From Ecytonucleospora hepatopenaei (lineage: Eukaryota > Microsporidia > Enterocytozoonidae): 64,000 nucleotides of DNA. A model generated the notes under the pieces. That model did not search any database. It had not been told where the DNA came from and saw nothing but the letters and a program-made list of their open reading frames with translations. The stretch spans positions 62,001-126,000 of the forward strand of contig JAPMUG010000005.1 of NCBI GenBank assembly GCA_026692725.1, read 5' to 3'. The position numbers and the translations under genes were made by a program. Position 1 is the first letter of the stretch. Every line of letters starts with the position of its first letter. Shown here in pieces: positions 1 to 64,000 of the stretch.

Positions 1-277
1 ATATCTTATATCCTATAATTTTTCATAATTCATACTTAACACTATCTATTTCTTCTCTTTGCCTTTAACTTATTTTTGTAAAAGCTCATTAAAAAGTTTA
101 TTTTGGTGAGAGACAACTTATATTAAAAATGAAATTAAAACTTTAAAAAAGCATATGCCAACTTTTTATTTTTAAAATATGTGCGCAATTTGTATAAAAC
201 AATGTAAATAAAATTTAAAATTTTTTTCAATTTTTTAATTTTCACTTAAATTAAAATTTTTTAATAACCCCAAATTA

Positions 278-1504
278 ATGTTTTTGTCTTTTTTAACAAA
301 CATTTTTATAGCTTTTGCAGATTGCACTGAACTACTTGTCAAAGTTGTTGAAACAGAAGACGGAGTTGGTATCATAGGATTTGTAGATGGATTTCAATGT
401 AAGTTAGAAGTTGCAATATTAAAAGAGAAAAAGTTGTCACAAGTGTTATTAAATCAAGACATGTTAGAATTAAGCCAAAACACTGTAAAAGAAATGATGA
501 CTAATAAAAGCGTATGTCAAGGCAGTTGTTATAGATTACGTAAAGAAGATGGTGGTAGTGATATTGATGAAACAGTTTATATTCAGCTATTGCCAAATGA
601 GGGTGAAAATTTGGACGAAGTTCAACCATCTTTATTAGACGAGGACACTGTTTTAAATAGTGAAGAAGCAAAAAAAATGCTAGAAAATAAAGGCATGTCT
701 TTAGATATAACAAGAATTGATCCGTTTGAATCTAAAACTGGTGGTGATGATGGTGATGGTGACGATGTTGATGGTGGTGATGATGATGGTGGTGATGATG
801 ATGGTGGTGACGATGATGGTGGTGACGATGATGGTGGTGACGATGATGGTGGTGACGATGATGGTGGTGACGATGTTGATGGTGACGATGTTGATGGTGA
901 CGAAAAAGAAAAAGAAAAAGAAAAAGAAAAAGATGAAGATAAAGATAAAGATAAAGATAAAGATAAAGAGGAAGAGGACGATAAAGAAAAAGAAAAAGAA
1001 AAAGATACTGGTGATGAAGATGAAGATACTGGTGATGAAGATGAAGATACTGGTGATGAAGATGAAGATAAGAAAAATGAGAATAGCACTGGTAAAAAAA
1101 CTAAAGGTTCTATTCCTACATCTACTGATAATACAGAAACAGAAGGCAGTGAAGATTATGAAAAGAAAGAGGAAGAAAAGAGAAGAGAAGAAGTCAAGAA
1201 AAAGAAAGTTGAAGAAGAAAAGAGAAGAGAAGAAGAAAGAAAGAGAAAAGAAGGTAAAACTACACCAAGCGTGCCTAAGAAACATCCTAAAAAAGATTCA
1301 GATAGTAGTGAGTCTAGTGAAGAATGCAAGCTTGAAGCTGTATTTCCAGAAAAATTAGTGGTTGGAGAAAAGGAAGAAGAAGAAAGTAAAAAAGGTAAAA
1401 AAAGGAAATTAAGTGAAACTAAATCAGAAGCTGCTTCTTCTAGAAAATCAAAAATGATCAGAAAAGAAGAAGAAACTTCTGACACAGGTAAAAAAGATGA
1501 TTAA
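278..1504 (+). CDS. Secreted or vesicular acidic-repeat protein, unknown function
   Basis: I do not recognise a family. The 408-residue product starts at an ATG and opens with a hydrophobic stretch ending in IAFADC, which looks like a short signal peptide cleaved near residue 15. Residues about 16-140 are a non-repetitive, folded-looking region with three cysteines. Residues about 150-210 are Gly-Gly-Asp-Asp-Asp type repeats, followed by KE, KD and GDEDEDT repeats. The C-terminal 120 residues are highly charged, with clusters such as KKGKKRKL that resemble nuclear localisation signals. A secreted protein with an acidic repeat and basic nuclear-type signals could be an exported factor, but a nucleolar-type protein with a chance hydrophobic start is also possible. 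The repeat tract would be prone to length polymorphism. The gene stands alone at the left edge. Confidence 0.7.
   Translation: MFLSFLTNIFIAFADCTELLVKVVETEDGVGIIGFVDGFQCKLEVAILKEKKLSQVLLNQDMLELSQNTVKEMMTNKSVCQGSCYRLRKEDGGSDIDETVYIQLLPNEGENLDEVQPSLLDEDTVLNSEEAKKMLENKGMSLDITRIDPFESKTGGDDGDGDDVDGGDDDGGDDDGGDDDGGDDDGGDDDGGDDDGGDDVDGDDVDGDEKEKEKEKEKDEDKDKDKDKDKEEEDDKEKEKEKDTGDEDEDTGDEDEDTGDEDEDKKNENSTGKKTKGSIPTSTDNTETEGSEDYEKKEEEKRREEVKKKKVEEEKRREEERKRKEGKTTPSVPKKHPKKDSDSSESSEECKLEAVFPEKLVVGEKEEEESKKGKKRKLSETKSEAASSRKSKMIRKEEETSDTGKKDD
739..903 (+). repeat. In-gene 15-bp tandem repeat (GGDDD units)
   Basis: About ten copies of a GGTGGTGA(T/C)GATGAT-type 15-bp unit encode the Gly-Gly-Asp-Asp-Asp tract. 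The last units change to GDDVD. The units differ mainly by T/C at wobble positions, so the array is young but not identical. Confidence 0.9.
1003..1069 (+). repeat. In-gene tandem repeat (GDEDEDT units)
   Basis: Three near-identical units of about 21 bp encode TGDEDED, directly downstream of KE and KD hexanucleotide-like tracts. Confidence 0.85.
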
Positions 1505-1720
1505 CTTGTTTTTTATTATCTGATTACCAGAAAATAAATTAATTAAGAAACCATCCATTTTTATTAATTTTAACATTATTTTCTATTGTTTTATATATCA
1601 CTCTTTCTTTTGTGTAAAATAATGCATAAAGTTATTAAATATTTTTAACCCATATATTTTAACTTTAAAACTGTAACATTATTCGGCTTGTATATTTATT
1701 AAACAATATTTTAAGTTATA

Positions 1721-2182
1721 ATGAGTTTTTGGGATAGCTGCTGTCTAGGATGCCTTGGTGGTGAACCGGTAAAAAAGACTGTGTTTGTCATTGGAAAGGA
1801 TGAAGATAAAATGTGGTTTTTAGAGCAGTTTGGAATAAATGAATCAAATAAAGGTAAGTACAGTACTAAAAAAATAAAAAAGATGGAACAGGATGACAAT
1901 TCTACATATCAAGAATATAGCATATGTTTAAACAGCACAGTTGTTATCTTTAGTTTTGTTAGCAGTGAAATTGATGATCCAAACGTAGAAGAAATTCACT
2001 TAGAAGCATCAGTTGCGGTGGTAGTGTTAAACACCACAGATGAAATGGTTGATTATAGAAAACCAACTTTTTATATTTATATGAGTGGTAAAACAAAATT
2101 GTTGTCAAATGGTAATTTTATTGTTTTAAATGATAAGGACAATGTTAAAAGTGAATTTGAGAAGTTTATTGAAGAATATTAA
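1721..2182 (+). CDS. Small protein resembling an Arf-type GTPase without a P-loop (tentative)
   Basis: The 153-residue product is unassigned. The N-terminus has a CCLGCLGG cysteine cluster, a plausible palmitoylation region. A hydrophobic beta-strand (VFVIG) follows where an Arf-family protein would have its first strand and P-loop, but the next residues (KDEDKMW) lack the GxxxxGK(S/T) motif. Later segments (STVVIFSF, ASVAVVVLNTTDE) are placed like the strands of a small GTPase fold. If that reading is right, this is a nucleotide-binding-deficient Arf-like protein. The resemblance is weak and by eye. The gene is convergent with the AC40 gene. Confidence 0.6.
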   Translation: MSFWDSCCLGCLGGEPVKKTVFVIGKDEDKMWFLEQFGINESNKGKYSTKKIKKMEQDDNSTYQEYSICLNSTVVIFSFVSSEIDDPNVEEIHLEASVAVVVLNTTDEMVDYRKPTFYIYMSGKTKLLSNGNFIVLNDKDNVKSEFEKFIEEY

Positions 2183-2277
2183 TAAATTATCTTAAGTAAT
2201 ATATTTTTGTATAAATAAAAAATGTTTTATTTTTAGTACTTTATACATACATAATGTTATAAATAAATTATATTTTT

Positions 2278-3168
2278 TTATTCGATACTCTTTTTAAAAT
2301 CAATTGCCATTTGCTTTAGCTGCAAAATTCCTTTTTTAAAAATTACAAGAGGATCTTCCATTAGGGTTTCTATTTCAAATATAAAATAGTCTTTAACCCT
2401 TCCAAGCTCAATTTCTTCATCTGAAAAATGTCTCAAGGCTTCTCTGCTCATCGTTTCTTTACGTGGATCCACAACTACTGCCTTCACAAATTGCTCTTTT
2501 CCCTCACTGACTGTTTCAATTTCAATGACTCCTTTGCTAAAACACTTTTGCAATTTATATGCATCTTCTCCTACAAATTCTCTTAAAAGCCTAATTTGAG
2601 GCATAAGTCTGTAAGAACATAATGCAACTGGAGACCACTTGGCGTGATCTTTTCCTGTGCCTTCTGAAATTCTGAGTTTGATAGAAATTCTGTGATTAGG
2701 CGCTAGTTTACATATTAATACATCTTTTTTAATCAAAAGATTGGAATTGTTGCTTTTTATATCTTGAGAAAATACAGAAATGTTTTCTTTAGTTTTGTTT
2801 ACAACATCTAAAATACATTCTACATCTTTGCTTGTGCCTGATTCTTCTGTTTCTTGGAAATAAATAGGTATTAGTCCAATTCTATGTGCTATATATTCAT
2901 CTGAAAATATGGTATTGTTATCAGATACAAATAAATTATGGAATGAAAATGTTTTTATTTCTGAAATTATAACTCTTCTTAAAGCATTAGCAAGTGCATA
3001 ATTGCAATTTATCAAATCAATTTGTATGGAATTTGTTTCTTGCTTAAAAATTTCAATTTTTAAATTTTTTAAAAAATTGTCGTATGAAATTTCCTCTTCT
3101 ATAAAATTATTCTTCACAATATGATCTTTTTTATACACATATGGTGTGTTTGAAAAACCTTCTTCCAT
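2278..3168 (-). CDS. RPC40: DNA-directed RNA polymerases I and III subunit AC40 (RPAC1)
   Basis: This is the alpha-like subunit shared by RNA polymerases I and III, which heterodimerises with AC19 to nucleate core assembly in the nucleus. The 296-residue protein carries the alpha-motif (NALRRVIISEI, about residues 58-70), the dimerisation-domain sequence DHAKWSPVALCSYRLMP (about 178-195), and the AC40-type segment with QKCF, VVVDPRKETMSREALRH and GRVKDYFIFEIET. RPB3 would instead show its own zinc-binding insert and a different C-terminus, so AC40 fits better. Length is slightly below the yeast 335 residues, as usual in microsporidia. The neighbour to its left as transcribed is the divergent gene at 3254, only 85 bp away. 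Confidence 0.92.
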   Translation of the reverse strand: MEEGFSNTPYVYKKDHIVKNNFIEEEISYDNFLKNLKIEIFKQETNSIQIDLINCNYALANALRRVIISEIKTFSFHNLFVSDNNTIFSDEYIAHRIGLIPIYFQETEESGTSKDVECILDVVNKTKENISVFSQDIKSNNSNLLIKKDVLICKLAPNHRISIKLRISEGTGKDHAKWSPVALCSYRLMPQIRLLREFVGEDAYKLQKCFSKGVIEIETVSEGKEQFVKAVVVDPRKETMSREALRHFSDEEIELGRVKDYFIFEIETLMEDPLVIFKKGILQLKQMAIDFKKSIE

Positions 3169-3253
3169 ATTTATATAAATATAATTTTAAAAAATCTACA
3201 ACTTTTAGATATTTGAATAAAAATTATAAGGATTCTTTTTTACCAAAAATTTT

Positions 3254-3973
3254 ATGTTTTTTGAAATTGATAAAAATGTAAGACAAAAACTAGTGGAAGT
3301 GCTTTTTATTCTTAAAAATTACAGCAATAAAGTCACAATAGAAAACAACACTTTAAAAACACAAAAAATCATTGCTGAAATTAACTTACCTAAGATTTTA
3401 CAATCAGAAGAAAATAATGAAGAATGCAACGAAAAGATATTATATGAACATGCAATTTCTATGCATGTAAGGGATGCCATTGATTTGTTCAAGGTAGATG
3501 CTGTTTATATTTTTGATATAGCAAATAGTTTAATAAAATACAAATTTACAGAAAGCACCATTAAAACACATTTGATAAATTTTGAGAAAGAAGTAAAGTT
3601 TGACATGTATGATTTGCTTAAGATTGACATAGATGTAGGTAAACCTAATTTAATCGTAAAGGTTCCTTTTATAAAAAACATATCATTTATCAATAAAGAA
3701 ACAAACATTACTGTAAATGGTAACAGTATTATTTTTACAAGTTTAGGAATAATAACCACTAAATACACAAAAGAATGCATTATAGTTGAAAATAACATGA
3801 TTAAAAATATTGAGCAAAAACATAATTATTACAGCATAAATATTATAACAGATGATCTGAAGATTTTTGATGATTTATCTTCAGATATTGTCATTGCATT
3901 TTTTAATAAATGCATTTTTGTATCAAAATACTATGAATACTATACAATAGCCTGTATATGTGCTAAAAGTTAA
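3254..3973 (+). CDS. Hypothetical protein, possibly a PCNA-fold (9-1-1 clamp) subunit
   Basis: The 239-residue product is not confidently recognised. Its length, the lack of low-complexity sequence, and an N-terminus in which an amphipathic helix (NVRQKLVEVLFIL) is followed by beta-rich sequence recall sliding-clamp proteins such as Rad1, Hus1 or Rad9. No diagnostic motif is visible and there is no PIP-binding signature, so this is an impression of fold only. It is divergently transcribed from RPC40 with 85 bp between starts. A Rad9-like candidate lies at 15504 and a Rad17-like candidate at 52178, which is why the clamp reading was considered. Confidence 0.65.
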   Translation: MFFEIDKNVRQKLVEVLFILKNYSNKVTIENNTLKTQKIIAEINLPKILQSEENNEECNEKILYEHAISMHVRDAIDLFKVDAVYIFDIANSLIKYKFTESTIKTHLINFEKEVKFDMYDLLKIDIDVGKPNLIVKVPFIKNISFINKETNITVNGNSIIFTSLGIITTKYTKECIIVENNMIKNIEQKHNYYSINIITDDLKIFDDLSSDIVIAFFNKCIFVSKYYEYYTIACICAKS

Positions 3974-4070
3974 ATAAAATTATATAAAATAATTTTAGTT
4001 TATTGTAATTTTTTTATTAGAATCTATAGAGGCAATAACTAAAATATTAATATATATTATAACTATTTAA

Positions 4071-4190
4071 TACAGTTGCGGTCATATTTTCAGATAAGCT
4101 CCCGAACCCGTCAGCTCTCGGTAGATAAACCTGTACAAGCTTAAACAAGTACTGAGTTGAGAGATCACTCGGAAACGTTAAGTACTGCAA
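4071..4190 (+). rRNA. 5S ribosomal RNA
   Basis: The 120-nt segment aligns by eye with eukaryotic 5S rRNA. It has GCGGTCATA near the 5' end, CTCCCGAACCCGTC and CTCTCGGTAGATAA in the helix II/III and loop region, then AAGTACTGAGTTGAGAGATC and ACTCGGAAAC. The 5' CAGT and 3' ACTG ends can pair to close helix I. A run of six T directly after the 3' end is a typical RNA polymerase III terminator. It lies alone between two protein genes, with no rDNA repeat nearby. Exact ends are good to a few bases. Confidence 0.93.
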
Positions 4191-4196
4191 TTTTTT
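4191..4196 (+). terminator. Pol III oligo-T terminator of the 5S gene
   Basis: Six consecutive T residues immediately follow the 3' end of the 5S rRNA, as expected for termination by RNA polymerase III. Confidence 0.8.
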
Positions 4197-4339
4197 GTTT
4201 AAAACAATTACATTTAGATAAATAACTTTTTATATTTTTAAATCAATTAATTATAAAAATAAAAATATTTTGGGTGTTAATTTAATAAATTCTTAATTAA
4301 CTGCAGTAAATTTCTTTTTCAAAACCGCTTCCAAGATTT

Positions 4340-5727
4340 CTAAAGCTTCTTCCGTTTTCTCTTTGGAGCTGAAATTGAAAATGCCTTTTTAATTGAGCTT
4401 CTTGGGTCCTTTTCCTTTGAAAATGGAAACTTCTTTCTTGTTTCTAATTTTTTGCTTTTCAGCATGTTTGCAAACATCATGGACATAACCCTCGCCAAGT
4501 ATGTAGCTCTCATCACTGAAAGTTGGTCATGGTTTTTCCTAAGAGCTTCTGTAACTTCTTTATCAGTCGCATCCTTATTTTGCTTTTTAAATGTTTTTTC
4601 TGCTTTATCGTAATCCTCTCTCTTTTCCTTAAATTTCTTGATACTATCTAAATCTTCAAATGTAATGTCAGAAAAACACAAAACCCCCAGTTTATAATTT
4701 TACCAATTACCAGACTGTCTAAAATGGTAGGATTTGCCTTTCCAAGTCTCATAACACCCTTCAAAAGATGTTTCAATTCTAAATCCTTTTTACCACCCTC
4801 GGCCATTTTCTCTTTAATAGGCAATTCATTTATGATTTCCTCAAGTCTTACCTTTAAATCTGCACTTGCAACAACTTCTTTGTTATTGCTATCCATCTCA
4901 AAATAAAATTTTTGTTCGTTTTTATTTTCAGAATGCATTGCTTTGAATTCATTCTTAATGTCATCAATTAAAACAAGAAGCTTTTTGACATAACTTGCAA
5001 TGTTTGCATCATTTTTTAAAGTGTCCATAGGCTTTTTCTTAGTCACAGGCAACATACTCAATTTTGAAATAGGATCGTTAATTAACCAAGAATGTAGCAA
5101 TTTATCATCAAACAACAACCTCATTGCATGGAACCTGTTTTTAACATTTTCATTATCCAATAAAACAGCATTTTCTGTTTTATAACAGCGGTAGTTATAC
5201 ATCTGGGTAATAGGAAAGACCTCTTGGTATGATGGTACGTACCAACTACCAGCCATACAAGCACCCTTCTTTTGGTTTGAAGGTTGCATCACATCAAAAT
5301 ATCTGTTTTCACCCTTTGTTCTCATTGTTTTCTTAACGATGTCAATGCTCAACCATGCATTTTTAGACAAATCTTCATCGTCGTAACATCTCAGCGCATT
5401 AAAATAAAACGAGGCATATTCAAAACTGAGAGACGCAAATCCGCAAATTGCAAAAAGAGACAAAACCAAAACAAACACAGTTATCACTGTATAATAAATT
5501 ATAGATCCCCATGCAAGTTTTTTAAGCCATTGTTTTAATTTGTTTTCATTTAAGTCTTTTTTCGTAAGAGCAACTTCCTCATCTGTCATATTTGCTGATT
5601 TGAGTTCAGAATTAAAATCTTTGCTTTGATCCGCGGTTAGATCATTTCTTTCATTTTTAATTGAATTATCACTTCCTTCATCTGTATGTTCGATATTTGA
5701 ATTTTTACTGTTTTCTTTTATGGTCAT
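4340..5727 (-). CDS. Single-pass membrane protein, unknown, with an apparent frameshift
   Basis: Two overlapping minus-strand frames appear to form one gene. The first runs from the ATG at 5727 to a stop at 4648. The second, ending at 4340, has no ATG near its start and opens with TTG. The frames overlap between 4648 and 4699, and the overlap contains a G5 run (4684-4688) where a lost base would join them. The N-terminal 70 residues are acidic and polar. A strong membrane segment follows at about residues 75-105, then a presumably luminal region with several cysteines. The C-terminal piece is Lys-rich. No family is recognised. A sequencing error, a true lesion and an unrecognised intron are all possible; I see no intron consensus in the overlap. 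Confidence 0.6.
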
Positions 5728-5898
5728 ATACCCCTTAAGGAACAAAATTTTTTTAAAAAATTAACCAATTGTTGATTAAGATTTCATTTAAAAAAATACA
5801 AACACCTTATTTAATTAGACAATAAACATTATTGGGACTATTTAATTACTAAACACTTGCTATTAATAATTTCAATGATTTAATTAAAAATAAATTTA

Positions 5899-6297
5899 TT
5901 AATTATATTTGCTTACCAAATTCTTTCTTGCGAATACATTTTCTAACTTTTCATACTCTTTGGGACAAACATTAAGCTTGTCTGCAGTTTCCTTTGTTTT
6001 TCCAAATGTTCTGTAAACAAAATCACTGATTAATTCTACAAACTGCTCTTCTCTTTCATTTTGCTTGTTTTCTTTTTGTTTTTTAAAAATTTTAAATAAT
6101 TCTACGCATAAATAGTAAAGTAAGAGCTGATGGTGAACACTTGAAACACTGTGAACGTATTCAATTCCATCCACTATAAGCTCATAATCATCAAAAAGAG
6201 CAATATATTTTGTGGTACTTTTTAAACACACTTCAGTGTTGTTAAGTTTGTAAAGTAAAAGTAAAAAATATGTTTTATTAAACTGTGTTTTAGTCAT
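5899..6297 (-). CDS. Hypothetical protein, 132 residues
   Basis: I do not recognise this protein. It begins at an ATG, has no signal peptide, and looks alpha-helical. Its middle is hydrophobic (VHHQLLLYYLCVELF) and followed by a Lys/Glu-rich linker and a second helical block ending FARKNLVSKYN. Nearby genes face both ways, so context gives no hint. Confidence 0.65.
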   Translation of the reverse strand: MTKTQFNKTYFLLLLYKLNNTEVCLKSTTKYIALFDDYELIVDGIEYVHSVSSVHHQLLLYYLCVELFKIFKKQKENKQNEREEQFVELISDFVYRTFGKTKETADKLNVCPKEYEKLENVFARKNLVSKYN

Positions 6298-6559
6298 AAT
6301 CTATATAAGAATTCAATTATTATAGAATATTTAAAAAATAGTTTAAAGAGTTTATTATGGTCTATTTTATATTTTATTTTAGCCTTATAAAAATATTTTT
6401 TAAACTTTAAAGAAAAATATCTTTTTTACCCTTTACAATCAAAATAATTTTATAAGGTTTTTTAACTGAATTTAACATACTGAAAATTTAAGTATAAATA
6501 TTCACATTTTAATAACTTAAAAATATTTATAAAATAAACTCATAAATATTTATTTAACC
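6298..6559. other. AT-rich spacer between minus-strand genes
   Basis: About 260 bp of AT-rich sequence. I see no RNA gene or repeat. It should contain the 3' region of the gene on its left-hand side and upstream signals of its neighbour, but no motif stands out. Confidence 0.5.
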
Positions 6560-8440
6560 TTAAAATAAATTGTGAGCATGTTCATCACTACCATAAGAAA
6601 TCATAGGATATTCTCCTATTCCCTGGCAACTTGTATAAAATAATTCTGCTATTCCCAAACACAGAATGTCACATTTTTCCACGGTACCTGCTTCTGCAAA
6701 AACAGTCAACTCTCCAAAAAATCCACTCACATTTTCACCTTTTTCCGTCACTGCTTTTTTGTACTTAAGCACGACCCTTCCACTATACAAATTTAACAAG
6801 TAGTTTATGTCTTTTTGCAGACTTCTTGGTCTAACCACAATGTTTCTGTCAATTTCAATCTCTTTGTTTATCAAAATGTTTATGACACGCGTGTGTGTTT
6901 GTCTGTATAGATTTAAATCATAATGTGATTTAAATGTTGATTTACAGACTAAAAAAGTACTAAATGCTTCTGTACAAAAATTATTGAACAATTTGCTAAA
7001 GCAAAGCAAAATCTTGGCAGACGTAACTTTTTTACTTTGCTGCTCATTTCCAGTGTTTATGCTGACAACTTTTTTCAGCTTTTTAATCGCTGAACGACTA
7101 AACATAATTGTTCCGTGTCCTGTTGGCGTCCACACAAGCCCTATTTCGCATGATCGTGACCTTTCTAGCATTTCTCTAAAACTAAAAGATGTAAGCATAA
7201 AATTTATTTGCCTTTGAGACAAATAATCCATACAGGACATGCAACTCATATCACTCAAAAAAACACCAAATGAAATCTTGTTTGTTTGAATTTCACCTGT
7301 AGATGCACTGCTTATAGGACTGTGACAAACATTTTCTTCTTCTTTCATGCAATTTTCATCAGTGCTGTTAACGTCAAAAATATTTTTTAAAAGTTCATTG
7401 ACGTATACCGACAAAAAGACACAAATTGCATCACCATCAAAAATACAGAACTTTCCATCATTTTCTTTGTAAAACAACAGTTTGTCAGCAGCCATGTTAA
7501 AAACACCAGTAAGACTATTTGACGCAGCTACCTTAGGTTTTTTCTTGTATTCATATACATATTCTGCACCACAAGCTTTTTCATCCTTATAAAAAGTTTC
7601 TAAGATTTCTATGTAAGAATTTTGATTTTCTTTAAAAATCTCAACAAATTTCCTTACAATTCCATGTGCAGCATCTATTGAAATTTGTATGTTATTGGAT
7701 GTCAAATTTTGCAGTTCTGAAAACACATCATATAAATATCTTTCATAAGGCACAACATTACATTCTCTAATAAAATCATTTAATTCAAGTACATTTTTTT
7801 CTATCGTTTTGTAACCATCCAAAGCACTTGATTTTTCTATAAAAATAATTCTAAAAAAGTAAAACAGCTCAGCATATGAAACTATACCACCATCTATAAC
7901 ATTTAAATCATTTAACTGCTCAAAAAACATTCTAAAAATATTCTTTTTAAGTCTATCAGATTCTTCTGTGTTGTCTGTTCCAAAAATAAAAAACATTTTT
8001 TTGTCTTTCATCTCTTTCTGTAAAAAAATCAGTATTTCACTTAAATTTCTATCTAAATTCACTGCGCTATCAAAGCTTTTAATGTTTTTATCCACCAAAT
8101 ATTTTCCTGTCACGTCTACCATTTTAATTTGAAAGTTACCTGTGTGTAAATGGTTTAATGTTTGCTTTCTATAGTTTGTTGTACAATAATTTATGTGTAT
8201 TCCCATGGCAGTCGGTTTTTCCTCTGTATTTCTTGTAGAATATTCAGACATACGTTCTATGCATGTTATAAGAATGTTTACAACACTTCTAAGCACAGCA
8301 CTTTCTGATTCTTCCTTTATTAAATAACCATATCCATAATATTTAAGCTCATTACATTTGACTTTGGTCATCTCTTCAACAAAGTTTTTTTCATTTATAC
8401 AATTTTCCTTTTCTGATTTATTTAATATTCTTTCTACCAT
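6560..8440 (-). CDS. Hypothetical 626-residue protein
   Basis: This long, complex-composition ORF starts at an ATG and is certainly coding, but I cannot assign it. It has no signal peptide or clear membrane segment. The sequence has many cysteines in the second half, including MSCMSCMDYL near residue 405, and a region VWTPTGHGTIMFS (about 440-452) that looks like a conserved core. Two long helical stretches flank a polar linker at about residues 365-390. The C-terminus (YPMISYGSDEHAHNLF) is also distinctive. It may be a microsporidia-specific or very divergent nuclear protein. Confidence 0.75.
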   Translation of the reverse strand: MVERILNKSEKENCINEKNFVEEMTKVKCNELKYYGYGYLIKEESESAVLRSVVNILITCIERMSEYSTRNTEEKPTAMGIHINYCTTNYRKQTLNHLHTGNFQIKMVDVTGKYLVDKNIKSFDSAVNLDRNLSEILIFLQKEMKDKKMFFIFGTDNTEESDRLKKNIFRMFFEQLNDLNVIDGGIVSYAELFYFFRIIFIEKSSALDGYKTIEKNVLELNDFIRECNVVPYERYLYDVFSELQNLTSNNIQISIDAAHGIVRKFVEIFKENQNSYIEILETFYKDEKACGAEYVYEYKKKPKVAASNSLTGVFNMAADKLLFYKENDGKFCIFDGDAICVFLSVYVNELLKNIFDVNSTDENCMKEEENVCHSPISSASTGEIQTNKISFGVFLSDMSCMSCMDYLSQRQINFMLTSFSFREMLERSRSCEIGLVWTPTGHGTIMFSRSAIKKLKKVVSINTGNEQQSKKVTSAKILLCFSKLFNNFCTEAFSTFLVCKSTFKSHYDLNLYRQTHTRVINILINKEIEIDRNIVVRPRSLQKDINYLLNLYSGRVVLKYKKAVTEKGENVSGFFGELTVFAEAGTVEKCDILCLGIAELFYTSCQGIGEYPMISYGSDEHAHNLF

Positions 8441-8720
8441 TATAAAAACAATTTAAAAACTGTAATCTATTTAGTATTCCTGTTTAATAATTATAAAATA
8501 AAAACACTTAATAAATTAAATATTGTGTCTAATATGATATAAATATTGAATTGGGAGGGACGTGATAAAAATTTTATCTATTTTGAAAATATCAGTGTTT
8601 TGACTTTTTAAAAACCTTTTTAGCTAAAAACCAATTAAAATGCAGTTTACACTTTAAAATAAAAAAGTAGATCAGATAAAAAATTACACCTTCCTCATAC
8701 AGTTTTTTAAAAATATTTTA

Positions 8721-9887
8721 ATGGCAAATAATTTTTTTGACAAATTTCACCAGACAAAACTTAACAACATATCTGAAGCAAATGAAAACAATAATTTTTA
8801 TGTTCTTGGCATAGAAAGCAGTGCTAATAAAATTGGCGTTGGTATTTTAAAAGTTTTGCTAAATGAAAACACAAAAAAAGAAAACAAAGATTCGATTGAA
8901 ATTTTAAGTAATGTTAGAGCAACATACACACCACCTCCTGGACAAGGAGTCATTCCTGTGGATGCTGCAGAACATCACAGAGAAAATATTTTTAAACTAT
9001 TGGAAAAGGCGCTCAAAGAAAGTTGCATAAAAATGGAAAATATAAATTTATTTACATACACCAAAGGACCTGGAATGGGACAACTTTTGAACGTGGGGTG
9101 TACAGTGGCCAGAACACTTGCATGTTATTATAAAAAGCCATTGGTTCCTGTCAATCACTGTGTTGCCCATATTGAGATGGGAAGGTTTGTAACAGGGGCC
9201 ATAAATCCGGTAGTTTTGTATGCTAGTGGTGGAAATACACAGATAATAAATAGAAACAAGTCACAAAACGGAAGTGATAAATACAAAATATTTGGAGAAA
9301 CCCTGGATGTCGCAGTTGGAAATTGCTTTGACAAAATAGCACGAGCACTTAATTTAGACAACTATCCTTCTCCAGGTCTAAGTATAGAAAGAAAAGCGCG
9401 GGAAAGTAAACTTTACATAAAACTTCCATACAGCATGAAAGGCATGGACATGTCTTTTTCTGGGATTTTATCAACCATTCTTAAGCTAATTGAAGAAGAA
9501 AAAGAAAAAATTTATTTTAAAGAAACAAATAAGTTAAAGGAAGAGTTTATCTGTTCCATATGCTACAGTCTACAAGAAACGGTGTTTTCAATCCTTTGTG
9601 AAGCAACAGAAAGGTGTCTTTCCTATGTAGGAAGCGAGGAAGTTCTAATAGTAGGGGGTGTAGGTTGTAACCTTAGACTGCAGGAAATGATTACAAATCT
9701 TATGAGTCAAAGAAAAGGGAAGGTTCATGCCATGGACGAAAGATATTGTATTGACAATGGTGCCATGATTGCATATACAGGATATATCCAGTGGTTAACA
9801 CAGAAAGAACAAGATTTTTATAATTTAAGTGACTGTACTTTTACACAGAGATTTAGAACAGATAGTGTAAAAATAACATGGGAATAA
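8721..9887 (+). CDS. KAE1: tRNA N6-adenosine threonylcarbamoyltransferase Kae1 (KEOPS)
   Basis: Kae1/OSGEP is the catalytic subunit of the KEOPS complex that makes the t6A37 modification on ANN-decoding tRNAs in the cytosol. The protein contains the family sequences VLGIESSANKIGVGI (about residues 27-41), TPPPGQGVIPVDAAEHHREN, the metal-binding VNHCVAHIEMGR, YASGGNTQ, GETLDVAVGNCFDKIAR and VGGVGCNLRLQEM. Length is 388 residues against about 335-385 in other eukaryotes. The extra length is a 25-residue N-terminal extension and a charged insertion near residue 260. It is the cytosolic Kae1 type rather than mitochondrial Qri7, which fits an organism with mitosomes only. The Polo kinase gene converges on it 100 bp downstream. 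Confidence 0.96.
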   Translation: MANNFFDKFHQTKLNNISEANENNNFYVLGIESSANKIGVGILKVLLNENTKKENKDSIEILSNVRATYTPPPGQGVIPVDAAEHHRENIFKLLEKALKESCIKMENINLFTYTKGPGMGQLLNVGCTVARTLACYYKKPLVPVNHCVAHIEMGRFVTGAINPVVLYASGGNTQIINRNKSQNGSDKYKIFGETLDVAVGNCFDKIARALNLDNYPSPGLSIERKARESKLYIKLPYSMKGMDMSFSGILSTILKLIEEEKEKIYFKETNKLKEEFICSICYSLQETVFSILCEATERCLSYVGSEEVLIVGGVGCNLRLQEMITNLMSQRKGKVHAMDERYCIDNGAMIAYTGYIQWLTQKEQDFYNLSDCTFTQRFRTDSVKITWE

Positions 9888-9988
9888 AATAAAATCATTT
9901 ATTTAAATGTGTTTTGTTTAAAATATTTTTTATCTATCTTCTATATAATAAGGTTTATATCGTTAATTTTGCAAAATTAAGCTTATTT

Positions 9989-11716
9989 TTATGAGCTTTT
10001 TATTCTTGTTAACATTATGCTTATAATTTTCTCTCTATCCTCTTCTCTAAATGGAATTGTCCCATCCTCTGTTAAAGACCTTATTACCCTTCCTCTTTCT
10101 CCTATTACTACTTTTGTTCCACAGCTAAAGTCAAATTCTATTAAACCATTGCTAAATACAAAAACATACCCATAGCTATACATACCCATCTTGCTTATCT
10201 TTACAAAAGAAACTTCCCTGCACGTATGCTGTAATAAATTTCTCTCTGTCATGTTTTTTGGTGGATAATCAGGCAAATTCAGTCCTTTCCAATTCAAAGA
10301 CGTAAAATTTATGACAAAATGCTTTAAAATTGAAATATGCTTGTGATATTTAAGTGGAATTTTATTTTGAAAATATTCCTTGGAATTTACAAGTAATTTG
10401 TTTTTAACCAATGTCAAGTTATCTCCATTTAAATATTTTAAACCAACTGCGTTTGAAAGCATGACATACCCAACGCATGAATATTCTGTAAGTGGGAAAG
10501 ACATAATAATATGATCTTCATAGATATCCCTTTCTATATAATTGCGTTTTGAAAGGTTTGTAAAAATGTCAAAATAAATTGAATTTTTTGTATCTTTTTG
10601 TTTTTCGTATATTTTGTTTGTTTCTTCTTTGGTAGAGCATGGAATTTTATTTTTTACATCACTTCTTAACATATTTTCCTTATTTGAACCATTGCTCTCG
10701 TTTGATAAATTTCCATCATAACTTGTTGTAAAAAAAGAATGTTTTTCTATCTCTTTAATACAAATTCTTTCATTCGGGTTATTAGTAAAAATGCGCCTAA
10801 ACAAATCTACTGTATTTTTTTCCTTAAAACTTCCTTTCTCGTATAACTCGGCAAATGCTCTGGGATATCTCAAATCATTTTTCTTGATTCTCTCATATAT
10901 TTCATCAACTGTGGCTTCTTGAAAAGGTGGTTTACCAAAAAGCAATGTATATATTATAACACCAAAAGACCAAACATCAACTTCGTATGAATGTCCTTTT
11001 TCTTTATCAAATAAAACTTCTGGCGCTATATAATTAGGTGTTCCACACACCGTTTGTCTTCTTTGATTTAAAATTTCAGCACAAAGACCAAAATCGCCTA
11101 TTTTCAACTCATTGTTTTTTATAAATATGTTTTGAAGTTTTAAATCCCTGTGTATTATGTGCTTTTCATGTAAGTGTTTTATGCCACTAATAAGCTGTAA
11201 ACCTATTTGTTTGGCATAAAAGTAAGTTAATTCAGAAGGAATTTTTAGTGCAGAACTTCCCTTTTGAAAATACCTTGGATGTTTATCCAAACTACCTTCA
11301 TTACAGTATTCAAGAACCATGTACAAAAAAGTTTCGTCGATAAAAAAAGTGTGCATTTTTACAATATTTTTATGATCTATGGTAGAATGTGTTTTTACTT
11401 CTGTTTTAAGCATTGATTTTGCCTTATTGCTTGTTATAAGTGACAGTTTTACTATTTTAATTGCAACATAAAATTTATGTGAACTATCTTCCATGTTTTT
11501 ATGTTTAAAATTCTGACAAATTACCTCAGCCTTAAAAACCTGTGCATATGCTCCTCTTCCTAAAAATTGTTCTATTTTATATTTTACACCTTTATGCTCT
11601 AAAACACTACCAATTGATACAAACGGATCTCCCTTAACACCATCTTTTTGAGAACTTGTGGATTTAGTTTTACCTTTTCCATCCGTGTTATTGCTTTTTT
11701 TAAAATTTGTTGACAT
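9989..11716 (-). CDS. Polo-like serine/threonine protein kinase
   Basis: This is a mitotic kinase of the Polo/Cdc5/Plk1 family. I place the start at the ATG at 11716 (MSTNFKK) because the 16 residues upstream from 11764 look like an unneeded hydrophobic extension. The kinase domain spans roughly residues 35-300 and has the glycine loop GRGAYAQVFKAE, catalytic HRDLKLQNIF, DFGLCAE, the activation-segment GTPNYIAPEV and DVWSFGVIIY. After a linker, residues about 385-575 hold two Polo-box-like beta-rich segments (VGYVMLSNAVGLKYLNG and YSYGYVFVFSNGLIEF). Cdc5/Plk1 substrates include cohesin, APC and spindle-pole proteins. Upstream of the chosen ATG is a TCCCT motif. The gene is intact. Confidence 0.95.
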   Translation of the reverse strand: MSTNFKKSNNTDGKGKTKSTSSQKDGVKGDPFVSIGSVLEHKGVKYKIEQFLGRGAYAQVFKAEVICQNFKHKNMEDSSHKFYVAIKIVKLSLITSNKAKSMLKTEVKTHSTIDHKNIVKMHTFFIDETFLYMVLEYCNEGSLDKHPRYFQKGSSALKIPSELTYFYAKQIGLQLISGIKHLHEKHIIHRDLKLQNIFIKNNELKIGDFGLCAEILNQRRQTVCGTPNYIAPEVLFDKEKGHSYEVDVWSFGVIIYTLLFGKPPFQEATVDEIYERIKKNDLRYPRAFAELYEKGSFKEKNTVDLFRRIFTNNPNERICIKEIEKHSFFTTSYDGNLSNESNGSNKENMLRSDVKNKIPCSTKEETNKIYEKQKDTKNSIYFDIFTNLSKRNYIERDIYEDHIIMSFPLTEYSCVGYVMLSNAVGLKYLNGDNLTLVKNKLLVNSKEYFQNKIPLKYHKHISILKHFVINFTSLNWKGLNLPDYPPKNMTERNLLQHTCREVSFVKISKMGMYSYGYVFVFSNGLIEFDFSCGTKVVIGERGRVIRSLTEDGTIPFREEDREKIISIMLTRIKSS

Positions 11717-11910
11717 GGAAAGAGGGATAAATAAAATACATTTAAATATGAAATTTAAAACCATCTTTACAATGGAATTTAAACCTTTTAATTTGATTAA
11801 TCAATAATTAGTTTTATTTAACAAGAATTTATTTTTAATAAATTACATAAATTTCTATTTACCCATAAAATTATTCTATAAAAAGTAAAAGGAAAATTTT
11901 TATTTTAAAG

Positions 11911-13308
11911 ATGAGTAATGATTTATGTGTTATATGTATGGAAAACATTGTTTTTAAAGGTGTTTATGATTGTGGGCATTTTGTTTGTGGAAGATGTGCA
12001 TGTAAGTTTGTTTTCCTATATAAAGATATGAAATGTAGTCAGTGCAATAAAATAAATGACAAAATTACACTATATGAAAATGAAAAGGTTTCATTAAAAA
12101 ACGCAATTAGCAAAAAAATAAACACTAATCTCATGCATTTTGACACAAACAATTGTAAAAAGTTTGCAAGCAATTTGCTAGAGGTTAGATGTAAAGAGTG
12201 TTTTGTAAAAATAGAAAATGATGTGTCTTCTAATGATAGCAAAGAAGGAAAATATTTAAATTTCATTGACAAAGTTAGCAAAATAAATGTTAAGGAAAAG
12301 AAAAAAAGTGTATCCGAAAGCATCATAAAGCATTTCATAGAAAAACACAAAAACAAATATTTGTGTAAAGTCTGTTTGGATAGAAATTTTGAATTTTGGG
12401 ATGAATTTACACAGTTTTCTTTTGAAGAATACAAAGAACATAAAAAAAGAAGCCATTCCCATTGCATTTTTTGTGACAAAATTTTCTTTGATTTGAAGGA
12501 TTTAAAAGCACACGCAGGTGAAAAACACCAAATTTGCACCATTTGCACGGTAATAGGAAAACCACATATTTATTTAAAAAATTACAGCGATCTTATAAAA
12601 CATTACAACACAGAACATTTTTGTTGCACTGAAAAAAGATGTGTTGAATCTCATTGTTTTGCTTTTGCGCATAAGAGTGAGTTATGGGCGCATTTACAAA
12701 AAATCCACCAAATAAAAAAGGATTTACATGAAATTGAAATTAAAAAATTTGTTAAAAATCCTGAAAAGATGAATCTAATGGACGAAAGTGTAGAAAACCA
12801 CTTGGCTAATCAAAACACAAACATTAAATTATTAAACCCTGTTCTTGATAAAAGCATTGCCTTAATAAAAAGCAAAAAACCAAATAAAAAAACAGAAAAT
12901 GATGAACTTCTCGGTAAAATAAAAAGTATTTTAGCTCTTTATATAAAAACAAACATTGAAGAAATTCCTAAACAGATTTTTACACTTTTCACTTCTTCAG
13001 AAACGTCTTTTGATCAAAATACAAACAAAATATCTGCTCAAAAATTGAGCCTTTATGCAAAAGATATTGAAGAAATTCTTCAAAGATACATGTATAGAAG
13101 CAACGAGAAAGAAGTAAAGACGGTTGTCCACAATTTGCTTGATTTTATATTTGGATCTGATCCAAGTAGCAAGGTATTTTTAAGTAAGTTTAAAAATGAA
13201 ATTCGGTTTCCATCTTTCAAGAAAAGCGATGCATCTCCCAAGGAAGAGACCATTGAAAAGAAAAACACGTTCAAAATAGTTGATTTATCACACAAAACTA
13301 AGAAATAA
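11911..13308 (+). CDS. HEL2: E3 ubiquitin ligase of the Hel2/ZNF598 family
   Basis: Hel2/ZNF598 senses collided ribosomes and ubiquitinates small-subunit proteins to start ribosome-associated quality control. The protein opens with a RING finger at residues 6-45 (CVIC, DCGHFVCGRC, CSQC). After a charged spacer it has the family's array of Cys/His zinc fingers at about residues 150-275 (YLCKVCLDR, SHCIFCDKIFFDLKDLKAHAG, CTICTVIG, a cysteine pair in CCTEKRC, and a final AHKSELWAHLQKIH). This RING-plus-finger order is diagnostic. The 465-residue length is shorter than yeast Hel2 (639), having lost much of the disordered C-terminus. The remaining C-terminal helical region ends in a Lys-rich tail. 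Confidence 0.9.
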   Translation: MSNDLCVICMENIVFKGVYDCGHFVCGRCACKFVFLYKDMKCSQCNKINDKITLYENEKVSLKNAISKKINTNLMHFDTNNCKKFASNLLEVRCKECFVKIENDVSSNDSKEGKYLNFIDKVSKINVKEKKKSVSESIIKHFIEKHKNKYLCKVCLDRNFEFWDEFTQFSFEEYKEHKKRSHSHCIFCDKIFFDLKDLKAHAGEKHQICTICTVIGKPHIYLKNYSDLIKHYNTEHFCCTEKRCVESHCFAFAHKSELWAHLQKIHQIKKDLHEIEIKKFVKNPEKMNLMDESVENHLANQNTNIKLLNPVLDKSIALIKSKKPNKKTENDELLGKIKSILALYIKTNIEEIPKQIFTLFTSSETSFDQNTNKISAQKLSLYAKDIEEILQRYMYRSNEKEVKTVVHNLLDFIFGSDPSSKVFLSKFKNEIRFPSFKKSDASPKEETIEKKNTFKIVDLSHKTKK

Positions 13309-13470
13309 ATTATATATTTTTATTTAAGTTTATGTATTTTCATTTTGTTTATTTACTAAACTTTATGTATTTAAAATTAAATTATAAAAACATTTTAAGG
13401 TAAAATATAAAAAAGTAGTGGTTTGTACCATTTTATTTTAACCCTATCCTCATTTTTATAAACAAATAAA

Positions 13471-14106
13471 ATGTTTCATTTTTTAAGAGTTATATACACA
13501 CTTATAGAAACACTTGGTGACTATAATCGTCATTCCATTTTAAACAGTGTAATTAGCACAACAAATACAGTTCAGTTTATGACAGCAGAACTTTATGGCC
13601 TGACAGACCGCAACAGGTGGGAAAAAATAAAAAACAAAAGCATTGAAATTGAAGTGCAGGTGTGGCATAAGGGAAAAATGGAATTCAAAGACGTAAAGTG
13701 CGCAGCAGACGGAAATTTTTTTTACACCACACCAAACAAAGGGAAATACTATTGTTTGTTTTTTGTCAAAAATGCAGAACATAATAAATATGGAGCTTTG
13801 GGCCTTAAAACAAGCGTATTCTCAGGTGAAGCAAGTCTTCCTGTCATCAGGTCGACAGGCGAAGTGGAGCTGGATAAGGCAATGTCATTTCTTAAGAAGG
13901 TGTTGGACTATACAAGGCAAAACTTAACACTGCAAGAGGTTGATTTTGAGGATGAAGAAAGTTACAAAGGAATATATGATGGTATATTAAAGTATGCTGT
14001 GTTTATGATGGTACTTAAATTGGCTGCAACTATATTTACATCATATTATTCATCAATAAAAACAAAGCAATTTTTTAAGGCTCAGCATTTAGCAGGTGAA
14101 AAATAA
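13471..14106 (+). CDS. p24/EMP24 family cargo receptor
   Basis: p24 proteins are type I membrane proteins that cycle between ER and Golgi in COPII and COPI vesicles and select cargo such as GPI-anchored proteins. The 211-residue product has a hydrophobic N-terminus serving as a signal peptide and a beta-rich GOLD-like luminal domain. The heptad-like helix at about residues 140-168 precedes a membrane segment at about 170-192. The cytosolic tail ends KTKQFFKAQHLAGEK, containing the family's FF COPII signal and basic residues. Which of the alpha, beta, gamma or delta classes it belongs to cannot be read by eye. An ACCCT motif lies 26 bp before the ATG. Confidence 0.85.
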   Translation: MFHFLRVIYTLIETLGDYNRHSILNSVISTTNTVQFMTAELYGLTDRNRWEKIKNKSIEIEVQVWHKGKMEFKDVKCAADGNFFYTTPNKGKYYCLFFVKNAEHNKYGALGLKTSVFSGEASLPVIRSTGEVELDKAMSFLKKVLDYTRQNLTLQEVDFEDEESYKGIYDGILKYAVFMMVLKLAATIFTSYYSSIKTKQFFKAQHLAGEK

Positions 14107-14242
14107 TTTTATATTTTTAGCATTATTTTGTTTTTGATTAAATAATTTGATTATTAAATAAATAATAAATTTAAAAATATAAAATTGTTTTTATTTATTA
14201 CAGATATACAAAAAGATAGAAAATCGTTATAAATGTCATATT

Positions 14243-14851
14243 TTATACATCCATAAAAAATCCTAATACGTTTGGAAAAAACATCAAGATATATATTGAA
14301 ACTACACTTGTTTCAAACAGTGTATTAAATAAATTATACATGCTTTTATATCGTTTAAGACACAGAGTCGATAATATTGTGGTTCTATATGATATGCAAA
14401 ATACGTTAAAGAGAATAGAAATATCTGCATGGAACTTTTCGCTGGTTATAAAATTTATATAGAGAATAAGCGCGTTTTTTACTGCATAATTTTCTTCCTT
14501 CTTCATCTTTAAAAGCCTCAGTGCTAAAATAAACAGTGTAAATTCACATGCAAAATAAAATATCATGTCTAATTCCGTGACTACGTGTTTAAAATGCAAT
14601 TTTTTAAAAAAATATTTACAAGAGCGCATTAACCACGTGCTTCTTATTTGATTTAAAATAAAATAAAAACAAATAAAGCGTATAAAAAGCGCATTTATTA
14701 GTTGCTTGCTAGTAGAAACCCTATATTGCATGTTTTTATTCCTCCTTTTAAGAGAAATATCAAAAAATATCCTCTTAATATTTCCCCATTTCTCCTTTGC
14801 AATCAAATCTAAGCAATAGTTGTATACTTTTTTTATCAAAATCAATGGCAT
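14243..14851 (-). CDS. Hypothetical integral membrane protein, 202 residues
   Basis: No family is recognised. The protein begins with a basic amphipathic region and has roughly three hydrophobic segments (about residues 50-65, 95-115 and 180-200) joined by basic loops. An ACCCT motif sits a few bases before the ATG (minus strand, 14858-14862), which supports the start. It is likely a polytopic membrane protein of unknown location. Confidence 0.65.
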   Translation of the reverse strand: MPLILIKKVYNYCLDLIAKEKWGNIKRIFFDISLKRRNKNMQYRVSTSKQLINALFIRFICFYFILNQIRSTWLMRSCKYFFKKLHFKHVVTELDMIFYFACEFTLFILALRLLKMKKEENYAVKNALILYINFITSEKFHADISILFNVFCISYRTTILSTLCLKRYKSMYNLFNTLFETSVVSIYILMFFPNVLGFFMDV

Positions 14852-14857
14852 TATAAC

Positions 14858-14862
14858 AGGGT
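14858..14862 (-). promoter_or_regulatory. ACCCT motif before the ATG at 14851
   Basis: The minus strand reads ACCCTGTTATAATG. A CCC-like motif just before the initiator is known from microsporidian genomes, where it marks transcription starts of genes with very short leaders. The same motif recurs at several other starts in this window. Confidence 0.5.
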
Positions 14863-14988
14863 AAAAAGTTTTTAAAACAAAAAATTTTTATTTACTGTTT
14901 TATATGTATAAAAATATTACTAAAATTTAACCTATAAAATTAATTTATTACCATCTAATAAACTATTATTTAATAATATCATGACATA

Positions 14989-15471
14989 TTATATCTTGTA
15001 ATTCAACATAATGACAAAAAGCTCAAACTTAGGTATTGTTAGAATTAAAAACAAAAACACATTGGTCGTACAGAAAGATGTATACAAACAGTTTTTAAAA
15101 AATTGTAAGCTACCTGAAAGTGTGGCCAAAAACAATAGGCATGTGGCAGTATTAAAAATACCAGAAACAACATCAAAATTAAATCCAATGTTTTTACCAA
15201 GAAGGTAATTGACCTGAAGAACAACTAGGTTTTTAATAAGAAATCTAGTAGTAACTCTAAAAGAAAAGTAGTTGCAAATTAAAAATATTTGAAACATAAG
15301 ACCAAGTCCAAATAAAAACATCATTTCTTTGGTCACCAAGGAATGGCCTAATATACTATACATCTTCTGAACCACCAAACACTCACATTTGCATCCATAT
15401 ATCTTTATTAATCCTGCACATGTTAAAATTACAACTGCAAGATGTGTTAGGAAAGAAAAAAAGTTTGACAT
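14989..15471 (-). CDS. Hypothetical four-pass membrane protein, 160 residues
   Basis: The product has about four hydrophobic segments (roughly residues 5-22, 48-68, 105-122 and 135-155) with short basic loops and no recognised motif. The short length and spacing resemble small ER membrane proteins, but I do not name one. The start at 15471 is supported by ACCCT six bases upstream. It shares a divergent intergenic spacer of only 32 bp with the gene at 15504, so the two promoters must overlap. Confidence 0.65.
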   Translation of the reverse strand: MSNFFSFLTHLAVVILTCAGLIKIYGCKCECLVVQKMYSILGHSLVTKEMMFLFGLGLMFQIFLICNYFSFRVTTRFLIKNLVVLQVNYLLGKNIGFNFDVVSGIFNTATCLLFLATLSGSLQFFKNCLYTSFCTTNVFLFLILTIPKFELFVIMLNYKI

Positions 15472-15503
15472 AAAGGGTTATTTTTAAACAATTTAAAATT
15501 TGT
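15472..15503. promoter_or_regulatory. 32-bp divergent promoter region with ACCCT motif
   Basis: The whole spacer between two divergent ATGs is 32 bp. On the minus strand it contains ACCCT (15474-15478) directly before the leftward start. The rightward gene has only AT-rich sequence (ATTTAAAATTTGT) before its ATG, which resembles the AAATTT-like motif described in microsporidia. Confidence 0.5.
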
Positions 15504-16244
15504 ATGAGCTTTTCAATTATGATGAATCGAGGAGAGGCCATACTTTTAGATAAATTCCTTAATATAACACAGAGTGATAGATTTTCATTGGAAATTATAA
15601 ATAACTGCATTATGATAAGTTCTATTTCTGATGATTTAAGTCATTTTACAATGGTAAAAATAAATAATGAATTTTTTAGTAAAATTTTGAATACTACAGA
15701 AACAAATGACAATACACAAGTTGAACTTGAAGGTGAAATTAATTGTAAAGAATCTCTGGATAAGGTCACTCTTCCCAAAATTATTTTTTTTAAATCAAAT
15801 ATGAAAACATGTCAATTTTCACTAGATGATTCAAATTGTAAACTTTTTTACACATACAAACATAAAATTGAAACCAATATAAGTTATGATAAATTAAAAT
15901 ACACTTCTTTAGACATAGAATATTTATCAAATAAAACAATAAATATTGATATTGATTTTTTTAGAGAGATTTTATACAGGTATACAATGCAATATGTAGA
16001 GATTTTTATACATAACAATAAACTAACTTGGAATATAAACAACACAACAATATCAATTAATATCGAAAGTGATGTTGAATTATTTTTAAAAGTAAGTTGG
16101 AATCATATGAAACGAATTTTTTCTTTTTCACTTTATGAGTATGGAGAACTATCAATTTCTGAAGATAATCAAACTATTCAAATTTTATTGAAACGTAACA
16201 ATGTTATTATAGAAAGTTTCTTAGCAAATTATAATGAAAATTGA
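15504..16244 (+). CDS. Possible Rad9-like PCNA-fold checkpoint clamp protein
   Basis: The 246-residue product has the size and alternating helix/strand texture of a sliding clamp. Three features suggest Rad9 or another 9-1-1 subunit: the first 45 residues (LLDKFLNITQSDRFSLEI), a second-domain start (FFREILYRYTMQYVEIFI), and a C-terminal pattern of helix, short strand, charged turn, strand and final FLANYNEN, similar to the end of the Rad9 clamp domain. The match is by pattern only. It would act at DNA damage with Rad1 and Hus1 and be loaded by Rad17. The Rad9 phosphorylated tail would be absent. An unrelated beta-rich protein is possible. Confidence 0.65.
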   Translation: MSFSIMMNRGEAILLDKFLNITQSDRFSLEIINNCIMISSISDDLSHFTMVKINNEFFSKILNTTETNDNTQVELEGEINCKESLDKVTLPKIIFFKSNMKTCQFSLDDSNCKLFYTYKHKIETNISYDKLKYTSLDIEYLSNKTINIDIDFFREILYRYTMQYVEIFIHNNKLTWNINNTTISINIESDVELFLKVSWNHMKRIFSFSLYEYGELSISEDNQTIQILLKRNNVIIESFLANYNEN

Positions 16245-16325
16245 TATAAATGTTTTAATGTAAATCTAAAATATATAAGCAAATAAATTTGCTATTTAAA
16301 ACAACATTTTATTTAACATTTTTTG

Positions 16326-17327
16326 TTATTGTAAGTATAGACCACAGTCATCATTAAATTCAACACCAAACAATCCTTTTTTAGTCAACAGACGCAAATC
16401 CCTCTCATTGACCTGAGAAGTTCTAACAACATTTTCACCACTGTAATAAACCCTGTAAAGACACCATCCAATCTTAGCATAAACACAATTTCTACAGTCT
16501 ACAAAAATGCAAACCAATGAGCCTGGGTATCTTCTTTTTAGCTCCCTATAAATAAAGCAAAGTCTTCTGTAATCATAAAGAATACTTGGAATATTTGATG
16601 CATTTCTTCTTCTTAGGTCAATAGTTTCTAGTGACTTAGCATTTGCAATTCCATAAACTAATAAACATGATGGATTTTGATATTTAAATGTTTTCGCAAC
16701 ACTCATTTTTGAAAATCTTTTTCCAGATGGAGTAGTTACACATTTTGTATAGTTAGTGGAATAATATGGGCATTCTTCTCTAGGTGGACAATATGGTTGT
16801 GGTTTAGGAGGGCAATATGGCACTATTACATCACATTTTTGTACAGGTGGACAATACGGTTGTGGTTTATGAACAGGTGGACAATACGGTTGTGGTTTTT
16901 CAACTGGGCAAACTTGATCATAACATTTATATGGTTTACCAAAGTCATAACAAACTTCGTAATATTTACAAGATTTAAAATCAGTTGAATAAACACCACA
17001 AACTATTTTATAATCACATCCACATTTATAAACATATAATGCATAATGTACAGGTTTATAAATATCATATGGCACTAATGCACCGTTGCTATATAGAACC
17101 ATTGGAATTTTGTGTACATTTGTACCCCCGACCTGAGCCTTTTCGATTTTGCATGCAACTAGAGTAGCTATTAAATCTGCATTATTTTCAGGAGTGACTA
17201 TGGCAAGCTCAAGGTCTTGACAATTTATATTAAGGTGTTCTTTAACTGTAGCATCACATGGCAATTTAACAACAGCAGTGTCTCTTGTTAAAATCCATCC
17301 TGCATATCTCAGTATTTTGAAAAGCAT
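16326..17327 (-). CDS. Cysteine-rich protein with PQPYCPP repeats, possible spore-wall or polar-tube component
   Basis: The 333-residue protein has a central region (about residues 135-195) with four or five copies of a KPQPYCPP or related PYCPP unit, preceded by a cysteine-rich part with CGCDYKIVCG and KCYDQVCP. The flanking N- and C-terminal domains (about 1-130 and 200-333) also contain cysteine pairs and many tyrosines. Cys/Pro/Tyr-rich repeats suggest disulphide- or tyrosine-cross-linked structural material such as the microsporidian spore wall, but there is no obvious cleavable signal peptide: the start MLFKILRYAGWIL is only mildly hydrophobic. I do not recognise the exact family. Coding quality is clear and the gene is intact. 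Confidence 0.75.
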   Translation of the reverse strand: MLFKILRYAGWILTRDTAVVKLPCDATVKEHLNINCQDLELAIVTPENNADLIATLVACKIEKAQVGGTNVHKIPMVLYSNGALVPYDIYKPVHYALYVYKCGCDYKIVCGVYSTDFKSCKYYEVCYDFGKPYKCYDQVCPVEKPQPYCPPVHKPQPYCPPVQKCDVIVPYCPPKPQPYCPPREECPYYSTNYTKCVTTPSGKRFSKMSVAKTFKYQNPSCLLVYGIANAKSLETIDLRRRNASNIPSILYDYRRLCFIYRELKRRYPGSLVCIFVDCRNCVYAKIGWCLYRVYYSGENVVRTSQVNERDLRLLTKKGLFGVEFNDDCGLYLQ

Positions 17328-17562
17328 ATTTTATGCAAACAAATCATTTTTATGTTTAATATTGTCTTCTTTTATGCACTTCCTATTTTAGAAAATTAAT
17401 GGTCTTTTACATATTTTAGACAAAATAACAAACAAATCAAGTATTTTGTTTGCGTCAAAGTTTTTGAATCTTCTTTTATTTTAAATTAAAATCACATATT
17501 TATTAAAATCATGTTAGACTATTTGTTTGTTTATTGTTTGTTTTTATGCAAACAATACCCAT
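17328..17562. other. Divergent spacer
   Basis: About 235 bp of AT-rich sequence between two divergent starts. It contains several GTTTGTTT-like runs and no RNA gene that I can see. Confidence 0.4.
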
Positions 17563-18456
17563 ATGATTTCGAATGATGAATTACTTTTTGAAGAAATTAG
17601 CAAACCAATAGACGATTCATCAGATGATGTAGAAACCTGTAAAATTGACATTAATTCTAAACCTGAAAAAAATATTGACAAGGATAAAAAATTGAAGACC
17701 AATATCAATATAATGACAACTAAACTTATGAATTCACTAAACATAAGCAAAAAAGCGCAAAAAGAATACAATACACCAAAAAACTTTTTTAGCAGACAAT
17801 TTATAGAACAAACACCAAACGATGAAAAATTATTTTATAATAACAAACGCATTTATTTATATAAAACAGAATTATGTAGAAGTTACAGCGAATTAGGATT
17901 TTGTAAATACGGAGAAAAGTGTCAATTTAGTCATAGCAAGGTCGAATTACGTGACATTTCAAGACACCCAAAATACAAGACAGAAACTTGTCGCGTTTTC
18001 TGGGAAAAAGGAACATGTCCATATGGTAAAAGATGTTGTTTTTTACACTCCAGGCTAAATTTGGACATAGATGAACCTTTTGAGCCTAAAAAACAAACAC
18101 TCGTAAGCATTAACAAAAAATTTATTAAGGAAGTCCCAGAATTACATGAATCAAAAATTATAGAAGACTTTGACACAAAAACTTTGATAGAATCGGCCCA
18201 ACAACTTTCGTTATTCGAAGAGCAAAAGATAAAGAAAAAAAGTACAAAGATAAAAGATATTGTACAAAAGGAATTTGTTTTTGATTTAAATGAAATCGAT
18301 CTTAATTCAGAGGATGAGTTGAATTTTATAACATTTAAAAATAAAAAACAGCCTTTTCTAGACACATTTTTTAAAATACCTAATTTTACTAAAATGTTGC
18401 ACAAAAAGCACTTCTTTTTTCAAAAAACCAAAATCAACAATAATATTTGGTCATAG
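17563..18456 (+). CDS. Tandem CCCH zinc-finger RNA-binding protein (TIS11/tristetraprolin type)
   Basis: Two CCCH fingers with C-x8-C-x5-C-x3-H spacing ([10 protein letters not shown]...CQFSH and [10 protein letters not shown]...CCFLH) are separated by 18 residues and each is led by YKTE(L/T)C. That is exactly the tandem arrangement of tristetraprolin/TIS11 proteins, which bind AU-rich elements in mRNA 3' regions and recruit deadenylases. The start is the ATG at 17563, since the frame further upstream has no ATG. The 297-residue protein is otherwise polar, with an acidic N-terminus and a basic C-terminus. In an AT-rich transcriptome its target specificity is an open question. Confidence 0.9.
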
Positions 18457-18504
18457 ACTTGTAAATGTAAATATATTAATTTAATAAAACTAATTTTACT
18501 TTAA

Positions 18505-19362
18505 TCATTGTATTTTACCATTTTTAACCTTATTTAATTTTATTTCATTACCACCAATCAGCACCTTATGACTTTTGAAAAATAAAAATCCATTTTTTAT
18601 GCAAAATTCCTTAAGAATTAATTGATATTTTTCTTTTTTAAGAATGTTAATTTCCCCTCTTTTTATGTTAGAAAAGAACGTTTTGTAGCCTTCGAGGCTC
18701 ACCCTTTCTCCTTTATAAGCCTGATCTACAGCCACAAACTCAACATTTTCATCCTCTGAACCACAACAGATCATTCCAAAAGATTTTACGCCTGAAAAAT
18801 TAGCTTCTTTTAAATTTGTCATAAAAAGAGAAGTCTTGTTTTTTAAATCTTCCTCTTTGTATTTATTTTTTAGACCACTACAAATGACTCTTTCTTCATC
18901 GCCAAAATCAACTGTTTCCATATACATTTTTTCAGTACCTTCAATATGACTGATTTCCTTAATAAAACCGGCCTTTATCTCCAACAGGTAAAAATCGACA
19001 TCAATGTCCTTGTACTTTTTACCCTCTTCAACCAAAAAATTATAATTTTTTAAAGATCCACTTTCAATAGCATCTTTAAGAGTGTTATAGAATAAAATTG
19101 TATTCGTTAAAGAATCTAATTTTGGCTTTCCGGAAACAGTGTTTAACAAGTTTTTAAATTCTTTTACTTTTAGCATAGAATTAAACATATTTATAATCTC
19201 CTGAATCATCTCATCACCAATATATTTTACATTATTTACTACAACAAAAGTTTCAGTACCTAAAATAGTTTCTAAACTACATAATCCTTCATTTTGTGCA
19301 TGATTCAAAATAAACTTAAAGATTTCATCGCTTTGTTTAAAGTTTAGTGTAATTTCAATCAT
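18505..19362 (-). CDS. Arc1p/EMAP-II type tRNA-binding protein
   Basis: Residues about 120-225 form an OB-fold tRNA-binding domain of the Arc1/EMAP-II/methionyl-tRNA synthetase C-terminal type. The signs are VDFYLLEIKAGFIKEISHIE followed by GDEERVICSGLKNKY, then a KxxxF-type strand and VKSFGMICC. The following region (VSLEGYKTFF and ILKKEKYQLILKEF) matches the EMAP-II-like extension. The 285 residues have no synthetase domain, so this is an accessory factor that delivers tRNA to a synthetase, as Arc1p does. The N-terminal 110 residues may be the GST-like interaction domain. Confidence 0.85.
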   Translation of the reverse strand: MIEITLNFKQSDEIFKFILNHAQNEGLCSLETILGTETFVVVNNVKYIGDEMIQEIINMFNSMLKVKEFKNLLNTVSGKPKLDSLTNTILFYNTLKDAIESGSLKNYNFLVEEGKKYKDIDVDFYLLEIKAGFIKEISHIEGTEKMYMETVDFGDEERVICSGLKNKYKEEDLKNKTSLFMTNLKEANFSGVKSFGMICCGSEDENVEFVAVDQAYKGERVSLEGYKTFFSNIKRGEINILKKEKYQLILKEFCIKNGFLFFKSHKVLIGGNEIKLNKVKNGKIQ

Positions 19363-19595
19363 TTTAAATAAATAATCAAATATTGTTTGTTTTATATTTA
19401 ACAGGTATATTTAATAGTTAAATACTTAATAAATATAAATAAAACAATTTAAATTTAAACTAAAAATAGGGCAAAATTTTTACCCACTAAAACAGTTTAT
19501 TTTATAAAGAGGCAATATTTTAAATTTTTCCCATTTTTAAAAGCTTTTTTAGTTATCATTTATTTATCAGCATTTAAATAACTATTACTTTCTAG
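19363..19595. other. Divergent AT-rich spacer
   Basis: About 230 bp between the Arc1-like and eIF3g genes. A TTTTTACCCAC stretch near 19480 is the only CCC-like motif; it is distant from both starts. Nothing else is seen. Confidence 0.4.
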
Positions 19596-20096
19596 ATGAG
19601 AACAACAGAATTTATTATAAACGAGAAAAATGTCATAAGAAGAAAAAACATTAGAGAATTTGGGATTGCTGCAATTAAGTATAACATGGGAAGAGATGAA
19701 ATAAATTACGAACCAGTTGTATTTTCCATCTACACTACCGAACATGAGGAAGTGGAAGATACAACAGTAGAAGCTTTTGTTCCTTCCGTTTCCCTTCATA
19801 CCGATTTTGTACCAACGTTTGATGAAGTAAGCATAAAAGTTACAAACATTCCTCTCAGGGTTACAAAGGAAGAATTAATTACCATGTTTCACAATAAAAA
19901 CCCACAAGAAGAGTTTAAGCTTCATTTAGTTTGTGAAAAAAGAGAAGAAGGTGCAGATTATTATTTTAAGCCAAAGTCTCGTGGATTTGCATATATTAGC
20001 GTAGTAGACGAGGAAACTGCAGCACGTATAATAAAAAGAATGGGAAAGGTGATAATTGATGATTTTCAGTTAAACATGGAAATTGTCTACAGGTAG
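19596..20096 (+). CDS. TIF35: Translation initiation factor eIF3 subunit g
   Basis: eIF3g is an RNA-binding subunit of eIF3 at the mRNA entry channel of the 40S ribosome. The 166-residue protein ends in an RRM at about residues 80-166, with RNP2-like SIKVTNIP, RNP1-like SRGFAYISV and the eIF3g-type ending DDFQLNMEIVYR. The N-terminus (TTEFIINEKNVIRRKNIREFG) resembles the short basic element that precedes the zinc-binding part in eIF3g, which is itself missing. The length is well below the yeast 274 residues. A generic RRM protein remains the alternative. Confidence 0.75.
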   Translation: MRTTEFIINEKNVIRRKNIREFGIAAIKYNMGRDEINYEPVVFSIYTTEHEEVEDTTVEAFVPSVSLHTDFVPTFDEVSIKVTNIPLRVTKEELITMFHNKNPQEEFKLHLVCEKREEGADYYFKPKSRGFAYISVVDEETAARIIKRMGKVIIDDFQLNMEIVYR

Positions 20097-20236
20097 AAAT
20101 TTTTAAATTTAAAAATATTTTAAAAGATTATATAATTAAATAGATTTTATTTATATATATCTAATATTGATTTTTAATATAATATACAATAATGTATTAT
20201 ATAATAAATAACAAGTATTTAATTGAATAGTTTATT

Positions 20237-22885
20237 TTATGATTTACAATCAATTTGTTCACAATCTGCTTCTTCTACTACTGAAATATTTTTCAATATC
20301 ATTTTATCTGATTTTGTTATTTGGATATACTGAAACACAACATACTTCATTTTTTCCTTATAGTTAGATACAACGCTTAACGTATCCAAATATACGGTTT
20401 TATTATCAAATTCAAATTCATTTTCTTTCACAAATTTAGCAACATTTCTGCCAAAAAACGATGCAATTATTTTATTATGCTCTTCTGCATCTGCTTCATC
20501 GTAAATAAAAAACGGATCTTCTCTAAGTAATTTCTTTGCCAATTTCTCAATCTGTACTAGGCAGTTGTAATTTAAATCATTTGTCATGCACCATCCCAAA
20601 CCATGTTTTCTATAAGAATGAAATATCCATATATTTCTTATAAAATCACTTCTTATAAAATCGTGTTTCCAATCAGATGCACCATATGGTATTTCTAGTC
20701 CCATCTGCAACATACATATACCAACCACTACCATTTTATAAATATTTTCACTGCAATTTATGCTTTTGGCGCATGAAAAACACCTGGCCAAAAAAGAATC
20801 CAAAGGAAGAGAAAACAAGGAAGGGTCAGTTATGGTTACAACATCCGTTTTTTCATCAACAATAAGCAAATTATTCTGACCCAGTGACCAATATGCCAGT
20901 GAAAGTGCTTCTTCAGTATATCCAAAAACCTTCTGACTAACTTTTACAATTTTATTCCGTGTTCCTCTAATAAAATTGTGAAGGGAAAAAAGAACTTCCT
21001 CAGGGGTTTCTCTGGCAGATTCAGGTGGAGTTTCCTCACGAAAAGTTTCGTATCTAGCTCCACTGTACATTCTAAAACACACACCAGGTGCTACTCTTCC
21101 AGCTCTTCCTGTTCTTTGAATTGCACTGTGTTTTGATATATATTCTTCTTTATATGTTATTGTTGTGTTATACAGGTATTTCATTTTTATTTTTCCCGAG
21201 TCAATCACATAAAAAACACCAGGAACGGTAATGGAAGTTTCTGCAATGTTTGTGGATAAAATAATTTTCTTGCCAGGTTCAAAGATCCTGTCCTGTTCAT
21301 CCTTTGACATTCCACTGTGCAGTGGAAGTACCTTCATTCCCACACCTTCAACTTCTAGTTTGTTTCTAAGATAGTAAATATCCTTTTTGCTAGGTAAAAA
21401 TACAAGAATAGATCTACAACTTTTATGGATTTTATTCTTATGTGAGTTACTCTTATACACATTATGTAAATTATTTTTTTGTGATTTATTCTTATAAAAA
21501 TCATTTTTAGTCATTTCATTAGCTTTTTGTAAAATATATTCATCTTGATTTAAAATGTTACAACTGGCTATATTATTGCTATTGCTAACATCATATTTAA
21601 TTTTTTTACTATCGTCACTTTCTTTGTTTTGATTATTTGTATTTTTGTTTAACTCTTCTTTTATTTTAATTTTTTCCTTAACATTTTTTTCCATAATATT
21701 TTTTCCATTTGGGCATTTATATCCTGTATTATTATTAACATTATCTATTTTATTATAATTAGTGATATTATTATAATTATCTATTTTATTATAATTATTT
21801 ATATTTTTATTATAAATACTAACATTATTGATATTATTAATATTGTTTATATTTTTTATATTTTTTATATTTTTAATTTTATTTGAATTATTTGATTCAC
21901 AAGAATCACTTTCACATGACTCAAAAAATTCTTCCAAACACAAGTCTTTGTCATTTTCTAAAAAGTATTCCTGTGGATTATCTAACCCCCTCTCACACTC
22001 AATAATCTTCATAATTTTGCTAAAAACAGCTTCATTTACGTTTTTTGGTGTTACCCCCTCATAAAAAACACTAACTTTATGCTTTTTAGACTTAACCACA
22101 AAATGTCCAATTTTTACATCCTCAAAAAGATTCTCAAAAAATGCAGTGTTCATGGTGGCACTCATTAAAATAACCTTAAACTCGTTATTTGCTTGTTTTC
22201 TCTTCTTGACAATTTGAGAAAGAAACAAAACAAGCAGGTCAAAGTTGATGGATCTCTCGTGTACTTCATCCAGAACAATACAGTTGTATTTATGAATCAA
22301 AGGGTCACCATATATTTCTTTAAGTAAAATTCCTTCAGTCATAATTTTTATTCTGGTTTCTTTTCTAGTGGTATTTTCATACATAATATGATAGGCAGCA
22401 GTATTATATGACTTATTAATATTAGTATTATATAATATATTATTAGTATTAGTATTAGTATTACTATTAGTATTGTATAATTTATTATTAGTATTATTTA
22501 CATTATTGTTAGTATTATGTATTTCATCATTTATTCTATTTGATATGCTAACAGCTGCTATTCTTCTAGGTTGTGTCACCCCTATTAAATATTCCAATCT
22601 ATTACTGTAATATTCATGTAAAAACTTTGGTATTTGTGTAGATTTACCACAACCAGTATCACCAGAAACAAACAAAACAGTGCTATTTTTTAAAATATCA
22701 AAAAATTCATCTTTTTGATAGCAAATTTCAAGTATATCAAAAAGATTATCATTAGTATTATTTATATTATTATTACTACTAATATTATTTATATTATTAT
22801 TACTACTAATATTATTTCTATAATTAATACTATAATCATTGCTATAATCATTACTTTCAGAATCAATATAAAAATTATTTTTCAT
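20237..22885 (-). CDS. DEAH-box RNA helicase with asparagine-rich insertions
   Basis: The 882-residue protein has all DEAH-helicase motifs: motif I GDTGCGKS (about residues 74-81), Ia TQPRRIAA, II DEVHERS, III SATMN, IV-like ILVFLPS, V STNIAETSITVPG and VI QRTGRAGR, followed by a winged-helix/ratchet region and a short OB-fold. Such enzymes remodel spliceosomes or pre-ribosomes. The N-terminal 50 residues, a segment at about 125-160 and a very long insertion at about 330-490 are Asn/Lys/Ile-rich and encoded by AAT-type repeats. They split the two RecA lobes. Which DEAH subfamily it is (Prp43, Prp22, Dhr or DHX-like) is not clear by eye; the GDTGCGKS form is common in DHX-type members. Confidence 0.92.
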   Translation of the reverse strand: MKNNFYIDSESNDYSNDYSINYRNNISSNNNINNISSNNNINNTNDNLFDILEICYQKDEFFDILKNSTVLFVSGDTGCGKSTQIPKFLHEYYSNRLEYLIGVTQPRRIAAVSISNRINDEIHNTNNNVNNTNNKLYNTNSNTNTNTNNILYNTNINKSYNTAAYHIMYENTTRKETRIKIMTEGILLKEIYGDPLIHKYNCIVLDEVHERSINFDLLVLFLSQIVKKRKQANNEFKVILMSATMNTAFFENLFEDVKIGHFVVKSKKHKVSVFYEGVTPKNVNEAVFSKIMKIIECERGLDNPQEYFLENDKDLCLEEFFESCESDSCESNNSNKIKNIKNIKNINNINNINNVSIYNKNINNYNKIDNYNNITNYNKIDNVNNNTGYKCPNGKNIMEKNVKEKIKIKEELNKNTNNQNKESDDSKKIKYDVSNSNNIASCNILNQDEYILQKANEMTKNDFYKNKSQKNNLHNVYKSNSHKNKIHKSCRSILVFLPSKKDIYYLRNKLEVEGVGMKVLPLHSGMSKDEQDRIFEPGKKIILSTNIAETSITVPGVFYVIDSGKIKMKYLYNTTITYKEEYISKHSAIQRTGRAGRVAPGVCFRMYSGARYETFREETPPESARETPEEVLFSLHNFIRGTRNKIVKVSQKVFGYTEEALSLAYWSLGQNNLLIVDEKTDVVTITDPSLFSLPLDSFLARCFSCAKSINCSENIYKMVVVGICMLQMGLEIPYGASDWKHDFIRSDFIRNIWIFHSYRKHGLGWCMTNDLNYNCLVQIEKLAKKLLREDPFFIYDEADAEEHNKIIASFFGRNVAKFVKENEFEFDNKTVYLDTLSVVSNYKEKMKYVVFQYIQITKSDKMILKNISVVEEADCEQIDCKS

Positions 22886-23261
22886 TATAAATTATTTTAT
22901 ATAATATGTTAAATATAAATATAAATATAATATAAATAAATATAAATAAATAATATTAAAATATAATAATATACAGTATATTTATATAATACTTAAAGTA
23001 TAAAAAATATAAAAATATAAAATGATTATAGCGGTTAAAAATTTTAAAAATTAAAAAACATATTTTACTATAAAAAGTAAATTTATAATATTGAATTAAT
23101 AATATTTTCCTAATTATTTTATTTATTTAATTTATCTAATTAACCTATGTTAGTTTGAATTATTATAATAATATACTATTAAATTATATTTTATAATATA
23201 CTACTGATTATAATAATATTCTAATAAATTATATTTTATAATATAATACTGATTATAATGA
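22886..23261. other. Nearly pure A/T spacer
   Basis: About 375 bp composed almost entirely of A and T, with ATAATATAATA-type simple sequence. I see no gene or RNA. Both neighbours are on the minus strand. Confidence 0.6.
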
Positions 23262-26045
23262 TTATAATAATTCTTTACTATCATTCCGATTTCTTTCTAT
23301 TTCTACTATTTCCTGTTTAGGCCTATCCAATATTTCTTCTAATAGCCCCACAAACTCATCCACATCTTCTACGTAGTGTCTGGCCCTGGTCTCCTCCTTT
23401 CCTATCTTAATGGTGTAGCACGCAGGATCTGCCTCTAGGAACATCTGCTCGTCAGTCAGGTCGTCCCCTGCCACCAGGGACGGCCTGACAATGTGCACCA
23501 CATCACCCTTGGATGCCAGCCTCACCTCGATTACGCCCTTGCCCTTGGCCAGTTCAAAGTCATAGATGCCACTGACCTTGGCCAGGTCGTTGTAAAGGTG
23601 CCTGACAATGGTGTCTGCGTACATAATATGATTCTTTGATGTATTATCCTTTAATGCTTTGTAGTGGAAAGCATATCCACATGTCTTTTTTTCTAATACA
23701 CTACCAGGCAGTCTAATATGATAGTAATCTAAGATATCAATAACATTGCTATGTAATGGATTATTAAAGGTAGTATTAGTATTATTGTTAGTATTAGTAT
23801 TACTGTTAGTATTATTATTAGTATTATTATTGTTTGATGTATTTTCTAATATTAATTTTTTAGCTATATCTTTTTTAGTATTAATAGAATCATTACCAGT
23901 AATATTACTGTTTATATTATTATCAGTATTATTATTAGTATTACTGTTTATATTATTATTAGTATTTATATTACTATTTATACTTTTACTCTCATTTATA
24001 CTCTGATGTAACTTTTCTAAATTCAACCTTTGCCTATTTCCCTTTGACACGTATGCTGGCACTTCCCACTCTCCTTTTCTATTCCTAAACAATGCCCCAT
24101 GCTCTGCATATATTTCTATACCCACTGGAAACCACTCGTCTATTACCTCCTTCCCTCTGCCTGTGCACAATACTATCTTGCCAGAGTGCTTCTTGAGGAA
24201 CTCCAGCAGTTTGACCGTGGGAACAGCCAGCCACGGGTTGGGCATGATGCCCATGAGGGTGCCATCGTAGTCCAGCAAGCACCTGTGCACCACCCCCATT
24301 GTATTGTGTATGAATTCCTTGGTCAGTCTATCAGGCTGTATATATTCTCTATAAATGGATTTATGATTAGAGTTAGTAAAGAGAGACATTAGCATATTAA
24401 ATCTATTACTGTTTGTATTATTACTTTTTGTATTTAATCTATTACTGTTATTTATATTTATATTATTAGCATTACTGTTTGTATTAGTATTATTACTGTT
24501 ATTTATATTTGTATTAGTATTATCTTCTATTATTAATATATTTCTATTTAATTTCTTATTTATTTTCTTTTGTATTTTATTATATTTCTTAATAAGCTTA
24601 TATTCTTTATTCTTTTTTATTTTAAGCTTACAATTATTCATGTCTAAGAATATTTTAGTATATTCAAAATCATTAAGAACATAATGAGACTGGATTAAAT
24701 TGTTATTATCATCTAATAAACTATTATATGTATTATTAGTATTATCATCTAATAAACTATTAGTAGTATTATATGTATTAGTAGTATTATCTAATAAACT
24801 ATTATTTATATTATAATCTATTATATTATAATCTATCATATCATATTTCCTATTCTCTATATCATACTTACCATTATGTACTTTTATACCCATACACTTA
24901 GCATAGTGTATATACCTACTACCCATGTACAATACATCAGTATGTGCCATGGCCAGTACCAGTGCATCAATATTGCTAATGATGGTAATATCAATCATGT
25001 GGTATGTCTTTTGGTAATATTGTATGAGTCTATCTATTTCAGTATTATAATCAATATCAATCCGTATGATATAAAGTATATTATAATTAGTATTACATAT
25101 ATTATTACATATATTATTAGTATTATTACATATATTAGTATTATTTATTAATATTGATTCTATATCTAATAAATATTCTTTATCAACTATTAATACTTTA
25201 TTATTACTATTATTACCATTATCTTTTATATTATTATTACTATTATCTTTTATACTATTCTTATGTATCTTCTTTATTATCTTATATATTTTATGTTTAT
25301 TAACATATTCACTAATATAATTATTATTATATATTATATCCATATCAATGTGTCTAGTAATATAAGTATTAAAGTTAGTTAGTGATTGTATAGAATTAAA
25401 GAATACTTGTATATTACCATTATATAGATTATTATTGTTTATATTGTTGTTATTTATATTGTTAGTATTAGTATTGTTATTTATATTATTGTTATTTAAT
25501 ATATTACTATTATTATTGTATAATATACTATTATCTAATAATTCCCTATAATATGGTACTTTATATATAAAATATGCATCAAATGGTATGTTCCTATATG
25601 CTATCTTACTGTTTATACCATACTCTGTACTTAGGTAGTATCCAACCAGCAGCAAGTTGCTATCATTTACTATCAGCAGGTCATCCTCTCTTATTTTGTA
25701 TTCCACTGCTAGTTCGTGTGCTATCTTTCTATTGTATTCCTTATATTCCATATATATGGCATATGAGTCATAGGTAGTGGTATTGGCATAATATGAATTA
25801 CCATTCATAAGATTGATAAATAGATCAGTATATAGTAAGTTATTACATATATTAGTGTTATTTATATTAGTGTTATTTATATCAATATTATAAAATAAAT
25901 ATGTAATGTTATCAATAGACTCAAATTCAATTTCTTTATAATCTACATCAGTATAAATTCTTTTAATCTTACTAGTGGCATTAGTAGTATTAGAGAATTT
26001 AAGTGAGGTAGGTGATATTTTTTGTTTAAGATAATAGATATGCAT
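23262..26045 (-). CDS. TPS2: Trehalose-6-phosphate phosphatase, Tps2-type, with degenerate N-terminal synthase domain
   Basis: The C-terminal part (about residues 575-915) is a HAD-type trehalose-phosphate phosphatase, with nucleophile motif LLDYDGTLMGI, LCTGRGKE, a cap-domain region containing HIRLPGSVLEKKTCGYAFHYK, and the acidic VAGDDLTDEQMF. It converts trehalose 6-phosphate to trehalose, the storage sugar used in spores. The N-terminal 450 residues recall a GT20 synthase domain (DDLLIVNDSNLLLVGYYL and YRNIPFDAYFIYKVPYYREL) but are eroded and interrupted by Asn-rich tracts, as in Tps2 where this half is non-catalytic. Two blocks over the phosphatase domain (about 23330-23620 and 24030-24330) are strikingly GC-rich compared with everything around them. 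Confidence 0.93.
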   Translation of the reverse strand: MHIYYLKQKISPTSLKFSNTTNATSKIKRIYTDVDYKEIEFESIDNITYLFYNIDINNTNINNTNICNNLLYTDLFINLMNGNSYYANTTTYDSYAIYMEYKEYNRKIAHELAVEYKIREDDLLIVNDSNLLLVGYYLSTEYGINSKIAYRNIPFDAYFIYKVPYYRELLDNSILYNNNSNILNNNNINNNTNTNNINNNNINNNNLYNGNIQVFFNSIQSLTNFNTYITRHIDMDIIYNNNYISEYVNKHKIYKIIKKIHKNSIKDNSNNNIKDNGNNSNNKVLIVDKEYLLDIESILINNTNICNNTNNICNNICNTNYNILYIIRIDIDYNTEIDRLIQYYQKTYHMIDITIISNIDALVLAMAHTDVLYMGSRYIHYAKCMGIKVHNGKYDIENRKYDMIDYNIIDYNINNSLLDNTTNTYNTTNSLLDDNTNNTYNSLLDDNNNLIQSHYVLNDFEYTKIFLDMNNCKLKIKKNKEYKLIKKYNKIQKKINKKLNRNILIIEDNTNTNINNSNNTNTNSNANNININNSNRLNTKSNNTNSNRFNMLMSLFTNSNHKSIYREYIQPDRLTKEFIHNTMGVVHRCLLDYDGTLMGIMPNPWLAVPTVKLLEFLKKHSGKIVLCTGRGKEVIDEWFPVGIEIYAEHGALFRNRKGEWEVPAYVSKGNRQRLNLEKLHQSINESKSINSNINTNNNINSNTNNNTDNNINSNITGNDSINTKKDIAKKLILENTSNNNNTNNNTNSNTNTNNNTNTTFNNPLHSNVIDILDYYHIRLPGSVLEKKTCGYAFHYKALKDNTSKNHIMYADTIVRHLYNDLAKVSGIYDFELAKGKGVIEVRLASKGDVVHIVRPSLVAGDDLTDEQMFLEADPACYTIKIGKEETRARHYVEDVDEFVGLLEEILDRPKQEIVEIERNRNDSKELL

Positions 26046-26288
26046 GGTAAATAATATAATATACTATAATATAAACTTATAACTATAATTAATATATATA
26101 TATAATATATAACTTATAACTTATAACTAAAATATAATATATAACTTATAACTATAATTAAAATATGTGTTAGTATATTAATATATTAAAGGGTAAAATA
26201 TCATTTATCATAATATAAATATAAAATAAGGAGTAATACTAATATATATGATTATATATGATATATGATATATATAATATATATTTAT
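26046..26288. other. A/T-only spacer with short tandem repeats
   Basis: About 240 bp of AT sequence with tandem TATAACTTATAACTA-type repeats near 26080-26160. No gene seen. Confidence 0.55.
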
Positions 26289-26960
26289 TTATATTTTAAA
26301 ATATTCTTTTAATATCTTAATATCTTTATCATTTATATTATTAAGTATTATTTTATATTTTATATTATTATATATAAATATAATATTATTATCATTATCT
26401 ATATTACTGTTACATATATTAGTATTATTTAATATATCAGTATTATTACATATATTATCATTATCAGTATTATTTAATATATCAGTACTATTATTACATA
26501 TATTAATGTTATCTAATTGTATTAATGGATTTGCTATACCTATTCTACAAAATATTAAATATCTATCTTTTATTATTATATTACCCACTGCTAGTAATAT
26601 ATACATATCATCATCACTATCATAATAATCAATAGTAACATTACAAATATTAATATAATTACATTTATTAGTATTATTTAATTTATTATTAGTATTATTT
26701 AATTTATTATCAGTATTATTTAATTTATTATTAGTAGTAATATTCTTCTTTAAAAATATTGATTTATTTTTATTAATATTAGTATTATTAGTATTATTAG
26801 TATTAAATATATTAGTATTAGTATTATCACTAATATTTTTAATACTTTTTACTTTAAATGGATTATCATTACTATCATTACTATCATTACTATTGTTACT
26901 ATTGTTATTTTTATTTTTATTAGTATTATTATTTTTATTGTTAATAGGTATTTTACTCAT
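26289..26960 (-). CDS. Asparagine-rich hypothetical protein, 223 residues
   Basis: Most of the protein is Asn/Thr/Ile low complexity. A short non-repetitive core at about residues 108-155 (VTIDYYDSDDDMYILLAVGNIIIKDR then YLIFCRIGIANPL) suggests a real but unrecognised domain. It lies in a run of four minus-strand genes of the same composition. Because AAT-type repeats keep a frame open by themselves, the boundaries are less sure than usual. Confidence 0.5.
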   Translation of the reverse strand: MSKIPINNKNNNTNKNKNNNSNNSNDSNDSNDNPFKVKSIKNISDNTNTNIFNTNNTNNTNINKNKSIFLKKNITTNNKLNNTDNKLNNTNNKLNNTNKCNYINICNVTIDYYDSDDDMYILLAVGNIIIKDRYLIFCRIGIANPLIQLDNINICNNSTDILNNTDNDNICNNTDILNNTNICNSNIDNDNNIIFIYNNIKYKIILNNINDKDIKILKEYFKI

Positions 26961-27095
26961 TATAAATTATAAACTAACTAACTGTAAATATATTTATATA
27001 TTTATATAATATAAACTATAATATAATATAATATAAACTATAATATAATATTATTATATAATTATTTATATGGGTTATTATTTTTTATTTTTTTA

Positions 27096-29333
27096 TTATT
27101 TCATATTTATTATATACTCATATATATTCTGTGTTATATTACTAATAGTAGTATTAGTAGTATTAGTACTATTAGTAGTATTAGTAGTATTACTTATATT
27201 ACTATTAAATATTGTACATATAAATAATGATAATGTATGTGATATTAATATATTACTAATATTACTAATATTATATGATACATTACTACTATTATATGAT
27301 ACATTACTACTATTATATGATACATTACTACTATTATATATTTGTAATAATTTATATTTTATATCTTTTAATTCATTATTTAATATAGTACTATTAGTAC
27401 TATTTATATTATATATATTATTACCATTATATATGTTACTAATATACTCTATAAATGTATCACTAAATTCTATTTGTATACCCTTCCTACCCATTCTATC
27501 CAACTCCCTAATGATAGTAGCAAATGTTCTTTTGAAGTTATTAATGGATAGACTGTTTATCAGTGGTACTACATCAATATGAGTAGTATTATCAATGGAG
27601 TGTAATACATCAGTAACATTACATCTATCAGTGGTAGTAGTATTACATCTATCAGTGGCAGTATTAGTGGTATTATCTATATTTATATCTATATCAGGTA
27701 TATCAATATCATTTAAATCATCTAATACATTATCATCTGATATATTAGCATTACTATTAGTAGTATCTAATTTAGCTTTTAAGCTTATAATACAACTATC
27801 ATTACTATCACTATTATTATCATGTGGTATATTATCATATAATGTATTATCATGTGGTATATTATTATATAATGTATTATCTTTACTAATATTCTGTACT
27901 ATATTAGTTTCTAATATATTAGTATCTTCTGATATTTCTGATATAGTATTTTCTTTAATACTTTCCTCTGATATTTCTGATAAATTAGTATTTTCTTTAA
28001 TACTTTCCTCTGATATTTCTGATATCTCATTATCCTTAATACTTTCCTGTGATATTTCTGATATATTAGTATCTTTAATATTTTCTTCTGATATTTCTGA
28101 TATATTAGTATTTTCTTTAATACTTTCCTCTGATATTTCTGATATCTCATTATCCTTTATACTTTCCTCTGATATTTCTGATATAGTATTTTCTTCTAAT
28201 ATTTCTAATGTTTTACTATCTTTAATACTATCTTGTACTAAATTAATTTCTTCAATATTATCATGTGATATTTCTAATGTATTGTTAGTATCATCTGATA
28301 TTTCTAATGTATTATCTTCTAATGTATTATCTTCTAATGTATTACTATTATTATCTGTATTGCTATTATTATCAGTATTATTATTACTATTATCAGTATT
28401 ATTACTATTATCAGTAATATTCTTTATTTTCATTTCTTCTATCTTCTTCTTTACTATTATATTTCTTCTCTTATATTCTTTACTATTATATTTATTATAA
28501 TATCTTTTATATTTATTATATCTTTTATATTTATTACTATTTTTGTATTTATTAATTAACTGATTATATTTATTATTATCATCTTGTACTATTTTATCAG
28601 TATTATCATCTTGTACTATTTTATCAGTATTATCATCTTGTACTATTTTATCAGTATTATCATCTTGTACTATTTTATCAGTATTATCATCTTGTACTAT
28701 TTTATCAGTATTATCATCTAATAATATTTTATTATCAGTAGTATTATTTATATTTCTATTCTTTAATTTTATTTCTTCTATTTTCTTCTTTAGTAATATC
28801 ATTCTATTTTTATATTGTTTATTATGTTTATATTTATATTGTTTACTATATTTATATTTATATTTATTATTATACCTTTTATATTTATTATATTTATTAA
28901 TTAATTGTTTTAATTTATTATTAGTATTATTAGTATTATTAGTATTATTATCATTATTATCATTATTTAATATATTAGTATTATTATCATTATTTAATAT
29001 ATTGGTATTATTATCTGATATGTTAGTATTATTTAATATATTAGTATTATTAGTATTATTTAATATATTTTCATTAGTATTATCTAATAAATTACTATTA
29101 TTAGTAATCTCTTTATCAGTATTAGTATTCTCTTTATTAGTATTAGTATTCTCTTTATTAGTATTAGTATTCTCTTTACTGTTATTCTCTTTATTTTCAT
29201 TAGTATTCTCTTTATTTCTCTTATCTCTAATATTTACATATATAATTGGTATTATACATATAAATAGCAATAATACTAATAATAAATATAATAATATAAA
29301 TAATTTATATTTTCTATTAGATTTATTATTCAT
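27096..29333 (-). CDS. Repeat-rich membrane-anchored protein, unknown
   Basis: The 745-residue protein starts with a basic residue cluster and one strong membrane segment (about residues 10-33), an N-terminal signal-anchor. The bulk is low complexity: NTN tracts, about five copies of a DDNTDKIVQ nonapeptide (near 210-255), two Lys/Tyr-rich blocks containing KYNKY and related runs, and seven or so SEISEESIK units (near 385-470). Near the C-terminus, about residues 590-650 are complex (HIDVVPLINSLSINNFKRTF then IIRELDRMGRKG), and this is the only part that looks like a conserved domain. A SSNVSYN triplicate follows. Function unknown; it could be a surface or secretory-pathway protein. Confidence 0.6.
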   Translation of the reverse strand: MNNKSNRKYKLFILLYLLLVLLLFICIIPIIYVNIRDKRNKENTNENKENNSKENTNTNKENTNTNKENTNTDKEITNNSNLLDNTNENILNNTNNTNILNNTNISDNNTNILNNDNNTNILNNDNNDNNTNNTNNTNNKLKQLINKYNKYKRYNNKYKYKYSKQYKYKHNKQYKNRMILLKKKIEEIKLKNRNINNTTDNKILLDDNTDKIVQDDNTDKIVQDDNTDKIVQDDNTDKIVQDDNTDKIVQDDNNKYNQLINKYKNSNKYKRYNKYKRYYNKYNSKEYKRRNIIVKKKIEEMKIKNITDNSNNTDNSNNNTDNNSNTDNNSNTLEDNTLEDNTLEISDDTNNTLEISHDNIEEINLVQDSIKDSKTLEILEENTISEISEESIKDNEISEISEESIKENTNISEISEENIKDTNISEISQESIKDNEISEISEESIKENTNLSEISEESIKENTISEISEDTNILETNIVQNISKDNTLYNNIPHDNTLYDNIPHDNNSDSNDSCIISLKAKLDTTNSNANISDDNVLDDLNDIDIPDIDINIDNTTNTATDRCNTTTTDRCNVTDVLHSIDNTTHIDVVPLINSLSINNFKRTFATIIRELDRMGRKGIQIEFSDTFIEYISNIYNGNNIYNINSTNSTILNNELKDIKYKLLQIYNSSNVSYNSSNVSYNSSNVSYNISNISNILISHTLSLFICTIFNSNISNTTNTTNSTNTTNTTISNITQNIYEYIINMK
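27265..27335. repeat. 21-bp tandem repeat, three copies
   Basis: TATATGATACATTACTACTAT is repeated about three times and encodes SSNVSYN units near the C-terminus of the gene on the minus strand. Confidence 0.8.
27925..28215. repeat. Tandem repeat encoding SEISEES(I)K units
   Basis: A unit of about 36-45 bp (TCCTCTGATATTTCTGATAT with variable linkers) is repeated roughly seven times. On the minus strand it encodes SEISEESIKEN-like blocks that would form a regular acidic helix. Confidence 0.85.
28578..28725. repeat. 27-bp tandem repeat encoding DDNTDKIVQ
   Basis: About five near-perfect copies of a 27-bp unit containing ATCATCTTGTACTATTTTAT; on the minus strand each encodes the nonapeptide DDNTDKIVQ. 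Near identity at the DNA level implies recent expansion. Confidence 0.9.
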
Positions 29334-29490
29334 ATAATAGTATAATATAATAGTATAATATAATAGTATAATATAATAGTATAATAGTATAAACTAATAT
29401 AATATAATATAATATGTAACTATTTAATATTAAATATCAAAAATAATTGGGTATAAAAATATTTTTAATATTAATAACTATATTAATATT

Positions 29491-30312
29491 TTATTTATTT
29501 ATATCTAATTCATCTAATATTCTTATACTATCATCTAATGTTAAAATATTACTATTTATTATATTATCAGTATTAAATGTATTATCAGTATATAACATAT
29601 TATCAGTATTATATGTATTATATGTATTATATATTATATTATTATCATTTATTTTTGTATGAAAGTTATATATTATATATTTATCTATTATATTATAATT
29701 ATGTATTATATTACCATTATACATATTATGTTTAATACCACTATGTTCATTATAGAATGTTTGTATAAATATATAACCATTATATTTATTATATAAACTA
29801 CTATTATATGTATTAGTATATAAACTACTATTATATTTATTATATAAACTACTATTATATTTATTATTATATAAAATACTATTATATGTATTATCTATTT
29901 TTATTTTTATTTCTATTTTATCATTTATTTTATACTTACAAACATATATTAAATTATTGTTATTTATATAATATTTATTTTTTAGAAATGTATAATCAGT
30001 ATTATTATATATTATATTATTATATGTTATATTATTATATATTATATTATTATATTTATTATATTTATTATATTTATTATTTATACCACATATATTATAT
30101 ATATTATATATATCTTTATGTTTTAATTTATATTTTATTGCTTTTATTCTTTTATTATTAGGTTTGATTTTAATAATACTAATATTACAGGTATTTAATA
30201 TATTAGTATTATTTAATATATCTATTTTAAATAATGTTAATTTATTAGTATTATCTATTAATATATTTATAGATAATATATAAATAATAAAATAATATAA
30301 TATATTAAACAT
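29491..30312 (-). CDS. Asn/Ile/Tyr-rich hypothetical protein with signal peptide
   Basis: The 273-residue ORF starts with a hydrophobic stretch (about residues 1-18) that could be a signal peptide or anchor. The rest is dominated by Asn, Ile, Tyr and Lys, with NIIYNNITY-type and YNSSLYNK-type repeats. Only a few stretches (KLKHKDIYNIYNICG and FIQTFYNEHSGIKHNMY) look non-repetitive. I recognise no family. It may be coding or a repeat-opened frame; the complex stretches favour coding. Confidence 0.45.
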   Translation of the reverse strand: MFNILYYFIIYILSINILIDNTNKLTLFKIDILNNTNILNTCNISIIKIKPNNKRIKAIKYKLKHKDIYNIYNICGINNKYNKYNKYNNIIYNNITYNNIIYNNTDYTFLKNKYYINNNNLIYVCKYKINDKIEIKIKIDNTYNSILYNNKYNSSLYNKYNSSLYTNTYNSSLYNKYNGYIFIQTFYNEHSGIKHNMYNGNIIHNYNIIDKYIIYNFHTKINDNNIIYNTYNTYNTDNMLYTDNTFNTDNIINSNILTLDDSIRILDELDINK

Positions 30313-30505
30313 ATTATGTATTATACTATAAAATATATTATATATTATATATTATAGTATAAAAAATATTATATAAACTTGTTTAAGGTTAATAAATATT
30401 TTATATCCAGTATTTTATTTTATTATTGATTTTTATATTTATTTATTATTTTTTCTATTTTTATTTTTTATTCTTTCTGATCTTCTTAATGGTATATTAG
30501 TAGAT
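30313..30505. other. A/T spacer
   Basis: About 190 bp, almost only A/T, with palindromic ATATATTATATA sequence. No feature seen. Confidence 0.4.
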
Positions 30506-31264
30506 TTATTCTTTTTGTTTCTTTTTATTCTTTTTATTTATTTTATTAGTAGTATTAGTATTTTCTATTGTACTTAACATTTCTACTAATTTATCTATAA
30601 TCTTATCTTTATCTTCTATTGTGTTATTTGTATTCTTATTTGGTTTATTTCTTATTTTATCTATTATTCTATTAAATACTGTTTTGATTCTTTTTATCTT
30701 TTCTTTAATATATTTAAGTTGTTTATAATAAAATGACATAATAAAATTAGTATTATTATCATTATATCTTATTAAATCATTATTAAGATAATCTATAGCA
30801 GTATCATCAGTAATATCATTAGAATTATCATTAGAATTATCATCAGTAATATAATTAGTATCATTAGAAGTATTAGAATTATCTTTACTACATATATTAC
30901 CAATATTATTTAGAACTATTTCTTCACTATGTTTTTTATCTTTACTGGTTGATATTTTATCTGCTAAATGTTGATCTGTTGAACTACTTTCTATTGATTG
31001 TATTTTACTATCAGTTACTACATAATTATCATTAACATAAAAATTATCGCTGCTATTTGATTGACTGCTAAATAACATATCAGCATTATATATATCAGCA
31101 TTGGCTAATTGTAAAGATCTAAAATGATTGCGTTTTTTATGTCTTCTTTCTGATTCTATTTTATCTAATAAACGATCTGATGGTGGTTGATCTATTTTTT
31201 CAAATATAAGATCAGTTTCATCAAATGCACATGAAATATTTAATATATGAAAAAATGATAACAT
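30506..31264 (-). CDS. Predicted secreted protein, low complexity, unknown
   Basis: The 252-residue product starts with MLSFFHILNISCAF, a convincing short signal peptide. Mature residues 15-115 are polar and reasonably complex (IDQPPSDRLLDKIESERRHK). The middle is Asn/Asp/Ser-rich and the last 80 residues are basic (KEKIKRIKTVFNRIIDKIRNK and KINKKNKKKQKE). The architecture of signal peptide, disordered middle and basic tail resembles family A downstream, although I see no direct homology. It is the last gene showing the AAT-repeat composition. Confidence 0.6.
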   Translation of the reverse strand: MLSFFHILNISCAFDETDLIFEKIDQPPSDRLLDKIESERRHKKRNHFRSLQLANADIYNADMLFSSQSNSSDNFYVNDNYVVTDSKIQSIESSSTDQHLADKISTSKDKKHSEEIVLNNIGNICSKDNSNTSNDTNYITDDNSNDNSNDITDDTAIDYLNNDLIRYNDNNTNFIMSFYYKQLKYIKEKIKRIKTVFNRIIDKIRNKPNKNTNNTIEDKDKIIDKLVEMLSTIENTNTTNKINKKNKKKQKE

Positions 31265-31519
31265 ACTAATAGATATTAATAAAGTATTATTAATAAAATA
31301 TTATTAATAAAATATATTATATTATTAATAAAGTATTATATATTATTATTTTTTTGGTTTATTTTAATAATAAATAAACATTTCAAAAAATGATTGTAAA
31401 AAAATAAACAATAAAATTTTTAAGGTTTTTTATTTAATATTTTTAATATATTTATCATATTTTTACAACTTTAATTTTGTTTTTATAAAATTTTTTGTTT
31501 ATTTACTAAATTTCTGTGT
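31265..31519. other. A/T spacer
   Basis: About 255 bp with TATTAATAAAATA-type direct repeats (about 31285-31340) and no gene seen. Confidence 0.4.
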
Positions 31520-32497
31520 TTATTTATTTTTTCTATTTTTTCTTTTATTTCTTCTTGGTTTTTTAGTTTCTTCTTCTGAACTTTCCAACTTTTCTTGTAA
31601 TGCTTTTAATTGATCGGTTATTTTTTGTTTATTTTGTAACTTTATTTCTACCTCTATTTTTTCTAGATCCATTTTTTTGCTTTCTAGCTCTAATCTTTTT
31701 TCTTCAATTTCTGCTTCTCTCCTGTGTACTTCCTCGTCTATTTCTGCCCTTCTTTTATCTTTTTGTATCAGTTCACGTTCTAATTCTATTTTTTGACTTT
31801 CTAATTCAAATTTTTCTTGTTTTAGTGCTAAAAAACTCTCTTTTAGCATATTTAGCCCTTCTCTTAATAATTCTTTATCTACATTCTTTGATATGTCTTT
31901 TATATAATTGCTTGCCTGGGTATGAAAAGAATTTTCTTGATTTTTTTCATATATTCCTTTTATTTCTATACAAAATGACCTACAACAGGATGCTAATGTT
32001 GAAAGTGGATTTTTAGGATTACAAGTACATTTTAGATTTTCTGCTTCTTCATCGGATACATTTGCTCTTCTGAAATTGAAGCAATTAAGACAAAATGCAT
32101 TTGTAAAATATCTCCATAGTTCTGATAAACATGAAAATTCATTTGTTTCTTTTTCACCTTCAATTTCAGTAATGATGTCACTAAAAAATTCATAAATTTC
32201 ATATATAAATTTTTCTTCATTACCACCTCCATCAACTTCATCAACTTCATCACTATTGATTGAATCTGTACTTTTACTTGAATCATCACTATTACATGAA
32301 TCTGTACTTTTACTTAAATCATGTTTTTTCCACATTAAATTATGGCTGCTACTAGAAGGTTGTTCTGTTATAATTCTATTATCACATCTTTTATCACACC
32401 TGTTTTTACTTCTATTATCACTTCTATTATCACTTCTATTATCATGTGAAGATGTCTTGATAAATTTTAAATATTTTAAAAAAATATACCAAATCAT
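31520..32497 (-). CDS. Family A predicted secreted coiled-coil protein, copy 1
   Basis: I choose the ATG at 32497 because the frame upstream to 32554 opens only with TTG. The 325-residue protein starts with a hydrophobic leader (MIWYIFLKYLKFIKTSS). Ser/Arg-rich DNRS repeats and ITEQPSSSS follow. The family domain has SCLSELWRYFTNAFCLNC, then a cysteine pair region (CTCNPKNPLSTLASCC) and a helical part ending KELLREGLNMLKES. A long charged coiled coil (about residues 215-300) and a very basic tail (KKPRRNKRKNRKNK) complete it. Copies at 32856 and 37029 share this order. The basic tail resembles a nuclear localisation signal. No known family is recognised. Confidence 0.7.
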   Translation of the reverse strand: MIWYIFLKYLKFIKTSSHDNRSDNRSDNRSKNRCDKRCDNRIITEQPSSSSHNLMWKKHDLSKSTDSCNSDDSSKSTDSINSDEVDEVDGGGNEEKFIYEIYEFFSDIITEIEGEKETNEFSCLSELWRYFTNAFCLNCFNFRRANVSDEEAENLKCTCNPKNPLSTLASCCRSFCIEIKGIYEKNQENSFHTQASNYIKDISKNVDKELLREGLNMLKESFLALKQEKFELESQKIELERELIQKDKRRAEIDEEVHRREAEIEEKRLELESKKMDLEKIEVEIKLQNKQKITDQLKALQEKLESSEEETKKPRRNKRKNRKNK

Positions 32498-32855
32498 TTG
32501 TTTGAAAAAAAATTGATTTATATATTTTAGATTAAAAATAAAAATATTAATCAAATAGAATTTAATTTAGATATACTTTATAAATAAAAATAAAAATAAA
32601 AAATTAAAATTAAATGACTGATAAATAGTTTGTTTTTTGTTTACTAACAATATTTTTAGTGATTAGTACTGATAAAATTTAAGTTTTTTATATTTGGTAG
32701 ATTAAATTAAATATATTTATATATTAAAATATATATACATAATAATAAACTATTTATATTTTAATATAACCTTATTTGAAATTTAAATTAATGTTGCTAT
32801 TTATAATGTTTTTATATTATTTTTAAGAAAAAAGATAAAAAATATTTACATGAGT
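32498..32855. other. A/T-rich spacer
   Basis: About 360 bp of AT-rich sequence between two family A genes. No RNA gene, repeat array or ORF of note. Confidence 0.5.
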
Positions 32856-33590
32856 TTATTCAGTTTTGTTGTTTTTTCTTCTGTTTCTTCTTTTCTTTTT
32901 ATCTGCTTTTCTTTCATCTTCTTCCTTTTTTCTTTTGATTTTCTCCTCTTTCTTCCTTTTCCTCTTCTCTTCTTTTTCTGAATATAATGTGTATTTGTCA
33001 TGTCCTTTTCTAAATACCCTTTTGCGTTTTTTGTGTTTTTCTCGTGCTTTTTCTCTTTCTTCTTCTTCTTTTGCTTCTTTTAGACTTTTTAAAAATTCTA
33101 AACCTTCTTTCAATTCTTCTGCATTTATACCACTAAACTTTTCTTGTGCAAATTCTTCTGCAAACTCTTTAAACTCATACTTTCTTCCTTTTCTTCTTAC
33201 CTTTACTACCTTTTTAAAGAATTTTAGCAAATTAGATGCCACTGAAACTATCGGTTTTTCAGGATTGTATGTGCACATAAGTTCTTCTTGTTCTTCAGAG
33301 TTTAAATTTGGATTTTTTACTCCCATACAATTGTGAAAACAGGAGTCAAATAGATATGCAGATAAATCCTTCAACTCAGAATAGGGTGCTTTTTTTGGTT
33401 TATCATCAGGATTAGATTCAGCTGCATTTCCTGTGTTATCTTTATTTTCATCTTCTTCTGTGATTATATCATTTAAAAAATTATATGCGTCATTAACAGC
33501 CTCTAATTTTTCTGCAACACTGCCCATGTTTTCTCCTAAATTGGAAAATGCACATTTTATTACAGATAAAATTGATGGAATTAAAATCAT
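32856..33590 (-). CDS. Family A predicted secreted protein, copy 2 (shorter)
   Basis: The 244-residue protein begins MILIPSILSVIKCAF, a clear short signal peptide. It carries the family domain in diverged form (LKDLSAYLFDSCFHNCMGVK, CTYNPEKPIVSVASNLL, and ELKEGLEFLKSLKEAKEEEE). The last 80 residues are almost entirely Lys, Arg and Glu and end KKKRRNRRKNNKTE. Compared with copies 1 and 3 the coiled coil is shorter and lacks the heptad-rich middle. A TCCCT motif precedes the ATG. It sits between family A copy 1 and family B copy 1. Confidence 0.7.
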   Translation of the reverse strand: MILIPSILSVIKCAFSNLGENMGSVAEKLEAVNDAYNFLNDIITEEDENKDNTGNAAESNPDDKPKKAPYSELKDLSAYLFDSCFHNCMGVKNPNLNSEEQEELMCTYNPEKPIVSVASNLLKFFKKVVKVRRKGRKYEFKEFAEEFAQEKFSGINAEELKEGLEFLKSLKEAKEEEEREKAREKHKKRKRVFRKGHDKYTLYSEKEEKRKRKKEEKIKRKKEEDERKADKKKRRNRRKNNKTE

Positions 33591-33787
33591 AAGGGATTAT
33601 TTGATTGTTTTGTTTATTTATGATCAAAACAAATAATAAATAGTTCTTAATCAGAAAGAGTTTACTTAATTAATAATAAGATCTAATTGTTTCAAAAGAC
33701 AATTTAAATTTCATTCAATCTTTTTGATGTTTTTATTTATTAATTAAAAACAAAATCAATATCTTACTGATAAATAAAAATAAATTA

Positions 33788-35068
33788 TCAAGCATTGATA
33801 TTTTCAACAAATTTTTTGTTATGGATAATTACCATTGGGTTGATATGTTTATCAAAATTATCTTCTTTGTTTAAACTGTTATCTTCTTGTGTATTTTTTA
33901 TACTTTTAATTTTTTTATTTTCTTCATCTTCGTAAATTCTTTTCCTTCTTAAATTTTCTACTTCCTGCATAGTTAGTGGTTTTCTATCAGGTCCGCATAT
34001 TACACTCGTTCTTTTTAAACTTTCAGGAACTTCAGGTTGAACTAATGATAAATAGAGATTGGTGGTATTTTTACTGTGAAATTGCTTCATTTTAAATTCT
34101 GAATGCACCAAATCTTTGTATTTCATGCAATCCGTAGTGGGTAAATAAATTTTTCTAAGATTATATCTGTTAAAAAGCATTTCAATTGAACGTTTTTTTA
34201 AATTATAAGGAATGTTTTTTGCAGCCAAATGCCATTCATAATAAGTTACATTGTAAAAAGCTTTTGTTCTTTTATTTCGTTCATATATAAAAGGAACACC
34301 GCATGTTAATCTTCTTCTGTCATTTTCTGTAATAAAATCTTTTTCAATTTGATTAAAAAAGTGTGTTGCTGTCCAATTAAAAGTAAAACATTCCTTTACC
34401 ATTTCCATTTCCTCTTCGTCCGTAATAAATAGCATGATTGTGTCCAGAAAATACATAACAAGCCTATTTATAAAGAAATCAAGTGCAAAAAGTTTTTTTA
34501 AGCACATCGCGGTTATCTCCTCCTTGTAAAGCTCTAAACAAAAATTATGAAATTTATTTGCTGTGTAAATTGTACTTATAGCACAAAATTTCATTACGTT
34601 AATTGCATAAAGAAATATTTCCCTTTAATTTTCAAATTTTGCGTCTTTTTTAAGGTGTATAAACTTTTCATTTAAATGGAAATCACCTGTTTTTAAGCTT
34701 TTTTTACAAAATAGTGAAAAATAGTTTTTTAGTTCATAATTTAAAAGCTTTTTCAAATTTGAATGTAAACTGTAATGACGGAATGAACAAATATAAATAG
34801 ATGGCAAGTGGTACGTAATAAAAATGCTATTTAATTCTTTTCCATGATTTTTAACAAAGTTATTTTCTGATAACTCACTCAAAAAAGTAAAATAAAAATC
34901 AGAAATTAATTTTTTTATACATTTATCACTTAATATTTCTTTAAACTTAATAAAATATTTGTGCTCCTCAATATATTCGTTTTGTAATATAATTTCATTA
35001 TCAAAGTTTTCTTCTTTGTAGGTTAAAGAGCATTTTATAATTTTAAAAATAAATAACCTTAAAAACAT
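33788..35068 (-). pseudogene. Family B predicted secreted protein, copy 1, with an in-frame TAA
   Basis: Two frames in the same register (35068-34625 and 34594-33788) are separated by a single TAA at 34625-34627; the ten codons between that stop and the next ATG are open. Aligned with the intact copy at 35226-36533, the two parts are continuous: signal peptide MFLRLFIFKIIKCS, N-terminal helical part, then MKFCAISTIYTANKFHNF, ALDFFINRLVMYFLDTIMLF, CFTFNWTATHFFNQI and PFIYERN. The conserved TSVICGPDRKPLTMQEV block near the C-terminus is also present. The copy is therefore either a young pseudogene, a sequencing artefact, or read through. The C-terminus differs from copy 2, being Lys/Glu-rich instead of carrying the SUMO-interaction-like tail. 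Confidence 0.75.
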
Positions 35069-35225
35069 AAAACAAGGTTAAAATTTAATCAAATATTTTT
35101 ATATATTATTTATATTAAGAATACAATGTTATATGAAATACTAAAATAAAAATATTTATTAAATAATACTTAATAGGGTTACAATAAAATAAATAAATCA
35201 TATATTTTATTCAATATTTTTTTAT

Positions 35226-36533
35226 TTAATCTTCTACATTTATTGATGAAGAACTTGATGATGTTCCAACTACATCAATTTCTTCTGAATCATCTGAAAT
35301 TTCTATTACTGCAACTGCAGCCCTTTTTGCAGGTGGTTCTCCATCTGGTTGTCTTTGACCTGATGTACCCGGTCTATCAAAATCTGATACTTCTTGCATG
35401 GTTAATTGTCTTTGTCCAGGTCCATGTATTACACTTGGTCTGGTAGTTTGCTGCTGAACTGGTTGATGTTCTTGGACTGTTTGTTGCTGCTGAACTGGTT
35501 GTGAACCAAAAAACCGTCTTACAATGGCTAGTTGTTTTTGTTGTTTTCTTCTTTCGAATTCTGCTGCCACTAGACCCCTATATCTCATACAATTTTGTAT
35601 AGTAATGTCCACTGTTTTAAAATTGTATTTTGTAAAAAAAAGTTGTAAAGAATTTTTTCTAATTAACGCTGGATGTTTTGTAAAATTGTTTTGCCATTCT
35701 GAAAATGCAACATTATAGAATACAGAAGAACGTGTATTTCTTTCATATATAAAAGGAATGTTGCAACTCAATCTAAATTTCTCACTGTCTATATTAAACT
35801 CATTGTTAATTTTAGTAAAAAAACTTGTTGCTGTCCAATTGAAATTAAAGCATTCTTTTACCATTGCCATTTGTTGTTCATTTTTAGTAAACAGCATAAT
35901 TGTGTCCAAAAAATATAAGACAAATCTGTTTAAGAAGAAATCAAGTCCAACTATTAAGTCAAAATGTTCTTGTAAATTATCATCAGTAAAATTTGCAAGA
36001 CAAAATTGGTGGTATTTATGTGCAGTAAATAAAATTTTCATAAATGAAATTTTCATTAAACTAAAATTAAATAAATGTTGATCTTCTAATTCTGCAAAAA
36101 CAATTTCATTACTAATTGAAAAATTAGATTTTCCCATGTAAAAATCATCTATAAAAGTAAGACCCATTCTTAATTTAGGTAACATATGTTTTAAATAATT
36201 GTTGAAATGTAGTTTAAAAGGTCGTAAAATAAAAAATAAATTGTACGCGCAATTTGACATGAAAATCGGATTAAAATTTACAAAGTTCATGTTAAGCTCA
36301 TTCCCAAGCTCTTTTTTTAAAGCATTTTCCGAAGTTTTGTTAAATAAATCTCTGTATATTGTGATTAATGATTGCCTTTGCGGACCATTGTCATTTAAAA
36401 TTTCTCTTATTTTATTATAATATGTTTCTTCTTTAGTAAAATCTTCCTGTAGTTTTTCTTGATCTGTAAAATCTTCTTCTGTATAATTTGATGCACATTT
36501 TATAATTTTAGATAACAATAAAGTAAACAACAT
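35226..36533 (-). CDS. Family B predicted secreted protein, copy 2 (intact)
   Basis: The 435-residue protein begins with a textbook short signal peptide (MLFTLLLSKIIKCAS). Residues 16-330 are alpha-helical, with the family blocks MKILFTAHKYHQFCL, GLDFFLNRFVLYFLDTIMLF, CFNFNWTATSFFTKI and PFIYERNTRSSVFYNVAFSEW. A Gln-rich linker (about 340-372) leads to RPSVIHGPGQRQLTMQEV, then PPAKRAAVAVIEISDDSEEI and a Ser-rich end. The VIEISDDSEE segment (hydrophobic core followed by acidic residues) resembles a SUMO-interaction motif, and PPAKR is a minimal basic patch. No known family is recognised. It is the reference copy for two broken relatives at 33788 and 40670. Confidence 0.8.
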   Translation of the reverse strand: MLFTLLLSKIIKCASNYTEEDFTDQEKLQEDFTKEETYYNKIREILNDNGPQRQSLITIYRDLFNKTSENALKKELGNELNMNFVNFNPIFMSNCAYNLFFILRPFKLHFNNYLKHMLPKLRMGLTFIDDFYMGKSNFSISNEIVFAELEDQHLFNFSLMKISFMKILFTAHKYHQFCLANFTDDNLQEHFDLIVGLDFFLNRFVLYFLDTIMLFTKNEQQMAMVKECFNFNWTATSFFTKINNEFNIDSEKFRLSCNIPFIYERNTRSSVFYNVAFSEWQNNFTKHPALIRKNSLQLFFTKYNFKTVDITIQNCMRYRGLVAAEFERRKQQKQLAIVRRFFGSQPVQQQQTVQEHQPVQQQTTRPSVIHGPGQRQLTMQEVSDFDRPGTSGQRQPDGEPPAKRAAVAVIEISDDSEEIDVVGTSSSSSSINVED

Positions 36534-37028
36534 TTTTATTAAAGGAATATTTAATTAAATTTAAAATTTAATAAATTTAATAAATTTAATAAATTAACTA
36601 AAAAGGATTTTGATAGGTTTATTTTAATTTTTTAATAAAAAGTTGTTAAATATGAAGTAAATTTATATTATATAAACATAATGTAAAAGATAATGAATCT
36701 GCTTTTCAAATATGTTTAATTTTTCTTGATTTTTAAACTTTAATTAAACTAAGTAATTTGTTACCAACATGTATGTATAATTTATATGTAATGTTTTTAT
36801 TTAATATGTAATATCTGTTAAACATCTATTTTAAGTTTATATATCCTATGTTAGTGTTTAATAAATAAAATACAAATTATATTTTAATTATTTTATTTTG
36901 ATGCTACGGTAAAACAAACATGTTTTGGTAAAAAATAATGTAAAAATATAACAAGAATCAATTTTTAAAAACCTTTTTAATTTCAACACAAAAAGTGTTA
37001 GAATGATTTTGTATGCTTATACATGAGT
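36534..37028. other. A/T-rich spacer, about 500 bp
   Basis: No ORF, tRNA-like or repeat structure apart from a TTTAATAAATTTAATAAA short repeat near 36565-36595, next to the family B start. Confidence 0.5.
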
Positions 37029-37967
37029 TTATTTATTTTTTTGTTTCCTGACTCTTTTTTGTTTCTTTTTACCTCGTCCTTTTCTTTCATTCTTTTCTTT
37101 TTCTGAATTTGACCCACTATTATCTGACGTTTCAATACTTTCTGCCAATATTTTTAACTTTTCCTTTAATTTTTTGGCTTGTTTTTCTTTTATTTCAATT
37201 TCCAGTGTTTCTAAATCTATTTTCTTCATTTCTAAATTCATTCTTTTTTCTTCACTTTCTGATTCGCGTTTTTTTATTCTTTCTTTTATTTTTAATGTTC
37301 TTTCTTCTCTATCTAATTTTTCATTTTCTGCCTCTATTTTTCTTTTTTCTAACTCATACATTTCTTTTTTTAACTCTATATAACTCGTTTGTAATAATTC
37401 TAATCCTTCTTTTACTAAATCTGTATTCACATCTTTGAATCTTTTTTTTAAATATTCGTCCGCTCTTTCTTCAAAATCTTGTGTTTTCCTTTCTTTATTT
37501 GCCTCTGAACATTTCTTAGATAAATTTGTACAACAAGTGAACATTGATACGATTGGATTTTTTATGTTTAAATTGCAATCTATCAAAATCATTTCTTCGT
37601 CTGATATATTGCGGTTTCTGACATTACAGCAATTATAACAGAATGAATTAGCAAAATATCGCCATAAATCTGAGATAAATGAATATTTTTTAGTTCTTTC
37701 TTCTTCTTTTTCTATTCCTAACACAAGATTATTTATAAATGTTAATGCACTTTTTATAGATTTTTCCTCTATAGTTTCATATTCACCATCAACCTTATCA
37801 AAACATAAATTTTTTGTGTTTTGTTCATTTTTTTGTGTAGAACTGCTAGAAGGTTGTTCAGTAATGACTTTATTCTCTTCAGCACCTTTTACAAATTTAT
37901 TTTGTTTATAGATTACATGATTTAAAAATACATGATTGAATAAGATATTGCTAATCAAAGATAACAT
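37029..37967 (-). CDS. Family A predicted secreted coiled-coil protein, copy 3
   Basis: The 312-residue protein starts with a hydrophobic leader (MLSLISNILFNHVFL) and, like copy 1, has a TEQPSSSS element near residue 38. The family domain follows (FISDLWRYFANSFCYNCCNVR, NIKNPIVSMFTCCTNLSKKC), then DLVKEGLELLQTSYIELKKE, a long charged coiled coil (about residues 180-270) and a basic tail (RGKKKQKRVRKQKNK). It is closer to copy 1 than to copy 2. The spacing pattern A-A-B-B-A suggests local duplication of secreted-protein genes. Confidence 0.75.
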   Translation of the reverse strand: MLSLISNILFNHVFLNHVIYKQNKFVKGAEENKVITEQPSSSSTQKNEQNTKNLCFDKVDGEYETIEEKSIKSALTFINNLVLGIEKEEERTKKYSFISDLWRYFANSFCYNCCNVRNRNISDEEMILIDCNLNIKNPIVSMFTCCTNLSKKCSEANKERKTQDFEERADEYLKKRFKDVNTDLVKEGLELLQTSYIELKKEMYELEKRKIEAENEKLDREERTLKIKERIKKRESESEEKRMNLEMKKIDLETLEIEIKEKQAKKLKEKLKILAESIETSDNSGSNSEKEKNERKGRGKKKQKRVRKQKNK

Positions 37968-38839
37968 TATCTTAGGAAAAATTTTTTGTTTATATATTAC
38001 AAAAAATAAATAAATAATAAATATTGATCAAATGAAAATTTTTTAAGATTTGCAAAAAAGCATATAACTCTGAATATTATCTAATATGATAATAAACATT
38101 TTTGTGTTTTGTTTTTTTGTTTGTAAACAAAATTTTACTGATAAAGATTGTATAAAACAGGTTTTCCGAACTAAAAATTTTATTTTATATTTTTATTTAA
38201 TAAATAAGTAAAGACACTGAATATAAACAAAATAATTCTCTATTTGGATATCTAGACATTGACTAGTACTTGAAACTAAATAATTTAATGTAAACAAACA
38301 CAATATGCGAATAATACCAAGCTTAAAAATATTTTAAAAACTAAATTTTATTTCTTGTTTTGATATCGTGATAAATAGGGCAACCGCAAAATATCAGGAT
38401 TTTTATTTATTTAAAGAAAGTATAAAGGTATTATAAACACAAATAGATAATAAAATACTATTAAAAATATGTTTAAAAGATTTATTTGATTGCTCTTTCT
38501 ATTGTGCACAACACAATTATAAAAATTAATATTATCATTTGTTTATTTATTTAAGCATAAATTAAAACTATTCAAACGTTCTAAAGTTTAAAACGATCTT
38601 TAAACTATAAGTAAATCTTATATATCAAAAGTTATTATATATTCAAAAAACTGAAAGCTAAACCTAAAAAAAATCAAAACCAATGATATTAATTAACTTA
38701 GTTTTTTATTTTAGTAACAATACAAATTTTTTAGCACATTATGACTCATTTGATCCCTTAATTAAAATTTTTGTCCAAAATGTGTTGGAGAGTATAAAAA
38801 TTTGAATAATAACCTTTTAACTTATAAACATGTCTTTTT
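37968..38839. other. Gene-free AT-rich stretch
   Basis: About 870 bp left of the transposon relic. I see no ORF, RNA gene or tandem array. It may contain decayed sequence, but nothing I can identify. Confidence 0.5.
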
Positions 38840-38848
38840 TATCAAAAA

Positions 38849-38863
38849 GTGTCAACAAAAAAT
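38849..38863 (+). repeat. Left terminal inverted repeat of the Tc1 relic
   Basis: GTGTCAACAAAAAAT is the exact reverse complement of 39957-39971 at the other end. Confidence 0.9.
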
Positions 38864-38939
38864 GTGACAGTTTTAGTAAAATTTTATTTAATACTTTTTA
38901 TGATGTTCTTTTGCCTCATACAGGGCCAATACTCTTTTT

Positions 38940-39914
38940 TCATTGACCTGACGAGTTTTTGGCACGTTTCAGGTGTGATCTTATACCACTCAACCTAAAC
39001 TTTTATTCATAAATGATCGTCATTTTTGCAATAAACCTACCAATATAGCTCTTGACAATGCCCCATAGATTCTCAATTGGGTTCATATCAGGGGATTGGG
39101 ATGACCATTTGAGTGTCTCAAACTCGCATCTCGTCAGGAACACCTTAAAACAGGCCACTAGTGTGTTTTGGGTCATTATCTTGCTGAAAGATTGGATCAG
39201 AAATTTTTAATTTCTCGATCGATTATTCCAGGTTATTTTGTAGATTTGACAAGTACTGTTTGGAATCCATTTTTCTGCCAATTCTTACAATGCTCCCTAT
39301 GCCTTGAGATGAAAAGTAGTCAACCCCATATCTTGCCTTTGTTGAATTTTACCATACCATTCGGGATCTCTAGTTTGAGGCGTTCACCAAGCTTCCTGCG
39401 AACCCTCTTAGTTCCAGAACCGTTAACCGTTTTGAACGGGCACTCCTCGCTCCAGATGTCCCTTTCTCAATCCTTATCAGGAGCAAACATCCAGGTCTTT
39501 GCCATTTCGAATTGTTTTTTGCGTTATCAAGTTTAAAGTAAGGTTTTTCGCACTTATTGAAAATACCAATCTCTATTTCGAGCTATTGGTTTGTCACTGT
39601 GCTACACAATACCTTTTTCTAAAACTCGTTCGGTTCCTTGTTGGTCAATTTTTTATTATTAAAATTCTCTTTTGATTTCAAAAGTTTGATAATTTGGTCT
39701 TTTTGAGCCTTCATACAGTCGTTTAAGTTCCAGTACTTAGTTTTAAGCCTGTTTGATCGGTCTTTTGATACCGTTCCAGGATCCTCTGGGCGTTTGACTT
39801 GCTTGCCCTAGTTACTTTAACGATTTTCCGACCAGACATATTAAGCTCTTTGTAGGCATTATTTTTGCCTTTTAACAGTTCAGTAATATGTTTAGAAATT
39901 GGATAAAAAGACAA
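38940..39914 (-). pseudogene. Tc1-type transposase, decayed
   Basis: Read on the minus strand, the N-terminal part has a helix-turn-helix-like segment with SNAQRILERYQKT. Later, in different frames, come QQDNDPKHTS (the second catalytic Asp region) and SQSPDMNPIENLWG (the catalytic Glu region), both classic Tc1 signatures. The first catalytic region reads WSEEC instead of the usual WSDE. Several stops and frame changes intervene, so no active enzyme can be made. The sequence is an inactive copy. Confidence 0.9.
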
Positions 39915-39956
39915 ACAAATAATTGATTAATTAAAACACTTTAACCAGCGTTTCCT

Positions 39957-39971
39957 ATTTTTTGTTGACAC
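39957..39971 (-). repeat. Right terminal inverted repeat of the Tc1 relic
   Basis: It is the reverse complement of 38849-38863. A TA dinucleotide follows a few bases outside. Confidence 0.9.
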
Positions 39972-40076
39972 TACTGTATGGTTTTAGATTTAAAAGAAGA
40001 CTTTTGGAGTGCAATGTACATTTGATATTCCAGTTAATGCTAAATAATCATTATTTTCCCTTAAAAAATTGTCTTA

Positions 40077-40350
40077 TTAACCTTTTTCTTTACCATCATT
40101 ATTATCTGCTTGTTTTTTAGTTTTAAGTTGGACTAAATAGCCTTTTAATGTAGCCTTTTTAGGCAAGAAAAATGGTTTGTGCAAATTTGAAAATTTCTTG
40201 CGTAAGGTACTACCACTTTTTTAACTTTTGAAAAAAACTGTTGCTTTGATGGTTTTTAATTCATTAGATATTTTTAATACTCCCTTTTTTGTGATAAGCA
40301 ATGTCTTTGCCTTTTGTGAATTAACTTGTATGTTTTGGCATAAAAAGGTT
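40077..40350 (-). pseudogene. Possible gene remnant of unknown origin
   Basis: One minus-strand frame reads as complex protein-like sequence with only one internal stop, a TAA at 40221-40223. Upstream of it is QKAKTLLITKKGVLKISNEL and downstream HKPFFLPKKATLKGYLVQLK, ending in a Lys/Asp-rich tail and a TAA at 40077-40079. The sequence looks basic, like a nucleic-acid-binding or ribosomal protein piece, but I cannot assign it. No start codon is obvious. The short ORF just upstream (40357-40656) is in another frame and may or may not belong to it. Confidence 0.3.
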
Positions 40351-40669
40351 ATAAAATTAGTTGTTTATTAAATTTGAAAGAAGAAAATCATTTCTTTTGA
40401 TTTTTTTATTGATAATTTTGACTAAATAATATTTTAAACAAAGATATATTAAAACAATTTGTTTTAATACATAGGGAGAAAGGCACAGTGTCATGTCAAA
40501 AAGTATGTTTTTAAAACAAAACAAACCTTGGGCATTTAGGACGTCCAAATTTTTGTTGATACTTATGTAATTAAACATTATTCTGTATCTTATGTTTAAA
40601 ATAATTACGTGAATAAATTTAATCATTATACTTTTAGTGTTTAAATTTAAAAACAATGTAATGATTTAT

Positions 40670-41953
40670 TTAATCTTCTACATTTATTGATGAAGAACTT
40701 GATGATGCCTTAGCTGCATCAATTTCTTCTGAATCATTTGAGATTACTGCAACTGCAGTCCTTTTTGCAGGTGGTTCTCCATCTGGTTGTCTTTGACCTG
40801 ATGTGCTTGGTCTATCTAAATCTGATACTTCTTGCATAGTCAATGGTCTTTTTCCAGGTCTATGTATTACGCTTGGTCTAGTCGTTTGATGTTGAACTGG
40901 TTGATGTTCTTGGACTGTTTGTGGTATGCCTTCATCACTTCCAACCGCAGCAGCCTGTTCCTTTTGTCGTTTTCTTCTTTCATATTCTGCTACTACCAAA
41001 TCTTTATAGAACACACAATTTGGAATTGTAATGTCTACTACTTTAAAAGTATATTCTGTAAAAAAATTAAAAATAGATGTTGTTTTATTGGATCTAATTA
41101 AAGTTGCTAAATGTTGTCTCCATTCTGTATATATCAAATCAAAAAAAGCATTAGAATGTGTGTTTCGTTGTTTTATAAAAGGAATCATTGCAATTTAACC
41201 TGTTAGAATCATTATCTAATCTGAATTCGTTGTTTATTTTTGTAAAAAAATATGTGGCTGTCCAGTTGAAACTAAAGCATTGTTTTACCATTGCCATTTG
41301 TTCTTCATTTTCAATATACAGCATTATTGTGTCTAAAAAATACAAAACAAGTCTATTTAGTAAGAAATCGACAGAAAATAAATGGCGAATGTTTTTATAA
41401 TTAGGATATTGTTTATATACCTTCAAACAAAGTTCATGATATTTATAAGCAAAAAATATTATGTTTAAAGTCGAATATTTCATAAAACTCAAGTTGATTT
41501 ATTGAATTTTTCTATGTCTTCTAACTTATAAATGTTTATGTCAATTGTTTTTTGTCGTAAAAAGAAAGTTTCAAATATAAAACCAGGTATATTATATTCA
41601 TAAATAAATTTCTTTAACTCTCTTTTAAATACTACTTTTAATTGTGAGTGTAAATTGTGCAGTCTTCTTGCAGAGTTTTCTGTTGATAGTTTGTCAAAAC
41701 TTATAAAATTATTGTTTAATAGTTTATTTTCTTCTTTTGAGTGTGTAAATTTTTCTAAAGATGTAAATAAATTGTTATATCTTTCTTTTATTTGACCTTT
41801 TTGTGTTTCATCGGTTAATATTTCTCTTATTTTACTAAAATACTCTTGTTCTTTAAGATATTCTTCTTGTAGTTTTTTTTCATCCATATAATCTTCATCC
41901 GTATAATTTGATGCACATTTTATAATTTTAGATAACAATAAAGTAAAAAACAT
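40670..41953 (-). pseudogene. Family B predicted secreted protein, copy 3, with two frameshifts
   Basis: Three minus-strand pieces (41953-41489, 41492-41151 and 41188-40670) align in order with the intact family B protein at 35226. The start is the ATG at 41953, giving MFFTLLLSKIIKC, almost identical to the intact signal peptide. The frame changes once near 41492, where the family sequence continues as SFMKYSTLN, and again near 41170, at a one-base gain just before PFIKQRNTH. The C-terminal part keeps RPSVIHRPGKRPLTMQEV and PPAKRTAVAVISNDSEEI, so the SUMO-interaction-like core has partly lost its shape. The copy is disrupted unless both shifts are sequencing errors. Confidence 0.85.
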
Positions 41954-42066
41954 TTTAGAAAGCAAATTAAATTTTATTTATAAAAAGGAACATGTTTTTT
42001 ATTATACTTATGGTATTAAATATTAAAAATAAATTAATTTTTTTAATGATAAAAATGCTTTTAAAA

Positions 42067-42489
42067 TTATGCAACATTAAAAGTATAGTTAATTACCAAA
42101 TGATAAGGTTCTTCTTTTTTTATTAAACTTAATTTGTTTTTTGTCCTTTTTAAAATGCAGCTAAATACCTTTTCATTTAAAAAATATAGAATAATTTCTA
42201 TCTTTTCATGCTTCTTAACTTCCTGTGTAAAAAACAAACTAAAGCCAGTAAAAAAATATTTGCTGTATTTTAAATTATTTTTGTTTTTTATAAAATTGTC
42301 AAAATCCATTTCAGGTTCTTTTTCATAGCATTTTCCATCGGATATAACTTCAAGTGTGTCAAACGCTAAAAATTTCTCTGATTTAAGTGTAAACTCAACA
42401 AGATTTCTGTCAATCCTGTATTCCATTTCAATGTTACATTTAGCGGTGTCAAATAGAAAGTTAATTATACTTAAATAATCAGAAAACAT
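42067..42489 (-). CDS. Hypothetical protein, 140 residues
   Basis: The start is an ATG at 42489. The protein looks beta-rich, with an N-terminal helix (YLSIINFLFDTAKCNIEM) and several short strands, and ends YHLVINYTFNVA. It has no signal peptide or membrane segment. It is not recognised; a small nuclear subunit is one guess, without support. Confidence 0.6.
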   Translation of the reverse strand: MFSDYLSIINFLFDTAKCNIEMEYRIDRNLVEFTLKSEKFLAFDTLEVISDGKCYEKEPEMDFDNFIKNKNNLKYSKYFFTGFSLFFTQEVKKHEKIEIILYFLNEKVFSCILKRTKNKLSLIKKEEPYHLVINYTFNVA

Positions 42490-42579
42490 GTGTTAAGGTA
42501 AAAAAATCAATCAAATGCGTAAAAATCAAATAAATGATAAAATATGTCAAAAAATTATTCACATTTTTAAATAAAAAGT

Positions 42580-42948
42580 TTACTTAAGTGCCTGTAAAAT
42601 AAACTGCTTTTCCGTAGTTTCGTTTACAAAGTCTTTAATGGCAATTGCACCTGCTTTTTTAACCTTAACTGGATATACATTTCCAAGTTCCTGTCTTGTT
42701 TCCATAAAAAATACAGGGGTGTTTGTTTTCTTGCAAAATGACAAAATTAAGTCCTGGTACTTCTGGGTTAAATCCTTTGTCAAAATTACAAGCTCCAGTT
42801 TTTCCTCCCTTAGCAAGCTTTTTAAAGTTTCCTTGGCACCCAAACATGCTTTTACATGGTTGTATGCTGTCTTCAAAACCTTCTTAAAAGCAGATGTAAT
42901 GTTTAACTCTTCTTCTCCGTGTTCTGAATGTTCTGAGTGTTCTGACAT
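42580..42948 (-). CDS. L7Ae-superfamily protein, probable ribosomal protein eS12
   Basis: The 122-residue protein opens with a SEHSEHSEHGEEE repeat and then an L7Ae/L30e fold: VLKTAYNHVKACLGAKETLK, EKLELVILTKDL, YQDLILSFCKKTNTPVFF, then RQELGNVYPV and KAGAIAIKDFV. The order helix, ILTKDL strand, Cys-containing helix, QELG and final AIKDF fits eS12 of the 40S subunit better than Nhp2, Snu13 or eL30, and the length matches (about 130-145 in other eukaryotes). The missing Nhp2-type RNA-contact GxxxxxK motif supports this. A snoRNP protein remains possible. Confidence 0.75.
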   Translation of the reverse strand: MSEHSEHSEHGEEELNITSAFKKVLKTAYNHVKACLGAKETLKSLLREEKLELVILTKDLTQKYQDLILSFCKKTNTPVFFMETRQELGNVYPVKVKKAGAIAIKDFVNETTEKQFILQALK

Positions 42949-43152
42949 GTGGGTTAAAATTTTTGAAAAATTATTATCTAATTTTTTGCCTGTTTATAGA
43001 TTTTTAAAAATATTTATGTATTTGATCTAAAAGATATAACACGCTTTTTCAATAAATTAAATGTTATTTCCAAAAAAATAGTGATGCTTTACAATATCTC
43101 AAATTTGCCAATAAATTTTTTCCATAAATAAAATAAAAATATTTTTTTATCC

Positions 43153-43515
43153 ATGGTAATTCAGGCAAAGAGCAATTATGTCTCAAGAACAGAAAAGAAC
43201 ATCAGATTTGTTACCCCAACTACAGTTGCAGAACTAAAAACATATGGTGTTCCAAGTTTGTTTGTTAAGGTGTACAGTAATCGTTGTCCACCATGTAGAA
43301 GACTAGCATCTTTCTTGGAAGATTACAAAACAAAGAAGGATATTGTGGTAGCCAACATAAATGCAGAAGAACAGAGTGAGTTATTTTTAGTGCTTAAGGA
43401 AAAATACGAAATAAATTCAATTCCTTTTTTTGCTTGTGTTACTCCTGAACTGGAAACAATTGACAAAACATTAGGTTTTAATGAAGAGAAAGTTGTACAA
43501 ATGTTAGAAAAATAA
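43153..43515 (+). CDS. Thioredoxin-domain protein (CPPC)
   Basis: A thioredoxin fold of 120 residues with a CPPC redox motif at residues 45-48 (YSNRCPPCRR), the central strand SLFVKVYS, and the cis-Pro loop NSIPFFACV (about residue 95). CPPC is unusual for plain thioredoxins, which have CGPC, so its redox potential may differ. No signal peptide is seen and it is probably cytosolic or nuclear, reducing protein disulphides. A decayed second copy follows about 170 bp downstream on the same strand. Confidence 0.9.
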   Translation: MVIQAKSNYVSRTEKNIRFVTPTTVAELKTYGVPSLFVKVYSNRCPPCRRLASFLEDYKTKKDIVVANINAEEQSELFLVLKEKYEINSIPFFACVTPELETIDKTLGFNEEKVVQMLEK

Positions 43516-43682
43516 GTTTTAAGGATTTAATTTATTTTTCATTAAATTTTCATTTTTAAATCTTTGTTGATATAAGGGAATATTCATTTAAACTTATGGA
43601 TAAAGATCAAAACTTTTTGATGTGTTTTGCACAAAAATTAAAAACATATTAAAATAAAAATTAATTTATTTTGACCTTCTTG

Positions 43683-44026
43683 ATGGAAAACTTTTTTAAA
43701 ATTATACCGGGCGGAACAGTTTAAAACCTTGACGATCTAAAAGAAGAATTCGTTTTTATTTACGTCATGACTGATAAATGTTCAAAGTGTAATGAGATGA
43801 TGGATCATTTAAAAACCATTAAAAACCATGTAAATGCCCATTTGATTGTTTTAAACACAGGAGAATTTTGTGAACTGCTTAAAGAAGTTGTTTTAAGGTT
43901 TAAAATAAAAAAGTTCCTTTTTTGGTGTTAACTGATAGAAATTTTACACCTCTTAAAGAAGTTAGTGGTTTTGATATTGCAAAAATAAAAGACTTGATTG
44001 ATATATACACATCTAAATGTTTATAA
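43683..44026 (+). pseudogene. Decayed tandem copy of the thioredoxin gene
   Basis: The frame opens with ATG at 43683 and reads like the upstream thioredoxin. After KIIPGGTV a TAA at 43722-43724 interrupts it. It continues with EEFVFIYVMTDKCSKCNEMM (a CSKC motif at the CPPC position) and EFCELLKEVVLRFKIKK. An A6 run at 43907-43912 seems to have lost one base, and the frame resumes as VPFLVLTDRNFTPLKEV, ending with TAA at 44024. One stop and one frameshift make it non-functional as read. Confidence 0.8.
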
Positions 44027-44081
44027 AATAAATTTATAAATATTTTTTAGCAATTTATTTAACTGTTGTTTTATTTATAGT

Positions 44082-44558
44082 CTATTTCTCTGTGTATATT
44101 CCTAAAACATTGTACTTCATGTTTTTTGATGCTACTTCTTTTACCTTTTTGTTGTATGCATTTTTATCTTTTCTAAACAAATTTGCAGCTGTACAATTAG
44201 CGGGACTGTCTGGATTTGGATATTTGAGAAGTTGAACAAGACCTTTTAAGACCTCTGAAATTGTCGTTGAAGGCGTCCACCTATTTGAAATCAAATCTAA
44301 ACAAACCTGTCCTTTTGAATAAACATTTGGATTAAAAACTGGAGAAACAAACTTTACTTCTGGGGGTGCTTCGGGGTATTTTTTTGTAAAATTTAACTGA
44401 ATTTTGTAAAAAATTCCTTCATAAAAAATCTGCCCATTCCACAAAAACCAATTTTTTGTATTGTTTTTTCCCTTTTCCTCTGGTCTTGCATAGCAGCCGA
44501 ATGTCAAGTTCTTTTGTAAATTTTTATACTCATTTTGTAAACGCAAAAGAGCATCCAT
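44082..44558 (-). CDS. E2 conjugating enzyme, Ubc9-like
   Basis: The protein has an E2 UBC fold of 158 residues: the N-terminal helix ALLRLQNEYKNLQ, the KYPEAPPEVKFVSPVFNPNVY loop, and the catalytic Cys in GQVCLDL (about residue 92). The N-terminal FGCYARPEE and the helix TTISEVLKGLVQLL resemble Ubc9, the SUMO E2, whereas the stretch PNPDSPANCTAANLF resembles Rad6/Ubc2-type ubiquitin E2s. I lean to Ubc9 because the N-terminal end aligns well with it, but the subclass is unsettled. It would act in the nucleus on SUMO or ubiquitin targets. Confidence 0.9.
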   Translation of the reverse strand: MDALLRLQNEYKNLQKNLTFGCYARPEEKGKNNTKNWFLWNGQIFYEGIFYKIQLNFTKKYPEAPPEVKFVSPVFNPNVYSKGQVCLDLISNRWTPSTTISEVLKGLVQLLKYPNPDSPANCTAANLFRKDKNAYNKKVKEVASKNMKYNVLGIYTEK

Positions 44559-44769
44559 GGGATATAAAATTTTATTTTCTAGAAGCTTTTTTTTCTTTAT
44601 GAATTTTTTCTCGAAAAAATATAAAGATTTAAAGAAAAAAATGTTTCCCCCATCATTTTTATACCGTTACATATTTGCCATAAGTTTACATTGTACAGAA
44701 TAGATTAAGGAATATAAAAACTAATATACTAACAATTAATTTTATACAACAATTTATAAGTTAATAAAA

Positions 44770-45261
44770 ATGACACAAGGATTAAAATATGATGCAAGTC
44801 CAAAAAGAACAACATCTGAAAAAAAGAAGTTTGAAGGAATACCAGAAGATGTTTTGTCAAAAATGGTAAATCCTGGCGCGGCTGCATTTGAAAATGCACT
44901 TAATGATTTTTTAGAAAAAAAGGATGTTCAAATTCTTAAAGATGTTCATTTTATTTTGATGATGGATGGTTCTCAGTACAATGAAAAAATAATGAGAAGA
45001 TTGCCCGAGCTTTTTGAATTTTTAAAAGAAGAAAAATATTATGCAAGTTTAATGCTTATACTTGGTGATATTTCACACTATAACAAAGTAGTTCAAGATA
45101 TTTTGACTGACAATGACATTTTCAAATACTTAGACTATCAAAACAAGGCAACTTATGAGTTTTTGTTTAATTTCTTGGACAAAAATGAAAGAGGCCTTGA
45201 AATTATGAAAAAAGAATTTTATGATGTAACAAAACATGAAAGAATTAATAAATTGTTTTAA
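44770..45261 (+). CDS. Hypothetical helical protein, 163 residues
   Basis: No family is recognised. It starts with a basic, Ser/Thr-rich stretch, then about 120 residues of helical repeats (IPEDVLSKMVNPGAAAFENAL, RLPELFEFLKEEKYYASLML, YNKVVQDILTDNDIFKYL), which look like armadillo or HEAT-type helices. It ends HERINKLF. There is no signal peptide or membrane segment. Confidence 0.65.
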   Translation: MTQGLKYDASPKRTTSEKKKFEGIPEDVLSKMVNPGAAAFENALNDFLEKKDVQILKDVHFILMMDGSQYNEKIMRRLPELFEFLKEEKYYASLMLILGDISHYNKVVQDILTDNDIFKYLDYQNKATYEFLFNFLDKNERGLEIMKKEFYDVTKHERINKLF

Positions 45262-45301
45262 TGAAATGCTTTAAAAACATAAATTATTTTAATCAGATGC
45301 T

Positions 45302-46210
45302 TTAATCTTCATTCAACCCTACTTCTTCTAAAAATTCTTTTACCTTTTTGTTCATGCCTTCACTTACTGTTTCTGTTATATTTTTAAATATTTTCTTACG
45401 GAAAATAAATGTCTTTTTAAGAAGATTTTCTTCAACTTTTAAGCTGTCAAATGTTTTTTCATCTGCAAGTTCAATTTCTGTGTATTTTTTGTTTTCTTCA
45501 AGGAATTCTTTAAATTCTTCTATTTCTTTTTGCATTTCTTCATCACTAAGTGCAGAACCTATTGCGTGTTTTTCTTCTTTGAGTTGAATGTTTTCTTCTA
45601 TAAGTTGTTTGTTTTGTTCTTCTACAATTTTCCATTCCTCCTCGAGTTCTTTTAAAGTTTTGCCCCGGTGTTTTTTGACGTCAACACTACATGACATTTT
45701 TTGCATAGTTCCCTGTGTATTTTCTGTAATGTTTCCCTGTGTATTGTTGTTTTCATTTTCAATTTCAATGTTTTCTTTAATATATGAAAGTGATTTTTGA
45801 TTTAAAAAGTAAACTTTTGTTTTACCATTTAATTTTATACTAAGCACTTTCTTTTCTTCTAAATCATCACAAATGGTTTCTAACAGCTTTTTAGAAACAT
45901 CCTTAAAAATTAAATTTAGTTCTGTCATGACCACTGGTTTATTGCTATAGTAAAAATAAGAATATAATTCATCCCTAACCTTGCGGTAAGCTTCGTCTTT
46001 AGTGCCTGTTGCTTTTTTCTTTTTAGCAGGTTCCTTTTTTGTTTTTGACGCTTTTTTGGCCTTTTTTGGTTTTTCCTCAGAAATAGATTCACTTTGTGTA
46101 TAACTGGAATCTTCTATAAAATCGTCTTTTTTCTTTTTGTTGTTTTTTGATGTTTTTCTTTTTATTTCAACTTTAATGCTATCACCTTCTTGTGTATTTT
46201 CTTTAGTCAT
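45302..46210 (-). CDS. HOP2: Hop2-like meiotic recombination protein (tentative)
   Basis: Hop2 forms a heterodimer with Mnd1 and helps Dmc1/Rad51 find the homologous chromosome in meiosis. Residues about 72-140 look like the Hop2 winged helix (YRKVRDELYSYFYYSNKPVV, LLETICDDLEEKKVLSIKL, GKTKVYFLNQKS); the GKTKVYF element with a following LNQ is its best mark. A coiled coil (about 180-240) and a C-terminal helical region (about 250-300) follow, as in Hop2. The N-terminal 70 residues are a Lys-rich extension not usual in the family, giving 302 residues against about 217-225. Another winged-helix coiled-coil protein is the alternative. Confidence 0.75.
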   Translation of the reverse strand: MTKENTQEGDSIKVEIKRKTSKNNKKKKDDFIEDSSYTQSESISEEKPKKAKKASKTKKEPAKKKKATGTKDEAYRKVRDELYSYFYYSNKPVVMTELNLIFKDVSKKLLETICDDLEEKKVLSIKLNGKTKVYFLNQKSLSYIKENIEIENENNNTQGNITENTQGTMQKMSCSVDVKKHRGKTLKELEEEWKIVEEQNKQLIEENIQLKEEKHAIGSALSDEEMQKEIEEFKEFLEENKKYTEIELADEKTFDSLKVEENLLKKTFIFRKKIFKNITETVSEGMNKKVKEFLEEVGLNED

Positions 46211-46535
46211 TTAAATATTATGAATTAAATTATAATTTTAAATATAAAAATACAGTTGTATTAATATATAATGAATTAAATTGTATTGATATATAATAGC
46301 AATAATATAGTTATTAAGTAAACAATATAAAGATGGTTAAAATTTAAATTTTAAAAAATTTTTAGGGTTTTTAAGAAAAGAAAAACAAAAACAGCTTGGC
46401 ATTGTTTTTAAATTTTAAGTGCGTTTTTTATTTAAAATTTTTAATAAAACTAAAAGTAAAATAATGAAATGCAAAAACATTTAGCCACATTTCTTTTACA
46501 AAAGAATTTTGACAATTTTTAAGCCCCAGAAAAAA
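46211..46535. other. Divergent AT-rich spacer
   Basis: About 325 bp with no ORF or RNA gene. CCCC (just upstream of 46536) is the only CCC-like sequence near the rightward start. Confidence 0.4.
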
Positions 46536-47708
46536 ATGTTCGATTTGACGGAATCCGACATAAAGGAATATGCTAAAAAATGCAAGAAATCATTAAAAAA
46601 TGAAGATAAAGTTGTGACAATAGGTACTTATACATTAGAATATGTCATAGAATGCGGACTAAAATATATTTATGGAGAAGAACACATGTTTGATGGTCAT
46701 ATCGTGGACTGTCAGACTTCCTTTAAGGAAGGCTTGAAGCTTCAAAAATCGCACGACTGTAAAAAAGATTTTCTAAGCACAGAAATAAGCATGTTGGGAC
46801 TGGGTGGAAAAGTCGAACATTTCCAGTGGACAGGACTCAATCTGGCATTTATTACCAGTGAAAATCTGTTGTACGCGTATTTTAAAAAACAGCAGCTGTT
46901 TAAGTGCAATGCTCAAAATGTCACTGCTTTGACCGTAACAAACAAAAAAATTTATATGGGAAAAAATTCAGGAGAAATCGTTTATAAAGAGCCTGTGGGT
47001 AAAACAGAAGAAGTTTTCAAGCGACACACAGCCCCGGTAACTAAAATAAAATTAATAAATGATACATGTATAAGTTCCAGCGAAGATGGAAGTTTATACT
47101 GTAATTCTACCATAAAATTTACAGAAGCAAAGATTGTAGATTTTGCCGCAATTAAAAACGCCCTCTACTTGGCATGTTCTGATTTTACGGTAATAAAGGC
47201 GATATACGAAGAAAACTGTTTATCATCTATAAAAAATATACAGCAATTTAAAATTTCTAATTTGATAGGACATACCGATGAAATAACAAAAATATCAAGT
47301 GAAAATTTTGTATGTACCAGCTCTAAAGACGGGAAGATAGGGATAATTAATGAAACTTTAAATTTGTATCCCGTGGATGGCATAAAACATATACAAAGAA
47401 AAGAAGAAGATTTGTTGACTTACGGACTGGAAAATATAAAAAGGTTTGATTTAAATAGAGAAGAGGCATTTGAGGTGTTCAAATCTAAAAGCAATGTATT
47501 TTGTGCATCTACAAATGAAAATATTGTTGCTTTTTCTAGAGAAGATCAAAAAAACATTTTGTGTTTTAAGGATTTAAGAAGCAACAGCTTAATATCAAAA
47601 GAAATTGACAAAAATATTAAAGACGTTTCCTTTTCACCCACATTTGAACATTTGTTTATAACCACTGATAATGATCCAATTATTTGTGATTTAAGAAAAA
47701 CATTGTAA
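46536..47708 (+). CDS. WD40-repeat protein, unknown pathway
   Basis: The start is the ATG at 46536 (MFDLTESDIK), since the frame upstream opens only with TTG. The first 80 residues are not propeller-like and may be an adaptor segment. Residues about 90-390 read as a beta-propeller with degenerate WD-type repeats: VKIKLINDTCISSSEDGSL, then GHTDEITKISSENFVCTSSK, and a last blade VSFSPTFEHLFITTDND. Only a few canonical GH and WD dipeptides remain. The ID cannot be taken further; nucleolar U3-type and mRNA-processing WD proteins often have this form. Confidence 0.75.
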   Translation: MFDLTESDIKEYAKKCKKSLKNEDKVVTIGTYTLEYVIECGLKYIYGEEHMFDGHIVDCQTSFKEGLKLQKSHDCKKDFLSTEISMLGLGGKVEHFQWTGLNLAFITSENLLYAYFKKQQLFKCNAQNVTALTVTNKKIYMGKNSGEIVYKEPVGKTEEVFKRHTAPVTKIKLINDTCISSSEDGSLYCNSTIKFTEAKIVDFAAIKNALYLACSDFTVIKAIYEENCLSSIKNIQQFKISNLIGHTDEITKISSENFVCTSSKDGKIGIINETLNLYPVDGIKHIQRKEEDLLTYGLENIKRFDLNREEAFEVFKSKSNVFCASTNENIVAFSREDQKNILCFKDLRSNSLISKEIDKNIKDVSFSPTFEHLFITTDNDPIICDLRKTL

Positions 47709-47912
47709 TTTTTATAATAAATTATTTATAGCATGTAATTATTTTAAATTATTTATAATTGTGAATTTTTGTACGATATTAAGTATGTTAAATTATAAAG
47801 TATTTTAAGATATAAAATATAAATCGTATGTAATTTGTGATAAAATATTTTTATATAAAAATAAAATTTAAAAAGCGTAATTTTTAAAAAAAATAAATTA
47901 TAACATTATGAA
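47709..47912. other. AT-rich spacer
   Basis: About 200 bp, A/T runs only. No feature seen. Confidence 0.4.
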
Positions 47913-48659
47913 ATGACTTCAAATAAAAAGAATGTTGATAATATAAATGATGATACAAACATTATTAGAGCTAATGACAAAATATATAATGATAATTTAA
48001 ACAATAAAATAGATAATTATGAAAAAATATGTAAAAAAGGATTTAATTTTTACAAAAAAGAATGTTTTATAGAATCTGCAATATGTTTTTATATTTTACT
48101 GCAAAAGTATAAATGTAATAAATACAAATATATTTTAAAGATAATACAAAAACAATTATTTTTACAAACAAATTATCATTTTGTTTATACCTTGCATAAA
48201 ATTGACATAAAGTTTAATAATTCTAAAGATGATTCATTTATACAAGGTTGTCTAAATGAGATGAATGTACTTTATGATGATTCTTTTGATAGTTCAAAAC
48301 CTAATATTAAAATAAACTGGATGTTTGATAGTAAAATTGACATTGTTGATATCAAAAAATATTGTGATGAAGATGTTTTGGTAGATACAGAAGAGTTTGT
48401 TATAAAATCAGGTGAAAAATATGGTATAATTTTAGAAAAATTTAAAAAACACTGTATAGAAAACACTAACTATGACCTAATCAATTATTTTGAGCAAAAA
48501 CAAATGGTATTTTATGTAAATAAAGTAAAAGAATGGAAATTCATATATGAAAGTATAATATATGAAATAAATGTATATTTGAATAAAAGAGCAATGGAGT
48601 ATTTAAAATATTATAAAGAGGAAATGAAAATAGAAGGGATGTTAAAAATGTATAAATAA
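47913..48659 (+). CDS. Hypothetical protein, 248 residues
   Basis: After a 35-residue Asn/Asp-rich N-terminus, the protein has a helical segment (YEKICKKGFNFYKKECFIESA and YILLQKYKCNKY) spaced like a TPR pair, then a mixed region with VDTEEFVIKSGEKYG and a helical C-terminus. No family is recognised. The repeat-like N-terminus and overall A/T bias of codons suggest weak constraint at that end. Confidence 0.6.
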   Translation: MTSNKKNVDNINDDTNIIRANDKIYNDNLNNKIDNYEKICKKGFNFYKKECFIESAICFYILLQKYKCNKYKYILKIIQKQLFLQTNYHFVYTLHKIDIKFNNSKDDSFIQGCLNEMNVLYDDSFDSSKPNIKINWMFDSKIDIVDIKKYCDEDVLVDTEEFVIKSGEKYGIILEKFKKHCIENTNYDLINYFEQKQMVFYVNKVKEWKFIYESIIYEINVYLNKRAMEYLKYYKEEMKIEGMLKMYK

Positions 48660-48705
48660 AAATATTTATTTATAATTATTTTCATTCATTTATTTATTTA
48701 GTTAG

Positions 48706-49467
48706 TTATATTTTAAAATATAAATAAATTATATTCATAATATACTGATAAAATTCTTTAAATGCTAGTTTAGATTCCCCATACATCCTGTTATAAAACG
48801 TTATGGGATATTCTTTTATTTTGTAATTTGCATACTCTGCACGTGTAATTAGCTCTACTTGAACACCAAAACCATTTGCAATTGTCTGATCCAACAACTT
48901 CTTCAACACTTCTGTTCTGTAAATTCTGAAACTGCACGTTAAATCGCTAGTTTTTATTCCTAGAAGGGTCTGTGCAAAAATATTAGCAGATGCAGAAATC
49001 AACTTTCTTTTAAAAGGCCAGTTGCACACTTTCCCATGCACTTGCATTTCTTTGTTTAAATTGCTGGTAAGGGAAACAACTTCATTTTCATTTCCAGCAT
49101 ATTTTGTTCTTTTTGCATATCTTGTTGAACTTACAATGTCATACTTTTTACAGTATTTTGCCATTCCTATTATATCAAATGGATTTTGCTGTAGATCCAC
49201 GTCTAATATGATTGTGTGGTCAAAAACACAGTGTTTTATGCCTTCTTTATATGCGCTACCCAACCCTAATTTTCCATTTCTTTCAATTACCTTAACATTT
49301 TCAAATTGTTTGTTTTTTACAATGTTTGCAGTTCCATCTGGAGAGTTGTCATCCACCACTATAATTAGAAAAGGTTCTTTCATTTTACTGAAAATTAAGG
49401 TTAATATGTTAATCATGCACAATATGTTAGCTGCTTCATTATATGTTGGTAAAATAACATTAAACAT
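48706..49467 (-). CDS. DPM1: Dolichol-phosphate mannosyltransferase, Dpm1-type (GT2)
   Basis: Dpm1 makes Dol-P-Man from GDP-mannose at the ER, the donor for O-mannosylation and GPI assembly. The 253-residue protein has the GT2 fold motifs VILPTYNEAANI (residues 4-15), VDDNSPDGTANIV, the acidic DVDLQQNP loop, GLGSAYKEGIKH and the conserved VTRAEYANYKIKEYPITF-like region near the C-terminus. It lacks the C-terminal membrane segment of yeast Dpm1 and so is the animal/fission-yeast type that would need Dpm2/Dpm3 partners. The usual DADLSH motif is changed to DVDLQQ. An ACCCT motif lies just before the ATG (49471-49475). Confidence 0.92.
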   Translation of the reverse strand: MFNVILPTYNEAANILCMINILTLIFSKMKEPFLIIVVDDNSPDGTANIVKNKQFENVKVIERNGKLGLGSAYKEGIKHCVFDHTIILDVDLQQNPFDIIGMAKYCKKYDIVSSTRYAKRTKYAGNENEVVSLTSNLNKEMQVHGKVCNWPFKRKLISASANIFAQTLLGIKTSDLTCSFRIYRTEVLKKLLDQTIANGFGVQVELITRAEYANYKIKEYPITFYNRMYGESKLAFKEFYQYIMNIIYLYFKI

Positions 49468-49470
49468 TTT

Positions 49471-49475
49471 AGGGT
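49471..49475 (-). promoter_or_regulatory. ACCCT motif before DPM1
   Basis: The minus strand reads ACCCTAAAATG, placing a CCC-like microsporidian signal three bases from the initiator. This implies a transcript with an extremely short leader if transcription starts there. Confidence 0.55.
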
Positions 49476-49623
49476 GTTATTTTATTTGATGCTTTTACTA
49501 TTTAAAAGAAATGTTTGTAATTTTTTACTTAATAGAAATGTTTATGACTAACTAACAAAACTTTAAATAAGATTTAAATAAATTTTATGTAAGCTTGTTT
49601 TGTTAAAAAACAAAATTTAACAA

Positions 49624-49628
49624 ACCCT
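49624..49628 (+). promoter_or_regulatory. ACCCT motif before TOP3
   Basis: ACCCT ends nine bases before the ATG at 49638. It faces the DPM1 start across a short divergent spacer, and both starts have the motif. Confidence 0.55.
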
Positions 49629-49637
49629 AAAAAGAAT

Positions 49638-51842
49638 ATGCTGGTGTTGAATGTGGCCGAAAAGCCTTCTGTTGCCAAATCCATTTCTTATATGCTTTCA
49701 AAGAATGTTCAAACAACAAGAGGAAAATTCAAATATTGCCCAAACCATACTTTTGATTATGAAAATGATAAAATGATATTTACAAGTGTTGTTGGCCATT
49801 TATACGACAGTGAATTTCCACCAGAATATAAAAATTGGAACACATGTGACGAATTTGAATTATTTGACGCTGAAATTATAAAGAGCATAAAAGAAGATTT
49901 AAAGGGAATCAAGGAAAACATTCAAAATTTAAGCAAAAATGCACAGTTGGTGATTATTTGGACCGATTGTGACAGAGAAGGTGAAAATATAGGATTTCAA
50001 ATAAAAACACTGATAAATAAAAAAATAGTTGTAAAAAGGGCCAGGTTTTCTGGGATTTCTAAACATGAAATAAAAAATGCGTTTGAATCCCTTTGTGAAA
50101 TAAATTTAAATGAGTCAAATGCAGTTGATGCAAGAATAGAACTTGATTTAAGATGTGGAAGTGTATTTACACGTTTGCAAACATTACACCTGCAAAAAGC
50201 ATTGGGTAAGGAAAATGCATTTGGAAGCAACAAAAAACAAGTTATTTCCTATGGACAGTGTCAAATTCCAACTTTAAATTTTGTTGTTGAAAGACAAAAA
50301 CAAATTGACGCTTTTGTTCCAGAAACTTTCTATAGTTTGAAGCTTGTCCACAATAAAAATGAATTTTCATGGGAAAGAGGAAATGTATTTGATAAAAATT
50401 TTGTAGTTCATATGTACAATATTTTATTTGGTGCCAAGTATAAGGTAAAAAGTGTAAATTGTAAAGAGATTGTAAAATATTCTCCGCTTCCCCTGAGAAC
50501 CGTAGAGCTCCAAAAAACATGTGCGTCTTTTTATAAAATGTCAGGAGATGAAATTATGACAATAGCTGAAAAGTTGTACAACAGGGGATACATAAGCTAT
50601 CCAAGAACAGAGACAGATTCTTTTCAAAATAATTTTGGATTTAAAAGAATTCTAGAAAAACTTAAGGAAGATGAAAAATATGCTGAATATTTGGAGGCAT
50701 TTGAATTTAAAATGCCTAGAAAGGGTAAAAATGACGATCAGGCTCATTCTCCCATATATCCTTTAAAGGGAGGAAATGACCTAAGTGGAAAAGATAGAAA
50801 TGTTTATGATTTTGTTGCCAGGAGATTTATGGGCTGTTGCAGTAAAAATGCAACTGCAGATGAAACAACCATAGAAATCTGTGCAAGTTTTAAGGCAGGT
50901 AACAATAATTTGGTAGGCGAATATTTTAAGTTAAAAGGCATAAAAATTAAACAAAAAAATTATTTAAATATTTATATATATGAAAGTTGGGGAGATAAAG
51001 AAATTAAGAAATGTGAAAAATATACAGAAGGATCCGATTTGAATCCAGAAGATATGGATTTGTCAATTATTGATTCACGGACAACATCCCCATGTGATTT
51101 GACAGAAAAAGATCTTATTGTTTTAATGGATAAGAACGGAATCGGGACGGATGCTACGATCCACGAACACATTAGTAAAATTCAGGCAAGAAATTATGCA
51201 TATAAAGTAGGACAATATATTAGACCAACAGATTTAGGAATGAATTTAATAAATGCGTATAAAACACTAGAATTACCCATACATGAGTGTAAGATAAGAA
51301 AAGAAATGGAAGAAAACTTAATTTCTGTGTGTGCAGGTAAAATGAGAAAGGAAGATCTTGTTCAACGAGAAATTAAAATATATAAAGAAATATACACCCG
51401 ATTCAAAAATCAAATAGAAAAATACGTGGAAGTTATGAAGGTAGAAAATGATTTTAAAAAAACCACAAAGAAAAATACAGGAAAAACATACACAGATGTG
51501 GTAAAAAAACAAAAGGTTGAAAATTTTACGAAAAATGAAAGTATTTTGTGCAAATGCCGGGAGAATGCAACAAGAAAGCAGTGTCTTAAAGGCAAGAACA
51601 AAAACAGATATTTTTACGGTTGTTTTTCTTTTCCTAAAAAATGTGATTTTTTTATGTGGGAAGGCGAGGAAAATAAAGGAATGCATTTTAAAAGAAGTGA
51701 GGTTGTTGATGAAGTAAAATGCGATTGTGGAAAATCCGCTGTCAAAAAAACAAGTTCCACTGAAAAAAATCTAGGCAGGCAATTTTACGTGTGTAATAAA
51801 TCATATAAACAGTGTAAATTCTTTCAGTGGGTTGAAAAATAA
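49638..51842 (+). CDS. TOP3: DNA topoisomerase III
   Basis: Type IA topoisomerase that relaxes and decatenates DNA with a RecQ-family helicase and Rmi1. The Toprim domain is seen in VAEKPSVAKSISYML and the WTDCDREGENIGFQ acidic motif (about residues 115-128). The catalytic tyrosine is Tyr321 in GYISYPRTETDSF. The type IA core continues to about residue 600. The C-terminus has two cysteine-rich zinc fingers (CKCRENATRKQC...CDFFMWE and CDCGKSAVKK...CKFFQWVEK) of GRF/topoisomerase type, which yeast Top3 lacks but Top3-alpha has. At 734 residues it is complete. Confidence 0.96.
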   Translation: MLVLNVAEKPSVAKSISYMLSKNVQTTRGKFKYCPNHTFDYENDKMIFTSVVGHLYDSEFPPEYKNWNTCDEFELFDAEIIKSIKEDLKGIKENIQNLSKNAQLVIIWTDCDREGENIGFQIKTLINKKIVVKRARFSGISKHEIKNAFESLCEINLNESNAVDARIELDLRCGSVFTRLQTLHLQKALGKENAFGSNKKQVISYGQCQIPTLNFVVERQKQIDAFVPETFYSLKLVHNKNEFSWERGNVFDKNFVVHMYNILFGAKYKVKSVNCKEIVKYSPLPLRTVELQKTCASFYKMSGDEIMTIAEKLYNRGYISYPRTETDSFQNNFGFKRILEKLKEDEKYAEYLEAFEFKMPRKGKNDDQAHSPIYPLKGGNDLSGKDRNVYDFVARRFMGCCSKNATADETTIEICASFKAGNNNLVGEYFKLKGIKIKQKNYLNIYIYESWGDKEIKKCEKYTEGSDLNPEDMDLSIIDSRTTSPCDLTEKDLIVLMDKNGIGTDATIHEHISKIQARNYAYKVGQYIRPTDLGMNLINAYKTLELPIHECKIRKEMEENLISVCAGKMRKEDLVQREIKIYKEIYTRFKNQIEKYVEVMKVENDFKKTTKKNTGKTYTDVVKKQKVENFTKNESILCKCRENATRKQCLKGKNKNRYFYGCFSFPKKCDFFMWEGEENKGMHFKRSEVVDEVKCDCGKSAVKKTSSTEKNLGRQFYVCNKSYKQCKFFQWVEK

Positions 51843-51859
51843 AAATATGTTTGTAACCC

Positions 51860-52177
51860 ATGAGAGAACAAAAAAGAAACACCTTTTTAAAAGAGGTAAG
51901 AATGATGTTGTATGCCTTTGGCGATGTGGAAACACCCAGAATTGATACCACTTCTGTTGTTCACAATTATTTATGTGAGTATTTAAGTACGCTGCTAATA
52001 AAAACACACAAAATGGCGCAAATCAAAGGAAAAACAAAAACCGAGGATTTGTTGTTTTTTCTTAAGAGGGACAGGACAAAATATACAAGAGTTAAAAATT
52101 TACTGCTTACCAACGAAGAACTAATAAATGCAAGGAAAATTTTTGAAGCCAAAGATTATGAAAAAGATGAAAAGTAA
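51860..52177 (+). CDS. TAF13: TFIID subunit TAF13
   Basis: The 105-residue histone-fold protein matches TAF13, which pairs with TAF11 in TFIID. The marks are LYAFGDVETPRIDTT at the first helix-loop, then LLIKTHKMAQIKGKTKTEDLLFFLKRD and KYTRVKNLLLTNEELINARK. Length matches the histone-fold core only, as expected for a reduced genome. It starts 17 bp after the TOP3 stop and its own stop directly abuts the stop of the oppositely oriented gene at 52178, an extremely tight arrangement. Confidence 0.92.
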   Translation: MREQKRNTFLKEVRMMLYAFGDVETPRIDTTSVVHNYLCEYLSTLLIKTHKMAQIKGKTKTEDLLFFLKRDRTKYTRVKNLLLTNEELINARKIFEAKDYEKDEK

Positions 52178-53017
52178 TCATGTGTTTGAAGTGTCTTGCT
52201 TGTATGGATTTGAAAAGTATTGGAATTTTACAGGTTTGGTTGATTTTTGTGAAGAATAGCAGCAAAAGGTAATTAAATTATTTTTTTCAATGTCTGTAAG
52301 AGACAAAATGTCATAAAATTCGTGCATTGTTTCGAGAGTGGTAAAAGGAAGAAAATTGTGGTGTAAAATATCAATGAAATATTGCAGGTTAAATGTTTGG
52401 CAAAAGTTAATTTCACTGTTATTTTCTGTCTCACTCTCTGTGTTTGAATCTTCAGAAAGAAATCTCCTTGTATTATGAAAATAATTGTCTTTTTCAGTAA
52501 TTTTTTTAGGTTTAAAATTAGATGGAAGAGCAAAAGTAAAAGTTCCTTGTTTTGTAAGCTGGTCGTACTCAACCGATAGTTGCTTTCCCGATATTTTTTT
52601 GTTGAAAATTCTACCAGCCGCTCTCTTTATGGTTACTTCACTGTAATCATTCATTAATTTTGTGGTGGTTTTAAAAAACTTATGCTTTTTGCTATGTAAA
52701 GCGGAATTAACAAAAACCTGGTAAACTTGATGTTTTTTTGTCTTTATAAAAACATCTGTAACTATAATTATGTTGGTAAAATACGTGAGTTTGTTTAGTA
52801 TTTCTTTATCAAAATGATTGTGAAGCACTGAAATGCATTTAACAAGAGGCTTATAAATGTGTTTTCCTTCTTCTGAGTAAATTCTCTTGCATTTTAAACC
52901 CAATCGGTCAAGAATGTTTAAAACAGTCTGAAGTTTATTAAGACCAGCGTGTCCTGTTACGACCAGTGGGAATTTTTTGTGGATAATGTGTTCCTGTATA
53001 TCATCTACACACTTCAT
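52178..53017 (-). CDS. Possible Rad17-like clamp-loader protein with degenerate P-loop
   Basis: The 279-residue protein begins with an AAA+-like start: FPLVVTGHAGLNKLQTVLNIL sits where a P-loop should be, but the GxxGxGKT pattern is degraded to GHAGLNKLQ, so ATP binding is doubtful. Later, ATIKRAAGRIFNKK-like sequence (VTIKRAAGRIFNKKISG) and the segment FIDILHHNFLPFTTLETMHEF followed by YDILSLTDI resemble the post-AAA region of Rad17/Rad24. Rad17 loads the 9-1-1 clamp at damaged DNA. If right, the protein is half the usual length. Support is by pattern only. It ends directly against TAF13. Confidence 0.6.
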   Translation of the reverse strand: MKCVDDIQEHIIHKKFPLVVTGHAGLNKLQTVLNILDRLGLKCKRIYSEEGKHIYKPLVKCISVLHNHFDKEILNKLTYFTNIIIVTDVFIKTKKHQVYQVFVNSALHSKKHKFFKTTTKLMNDYSEVTIKRAAGRIFNKKISGKQLSVEYDQLTKQGTFTFALPSNFKPKKITEKDNYFHNTRRFLSEDSNTESETENNSEINFCQTFNLQYFIDILHHNFLPFTTLETMHEFYDILSLTDIEKNNLITFCCYSSQKSTKPVKFQYFSNPYKQDTSNT

Positions 53018-53274
53018 CTATAATTATGATATATTTTATATTGTTTGTTATATATTATAAATATATTGTGTGTATTTTAATTGCTTTGTAAATTATAAAT
53101 TTTATATAAAAATTGCTAATAGGGGAATAAAAGTAATATTTTTATTTGTAAAATTAAATTTTAAAAATACATTTTATATAATTAAAAACATGAAATAAGC
53201 TATAATTTTTAAGGTTAATCGATTTTTTATTAAAATAACACTTGCTTTGTTATGACCTGTTTAACCCTTTAATT
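53018..53274. other. AT-rich spacer with ACCCT near the right end
   Basis: About 255 bp. ACCCT at 53264-53268 sits six bases before the next ATG. Nothing else is seen. Confidence 0.45.
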
Positions 53275-54348
53275 ATGATATTATGCAAAATAAACCTTAT
53301 TTTATGTGCGTATAGTTTAAGTGGATATAACAAAGAAACAGAATATGCCACAATACAAACATTTAAAAGCTATGCTAATTTAACAACTATTTCTGAACTT
53401 ACCTCTTCTTTTCCAAATGAATTTATTTTAAATCAATTGTTAGAAAGTGTTAAGGGTAAATGTGAAGAAAATAACATTAGTCTAATAAAATCATACTATG
53501 TGGGAAATAGAAAATTAAAGGTTAATTTGGGTAAATCTGTTGATGAAATATTACTGGACGCATTTAAATTTGTAATTGGGAAATTTACAAAAAAAGTTTG
53601 GTTTATGTATGATTTCTGTACAACTAAACATGACTTACGTACTTTTTTAGAAAAAAATTATAAAAATAAAAAATTGAATAAAAAAGATCGCGAGGATTTT
53701 GTTTTTCTAAGAAAACAATATGAAAACATGGGAATTTTTTTGAAAAAACAAACTATTTCTAATGTTTTTGATTTATTAGAAGATTATGATGCTATTTATG
53801 ATAATTATAAACAGTTTAAAATTAATTTTAGGCAGTTGCAATATTTTTGTAAACATTTTCAAGGTGATTTTAATCAACTAGACAGCAAAATTTAATTAGA
53901 AGAAAAACATTTAAATTATGACGAAGATGATTTAGATCATAATGGTGCTTATTTGGAGTGCATGATTTTAAAAGAAGTAAACAAAGAATTACAACAATGT
54001 AACGAAAAAATCACAGAAATTTTATTTGAATTGAATCAAAATGAAAATTTATTGATACATTTTACTTTTTTTATTTTATACAAAACATTAGAAGAAATTT
54101 TTAAAAATGAACTTGAACAAAAGAAAACACGTTTAACATTTGGAATATTTCAATATTATCCATTAGAATGTTGTAACACACAACTTAATTTACTTTTCCA
54201 CATAATTGAAAAAGTTATGTTTGTTGATCTATATATGTATGATATTAATTTTATAAGAGACAACCACTTTGAATTATTTAGTGAAATTGATAAAAGTTAT
54301 AAGCGTATTAAAGAATTTTTATCAAGTTATAAAAAAATATATAAATAA
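53275..54348 (+). pseudogene. Predicted secreted protein with an in-frame TAA, unknown family
   Basis: The start is the ATG at 53275, giving signal peptide MILCKINLILCAYS; the frame upstream opens only with TTG. The first 207 codons end at a TAA (53893-53895). The same frame stays open after it, with 19 codons before the next ATG, and runs to a TAA at 54346-54348. The downstream part is as complex as the upstream one (HFELFSEIDKSYKRIKEF) and helical. It has no homologue I can see here, so this may be one broken gene or two genes. The domain is alpha-helical with several cysteines, and it lies next to the repeat block. Confidence 0.6.
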
Positions 54349-54879
54349 AATTTTATTGTTTTTGTAAAATACATCTTTAGCATAGATATATTTGTAACAT
54401 TTCTAAATACAATAAATAAATAAATTTTAAAAGACTCATTAAACTAAGAAGCTTTTTAAATATAAAGAACTTTTGATAAATTTTCTTTAAGAAAACTTAT
54501 TTAACAAGATTTTTTACAACTAAAAATTTGGGTCAAATAAAAAATATTTCACCCCCAGGTAAAAATTTTTTTAACTGACATTTTACAAAGAAGAAAATTT
54601 TTTACTTGATTTAAAAAAAAACAATTTTGAAAATTGCAAATTTAACGATTTAAAAATATATAAAAACTAAAGTTTAGATACAATTGATTACAATCGATGT
54701 GTTTTAAACAATTTTAATTCTAATTAAATACCGAATATATCATAAAAATACAATATCAACATATTTGTATCAAATTTTTTGATTAAAAATCATTAAAATT
54801 TTAAATATTATTTTACAAGAGGGAAATTTTTTTATTTGACCCAAAAATTTATATAAATACAAATTTATTGATAAAATAA

Positions 54880-55265
54880 TAAAAACATATAAATACATGA
54901 TTAATCTTATTTTTTTAAATGCAATAAACCAAACCCAAAGAAAAATAAAAAAACACTATGCGACTAAGAATAATGAATAAATTTGTATATATGATAAAAA
55001 ATTTGTTTATTGCAAAAGCTAGAATGATGTTTTTTATAGAATTTTTTGTGAAAATTTAGTAATGAATAAATTTGTATAAATACTAAGACTACTCAGTTTA
55101 TAAATTATAAAAACAATCTGCGGATTTCATCTTGCCTTGGAATCGTTATATACAAACTCACAAAAAATTTTTACAAAATACAAAAATGCTGAAGTGCTTT
55201 GGTCAAAGGCCCTAATTTTAAATTGCGTGTAAAGAAAGCGTTGCTCATGGACCTAAAACCAGTCC
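54880..55265 (-). repeat. Repeat R, copy D (minus), interrupted by element S
   Basis: On the minus strand it aligns with copies at 57330-57570 and 60360-60480: the CCTTTGACC block, GTGAGTTTGT, the GATTCCAAGGCAAGATGAAA block and TGCGG. The repeat is split at 54970-55081 by a copy of element S with a 7-bp duplication of ACTAAGA. Confidence 0.75.
54970..55081 (+). mobile_element. Element S, 112-bp insertion with 7-bp target duplication
   Basis: The insertion is flanked by ACTAAGA at 54963-54969 and at 55082-55088. Copy A of repeat R (reverse complement near 57475) has a single uninterrupted GACTAAGACTACT, an empty site. The element begins ATAATGAATAAATTTG and ends TAATGAATAAATTTGTATAAAT, so it carries direct repeats at its ends, with TTTGTTTATTGCAAAAGC and ATGATGTTTTTTATAGA in the middle. 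It has no coding capacity. Confidence 0.8.
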
Positions 55266-55764
55266 GTAAATAAAAACAACCAGCTTCCTAAATTTTTAAA
55301 TATACTTTATTTATTAACGCAAAATTTTATAGATTTATTAATATTTGTTTTACGTTGTTTTAATATTAGTGTAATAAATTTATAAGTTTTTTATTAGTTG
55401 TTATCATTTTTAAAAAAGTTTTTACAAGTGATTTTTATAAATTGTTAATAAATGTGTATCTAAAGATATACAATTCTTTTATTCAAATAATAGATGGTAG
55501 ATTATTTAAAAAATTTTATTTTAATTTAAAAAATATTACAATGTTATGAAAATTTATAAAGTTTTTTAATATATTTATATAATTTTTAGCATAAATTATA
55601 AACTACTATCAAAAAAACATAATAAAACTTAAAAAATTAGTCTTTTTGAAAAATTTTTAATTTTAAAAAGTCTGTTAAACAAAAACAAAATTTTAAAGAA
55701 AAATTTTTTTAAGAAGTTTTTTATAAAAAAACACAAAAATATTTTGTTAAAAAAATAATATATA

Positions 55765-55892
55765 GAGTTTTCCGATCTAGTTCGTCTTTTTCCCGATCAA
55801 TTTCGTTTTTTCCCTATCAATTTTGACATTTCCCGATCAAGTTCGTTTTTGTCCCCAACAATTTCGTTTTTGTCCCTATCAATTTCATTTTT
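55765..55892 (+). repeat. Left subterminal 21-bp tandem array of foldback element 1
   Basis: About six imperfect units of TTTTTCCCGATCAATTTCGT type. Variants replace CCCGATC by CCCTATC or CCCAACA. No spacers are present between units. Confidence 0.85.
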
Positions 55893-56019
55893 TTATTTCA
55901 GAAAATTGTTAACCCATGGTTTTTGATAAGGTTTCAAACGATATTAAAAACAATTTAAGTATTGATTTAAACAATAATACTACTACTAATATGTTTAAAA
56001 ATAACCACGTGTTTTTCTT

Positions 56020-56115
56020 GATTTTTTATCATAAGGGTTTGTTTATTGCAAAAGTTAACATGATGTTTTTTATATAATTTTCTGTGAGCATTTTAGCAAT
56101 TAATAAATTTATTTT
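56020..56115 (+). repeat. Element S copy inside foldback element 1
   Basis: TTTGTTTATTGCAAAAGTTA, then ATGATGTTTTTTATATAATT, then CTGTGAGCATTTTAG and AATAAATTTATTTT align with element S at 54970. Confidence 0.75.
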
Positions 56116-56134
56116 TTTTCTTTTATTTTTTTGA

Positions 56135-56198
56135 AAACGAAATTGATCGGGAAAAAGACGAAATTGATCGGAAAAAAACGAACTAAATCGGAAAACTC
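56135..56198 (-). repeat. Right subterminal array of foldback element 1
   Basis: About three units in inverted orientation (ACGAAATTGATCGGGAAAAA), shorter than the left array. Confidence 0.85.
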
Positions 56199-56534
56199 TA
56201 AAATCAAATTTAATATAGTTGAAATTACTGAACATAAAAAAACAAATAAATAAATAGTTTAATTTAAAAATCTTTATTTAAAAACAAGAATATTTTAAAT
56301 ATGTTTTTGAAAAAAGTTATAGCATAAATTTTTATAAAAATAATAAATATATAAAGCATTTATTTCGAATAGTGAAAAAACTATTTTTTATTAACTAAAA
56401 AAATAAAAGAGTATTTTTTTTCTTTAAAATTTTTATTAAAAGTAAAACAATTGTACTTAAATGAATTTTTTACAAATTTTTTAGAATGCAAAAAAACAAG
56501 CACTAAATGAATAATTTTTTATTTTTTTACTTTT

Positions 56535-56645
56535 ATTTGATTTTTTTATCCTAAGGGCTTGTTTATTGCAAAAGCTAGAATGATGTTTTTATAGAATTTT
56601 CTGTAAGTAATTTAGTATTAAAAAACTTTGTGTATATATATACTT
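56535..56645 (+). repeat. Element S copy
   Basis: Preceded by TCCTAAGGGC, then the TTGTTTATTGCAAAAGCTAG and ATGATGTTTTTATAGAATTT core. Its end is diverged (AAAAACTTTGTGTATATATA). Confidence 0.75.
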
Positions 56646-56869
56646 TTATTTGTTTTTACAACAAAAAATAACCTAAAAGTTTGTTTAATATTATATTTTT
56701 TAATTAAAAACAAAAAAAAACAACTTTTTAATATAAAAGAAATAGTTATTTTTAAAAAATTTTACAAAATAAAATTAAAAAATTGTTTTTAATTTTTATT
56801 GACCTTCATTAATGAAAAAAATTTTTTTGAGTTTTTGTAAACAAAAATGAAAAATGTAAAAAAAAGTTT

Positions 56870-57570
56870 TTCTGTTCATTATAAAAACATCCCGCATGAG
56901 TAAAAATTTTTTAGAGCTCGTTAGAACATTTGAATAATGTGTAGGAGGGCAAGAACCATATGGCCAAGCCAAAAATGGTAAAGACGAGATGGTAACACCC
57001 GCTAATAGATCTCTGGTAACAAGATTATGTTTGTAGCAGTAAGCTACATTTGTAAAACAGTGTATATTTTTATATACGTTTGTATGTGCCGCAGAACGAA
57101 CGACTTCTTTTACTATTAACATTTATTAACAATTTTTAAAAATTTTTTAAATTTTTAATTTATTATTTAATAACATGTCTAACAAAAAGGAAAAAAATCT
57201 TAAAAATTTATACAAAAGATTAAAAAGCTTTTAAAAAATGGTAAAAATTGTTAAAAGCTTTTAACCAAGGGGGTTGATTCTGTGGTTTGGATGGTTAAAA
57301 GCTCCATAAGCAGCGCCCCCTTCACACACGGCTTGAAATTAAAGCCTTTGACCGAAGCATTTCGGCATTAGTGTATTTTAAATAGATTGATGTGAGTTTG
57401 TGTATGGTGATCCCAAGACTTCATGAAAGCTGCAGGTTGTTTTTGTAATTTGTAAATTAGTAGTCTTAGTCGCATAGTGCGTTTTTTTAATTTCCTAAGG
57501 GCTTGGTTTATTGCATTTAAAATATAAGGTTAAACATGTATTTATATGTCTTGTTATTTTATGAATAAAT
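56870..57570 (+). repeat. Repeat R, copy A (longest copy)
   Basis: The copy is relatively GC-rich at its left (56895-57110), where it contains AGAGCTCGTTAGAACATTTG and TAATAGATCTCTGGTAACAA. It then shares ATGTCTAACAAAAAGGAAAA with copy C, and from about 57320 ACACACGGCTTGAAATTAAA, CCTTTGACCGAAGCATTTCG and GGTGATCCCAAGACTTCATG with B, D and others. It ends GCATAGTGCGTTTTTTTAAT. Two hairpin-forming stretches (57330-57346 and 57352-57365) lie in it. A minus-strand frame of 108 codons at 56796-57122 is probably chance. Confidence 0.75.
57330..57365 (+). other. Two adjacent hairpins conserved in repeat R
   Basis: GGCTTGAAATTAAAGCC folds as GGCTT/AAGCC, and CCGAAGCATTTCGG folds as CCGAAG/TTTCGG with a G-T pair. 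In copy B (60377-60393 and 60399-60412) both persist, with the G-T pair becoming G-C. Confidence 0.55.
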
Positions 57571-58114
57571 TTGTTTATATATAAACTTATAACAAAAAAA
57601 ATAGAAAACAAAAAGAACTTTTTAAAATGTCTATTATATCTTTATTTTTATTTTTAGATTTTAAGAATTGATTAACACCTTCCAAAAAATAAAGCCAAGG
57701 TCCCCAGAAGAGTCCAAAGGAAACGGGAGGCAAAGCTGTTCAGATTTTGGTAATGTAGGTCAAAAGCCCATATACAAGCACAACTGGTTTAAAGTAAATT
57801 AGTTGAGAAAAAGTGTCCAGCGTGTGGTGAAATATTTAATTATTGAAAGATGTAAAAAATTATATTTTAAGTAAACAACAAGTTTTCATGCAAAGAGAAG
57901 GAAAAAAAATTTTATAAGTATATTAATATAAAGTTTTTATTGTGTACTAAAAAGAGATGATTTGTTTAGATAAATTCTAAACATTACTTTCAACACGACT
58001 AAAAATTTAATTTTTAAACCGACGAATTTTAGCATTTTATTAAGTTTAAAATAATGTGTATTTGTGTAAAGTAGTTTAAAAGCAAAAATAAAACTGCAAG
58101 TTATTTTTTATTTT

Positions 58115-58205
58115 AAAAACTTGTTTAATGCATAAACAAGTTTGCTGTTTCTATAAAAGTTTATGTGAGTAGCTCAGTATTGAATAAACATGTAAATTTA
58201 TAATA
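58115..58205 (+). repeat. Diverged element S copy
   Basis: The order ATGCATAAACAAG, TGTTTCTATAAAAGTTTA, TGTGAGTAGCTCAGTATT and GAATAAACATGTAAATTTAT follows element S but with many changes. Confidence 0.55.
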
Positions 58206-58759
58206 AAAAATTAAAAATTAATGTTTTTTATTAAATTTTTAAATACTAAAGAGGAAAAAAATCTTAAAATTGTTTATCTATATAAATGTAGGTGTATTGA
58301 TCTTTAATTTTTTTATTAAAAAACATTTTTTTATACAAAAACTTTTAAAAAATAGAGTTTAATAAAAAAAAATATTAAAAACTAATAAACTTGTTATGTT
58401 TAAAACTTATGTTTTTTAAGCAAAAAAAAATTATAAGCTTAAAAAAAAACTATGCCACTAAATTTTTATGTCTTTTACAAAAAAATTTAAATGTTATTTG
58501 ATATTAATGCTATTTAAAAAACATTTCAAATACAAAAAATAAAATTTTTAAATTTTCAGTTCTAAAAAATTTTAATAAAACTGTTTTACTTTTTAAAAAC
58601 AAATAAAAAGTTTAAAGAGAATTTGAAAAAAATTAATTAGAAAAGAAAAAAGTTTAATTTTAAAGAGTAAATTTTCTCAAGAACAAAAAACATATATATA
58701 AATGTTTTTTTTATATATAAAAAATAATTTATTTTTAATTTCAAGAAATAGATTTTTGT

Positions 58760-59010
58760 TTTAACACAATTTTTTTATGTAATAAATTAAACTATGCTAA
58801 ATTAAAAAAACGCACTATGCAACTATCACCATATTTTTTAAAAAACAAACTGCATTTCAATCTCGTCCTGGTATTAACATTCACAACTTACATTAATTAT
58901 ACAAAATGAACAAATACCAAAAAACGTCGTTCAAAGGTCTTAATTTTAAACTGTGTGTAAATCAGACGATACTTTTGTGGCTCTGAACAATCCAAATAAA
59001 ATCAACCCTC
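58760..59010 (-). repeat. Repeat R, copy E (minus)
   Basis: On the minus strand it carries the R blocks in diverged form: ACGCACTATGC (copy A end), GAGATTGAAATGCAG and the CCTTTGA block. The hairpins seen in copies A and B are lost. Confidence 0.65.
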
Positions 59011-59544
59011 TCGGTTATATTTTTTAAAAAATATAACTCTAAAAAACTTTTTTTAATTTTTTTACGTATTTTTTATAATGGTATAAAAAAATTTTAAAAT
59101 TTTAAAAGTTTTTTATTATATTTTTGTTTTAAGTTTTTGCATTAATTTGTTTATTTTGTTTTTTTACTGATAATAAAAAATTTTTAAAAAATTAAAATGA
59201 AAGTAAAACAAAAATTTTTTAAAAAAGTAAACATTTTCTTAAACTAAACGCTTGTAAAATAAGATATTGTGTTTTTTGTTTATTTTCTTTTATTTTGTTA
59301 AAAAAAATTTATAAATTTTTTTACAGTTTTAAATAAATGTTTAAATGTTTTAAATATTTTTAAGTATACTTTTATTTGTATTTTTTAAACACAAATAGTT
59401 ACTATTTCAAAATAAGAGTTTTTAAAAAAAAGTTGTAACAGTAAACAATTTTTTTTTCAAATTAAAAGTATCTTTTTCAAATGCTTTATAATTTTTATAT
59501 ATACAAATGTATTTATTAAAAATTAAGAGCATGTTGTTGTATGT

Positions 59545-59780
59545 TTAACTTTATATTTAAAATACAAAAAAAAATTAAACCCCAAGAAAAAAAATAAACG
59601 GATTATGCGTTTAATACTACTTTATTTACAAATTACAAAAACAACCAGCGGATCTTATTCTCCATAGAAATCATTATAGACAAACTCACGAAAATTTATA
59701 CAAAATACAATAATGACAAAAACAATGGTCAAAAACTTTACTTTCAAGTCTTGTTTTATGCTTTCTATCTATTTTAAATG
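59545..59780 (-). repeat. Repeat R, copy F (minus)
   Basis: Diverged R copy ending just left of foldback element 2, with TTTACAAATTACAAAAACAA, CCAGCGGATC and AGACAAACTCACGAAAAT as shared blocks. Confidence 0.65.
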
Positions 59781-59838
59781 TTATTGCAAACTTCTAAAAA
59801 ATTTTTATTTATGCGCAAGTGTCAGTAAAAATTATATA

Positions 59839-59965
59839 GAGTTTTCCGATCTAGTTGGTCTTTTTCCCAATCAATTTGGTTTTTTTCCCAATCAATTTGG
59901 TTTTTTTCCCGATCAATTTGGTCTTTTTCCCAATCAATTTGGTTTTTTTCCCGATCAATTTGGTC
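59839..59965 (+). repeat. Left subterminal 21-bp array of foldback element 2
   Basis: About five near-identical units with CCCAATC or CCCGATC alternation, all with the TTTGG variant. Confidence 0.9.
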
Positions 59966-60054
59966 CATAAAATAAAATTTAAAAAATTTATTTGATTGTA
60001 AAAATAAAAATTTATAAAAATGTAAAACTAAAAAAATTTATTCCCAAATTTCTG

Positions 60055-60490
60055 TTCTGCCTCCCGCCAGAATAAAAATTTTCATGAGCTCGTGCAAACA
60101 TAAGAATAAAACAAAGGGAAGAAATAGATGGTGTTAAGTGTGAATTATGAAGATTTATAGGATAATACGACAGAGGTCTAAAGGAAATTTATTTTTGAAT
60201 GTTTACTGGCGATTTACTGCTAGCTGAAAAATTTAATTTTTACAATGAAGTATTTTTTACAAAGAGGGGGGCAAAGGGGTACTTGTGAGGCATATTCTAA
60301 AAACCTCTTAAGCAGGTGATTTCTTAAGGGGTGTTTGTTATAACTAATCTTATTTCACAAACAATTTAACACACAAGGCTTGAAATTAAAGCCTTTGACC
60401 GAAGCACTTCGACATTATTGTATTTTATAGAATAGTGTGAGTTTGTGTATGGTGATCCCAAGGCGGGATGAAAGCCGCAGGTTTTTTTCT
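60055..60490 (+). repeat. Repeat R, copy B, inside foldback element 2
   Basis: It begins with GCCAGAATAAAAATTTTCAT and AGCTCGTGCAAACAT (as copy A) and ends with GGTGATCCCAAGGCGGGATG, AAAGCCGCAGG. ATCCC and GGGAT in this last block can pair. The distal GCATAGTGCG end of copy A is missing. Confidence 0.75.
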
Positions 60491-60499
60491 TGATTTTTT

Positions 60500-60597
60500 T
60501 ATCCTAAGGGCTTGTTTATTGCAAAAACTAGAATGATGTTTTTTATAGAATTTTCTGTGAGTAGCTTAGTAATGAATAAATTTGTATATATATATTA
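60500..60597 (+). repeat. Element S copy inside foldback element 2
   Basis: TTGTTTATTGCAAAAACTAG, ATGATGTTTTTTATAGAATT, CTGTGAGTAGCTTAG and AATGAATAAATTTGTATATA match S closely. Confidence 0.85.
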
Positions 60598-60702
60598 GTA
60601 TTATTAGCATTAGTATTGCTTGAAGCGCTTTCATTTTTATTTTTAAAACCTGAAAACATGGGGGTATTTTTTAAAATAAAATTTTTATTTAAAAATATTT
60701 AA

Positions 60703-60789
60703 AAGACCAAATTGATCGGGAAAAAAACCAAATTGATTTGGAAAAAGACCAAATTGATCGGGAAAAAGACCAACTAGATCGGAAAACTC
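60703..60789 (-). repeat. Right subterminal array of foldback element 2
   Basis: Inverted units (ACCAAATTGATCGGGAAAAA) ending in the perfect 16-bp tip. Confidence 0.9.
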
Positions 60790-60895
60790 ATATATATACA
60801 AATTCATTTATTGCTAAATTACTCACAAAAAGTTTTATAAAAACATCATTTTTGGTTTTGCAATAAACAAGCTCTTATGATAAAAAAATAAAAAT
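60788..60895 (-). repeat. Element S copy in minus orientation, abutting foldback element 2
   Basis: TATATACAAATTCATTTATT, ACTCACAAAAAGTTTTATAA and TTTTGCAATAAACAAGCTC are S in reverse complement. It starts at the very right tip of foldback element 2. Confidence 0.8.
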
Positions 60896-61839
60896 TTGGT
60901 TTTTATACTTCTTTATTTTTATTATAATACACAAACGCACACTATTTTATAATATACAATTAAAAAATTTTGTTAAAAGGTTTAGATTGCTAGCTGTTTG
61001 TTAGGGTGTTTGTAGAAAAAATTTATTTATTTAAACATCCTAAAAGCGTACTTGCTTAAAAATTTTAGTAAAATGCATCACAATTCTTTTTTATTATTTT
61101 TTGGTTTACTTCAATTTAAAATAGAAATTTTTAAGCTAAAAGTATAATGCCAGTAATCACTTTAAAAAAAATCTTTGATAACTTTTAAATAAATTTTTTA
61201 AAATTTTTTGTAATTCACACTTTATACTATTTTTTGAACTTTTTTTTGTAAAACTTTTAAAAAATAAGTTCTTATTGGTAAAAAATTTTTTTAAATAAAT
61301 TAAAAAACATTGATAACTACAATAAAAATTGGGATGAAATTTTTCCCCATACACCATCAAGTCCGAAAATTTTTCCCTTTACAAAAACAAGCTAACCTTT
61401 TAAAAGAAATAATTATACTATAAAAGTATATAAATTGCATTAAAACTTGGTTAAAAATTTAATAAATACAAAAAAATTTTGCCTAACTAAAAAAACAACT
61501 GTCAAGTCTAAAAACTTTTTTTTCTTAAAAACACATGTATGAAAAATTTCATACTTGAAAAAAATTGTTTTAAAAGAAGTTATTTTTAAAGTTTTTGCAT
61601 TTAGGTCATTTGATTTAAGTATAAAAATTTTCCCCCGAAAGAAGGTTTTGCAGTTAATAAAAGTACAAGAAGTATCTTTTTGCACTTGATCCAAAAATTC
61701 TTTTTTAGCTAGTTAACTATTCTTTTTTAAAATTTTTTTACATTGAAAAATTTTTTGCACTTGATACTAGTTTTTATGTAAATTATTTGTTTTTAAAAAA
61801 TTTTAAACACCGTTTTTAAGTAAAAACTAAAAATTTATT

Positions 61840-62290
61840 TTTTTAGAGCTACACGGATAATTTATGTTTTAAAAACGCTATGACATTGAAAAATGTGTGC
61901 TATATTGGCAAAATAGTGTATATTTTATTATACATGCTTTTGTGTCAAAGCACAAGCAATTGTGTTCTATTATAACAACTATTAACAATTTTTATAAAAG
62001 TAATTGAAAATTTTAAAACAAAAATATAAAAAAAATGTCTAACAAAAAAGAAAAAAGTCTTAAAAATTAATATAAGAATTTTAATTTTAAAAAAATGATA
62101 AACAATTTTAACCAATGAGGCTTAGGCTTTAAATTTGGATTGTTAAGAGCCTTATAAACAGTTTCTCCTTCACACACGGCTTTGATATAAAGCTTTTGAC
62201 CATTGTTTTTTGTCAGTATTGTATATTATAGAATAGTATGAGTTTGTGTATGGTGCTCCCAAGAAGAGACGAAAGACGCAGGTTTTTTGT
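61840..62290 (+). repeat. Repeat R, copy C (diverged)
   Basis: Shares TAGAGCTACACGG..., ATGTCTAACAAAAAAGAAAA and CTTAAAAATT with copy A, and CACACGGCTTTGATATAAAG and GTGAGTTTGTGTATGGTGCT-like sequence (TGAGTTTGTGTATGGTGC) with A and B. The GCATAGTGCG end is absent. The hairpins are partly lost. Confidence 0.7.
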
Positions 62291-62294
62291 CTGA

Positions 62295-62395
62295 TTTTTT
62301 TATCCTAAGGGGTTGGGTTGTTTATTGCAAAAGCAAAATGATGTTTTTTATAGAATTTTATGTGAGTAATTAAGTAATGAATAAATTTATATATA
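62295..62395 (+). repeat. Element S copy at the end of R copy C
   Basis: TTGTTTATTGCAAAAGCAAA, ATGATGTTTTTTATAGAATT, TATGTGAGTAATTAAG and AATGAATAAATTTATATATA. It follows the R copy exactly as in foldback element 2, so R and S often travel together. Confidence 0.8.
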
Positions 62396-62685
62396 TAATA
62401 AACAACAGTCGTTAAATATAATTCAATAAGCCAATTAATCAATAATATGTCAAACATTTATATTTTATGTTTTTAAAATTTTAAAATAATAAAAAACAAA
62501 AATCTACATTTTTTTAACCTTAATTTTTCTAAATAACATAAAAAGTTTTGTCGTATCTTTTAATTATATAAAATATTTATACATTAGAAATAGCAAATAA
62601 ATTTTTAGTTGTTAAAAACATAAAATAAAATCTATTATATATTAGTTTTTATATATAATATTATATTTTAAACCACAAGCTTCCT

Positions 62686-62690
62686 ACCCT
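62686..62690 (+). promoter_or_regulatory. ACCCT motif upstream of the tail-anchored gene
   Basis: TACCCTAAG lies about 21 bp before the ATG at 62712 and marks the return from the repeat block to gene sequence. Confidence 0.45.
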
Positions 62691-62711
62691 AAGTTTTAAA
62701 TTTTCACCAAA

Positions 62712-63188
62712 ATGTTTAAAGATTTAGAAGAATTTGTTTGTCGCAAATATGGAGACAAACAACTAACAAAACAAGAAATACAAAATATTTTTATGAAAGC
62801 AGTGGAACTCAAAATAATACCTTTTCCCCCTACCCACCTTTTTGCATTTTCAAAAACAAGTGAAGTACTAAATTACATAAAACACCTTGAAAATAGAGAA
62901 AAAGAAACAAACACGTCAAAACAAACAAGCGGAATGCCAAACAACACACAAAATCAAATAAAAACACCAGAAGGGTTGTCAAAGAAAGTTTCAGTAGAAG
63001 TACCACAAACAAACAAAAAACCAGAAAATCTCATAAAGCTGGAAAAAGTGTTAGATGCCTTTTTAAAATACGAGCAACAAAGAATAAACAAAAAAACATA
63101 TTACCTAAGATATGCACTACTTCTTATCATAGTATTTATAATTACAACACTGTTTATTTATTTAAATTATATTCCAGAACCATATTAA
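62712..63188 (+). CDS. Tail-anchored hypothetical protein, 158 residues
   Basis: No family is recognised. The N-terminal 75 residues are a helical domain (EEFVCRKYGDKQLTKQEIQ, then VLNYIKHLE). A polar Ser/Thr/Asn-rich linker follows, then a helix (ENLIKLEKVLDAFLKYEQQ), a basic patch and one C-terminal membrane segment (about residues 132-150) with only a few residues after it. That is a tail-anchor arrangement, with the N-terminus in the cytosol. An N-terminal helical domain plus tail anchor would suit a membrane adaptor or import factor. An ACCCT motif is at 62686-62690. Confidence 0.7.
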   Translation: MFKDLEEFVCRKYGDKQLTKQEIQNIFMKAVELKIIPFPPTHLFAFSKTSEVLNYIKHLENREKETNTSKQTSGMPNNTQNQIKTPEGLSKKVSVEVPQTNKKPENLIKLEKVLDAFLKYEQQRINKKTYYLRYALLLIIVFIITTLFIYLNYIPEPY

Positions 63189-63302
63189 GCTTATATTTAT
63201 ATAAATAAATTTATACATAAAATAAAATACGTAAACAATAAAAACATTTAAATAAACTACTAGAAAATATTTTATGGTAAAAAATATTTACTTTATAAAA
63301 AA

Positions 63303-64000
63303 TCATTTAAATTTTACATTTCCCTTTCTATCCACCGCACAATTTAGTGCCTTTATTAATGTTATAAATTTTGCCTTTGGATATTTGAAGCGCGGCAATA
63401 TGTCTATGTTTATTTCACCATTGCAATACATTAGCATCATCATGTACAGCTTTGAAACCAACTTATCCTTTCCATACTTTGTAAGTTTATTTTTAAAGAT
63501 ATCTTTTTTAATTATTTGGAAAAAAGTGCTATATTTTTGTGGTATTTTACTTTTATCCAAAAAATCACGGTCTAAAATTCCAAAAACAAAGTCCATTAAG
63601 GTTAAAAGACACTTTTTTGTAAAAAACAGTCTTTCATCTCCATGTGAAACATCAGAAACACTGGGTAGCCCCAATTTCTTACAAATTTTTGTATAAACTT
63701 CTTCTGAATCAAAAACATTTACAAGTTCTTTGCTTTTATCCACGTATTCTTTTTCAAACAAATTTTCAAGTTCTGCTTCTTTACCAACTACCTCAAAAAA
63801 TGCATCATTAGCAGTGTATTTTATTTTTTGAGAACCAGAAATCGTTCCTTCTAATTCTCTTTTTTTGATGCGATCCTTTGCTTTTTTATCTCCAAATTCT
63901 TCTATAACTTTTTTGTAATCTATTTCTTCATCTATATCAATGCCTTCATTTTCAACAAATGTATCCACTCGTATAAGTCTAGCTTCTTCAAAATCTTTTT
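63303..64000 (-). CDS. RPA49: RNA polymerase I subunit A49-like protein, 5' truncated by the window
   Basis: The frame stays open to the window end and has no ATG inside, so the start lies outside. The block IEEFGDKKAKDRIKKRELEG resembles the FGTKKAKKAI motif of A49, and the C-terminal part (KLYMMMLMYCNGEINIDILPRF then AKFITLIKALNCAVDR) resembles the second winged helix of A49, where the usual sequence has a similar spacing. A49 with A34.5 forms a TFIIF/TFIIE-like module in RNA polymerase I. The tandem winged-helix region here is about 190 residues. With AC40 at the other end, the window holds two Pol I subunits. Confidence 0.7.
   Translation of the reverse strand, partial: KDFEEARLIRVDTFVENEGIDIDEEIDYKKVIEEFGDKKAKDRIKKRELEGTISGSQKIKYTANDAFFEVVGKEAELENLFEKEYVDKSKELVNVFDSEEVYTKICKKLGLPSVSDVSHGDERLFFTKKCLLTLMDFVFGILDRDFLDKSKIPQKYSTFFQIIKKDIFKNKLTKYGKDKLVSKLYMMMLMYCNGEINIDILPRFKYPKAKFITLIKALNCAVDRKGNVKFK

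Follow-up and report, generated by a model that had tools for sequence, protein, structure and literature searches.

The question raised by this locus is why two elements of similar shape carry, each at both of its ends, their own variant of a short repeated unit. They lie in a window of 64,000 nucleotides (the whole stretch of DNA analysed) on contig C9 of Ecytonucleospora hepatopenaei, a microsporidian shrimp parasite, whose assembly consists of 13 contigs, named here C2, C5, C9 and so on. The first-pass annotation had proposed that such sharing can arise only if the opposite arrays of an element are homogenised. We think instead that elements 1 and 2 descend, as degraded and non-autonomous copies, from two related families of the Tc1/mariner superfamily and that their ends match by family, a reading to which we assign a probability of about 0.92. 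The parts of the two elements are the following.

55765..56198, plus strand: element 1 (C9a), a probable 434-bp non-autonomous MITE copy of a TTCG Tc1/mariner-type family, recognised from its tips and from alignment to the C10 and C6 copies and to end pieces of the C7 and C13 elements
55765..55890, plus strand: left (5'-side) array of element 1, six units of about 21 bp, read partly by eye
55891..56005, plus strand: segment of element 1 that corresponds to the 5' region (leader) of the transposase element on C13; its boundaries are approximate
56006..56110, plus strand: LINE 3'-end module in element 1, 84-86% over about 105 nt
56134..56198, minus strand: right (3'-side) array of element 1, three units, read partly by eye
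59839..60789, minus strand: element 2 (C9b), of the TTGG family, with a SINE-like insertion, recognised from its tips and from alignment to both end pieces of C5:468780-470405
59839..59965, plus strand: left (3'-side) array of element 2, with GG in all of its six units
59966..60057, minus strand: segment of element 2 that corresponds to the 3' end of the transposase element on C5; its boundaries are approximate
60060..60598, plus strand: SINE-like dispersed repeat R in element 2, with its own head of about 310 bp, a LINE-shared tail of about 226 bp and a TA run at the end
60599..60700, minus strand: segment of element 2 that corresponds to the 5' region (leader) of the transposase element on C5; its boundaries are approximate
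60701..60789, minus strand: right (5'-side) array of element 2, with GG in all of its four units
60790..61172, minus strand: degraded inverted copy of R adjoining element 2, 69% over 411 nt

The tip GAGTTTTCCGATCTAG stands at both ends of both elements, at 55765-55780 (+), 56183-56198 (-, one mismatch), 59839-59854 (+) and 60774-60789 (-), and the arms pair as inverted arrays of units of about 20-21 bp, as the first-pass annotation had noticed; the arms of element 2 (59839-59927 against 60701-60789, inverted) are 97% identical over 89 nt. The description of the elements as non-coding and foldback-like in shape was also correct, and their middles turned out to be composed of leaders of transposase genes and pieces of retroposons. 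The left end of element 1 is the transposase 5' side, and its leader match (query 99-227) is to C13:79762-79892, with 84% identity. In element 2 the transposase 5' side is the right end; the element adjoins the TA tail of the degraded inverted R copy. An Rfam scan at gathering thresholds returned only a 5S rRNA, and ARAGORN with the bacterial code returned no tRNA.

Since the elements are few, the DNA is AT-rich and a single base of the unit is informative, one could suspect that low-complexity arrays look alike by chance. Against this, the four tip sites are the only matches at up to two mismatches in the window, where shuffling gave a mean of 0.01, and 27 of the approximately 21-bp units were found genome-wide, compared with 0 for the reversed control; we regard coincidence as practically negligible. 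The tips are present outside the locus as well, on at least six contigs. Inverted tip pairs at up to two mismatches were found on C6, C7, C9 (two), C10 and C13, more divergent pairs on C2 and C5, and the number of tip matches was 11 versus 0 for the reversed-pattern control at up to one mismatch, and 18 versus 5 at up to three. All counts from the genome searches are lower bounds (the search for R scored 40 of 55 candidates).

The unit variant divides these copies into families. The TTCG variant occurs in C9a and in the elements on C6, C10, C7 and C13, the TTGG variant in C9b, in C5:468780-470405 and, read by eye, at both ends of C5:146050-146572, whereas C2:98075-98817 has mixed units. It must be noted that family labels were assigned by eye from the interiors and the transposase side, and that C5:146050-146572, which has TTGG ends and an interior different from that of C5:468780-470405, was first grouped by its interior with C2:98075-98817. 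Judged from the alignments, a MITE founder gave rise to four copies, element 1 among them. C9a (434 bp), C6 (434 bp) and C10 (450 bp) have one common junction at the LINE module, with 398/425 columns identical between element 1 and C10, and 321/386 and 340/421 in the further comparisons among the three; the C7 copy, 2052 bp long and with longer ORFs, has both flanks of this junction, split by extra sequence. The three short copies are non-coding, share one internal structure and have the terminal inverted repeats (TIRs) and target duplication of a Tc1/mariner-type family, as do MITEs.

The first-pass annotation had expected a mobilising enzyme elsewhere and advised a search for longer copies with a transposase inside; such copies exist, in degraded form. 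Between ends of the same kind, C13:78088-79908 (TTCG) and C5:468780-470405 (TTGG, with the tip GGGCTTTTCAATC at both ends) contain remains of Tc1/mariner-type transposases, which are 52% identical over 134 aa in their N-terminal part. By domain score these are DDE_3-type DDE/D transposases between TIRs, in degraded genes. In the C13 element one DDE_3 piece scored 46.4 bits (cut-off 28.6) and a second one 24.3 bits, under the cut-off; HTH_Tnp_Tc3_2 was matched at E=0.0044 with 17.7 bits, below the cut-off of 31.5, by an ORF whose UniRef name starts with 'Transposase Tc1-like dom'. The C5 element reached 68.3 bits for DDE_3, its N-terminal and DDE_3 parts lying, by their coordinates, in two different frames. 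One transposase fragment was 100% identical to E. hepatopenaei EHP00_1136. The probable link of the TTGG ends to a transposase is drawn from a single element, C5:468780-470405, and from the kinship of element 2 to it. None of the 4 N-terminal and 16 DDE_3 genome matches listed was an intact cognate transposase, so that mobilisation in trans is inferred. Both families would at present be immobile in this assembly. In the other DDE_3 lineages examined the TIRs were quite different and, wherever a pair was found, alike at both ends; co-varying ends are therefore what distinct families show in this genome.

The flanks, which the first-pass annotation had proposed to check for target duplications, agree with this superfamily. 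TA stands on both sides of 7 of the 9 two-ended elements (background TA 0.114, P=2e-12), the right edges of C10 and C9b being without it. The insertion site is in practice usually TATA, and because TATA is its own reverse complement the length of the duplication, TA or TATA, is ambiguous.

These observations also bear on the possibility that the elements form a self-contained Foldback family, which has no transposase kin and spreads by replication or recombination of palindromes. The long inverted, internally repetitive ends and the non-coding middles would fit such a family, but the transposase genes enclosed by ends of this kind on C13 and C5, the TA flanks and the derivation of the middles from the leaders of those genes and from retroposons make it very improbable. 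The Foldback (FB) elements of Drosophila and Tm1 of the Mutator/Foldback group also have inverted, tandemly repetitive termini, but they belong to another superfamily and have another target duplication, which in the FB family of Drosophila is 9 bp long. With their Tc1/mariner-type transposase and TA flanks the elements described here do not belong to the FB family by descent, they are foldback-like in shape only.

It is instructive to compare the two families with known systems. In the parts available to us of Parisot et al. 2014 (PMC4202319), Mariner/Tc1 families are reported in several microsporidia, and Enterocytozoon bieneusi is named among the species where transposable elements are typically absent. 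The microsporidian Tc1/mariner elements of that work are similar to ours in their DDE_3-type transposase, TIRs and TA flanks, but its available text does not mention arrays of approximately 21-bp units at the ends. The Stowaway-like MITEs of Nosema (PMC4405373) are likewise short non-coding elements with TIRs and a TA duplication; their TIRs are listed as 5-30 bp, compared with arms of about 125 bp here, and the words 'tandem' and 'foldback' are absent from the available text. Similar in architecture is Galileo of Drosophila, which, according to the available part of PMC3573991, is foldback-like with long, internally repetitive TIRs, is in fact derived from an ordinary transposon, and has subfamilies distinguished by TIR sequence and chimeric copies, as do the elements here. 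Galileo belongs to the P-element superfamily and makes 7-bp target duplications, whereas the elements studied here are of Tc1/mariner type with TA. They would represent two Tc1/mariner-type families with ends that have grown to arrays of foldback-like form, and would thus parallel Galileo outside the P-element superfamily.

According to the preferred explanation, in which the ends match by family, the TIR is made up of the tip and, behind it, between one and six direct copies of the approximately 21-bp unit, the units being presumed binding sites of the transposase. Each family has a TIR flavour of its own, TTCG or TTGG, and a separate transposase, which survives in degraded form on C13 and C5, and inserts at TA, usually TATA. 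The founder of element 1 would have lost most of its transposase gene, gained a LINE 3' end and then been copied to at least four contigs, and element 2 would be a TTGG copy, likewise with retroposon sequence, the SINE-like repeat. Both ends would carry the family variant through descent, and probably also through selection, as two ends must fit one enzyme.

How far the sharing of variants goes depends on the element. In element 2 all units (10/10, listed by script) end in GG, as had been claimed. In element 1 the claim of TTTCG units on both sides needs correction, CG being present in 7/9 and the remaining two units having TG and CA; here the script caught six units, all CG, and three were read by eye from the arm strings. 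Similarly, the statement that the left and right ends of an element resemble each other more closely than corresponding ends of different elements do is true of the C/G site, and of element 2 overall, but not of element 1 overall. In an ungapped comparison of the first 42 nt the left arm of element 1 was 93% identical to the left arm of element 2 and 71% to its own right arm, the latter value being lowered because of an indel; single indels in the C9a and C10 3' arms depress identities in this comparison in general. With gaps allowed, the left arm of element 1 was still closer to the left arm of the C10 copy (96% over 89 nt) than to its own right arm (85% over 91 nt).

The first-pass annotation had suggested gene conversion, snap-back replication or hairpin-based copying as ways in which opposite arrays of one element could be homogenised and private variants created. 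In favour of this explanation, the two arms of element 2 agree at 98% across 42 nt, compared with 74% for the arms of its C5 relative. The 3' arm of the C6 copy favours it as well: this arm aligns gap-free with the 5' arm of element 1 along 110 nt (86%; the score of 80.0 is the highest in a gapped 110-nt arm table of the five TTCG elements) and has, by eye, the 20-nt unit spacing of the latter; a 5'-type array probably reached a 3' arm. We compared true partner arms with random re-pairings of the arms of nine elements, a number that gives such tests little power. Over all elements the 21-nt tips co-varied (P=0.0011, and P=0.026 for the seven TTCG and TTGG elements alone), the 42-nt stretch not clearly so (P=0.11). 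Within families, by contrast, partners were no closer than random arms: P was 0.25 for 21 nt and 0.68 for 42 nt, 0.23 and 0.46 when C5:146050-146572 was moved to the TTGG group, and 0.50 and 0.49 when only the seven TTCG and TTGG elements were used. The C/G site, the one base of the unit from which the pattern had been claimed, separates groups of elements, and the 'private variants' are, as far as these sequences tell, marks of the family and not of the element. Both ends share the variant through family membership, and within-element homogenisation is therefore not required; as the necessary cause of the C/G pattern we rejected it after the re-pairing tests, regrouping having given the same outcome, and as its actual origin we consider it unlikely. 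A weak within-element effect may nevertheless exist. The C6 3' arm and element 2 suggest some arm-to-arm copying, and the families imply slow concerted evolution of both ends within each of them, probably with such copying at times. From two copies alone, family-specific ends can be misread as within-element homogenisation.

The insertion in element 2 appears to be a SINE-like partner of a LINE. The last approximately 226 bp of R are 93% identical over 226 nt to the stretch behind the reading frame of the C8 LINE, whereas the head is its own; it was matched at 14 or more places, some partial. R has sharp ends in a nine-copy alignment, and several copies are 3'-end fragments with the shared 3' end, as SINEs have. 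The sharp ends had led us to consider a retrotransposon LTR, an idea dropped in view of the LINE-following 3' part and the 3'-end fragments. Outside the repeat islands described below, single R matches are found at C5:55 kb, C5:385 kb, C6:282 kb, C8:65 kb, C9:62 kb, C10:29 and 138 kb and C13:19 kb.

Both elements lie in one such island:

54349..62711, no strand: gene-poor repeat island with both elements, a candidate centromere region

ATG frames of at least 100 codons cover 4% of it and 80% of the rest of the window. The elements, the LINE and its SINE-like partner are concentrated in repeat clusters, about one to a contig, most of them ORF-poor in the sequence examined. There are 12 clusters on 10 contigs, nine of which have exactly one (P=0.0011) and C5, a contig of 811 kb, three; the C11 cluster was found by a more divergent match only, and C3 and C4 were without a match among those listed. 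A recount of 18 R-tail matches outside the elements (C9:122499, in element 2, was left out) again gave 12 clusters, compared with a random mean of 16.2 (P(12 or fewer)=0.0035), at a 20-kb linking distance that, like the 10-kb neighbourhood used below, was chosen after seeing the data.

It is possible, though in our opinion rather doubtful, that the islands are regional centromeres and that the transposons target, or survive only in, centromeric chromatin. In a 2025 survey neither GC nor repeat content revealed centromeric regions in the species covered (PMC12449221), whereas centromeres that are rich in retroelements, methylated and high in GC are proposed for Microsporidia sp. MB in a 2026 study (PMC13174016). 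As the two disagree on whether microsporidian centromeres can be recognised in sequence, the list of islands is worthwhile if it holds: it would offer small, AT-rich, sequenced centromere candidates, about a dozen islands in a microsporidian, a wider gain than the modest one from the elements themselves. Against the centromere reading stand the single R matches outside the islands and the three clusters of C5; moreover, two R stretches outside the islands are equally poor in ORFs (cover 0.00 at C10:28018-31236 and 0.09 at C5:52920-57179), the C8 island is not gene-poor by ORF cover where the LINE lies (0.24 to 0.64), and only 4/15 DDE_3 loci are within 10 kb of a cluster (16 matches, two neighbouring C13 pieces being entered once). 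Three genes for H3-type histones are present in the genome; one of them has the canonical tail, and the other two are divergent. A longer loop 1 in one divergent variant had suggested CENP-A, a call that was dropped, the canonical-tail H3 of the same genome having the same loop length in the alignment. The best PDB match of this variant by bits was the H3.1/CENP-A chimera 5zbx, and the best matches of the second divergent variant were ordinary H3.

The two elements of the window (G000:C9:62001-126000; the assembly has 13 contigs, C1 to C13, and 3,094,744 bases) have their 16-bp tips where the first-pass annotation had placed them, and four matches to the tip were observed in the window, compared to 0.01 expected:

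55765-55780, plus strand, left tip of element 1
56183-56198, minus strand, right tip of element 1 (one mismatch)
59839-59854, plus strand, left tip of element 2
60774-60789, minus strand, right tip of element 2

The inverted arrays that had been described are real, e.g. 59839-59927 pairs with 60701-60789 in element 2 (97% over 89 nt). In element 2, GG (TTGG) was present in 10/10 units; in element 1, CG (TTCG) was found in 7/9, TG in 1/9 and CA in 1/9 (6/9 units were listed by the script, 3/9 were read by eye from its strings).

The tip is not confined to this locus. In the genome it had 18 matches with up to 3 mismatches (reversed control 5) and 11 matches with up to 1 mismatch (reversed control 0), and it occurs as inverted pairs and as single matches:

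C2, 98075/98817, inverted tip pair, more divergent
C5, right tip at 146572 with a divergent left partner at 146050
C6, 95658/96091, inverted tip pair
C7, 237648/239699, inverted tip pair
C9, two inverted tip pairs, elements 1 and 2 of the window
C10, 120933/121382, inverted tip pair
C13, 78088/79908, inverted tip pair
C2:92965, single tip match
C5:476258 and C12:4297, single tip matches with 3 mismatches, near control level

All 27 genome matches of the unit consensus (reversed control 0) and all 14 matches obtained with 256 bases of element 1 as query fell within the C9, C10, C6, C7, C13 and C2 elements.

The mobilising enzyme was expected to be encoded elsewhere, and longer copies with an internal transposase were indeed found, in degraded form. 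The C13 element (1821 bp, TTCG units at the ends) has the transposase in several broken pieces, with DDE_3 scores of 46.4 bits in one piece and 24.3 bits in another (cut-off 28.6), and an HTH_Tnp_Tc3_2 score of 17.7 bits, under the cut-off of 31.5. A 148-aa transposase fragment from C13 shows 100% identity to the protein EHP00_1136 from the shrimp parasite Ecytonucleospora hepatopenaei. The C5 element (C5:468780-470405) has TTGG units and the tip GGGCTTTTCAATC at both ends, its N-terminal part is related to the C13 transposase (52% identity over 134 aa), and its DDE_3 match (68.3 bits) is, by coordinates, in a different frame from the N-terminal part. At several further DDE_3 loci the ends are quite unlike these and resemble each other across the locus (11 loci examined, some pairs weak), for example C13:6906-8372 with the end TACAGTAGTGTCAACAAAAAATGGGACAC. 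Separate families in this genome therefore show distinct ends common to both sides of a copy. The array-ended elements, which are of Tc1/mariner type, form two such families, TTCG and TTGG, each with its own ends, with degraded transposase between such ends, with non-autonomous copies and with TA flanks. The ~21-bp units would be the transposase binding sites, the MITEs would have been mobilised by the enzyme in trans, and the two ends of a family could have stayed alike through selection for a shared binding sequence. Among the genome matches to the transposase N-terminal part or to DDE_3, none was an intact cognate transposase, thus the array-ended families are probably immobile in the present assembly. 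A further Tc1/mariner-type lineage may have left remains at window ~38848-39972, where the end differs (AGTGTCAACAAAAAAT) and a weak DDE_3 match (17.6 bits) lies alongside.

The first-pass annotation held that the likeness of the two ends of an element requires homogenisation between opposite arrays, for example by gene conversion. We compared the first 21 and the first 42 nt of the ends in nine two-ended elements, assigned to TTCG (element 1 and the C6, C10, C7 and C13 copies), TTGG (element 2 and the C5 element) and a third group defined by interior, as judged by eye (C5:146050-146572, which also has TTGG at both ends, and C2:98075-98817). Likeness within an element was 0.884 (21 nt) and 0.754 (42 nt), compared to 0.895 and 0.785 for the same side in the same family, 0.899 and 0.795 for opposite sides in the same family (other element) and 0.765 and 0.680 between families. 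Random re-pairing over all elements gave P=0.0011 (21 nt) and P=0.11 (42 nt), and re-pairing within families P=0.25 and P=0.68. When C5:146050-146572 was regrouped as TTGG, the within-family values were 0.23 and 0.46; restricting the comparison to the seven elements labelled TTCG or TTGG gave 0.50 and 0.49, or 0.026 and 0.10 when re-paired over all. Under all groupings, therefore, the ends co-vary with family and no further element effect was seen, in a comparison of little power, so homogenisation does not emerge as a required cause. The original observation was keen and correct apart from one overstatement, its main pattern has an ordinary explanation, and the setting is modestly interesting. 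Details in element 2, whose two arms agree at 98% in the first 42 nt, and in the 3' arm of the C6 copy suggest arm-to-arm copying as an occasional process: the latter matches the 5' arm of element 1 at 86% in 110 nt, the highest-scoring pair of the TTCG comparison, and has the same unit spacing (by eye).

Element 1 and the C10, C6 and C7 copies go back to one founder, copied several times. Identical aligned columns numbered 398/425 between element 1 and C10, 321/386 between element 1 and C6, and 340/421 between C10 and C6, and in all three a segment like the C13 leader is followed by the same LINE 3' module and the right array. The C7 copy follows this order too, on either side of some extra sequence, which we take to be a nested hAT-like insertion; of two longer ORFs inside the C7 copy, one has a weak match (E=0.026) to DUF659, a domain linked to hAT, and the other has no Pfam match. 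Element 2 aligns with the C5 element by its right side (leader) and its left side (3' end), and between these sides sits the repeat R (60060-60598, 539 bp). The flanks were checked for target duplications: TA was present at the left edge in 9/9 elements, at the right edge in 7/9 and on both sides in 7/9 (P=2e-12, TA frequency 0.114 in the fetched stretches), where TA and TATA are not distinguishable because TATA is self-complementary. The elements without TA at the right edge are the C10 copy and element 2, and the latter borders a degraded R copy in inverted orientation (60790-61172), on the side of that copy's TA tail.

The ends of R are sharp in nine copies, and the repeat has a TA tail. 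Its final ~226 bp agree at 93% with sequence that follows a LINE reading frame on C8; this frame is open for 472 codons within the sequence examined, and RVT_1 lies in C8 open frames that reach 1277 codons. The R head (~310 bp) was matched in 14 places, partly incompletely, and its single C8 match belongs to a separate, complete copy of R. With its own head and a tail matching the stretch behind the C8 LINE, R resembles a SINE whose tail derives from a LINE.

A 24-bp R/LINE-tail word had 23 genome matches at up to 3 mismatches (reversed control 0). Linked at 20 kb, these grouped into 12 clusters, spread over 10 contigs; C5 has three of them, and C1, C2, C6, C7, C8, C9, C10, C12 and C13 have one apiece. 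With linking and neighbourhood distances picked after the data had been seen, exactly one cluster on nine contigs had P=0.0011, and only C5 having more than one P=0.027; after removal of the matches inside array-ended elements 18 matches in 12 clusters were left (P=0.0035 against a random mean of 16.2). The matches on C11, at 77 kb, are all more divergent. Each of the 10 array-ended elements listed, of which one is a single tip, is no more than 10 kb away from a cluster; with 10-kb margins the clusters span 8.6% of the genome. The islands carry the LINE 3' end, the SINE-like repeat and array-ended transposons, and are mostly poor in reading frames. Frames of at least 100 codons cover 4% of the window island (54349-62711), compared with 80% of the window outside it, 0-38% at C1, C2, C5 (three), C6, C7 and C10-C13 (fetched stretches), and 24-64% at the C8 cluster, the LINE site; stretches off clusters are at times equally empty (C10:28018-31236, 0%). 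Genes flanking the C10 island were found at ~118.28 and 129.17 kb. Since the distances were picked post hoc and isolated R copies occur elsewhere, away from islands, it is as a hypothesis that we propose the islands, about one per contig, as candidate regional centromeres.

Runs resembling telomeric repeats (TTAGG/TTAGT) were located close to both ends of C10 and C13 and close to a single end of C2, C5, C6, C8 and C11, with internal matches at C1:19.3 kb and C5:222 kb (the lone internal one on C5, 2 mismatches). C5, the longest contig (811 kb, three clusters), may have arisen by fusion or by a join made in assembly. The islands hold other transposon relics: on C7 (236.1-241.2 kb) weak matches of DUF659 and ISXO2/IS1595-like kind, and on C13 (80.4-81.1 kb) a weak DUF659 match; C10:118.5-119.3 kb looks similar, by eye only.

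Among the best matches in the open-licence literature no title dealt specifically with the transposons or centromeres of E. hepatopenaei, a species of the Enterocytozoonida. One study reports that, for the species it covered, neither GC nor repeat content revealed centromeric regions (PMC12449221). In another, Microsporidia sp. MB is placed in Enterocytozoonida, and its proposed candidate centromeres are retroelement-rich, methylated and GC-high, and sit in 30-82 kb repeat-rich sections (PMC13174016). Like the candidates described there, the islands are mostly single, repeat-rich and gene-poor, but they are small and AT-rich.

Three H3-type histone genes (C5:281303, C5:247670, C13:144498) have one canonical and two divergent tails; either H3 with a divergent tail could be a CENP-A, and loop length does not decide.

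The window also contains a Kae1-type protein gene, with several microsporidia among the named relatives (120 relatives listed), and one 5S rRNA. Low-complexity, asparagine-rich reading frames form a block at 20237-30312, and GC drops as low as 14-16% between 26 and 30 kb. By eye, reading frames at 31520-41965 look like two families of species-specific proteins arranged in tandem; examples are:

35226-36533, 41489-41965 and 33788-34594, first apparent family
31520-32554, 32856-33590 and 37029-37967, second apparent family
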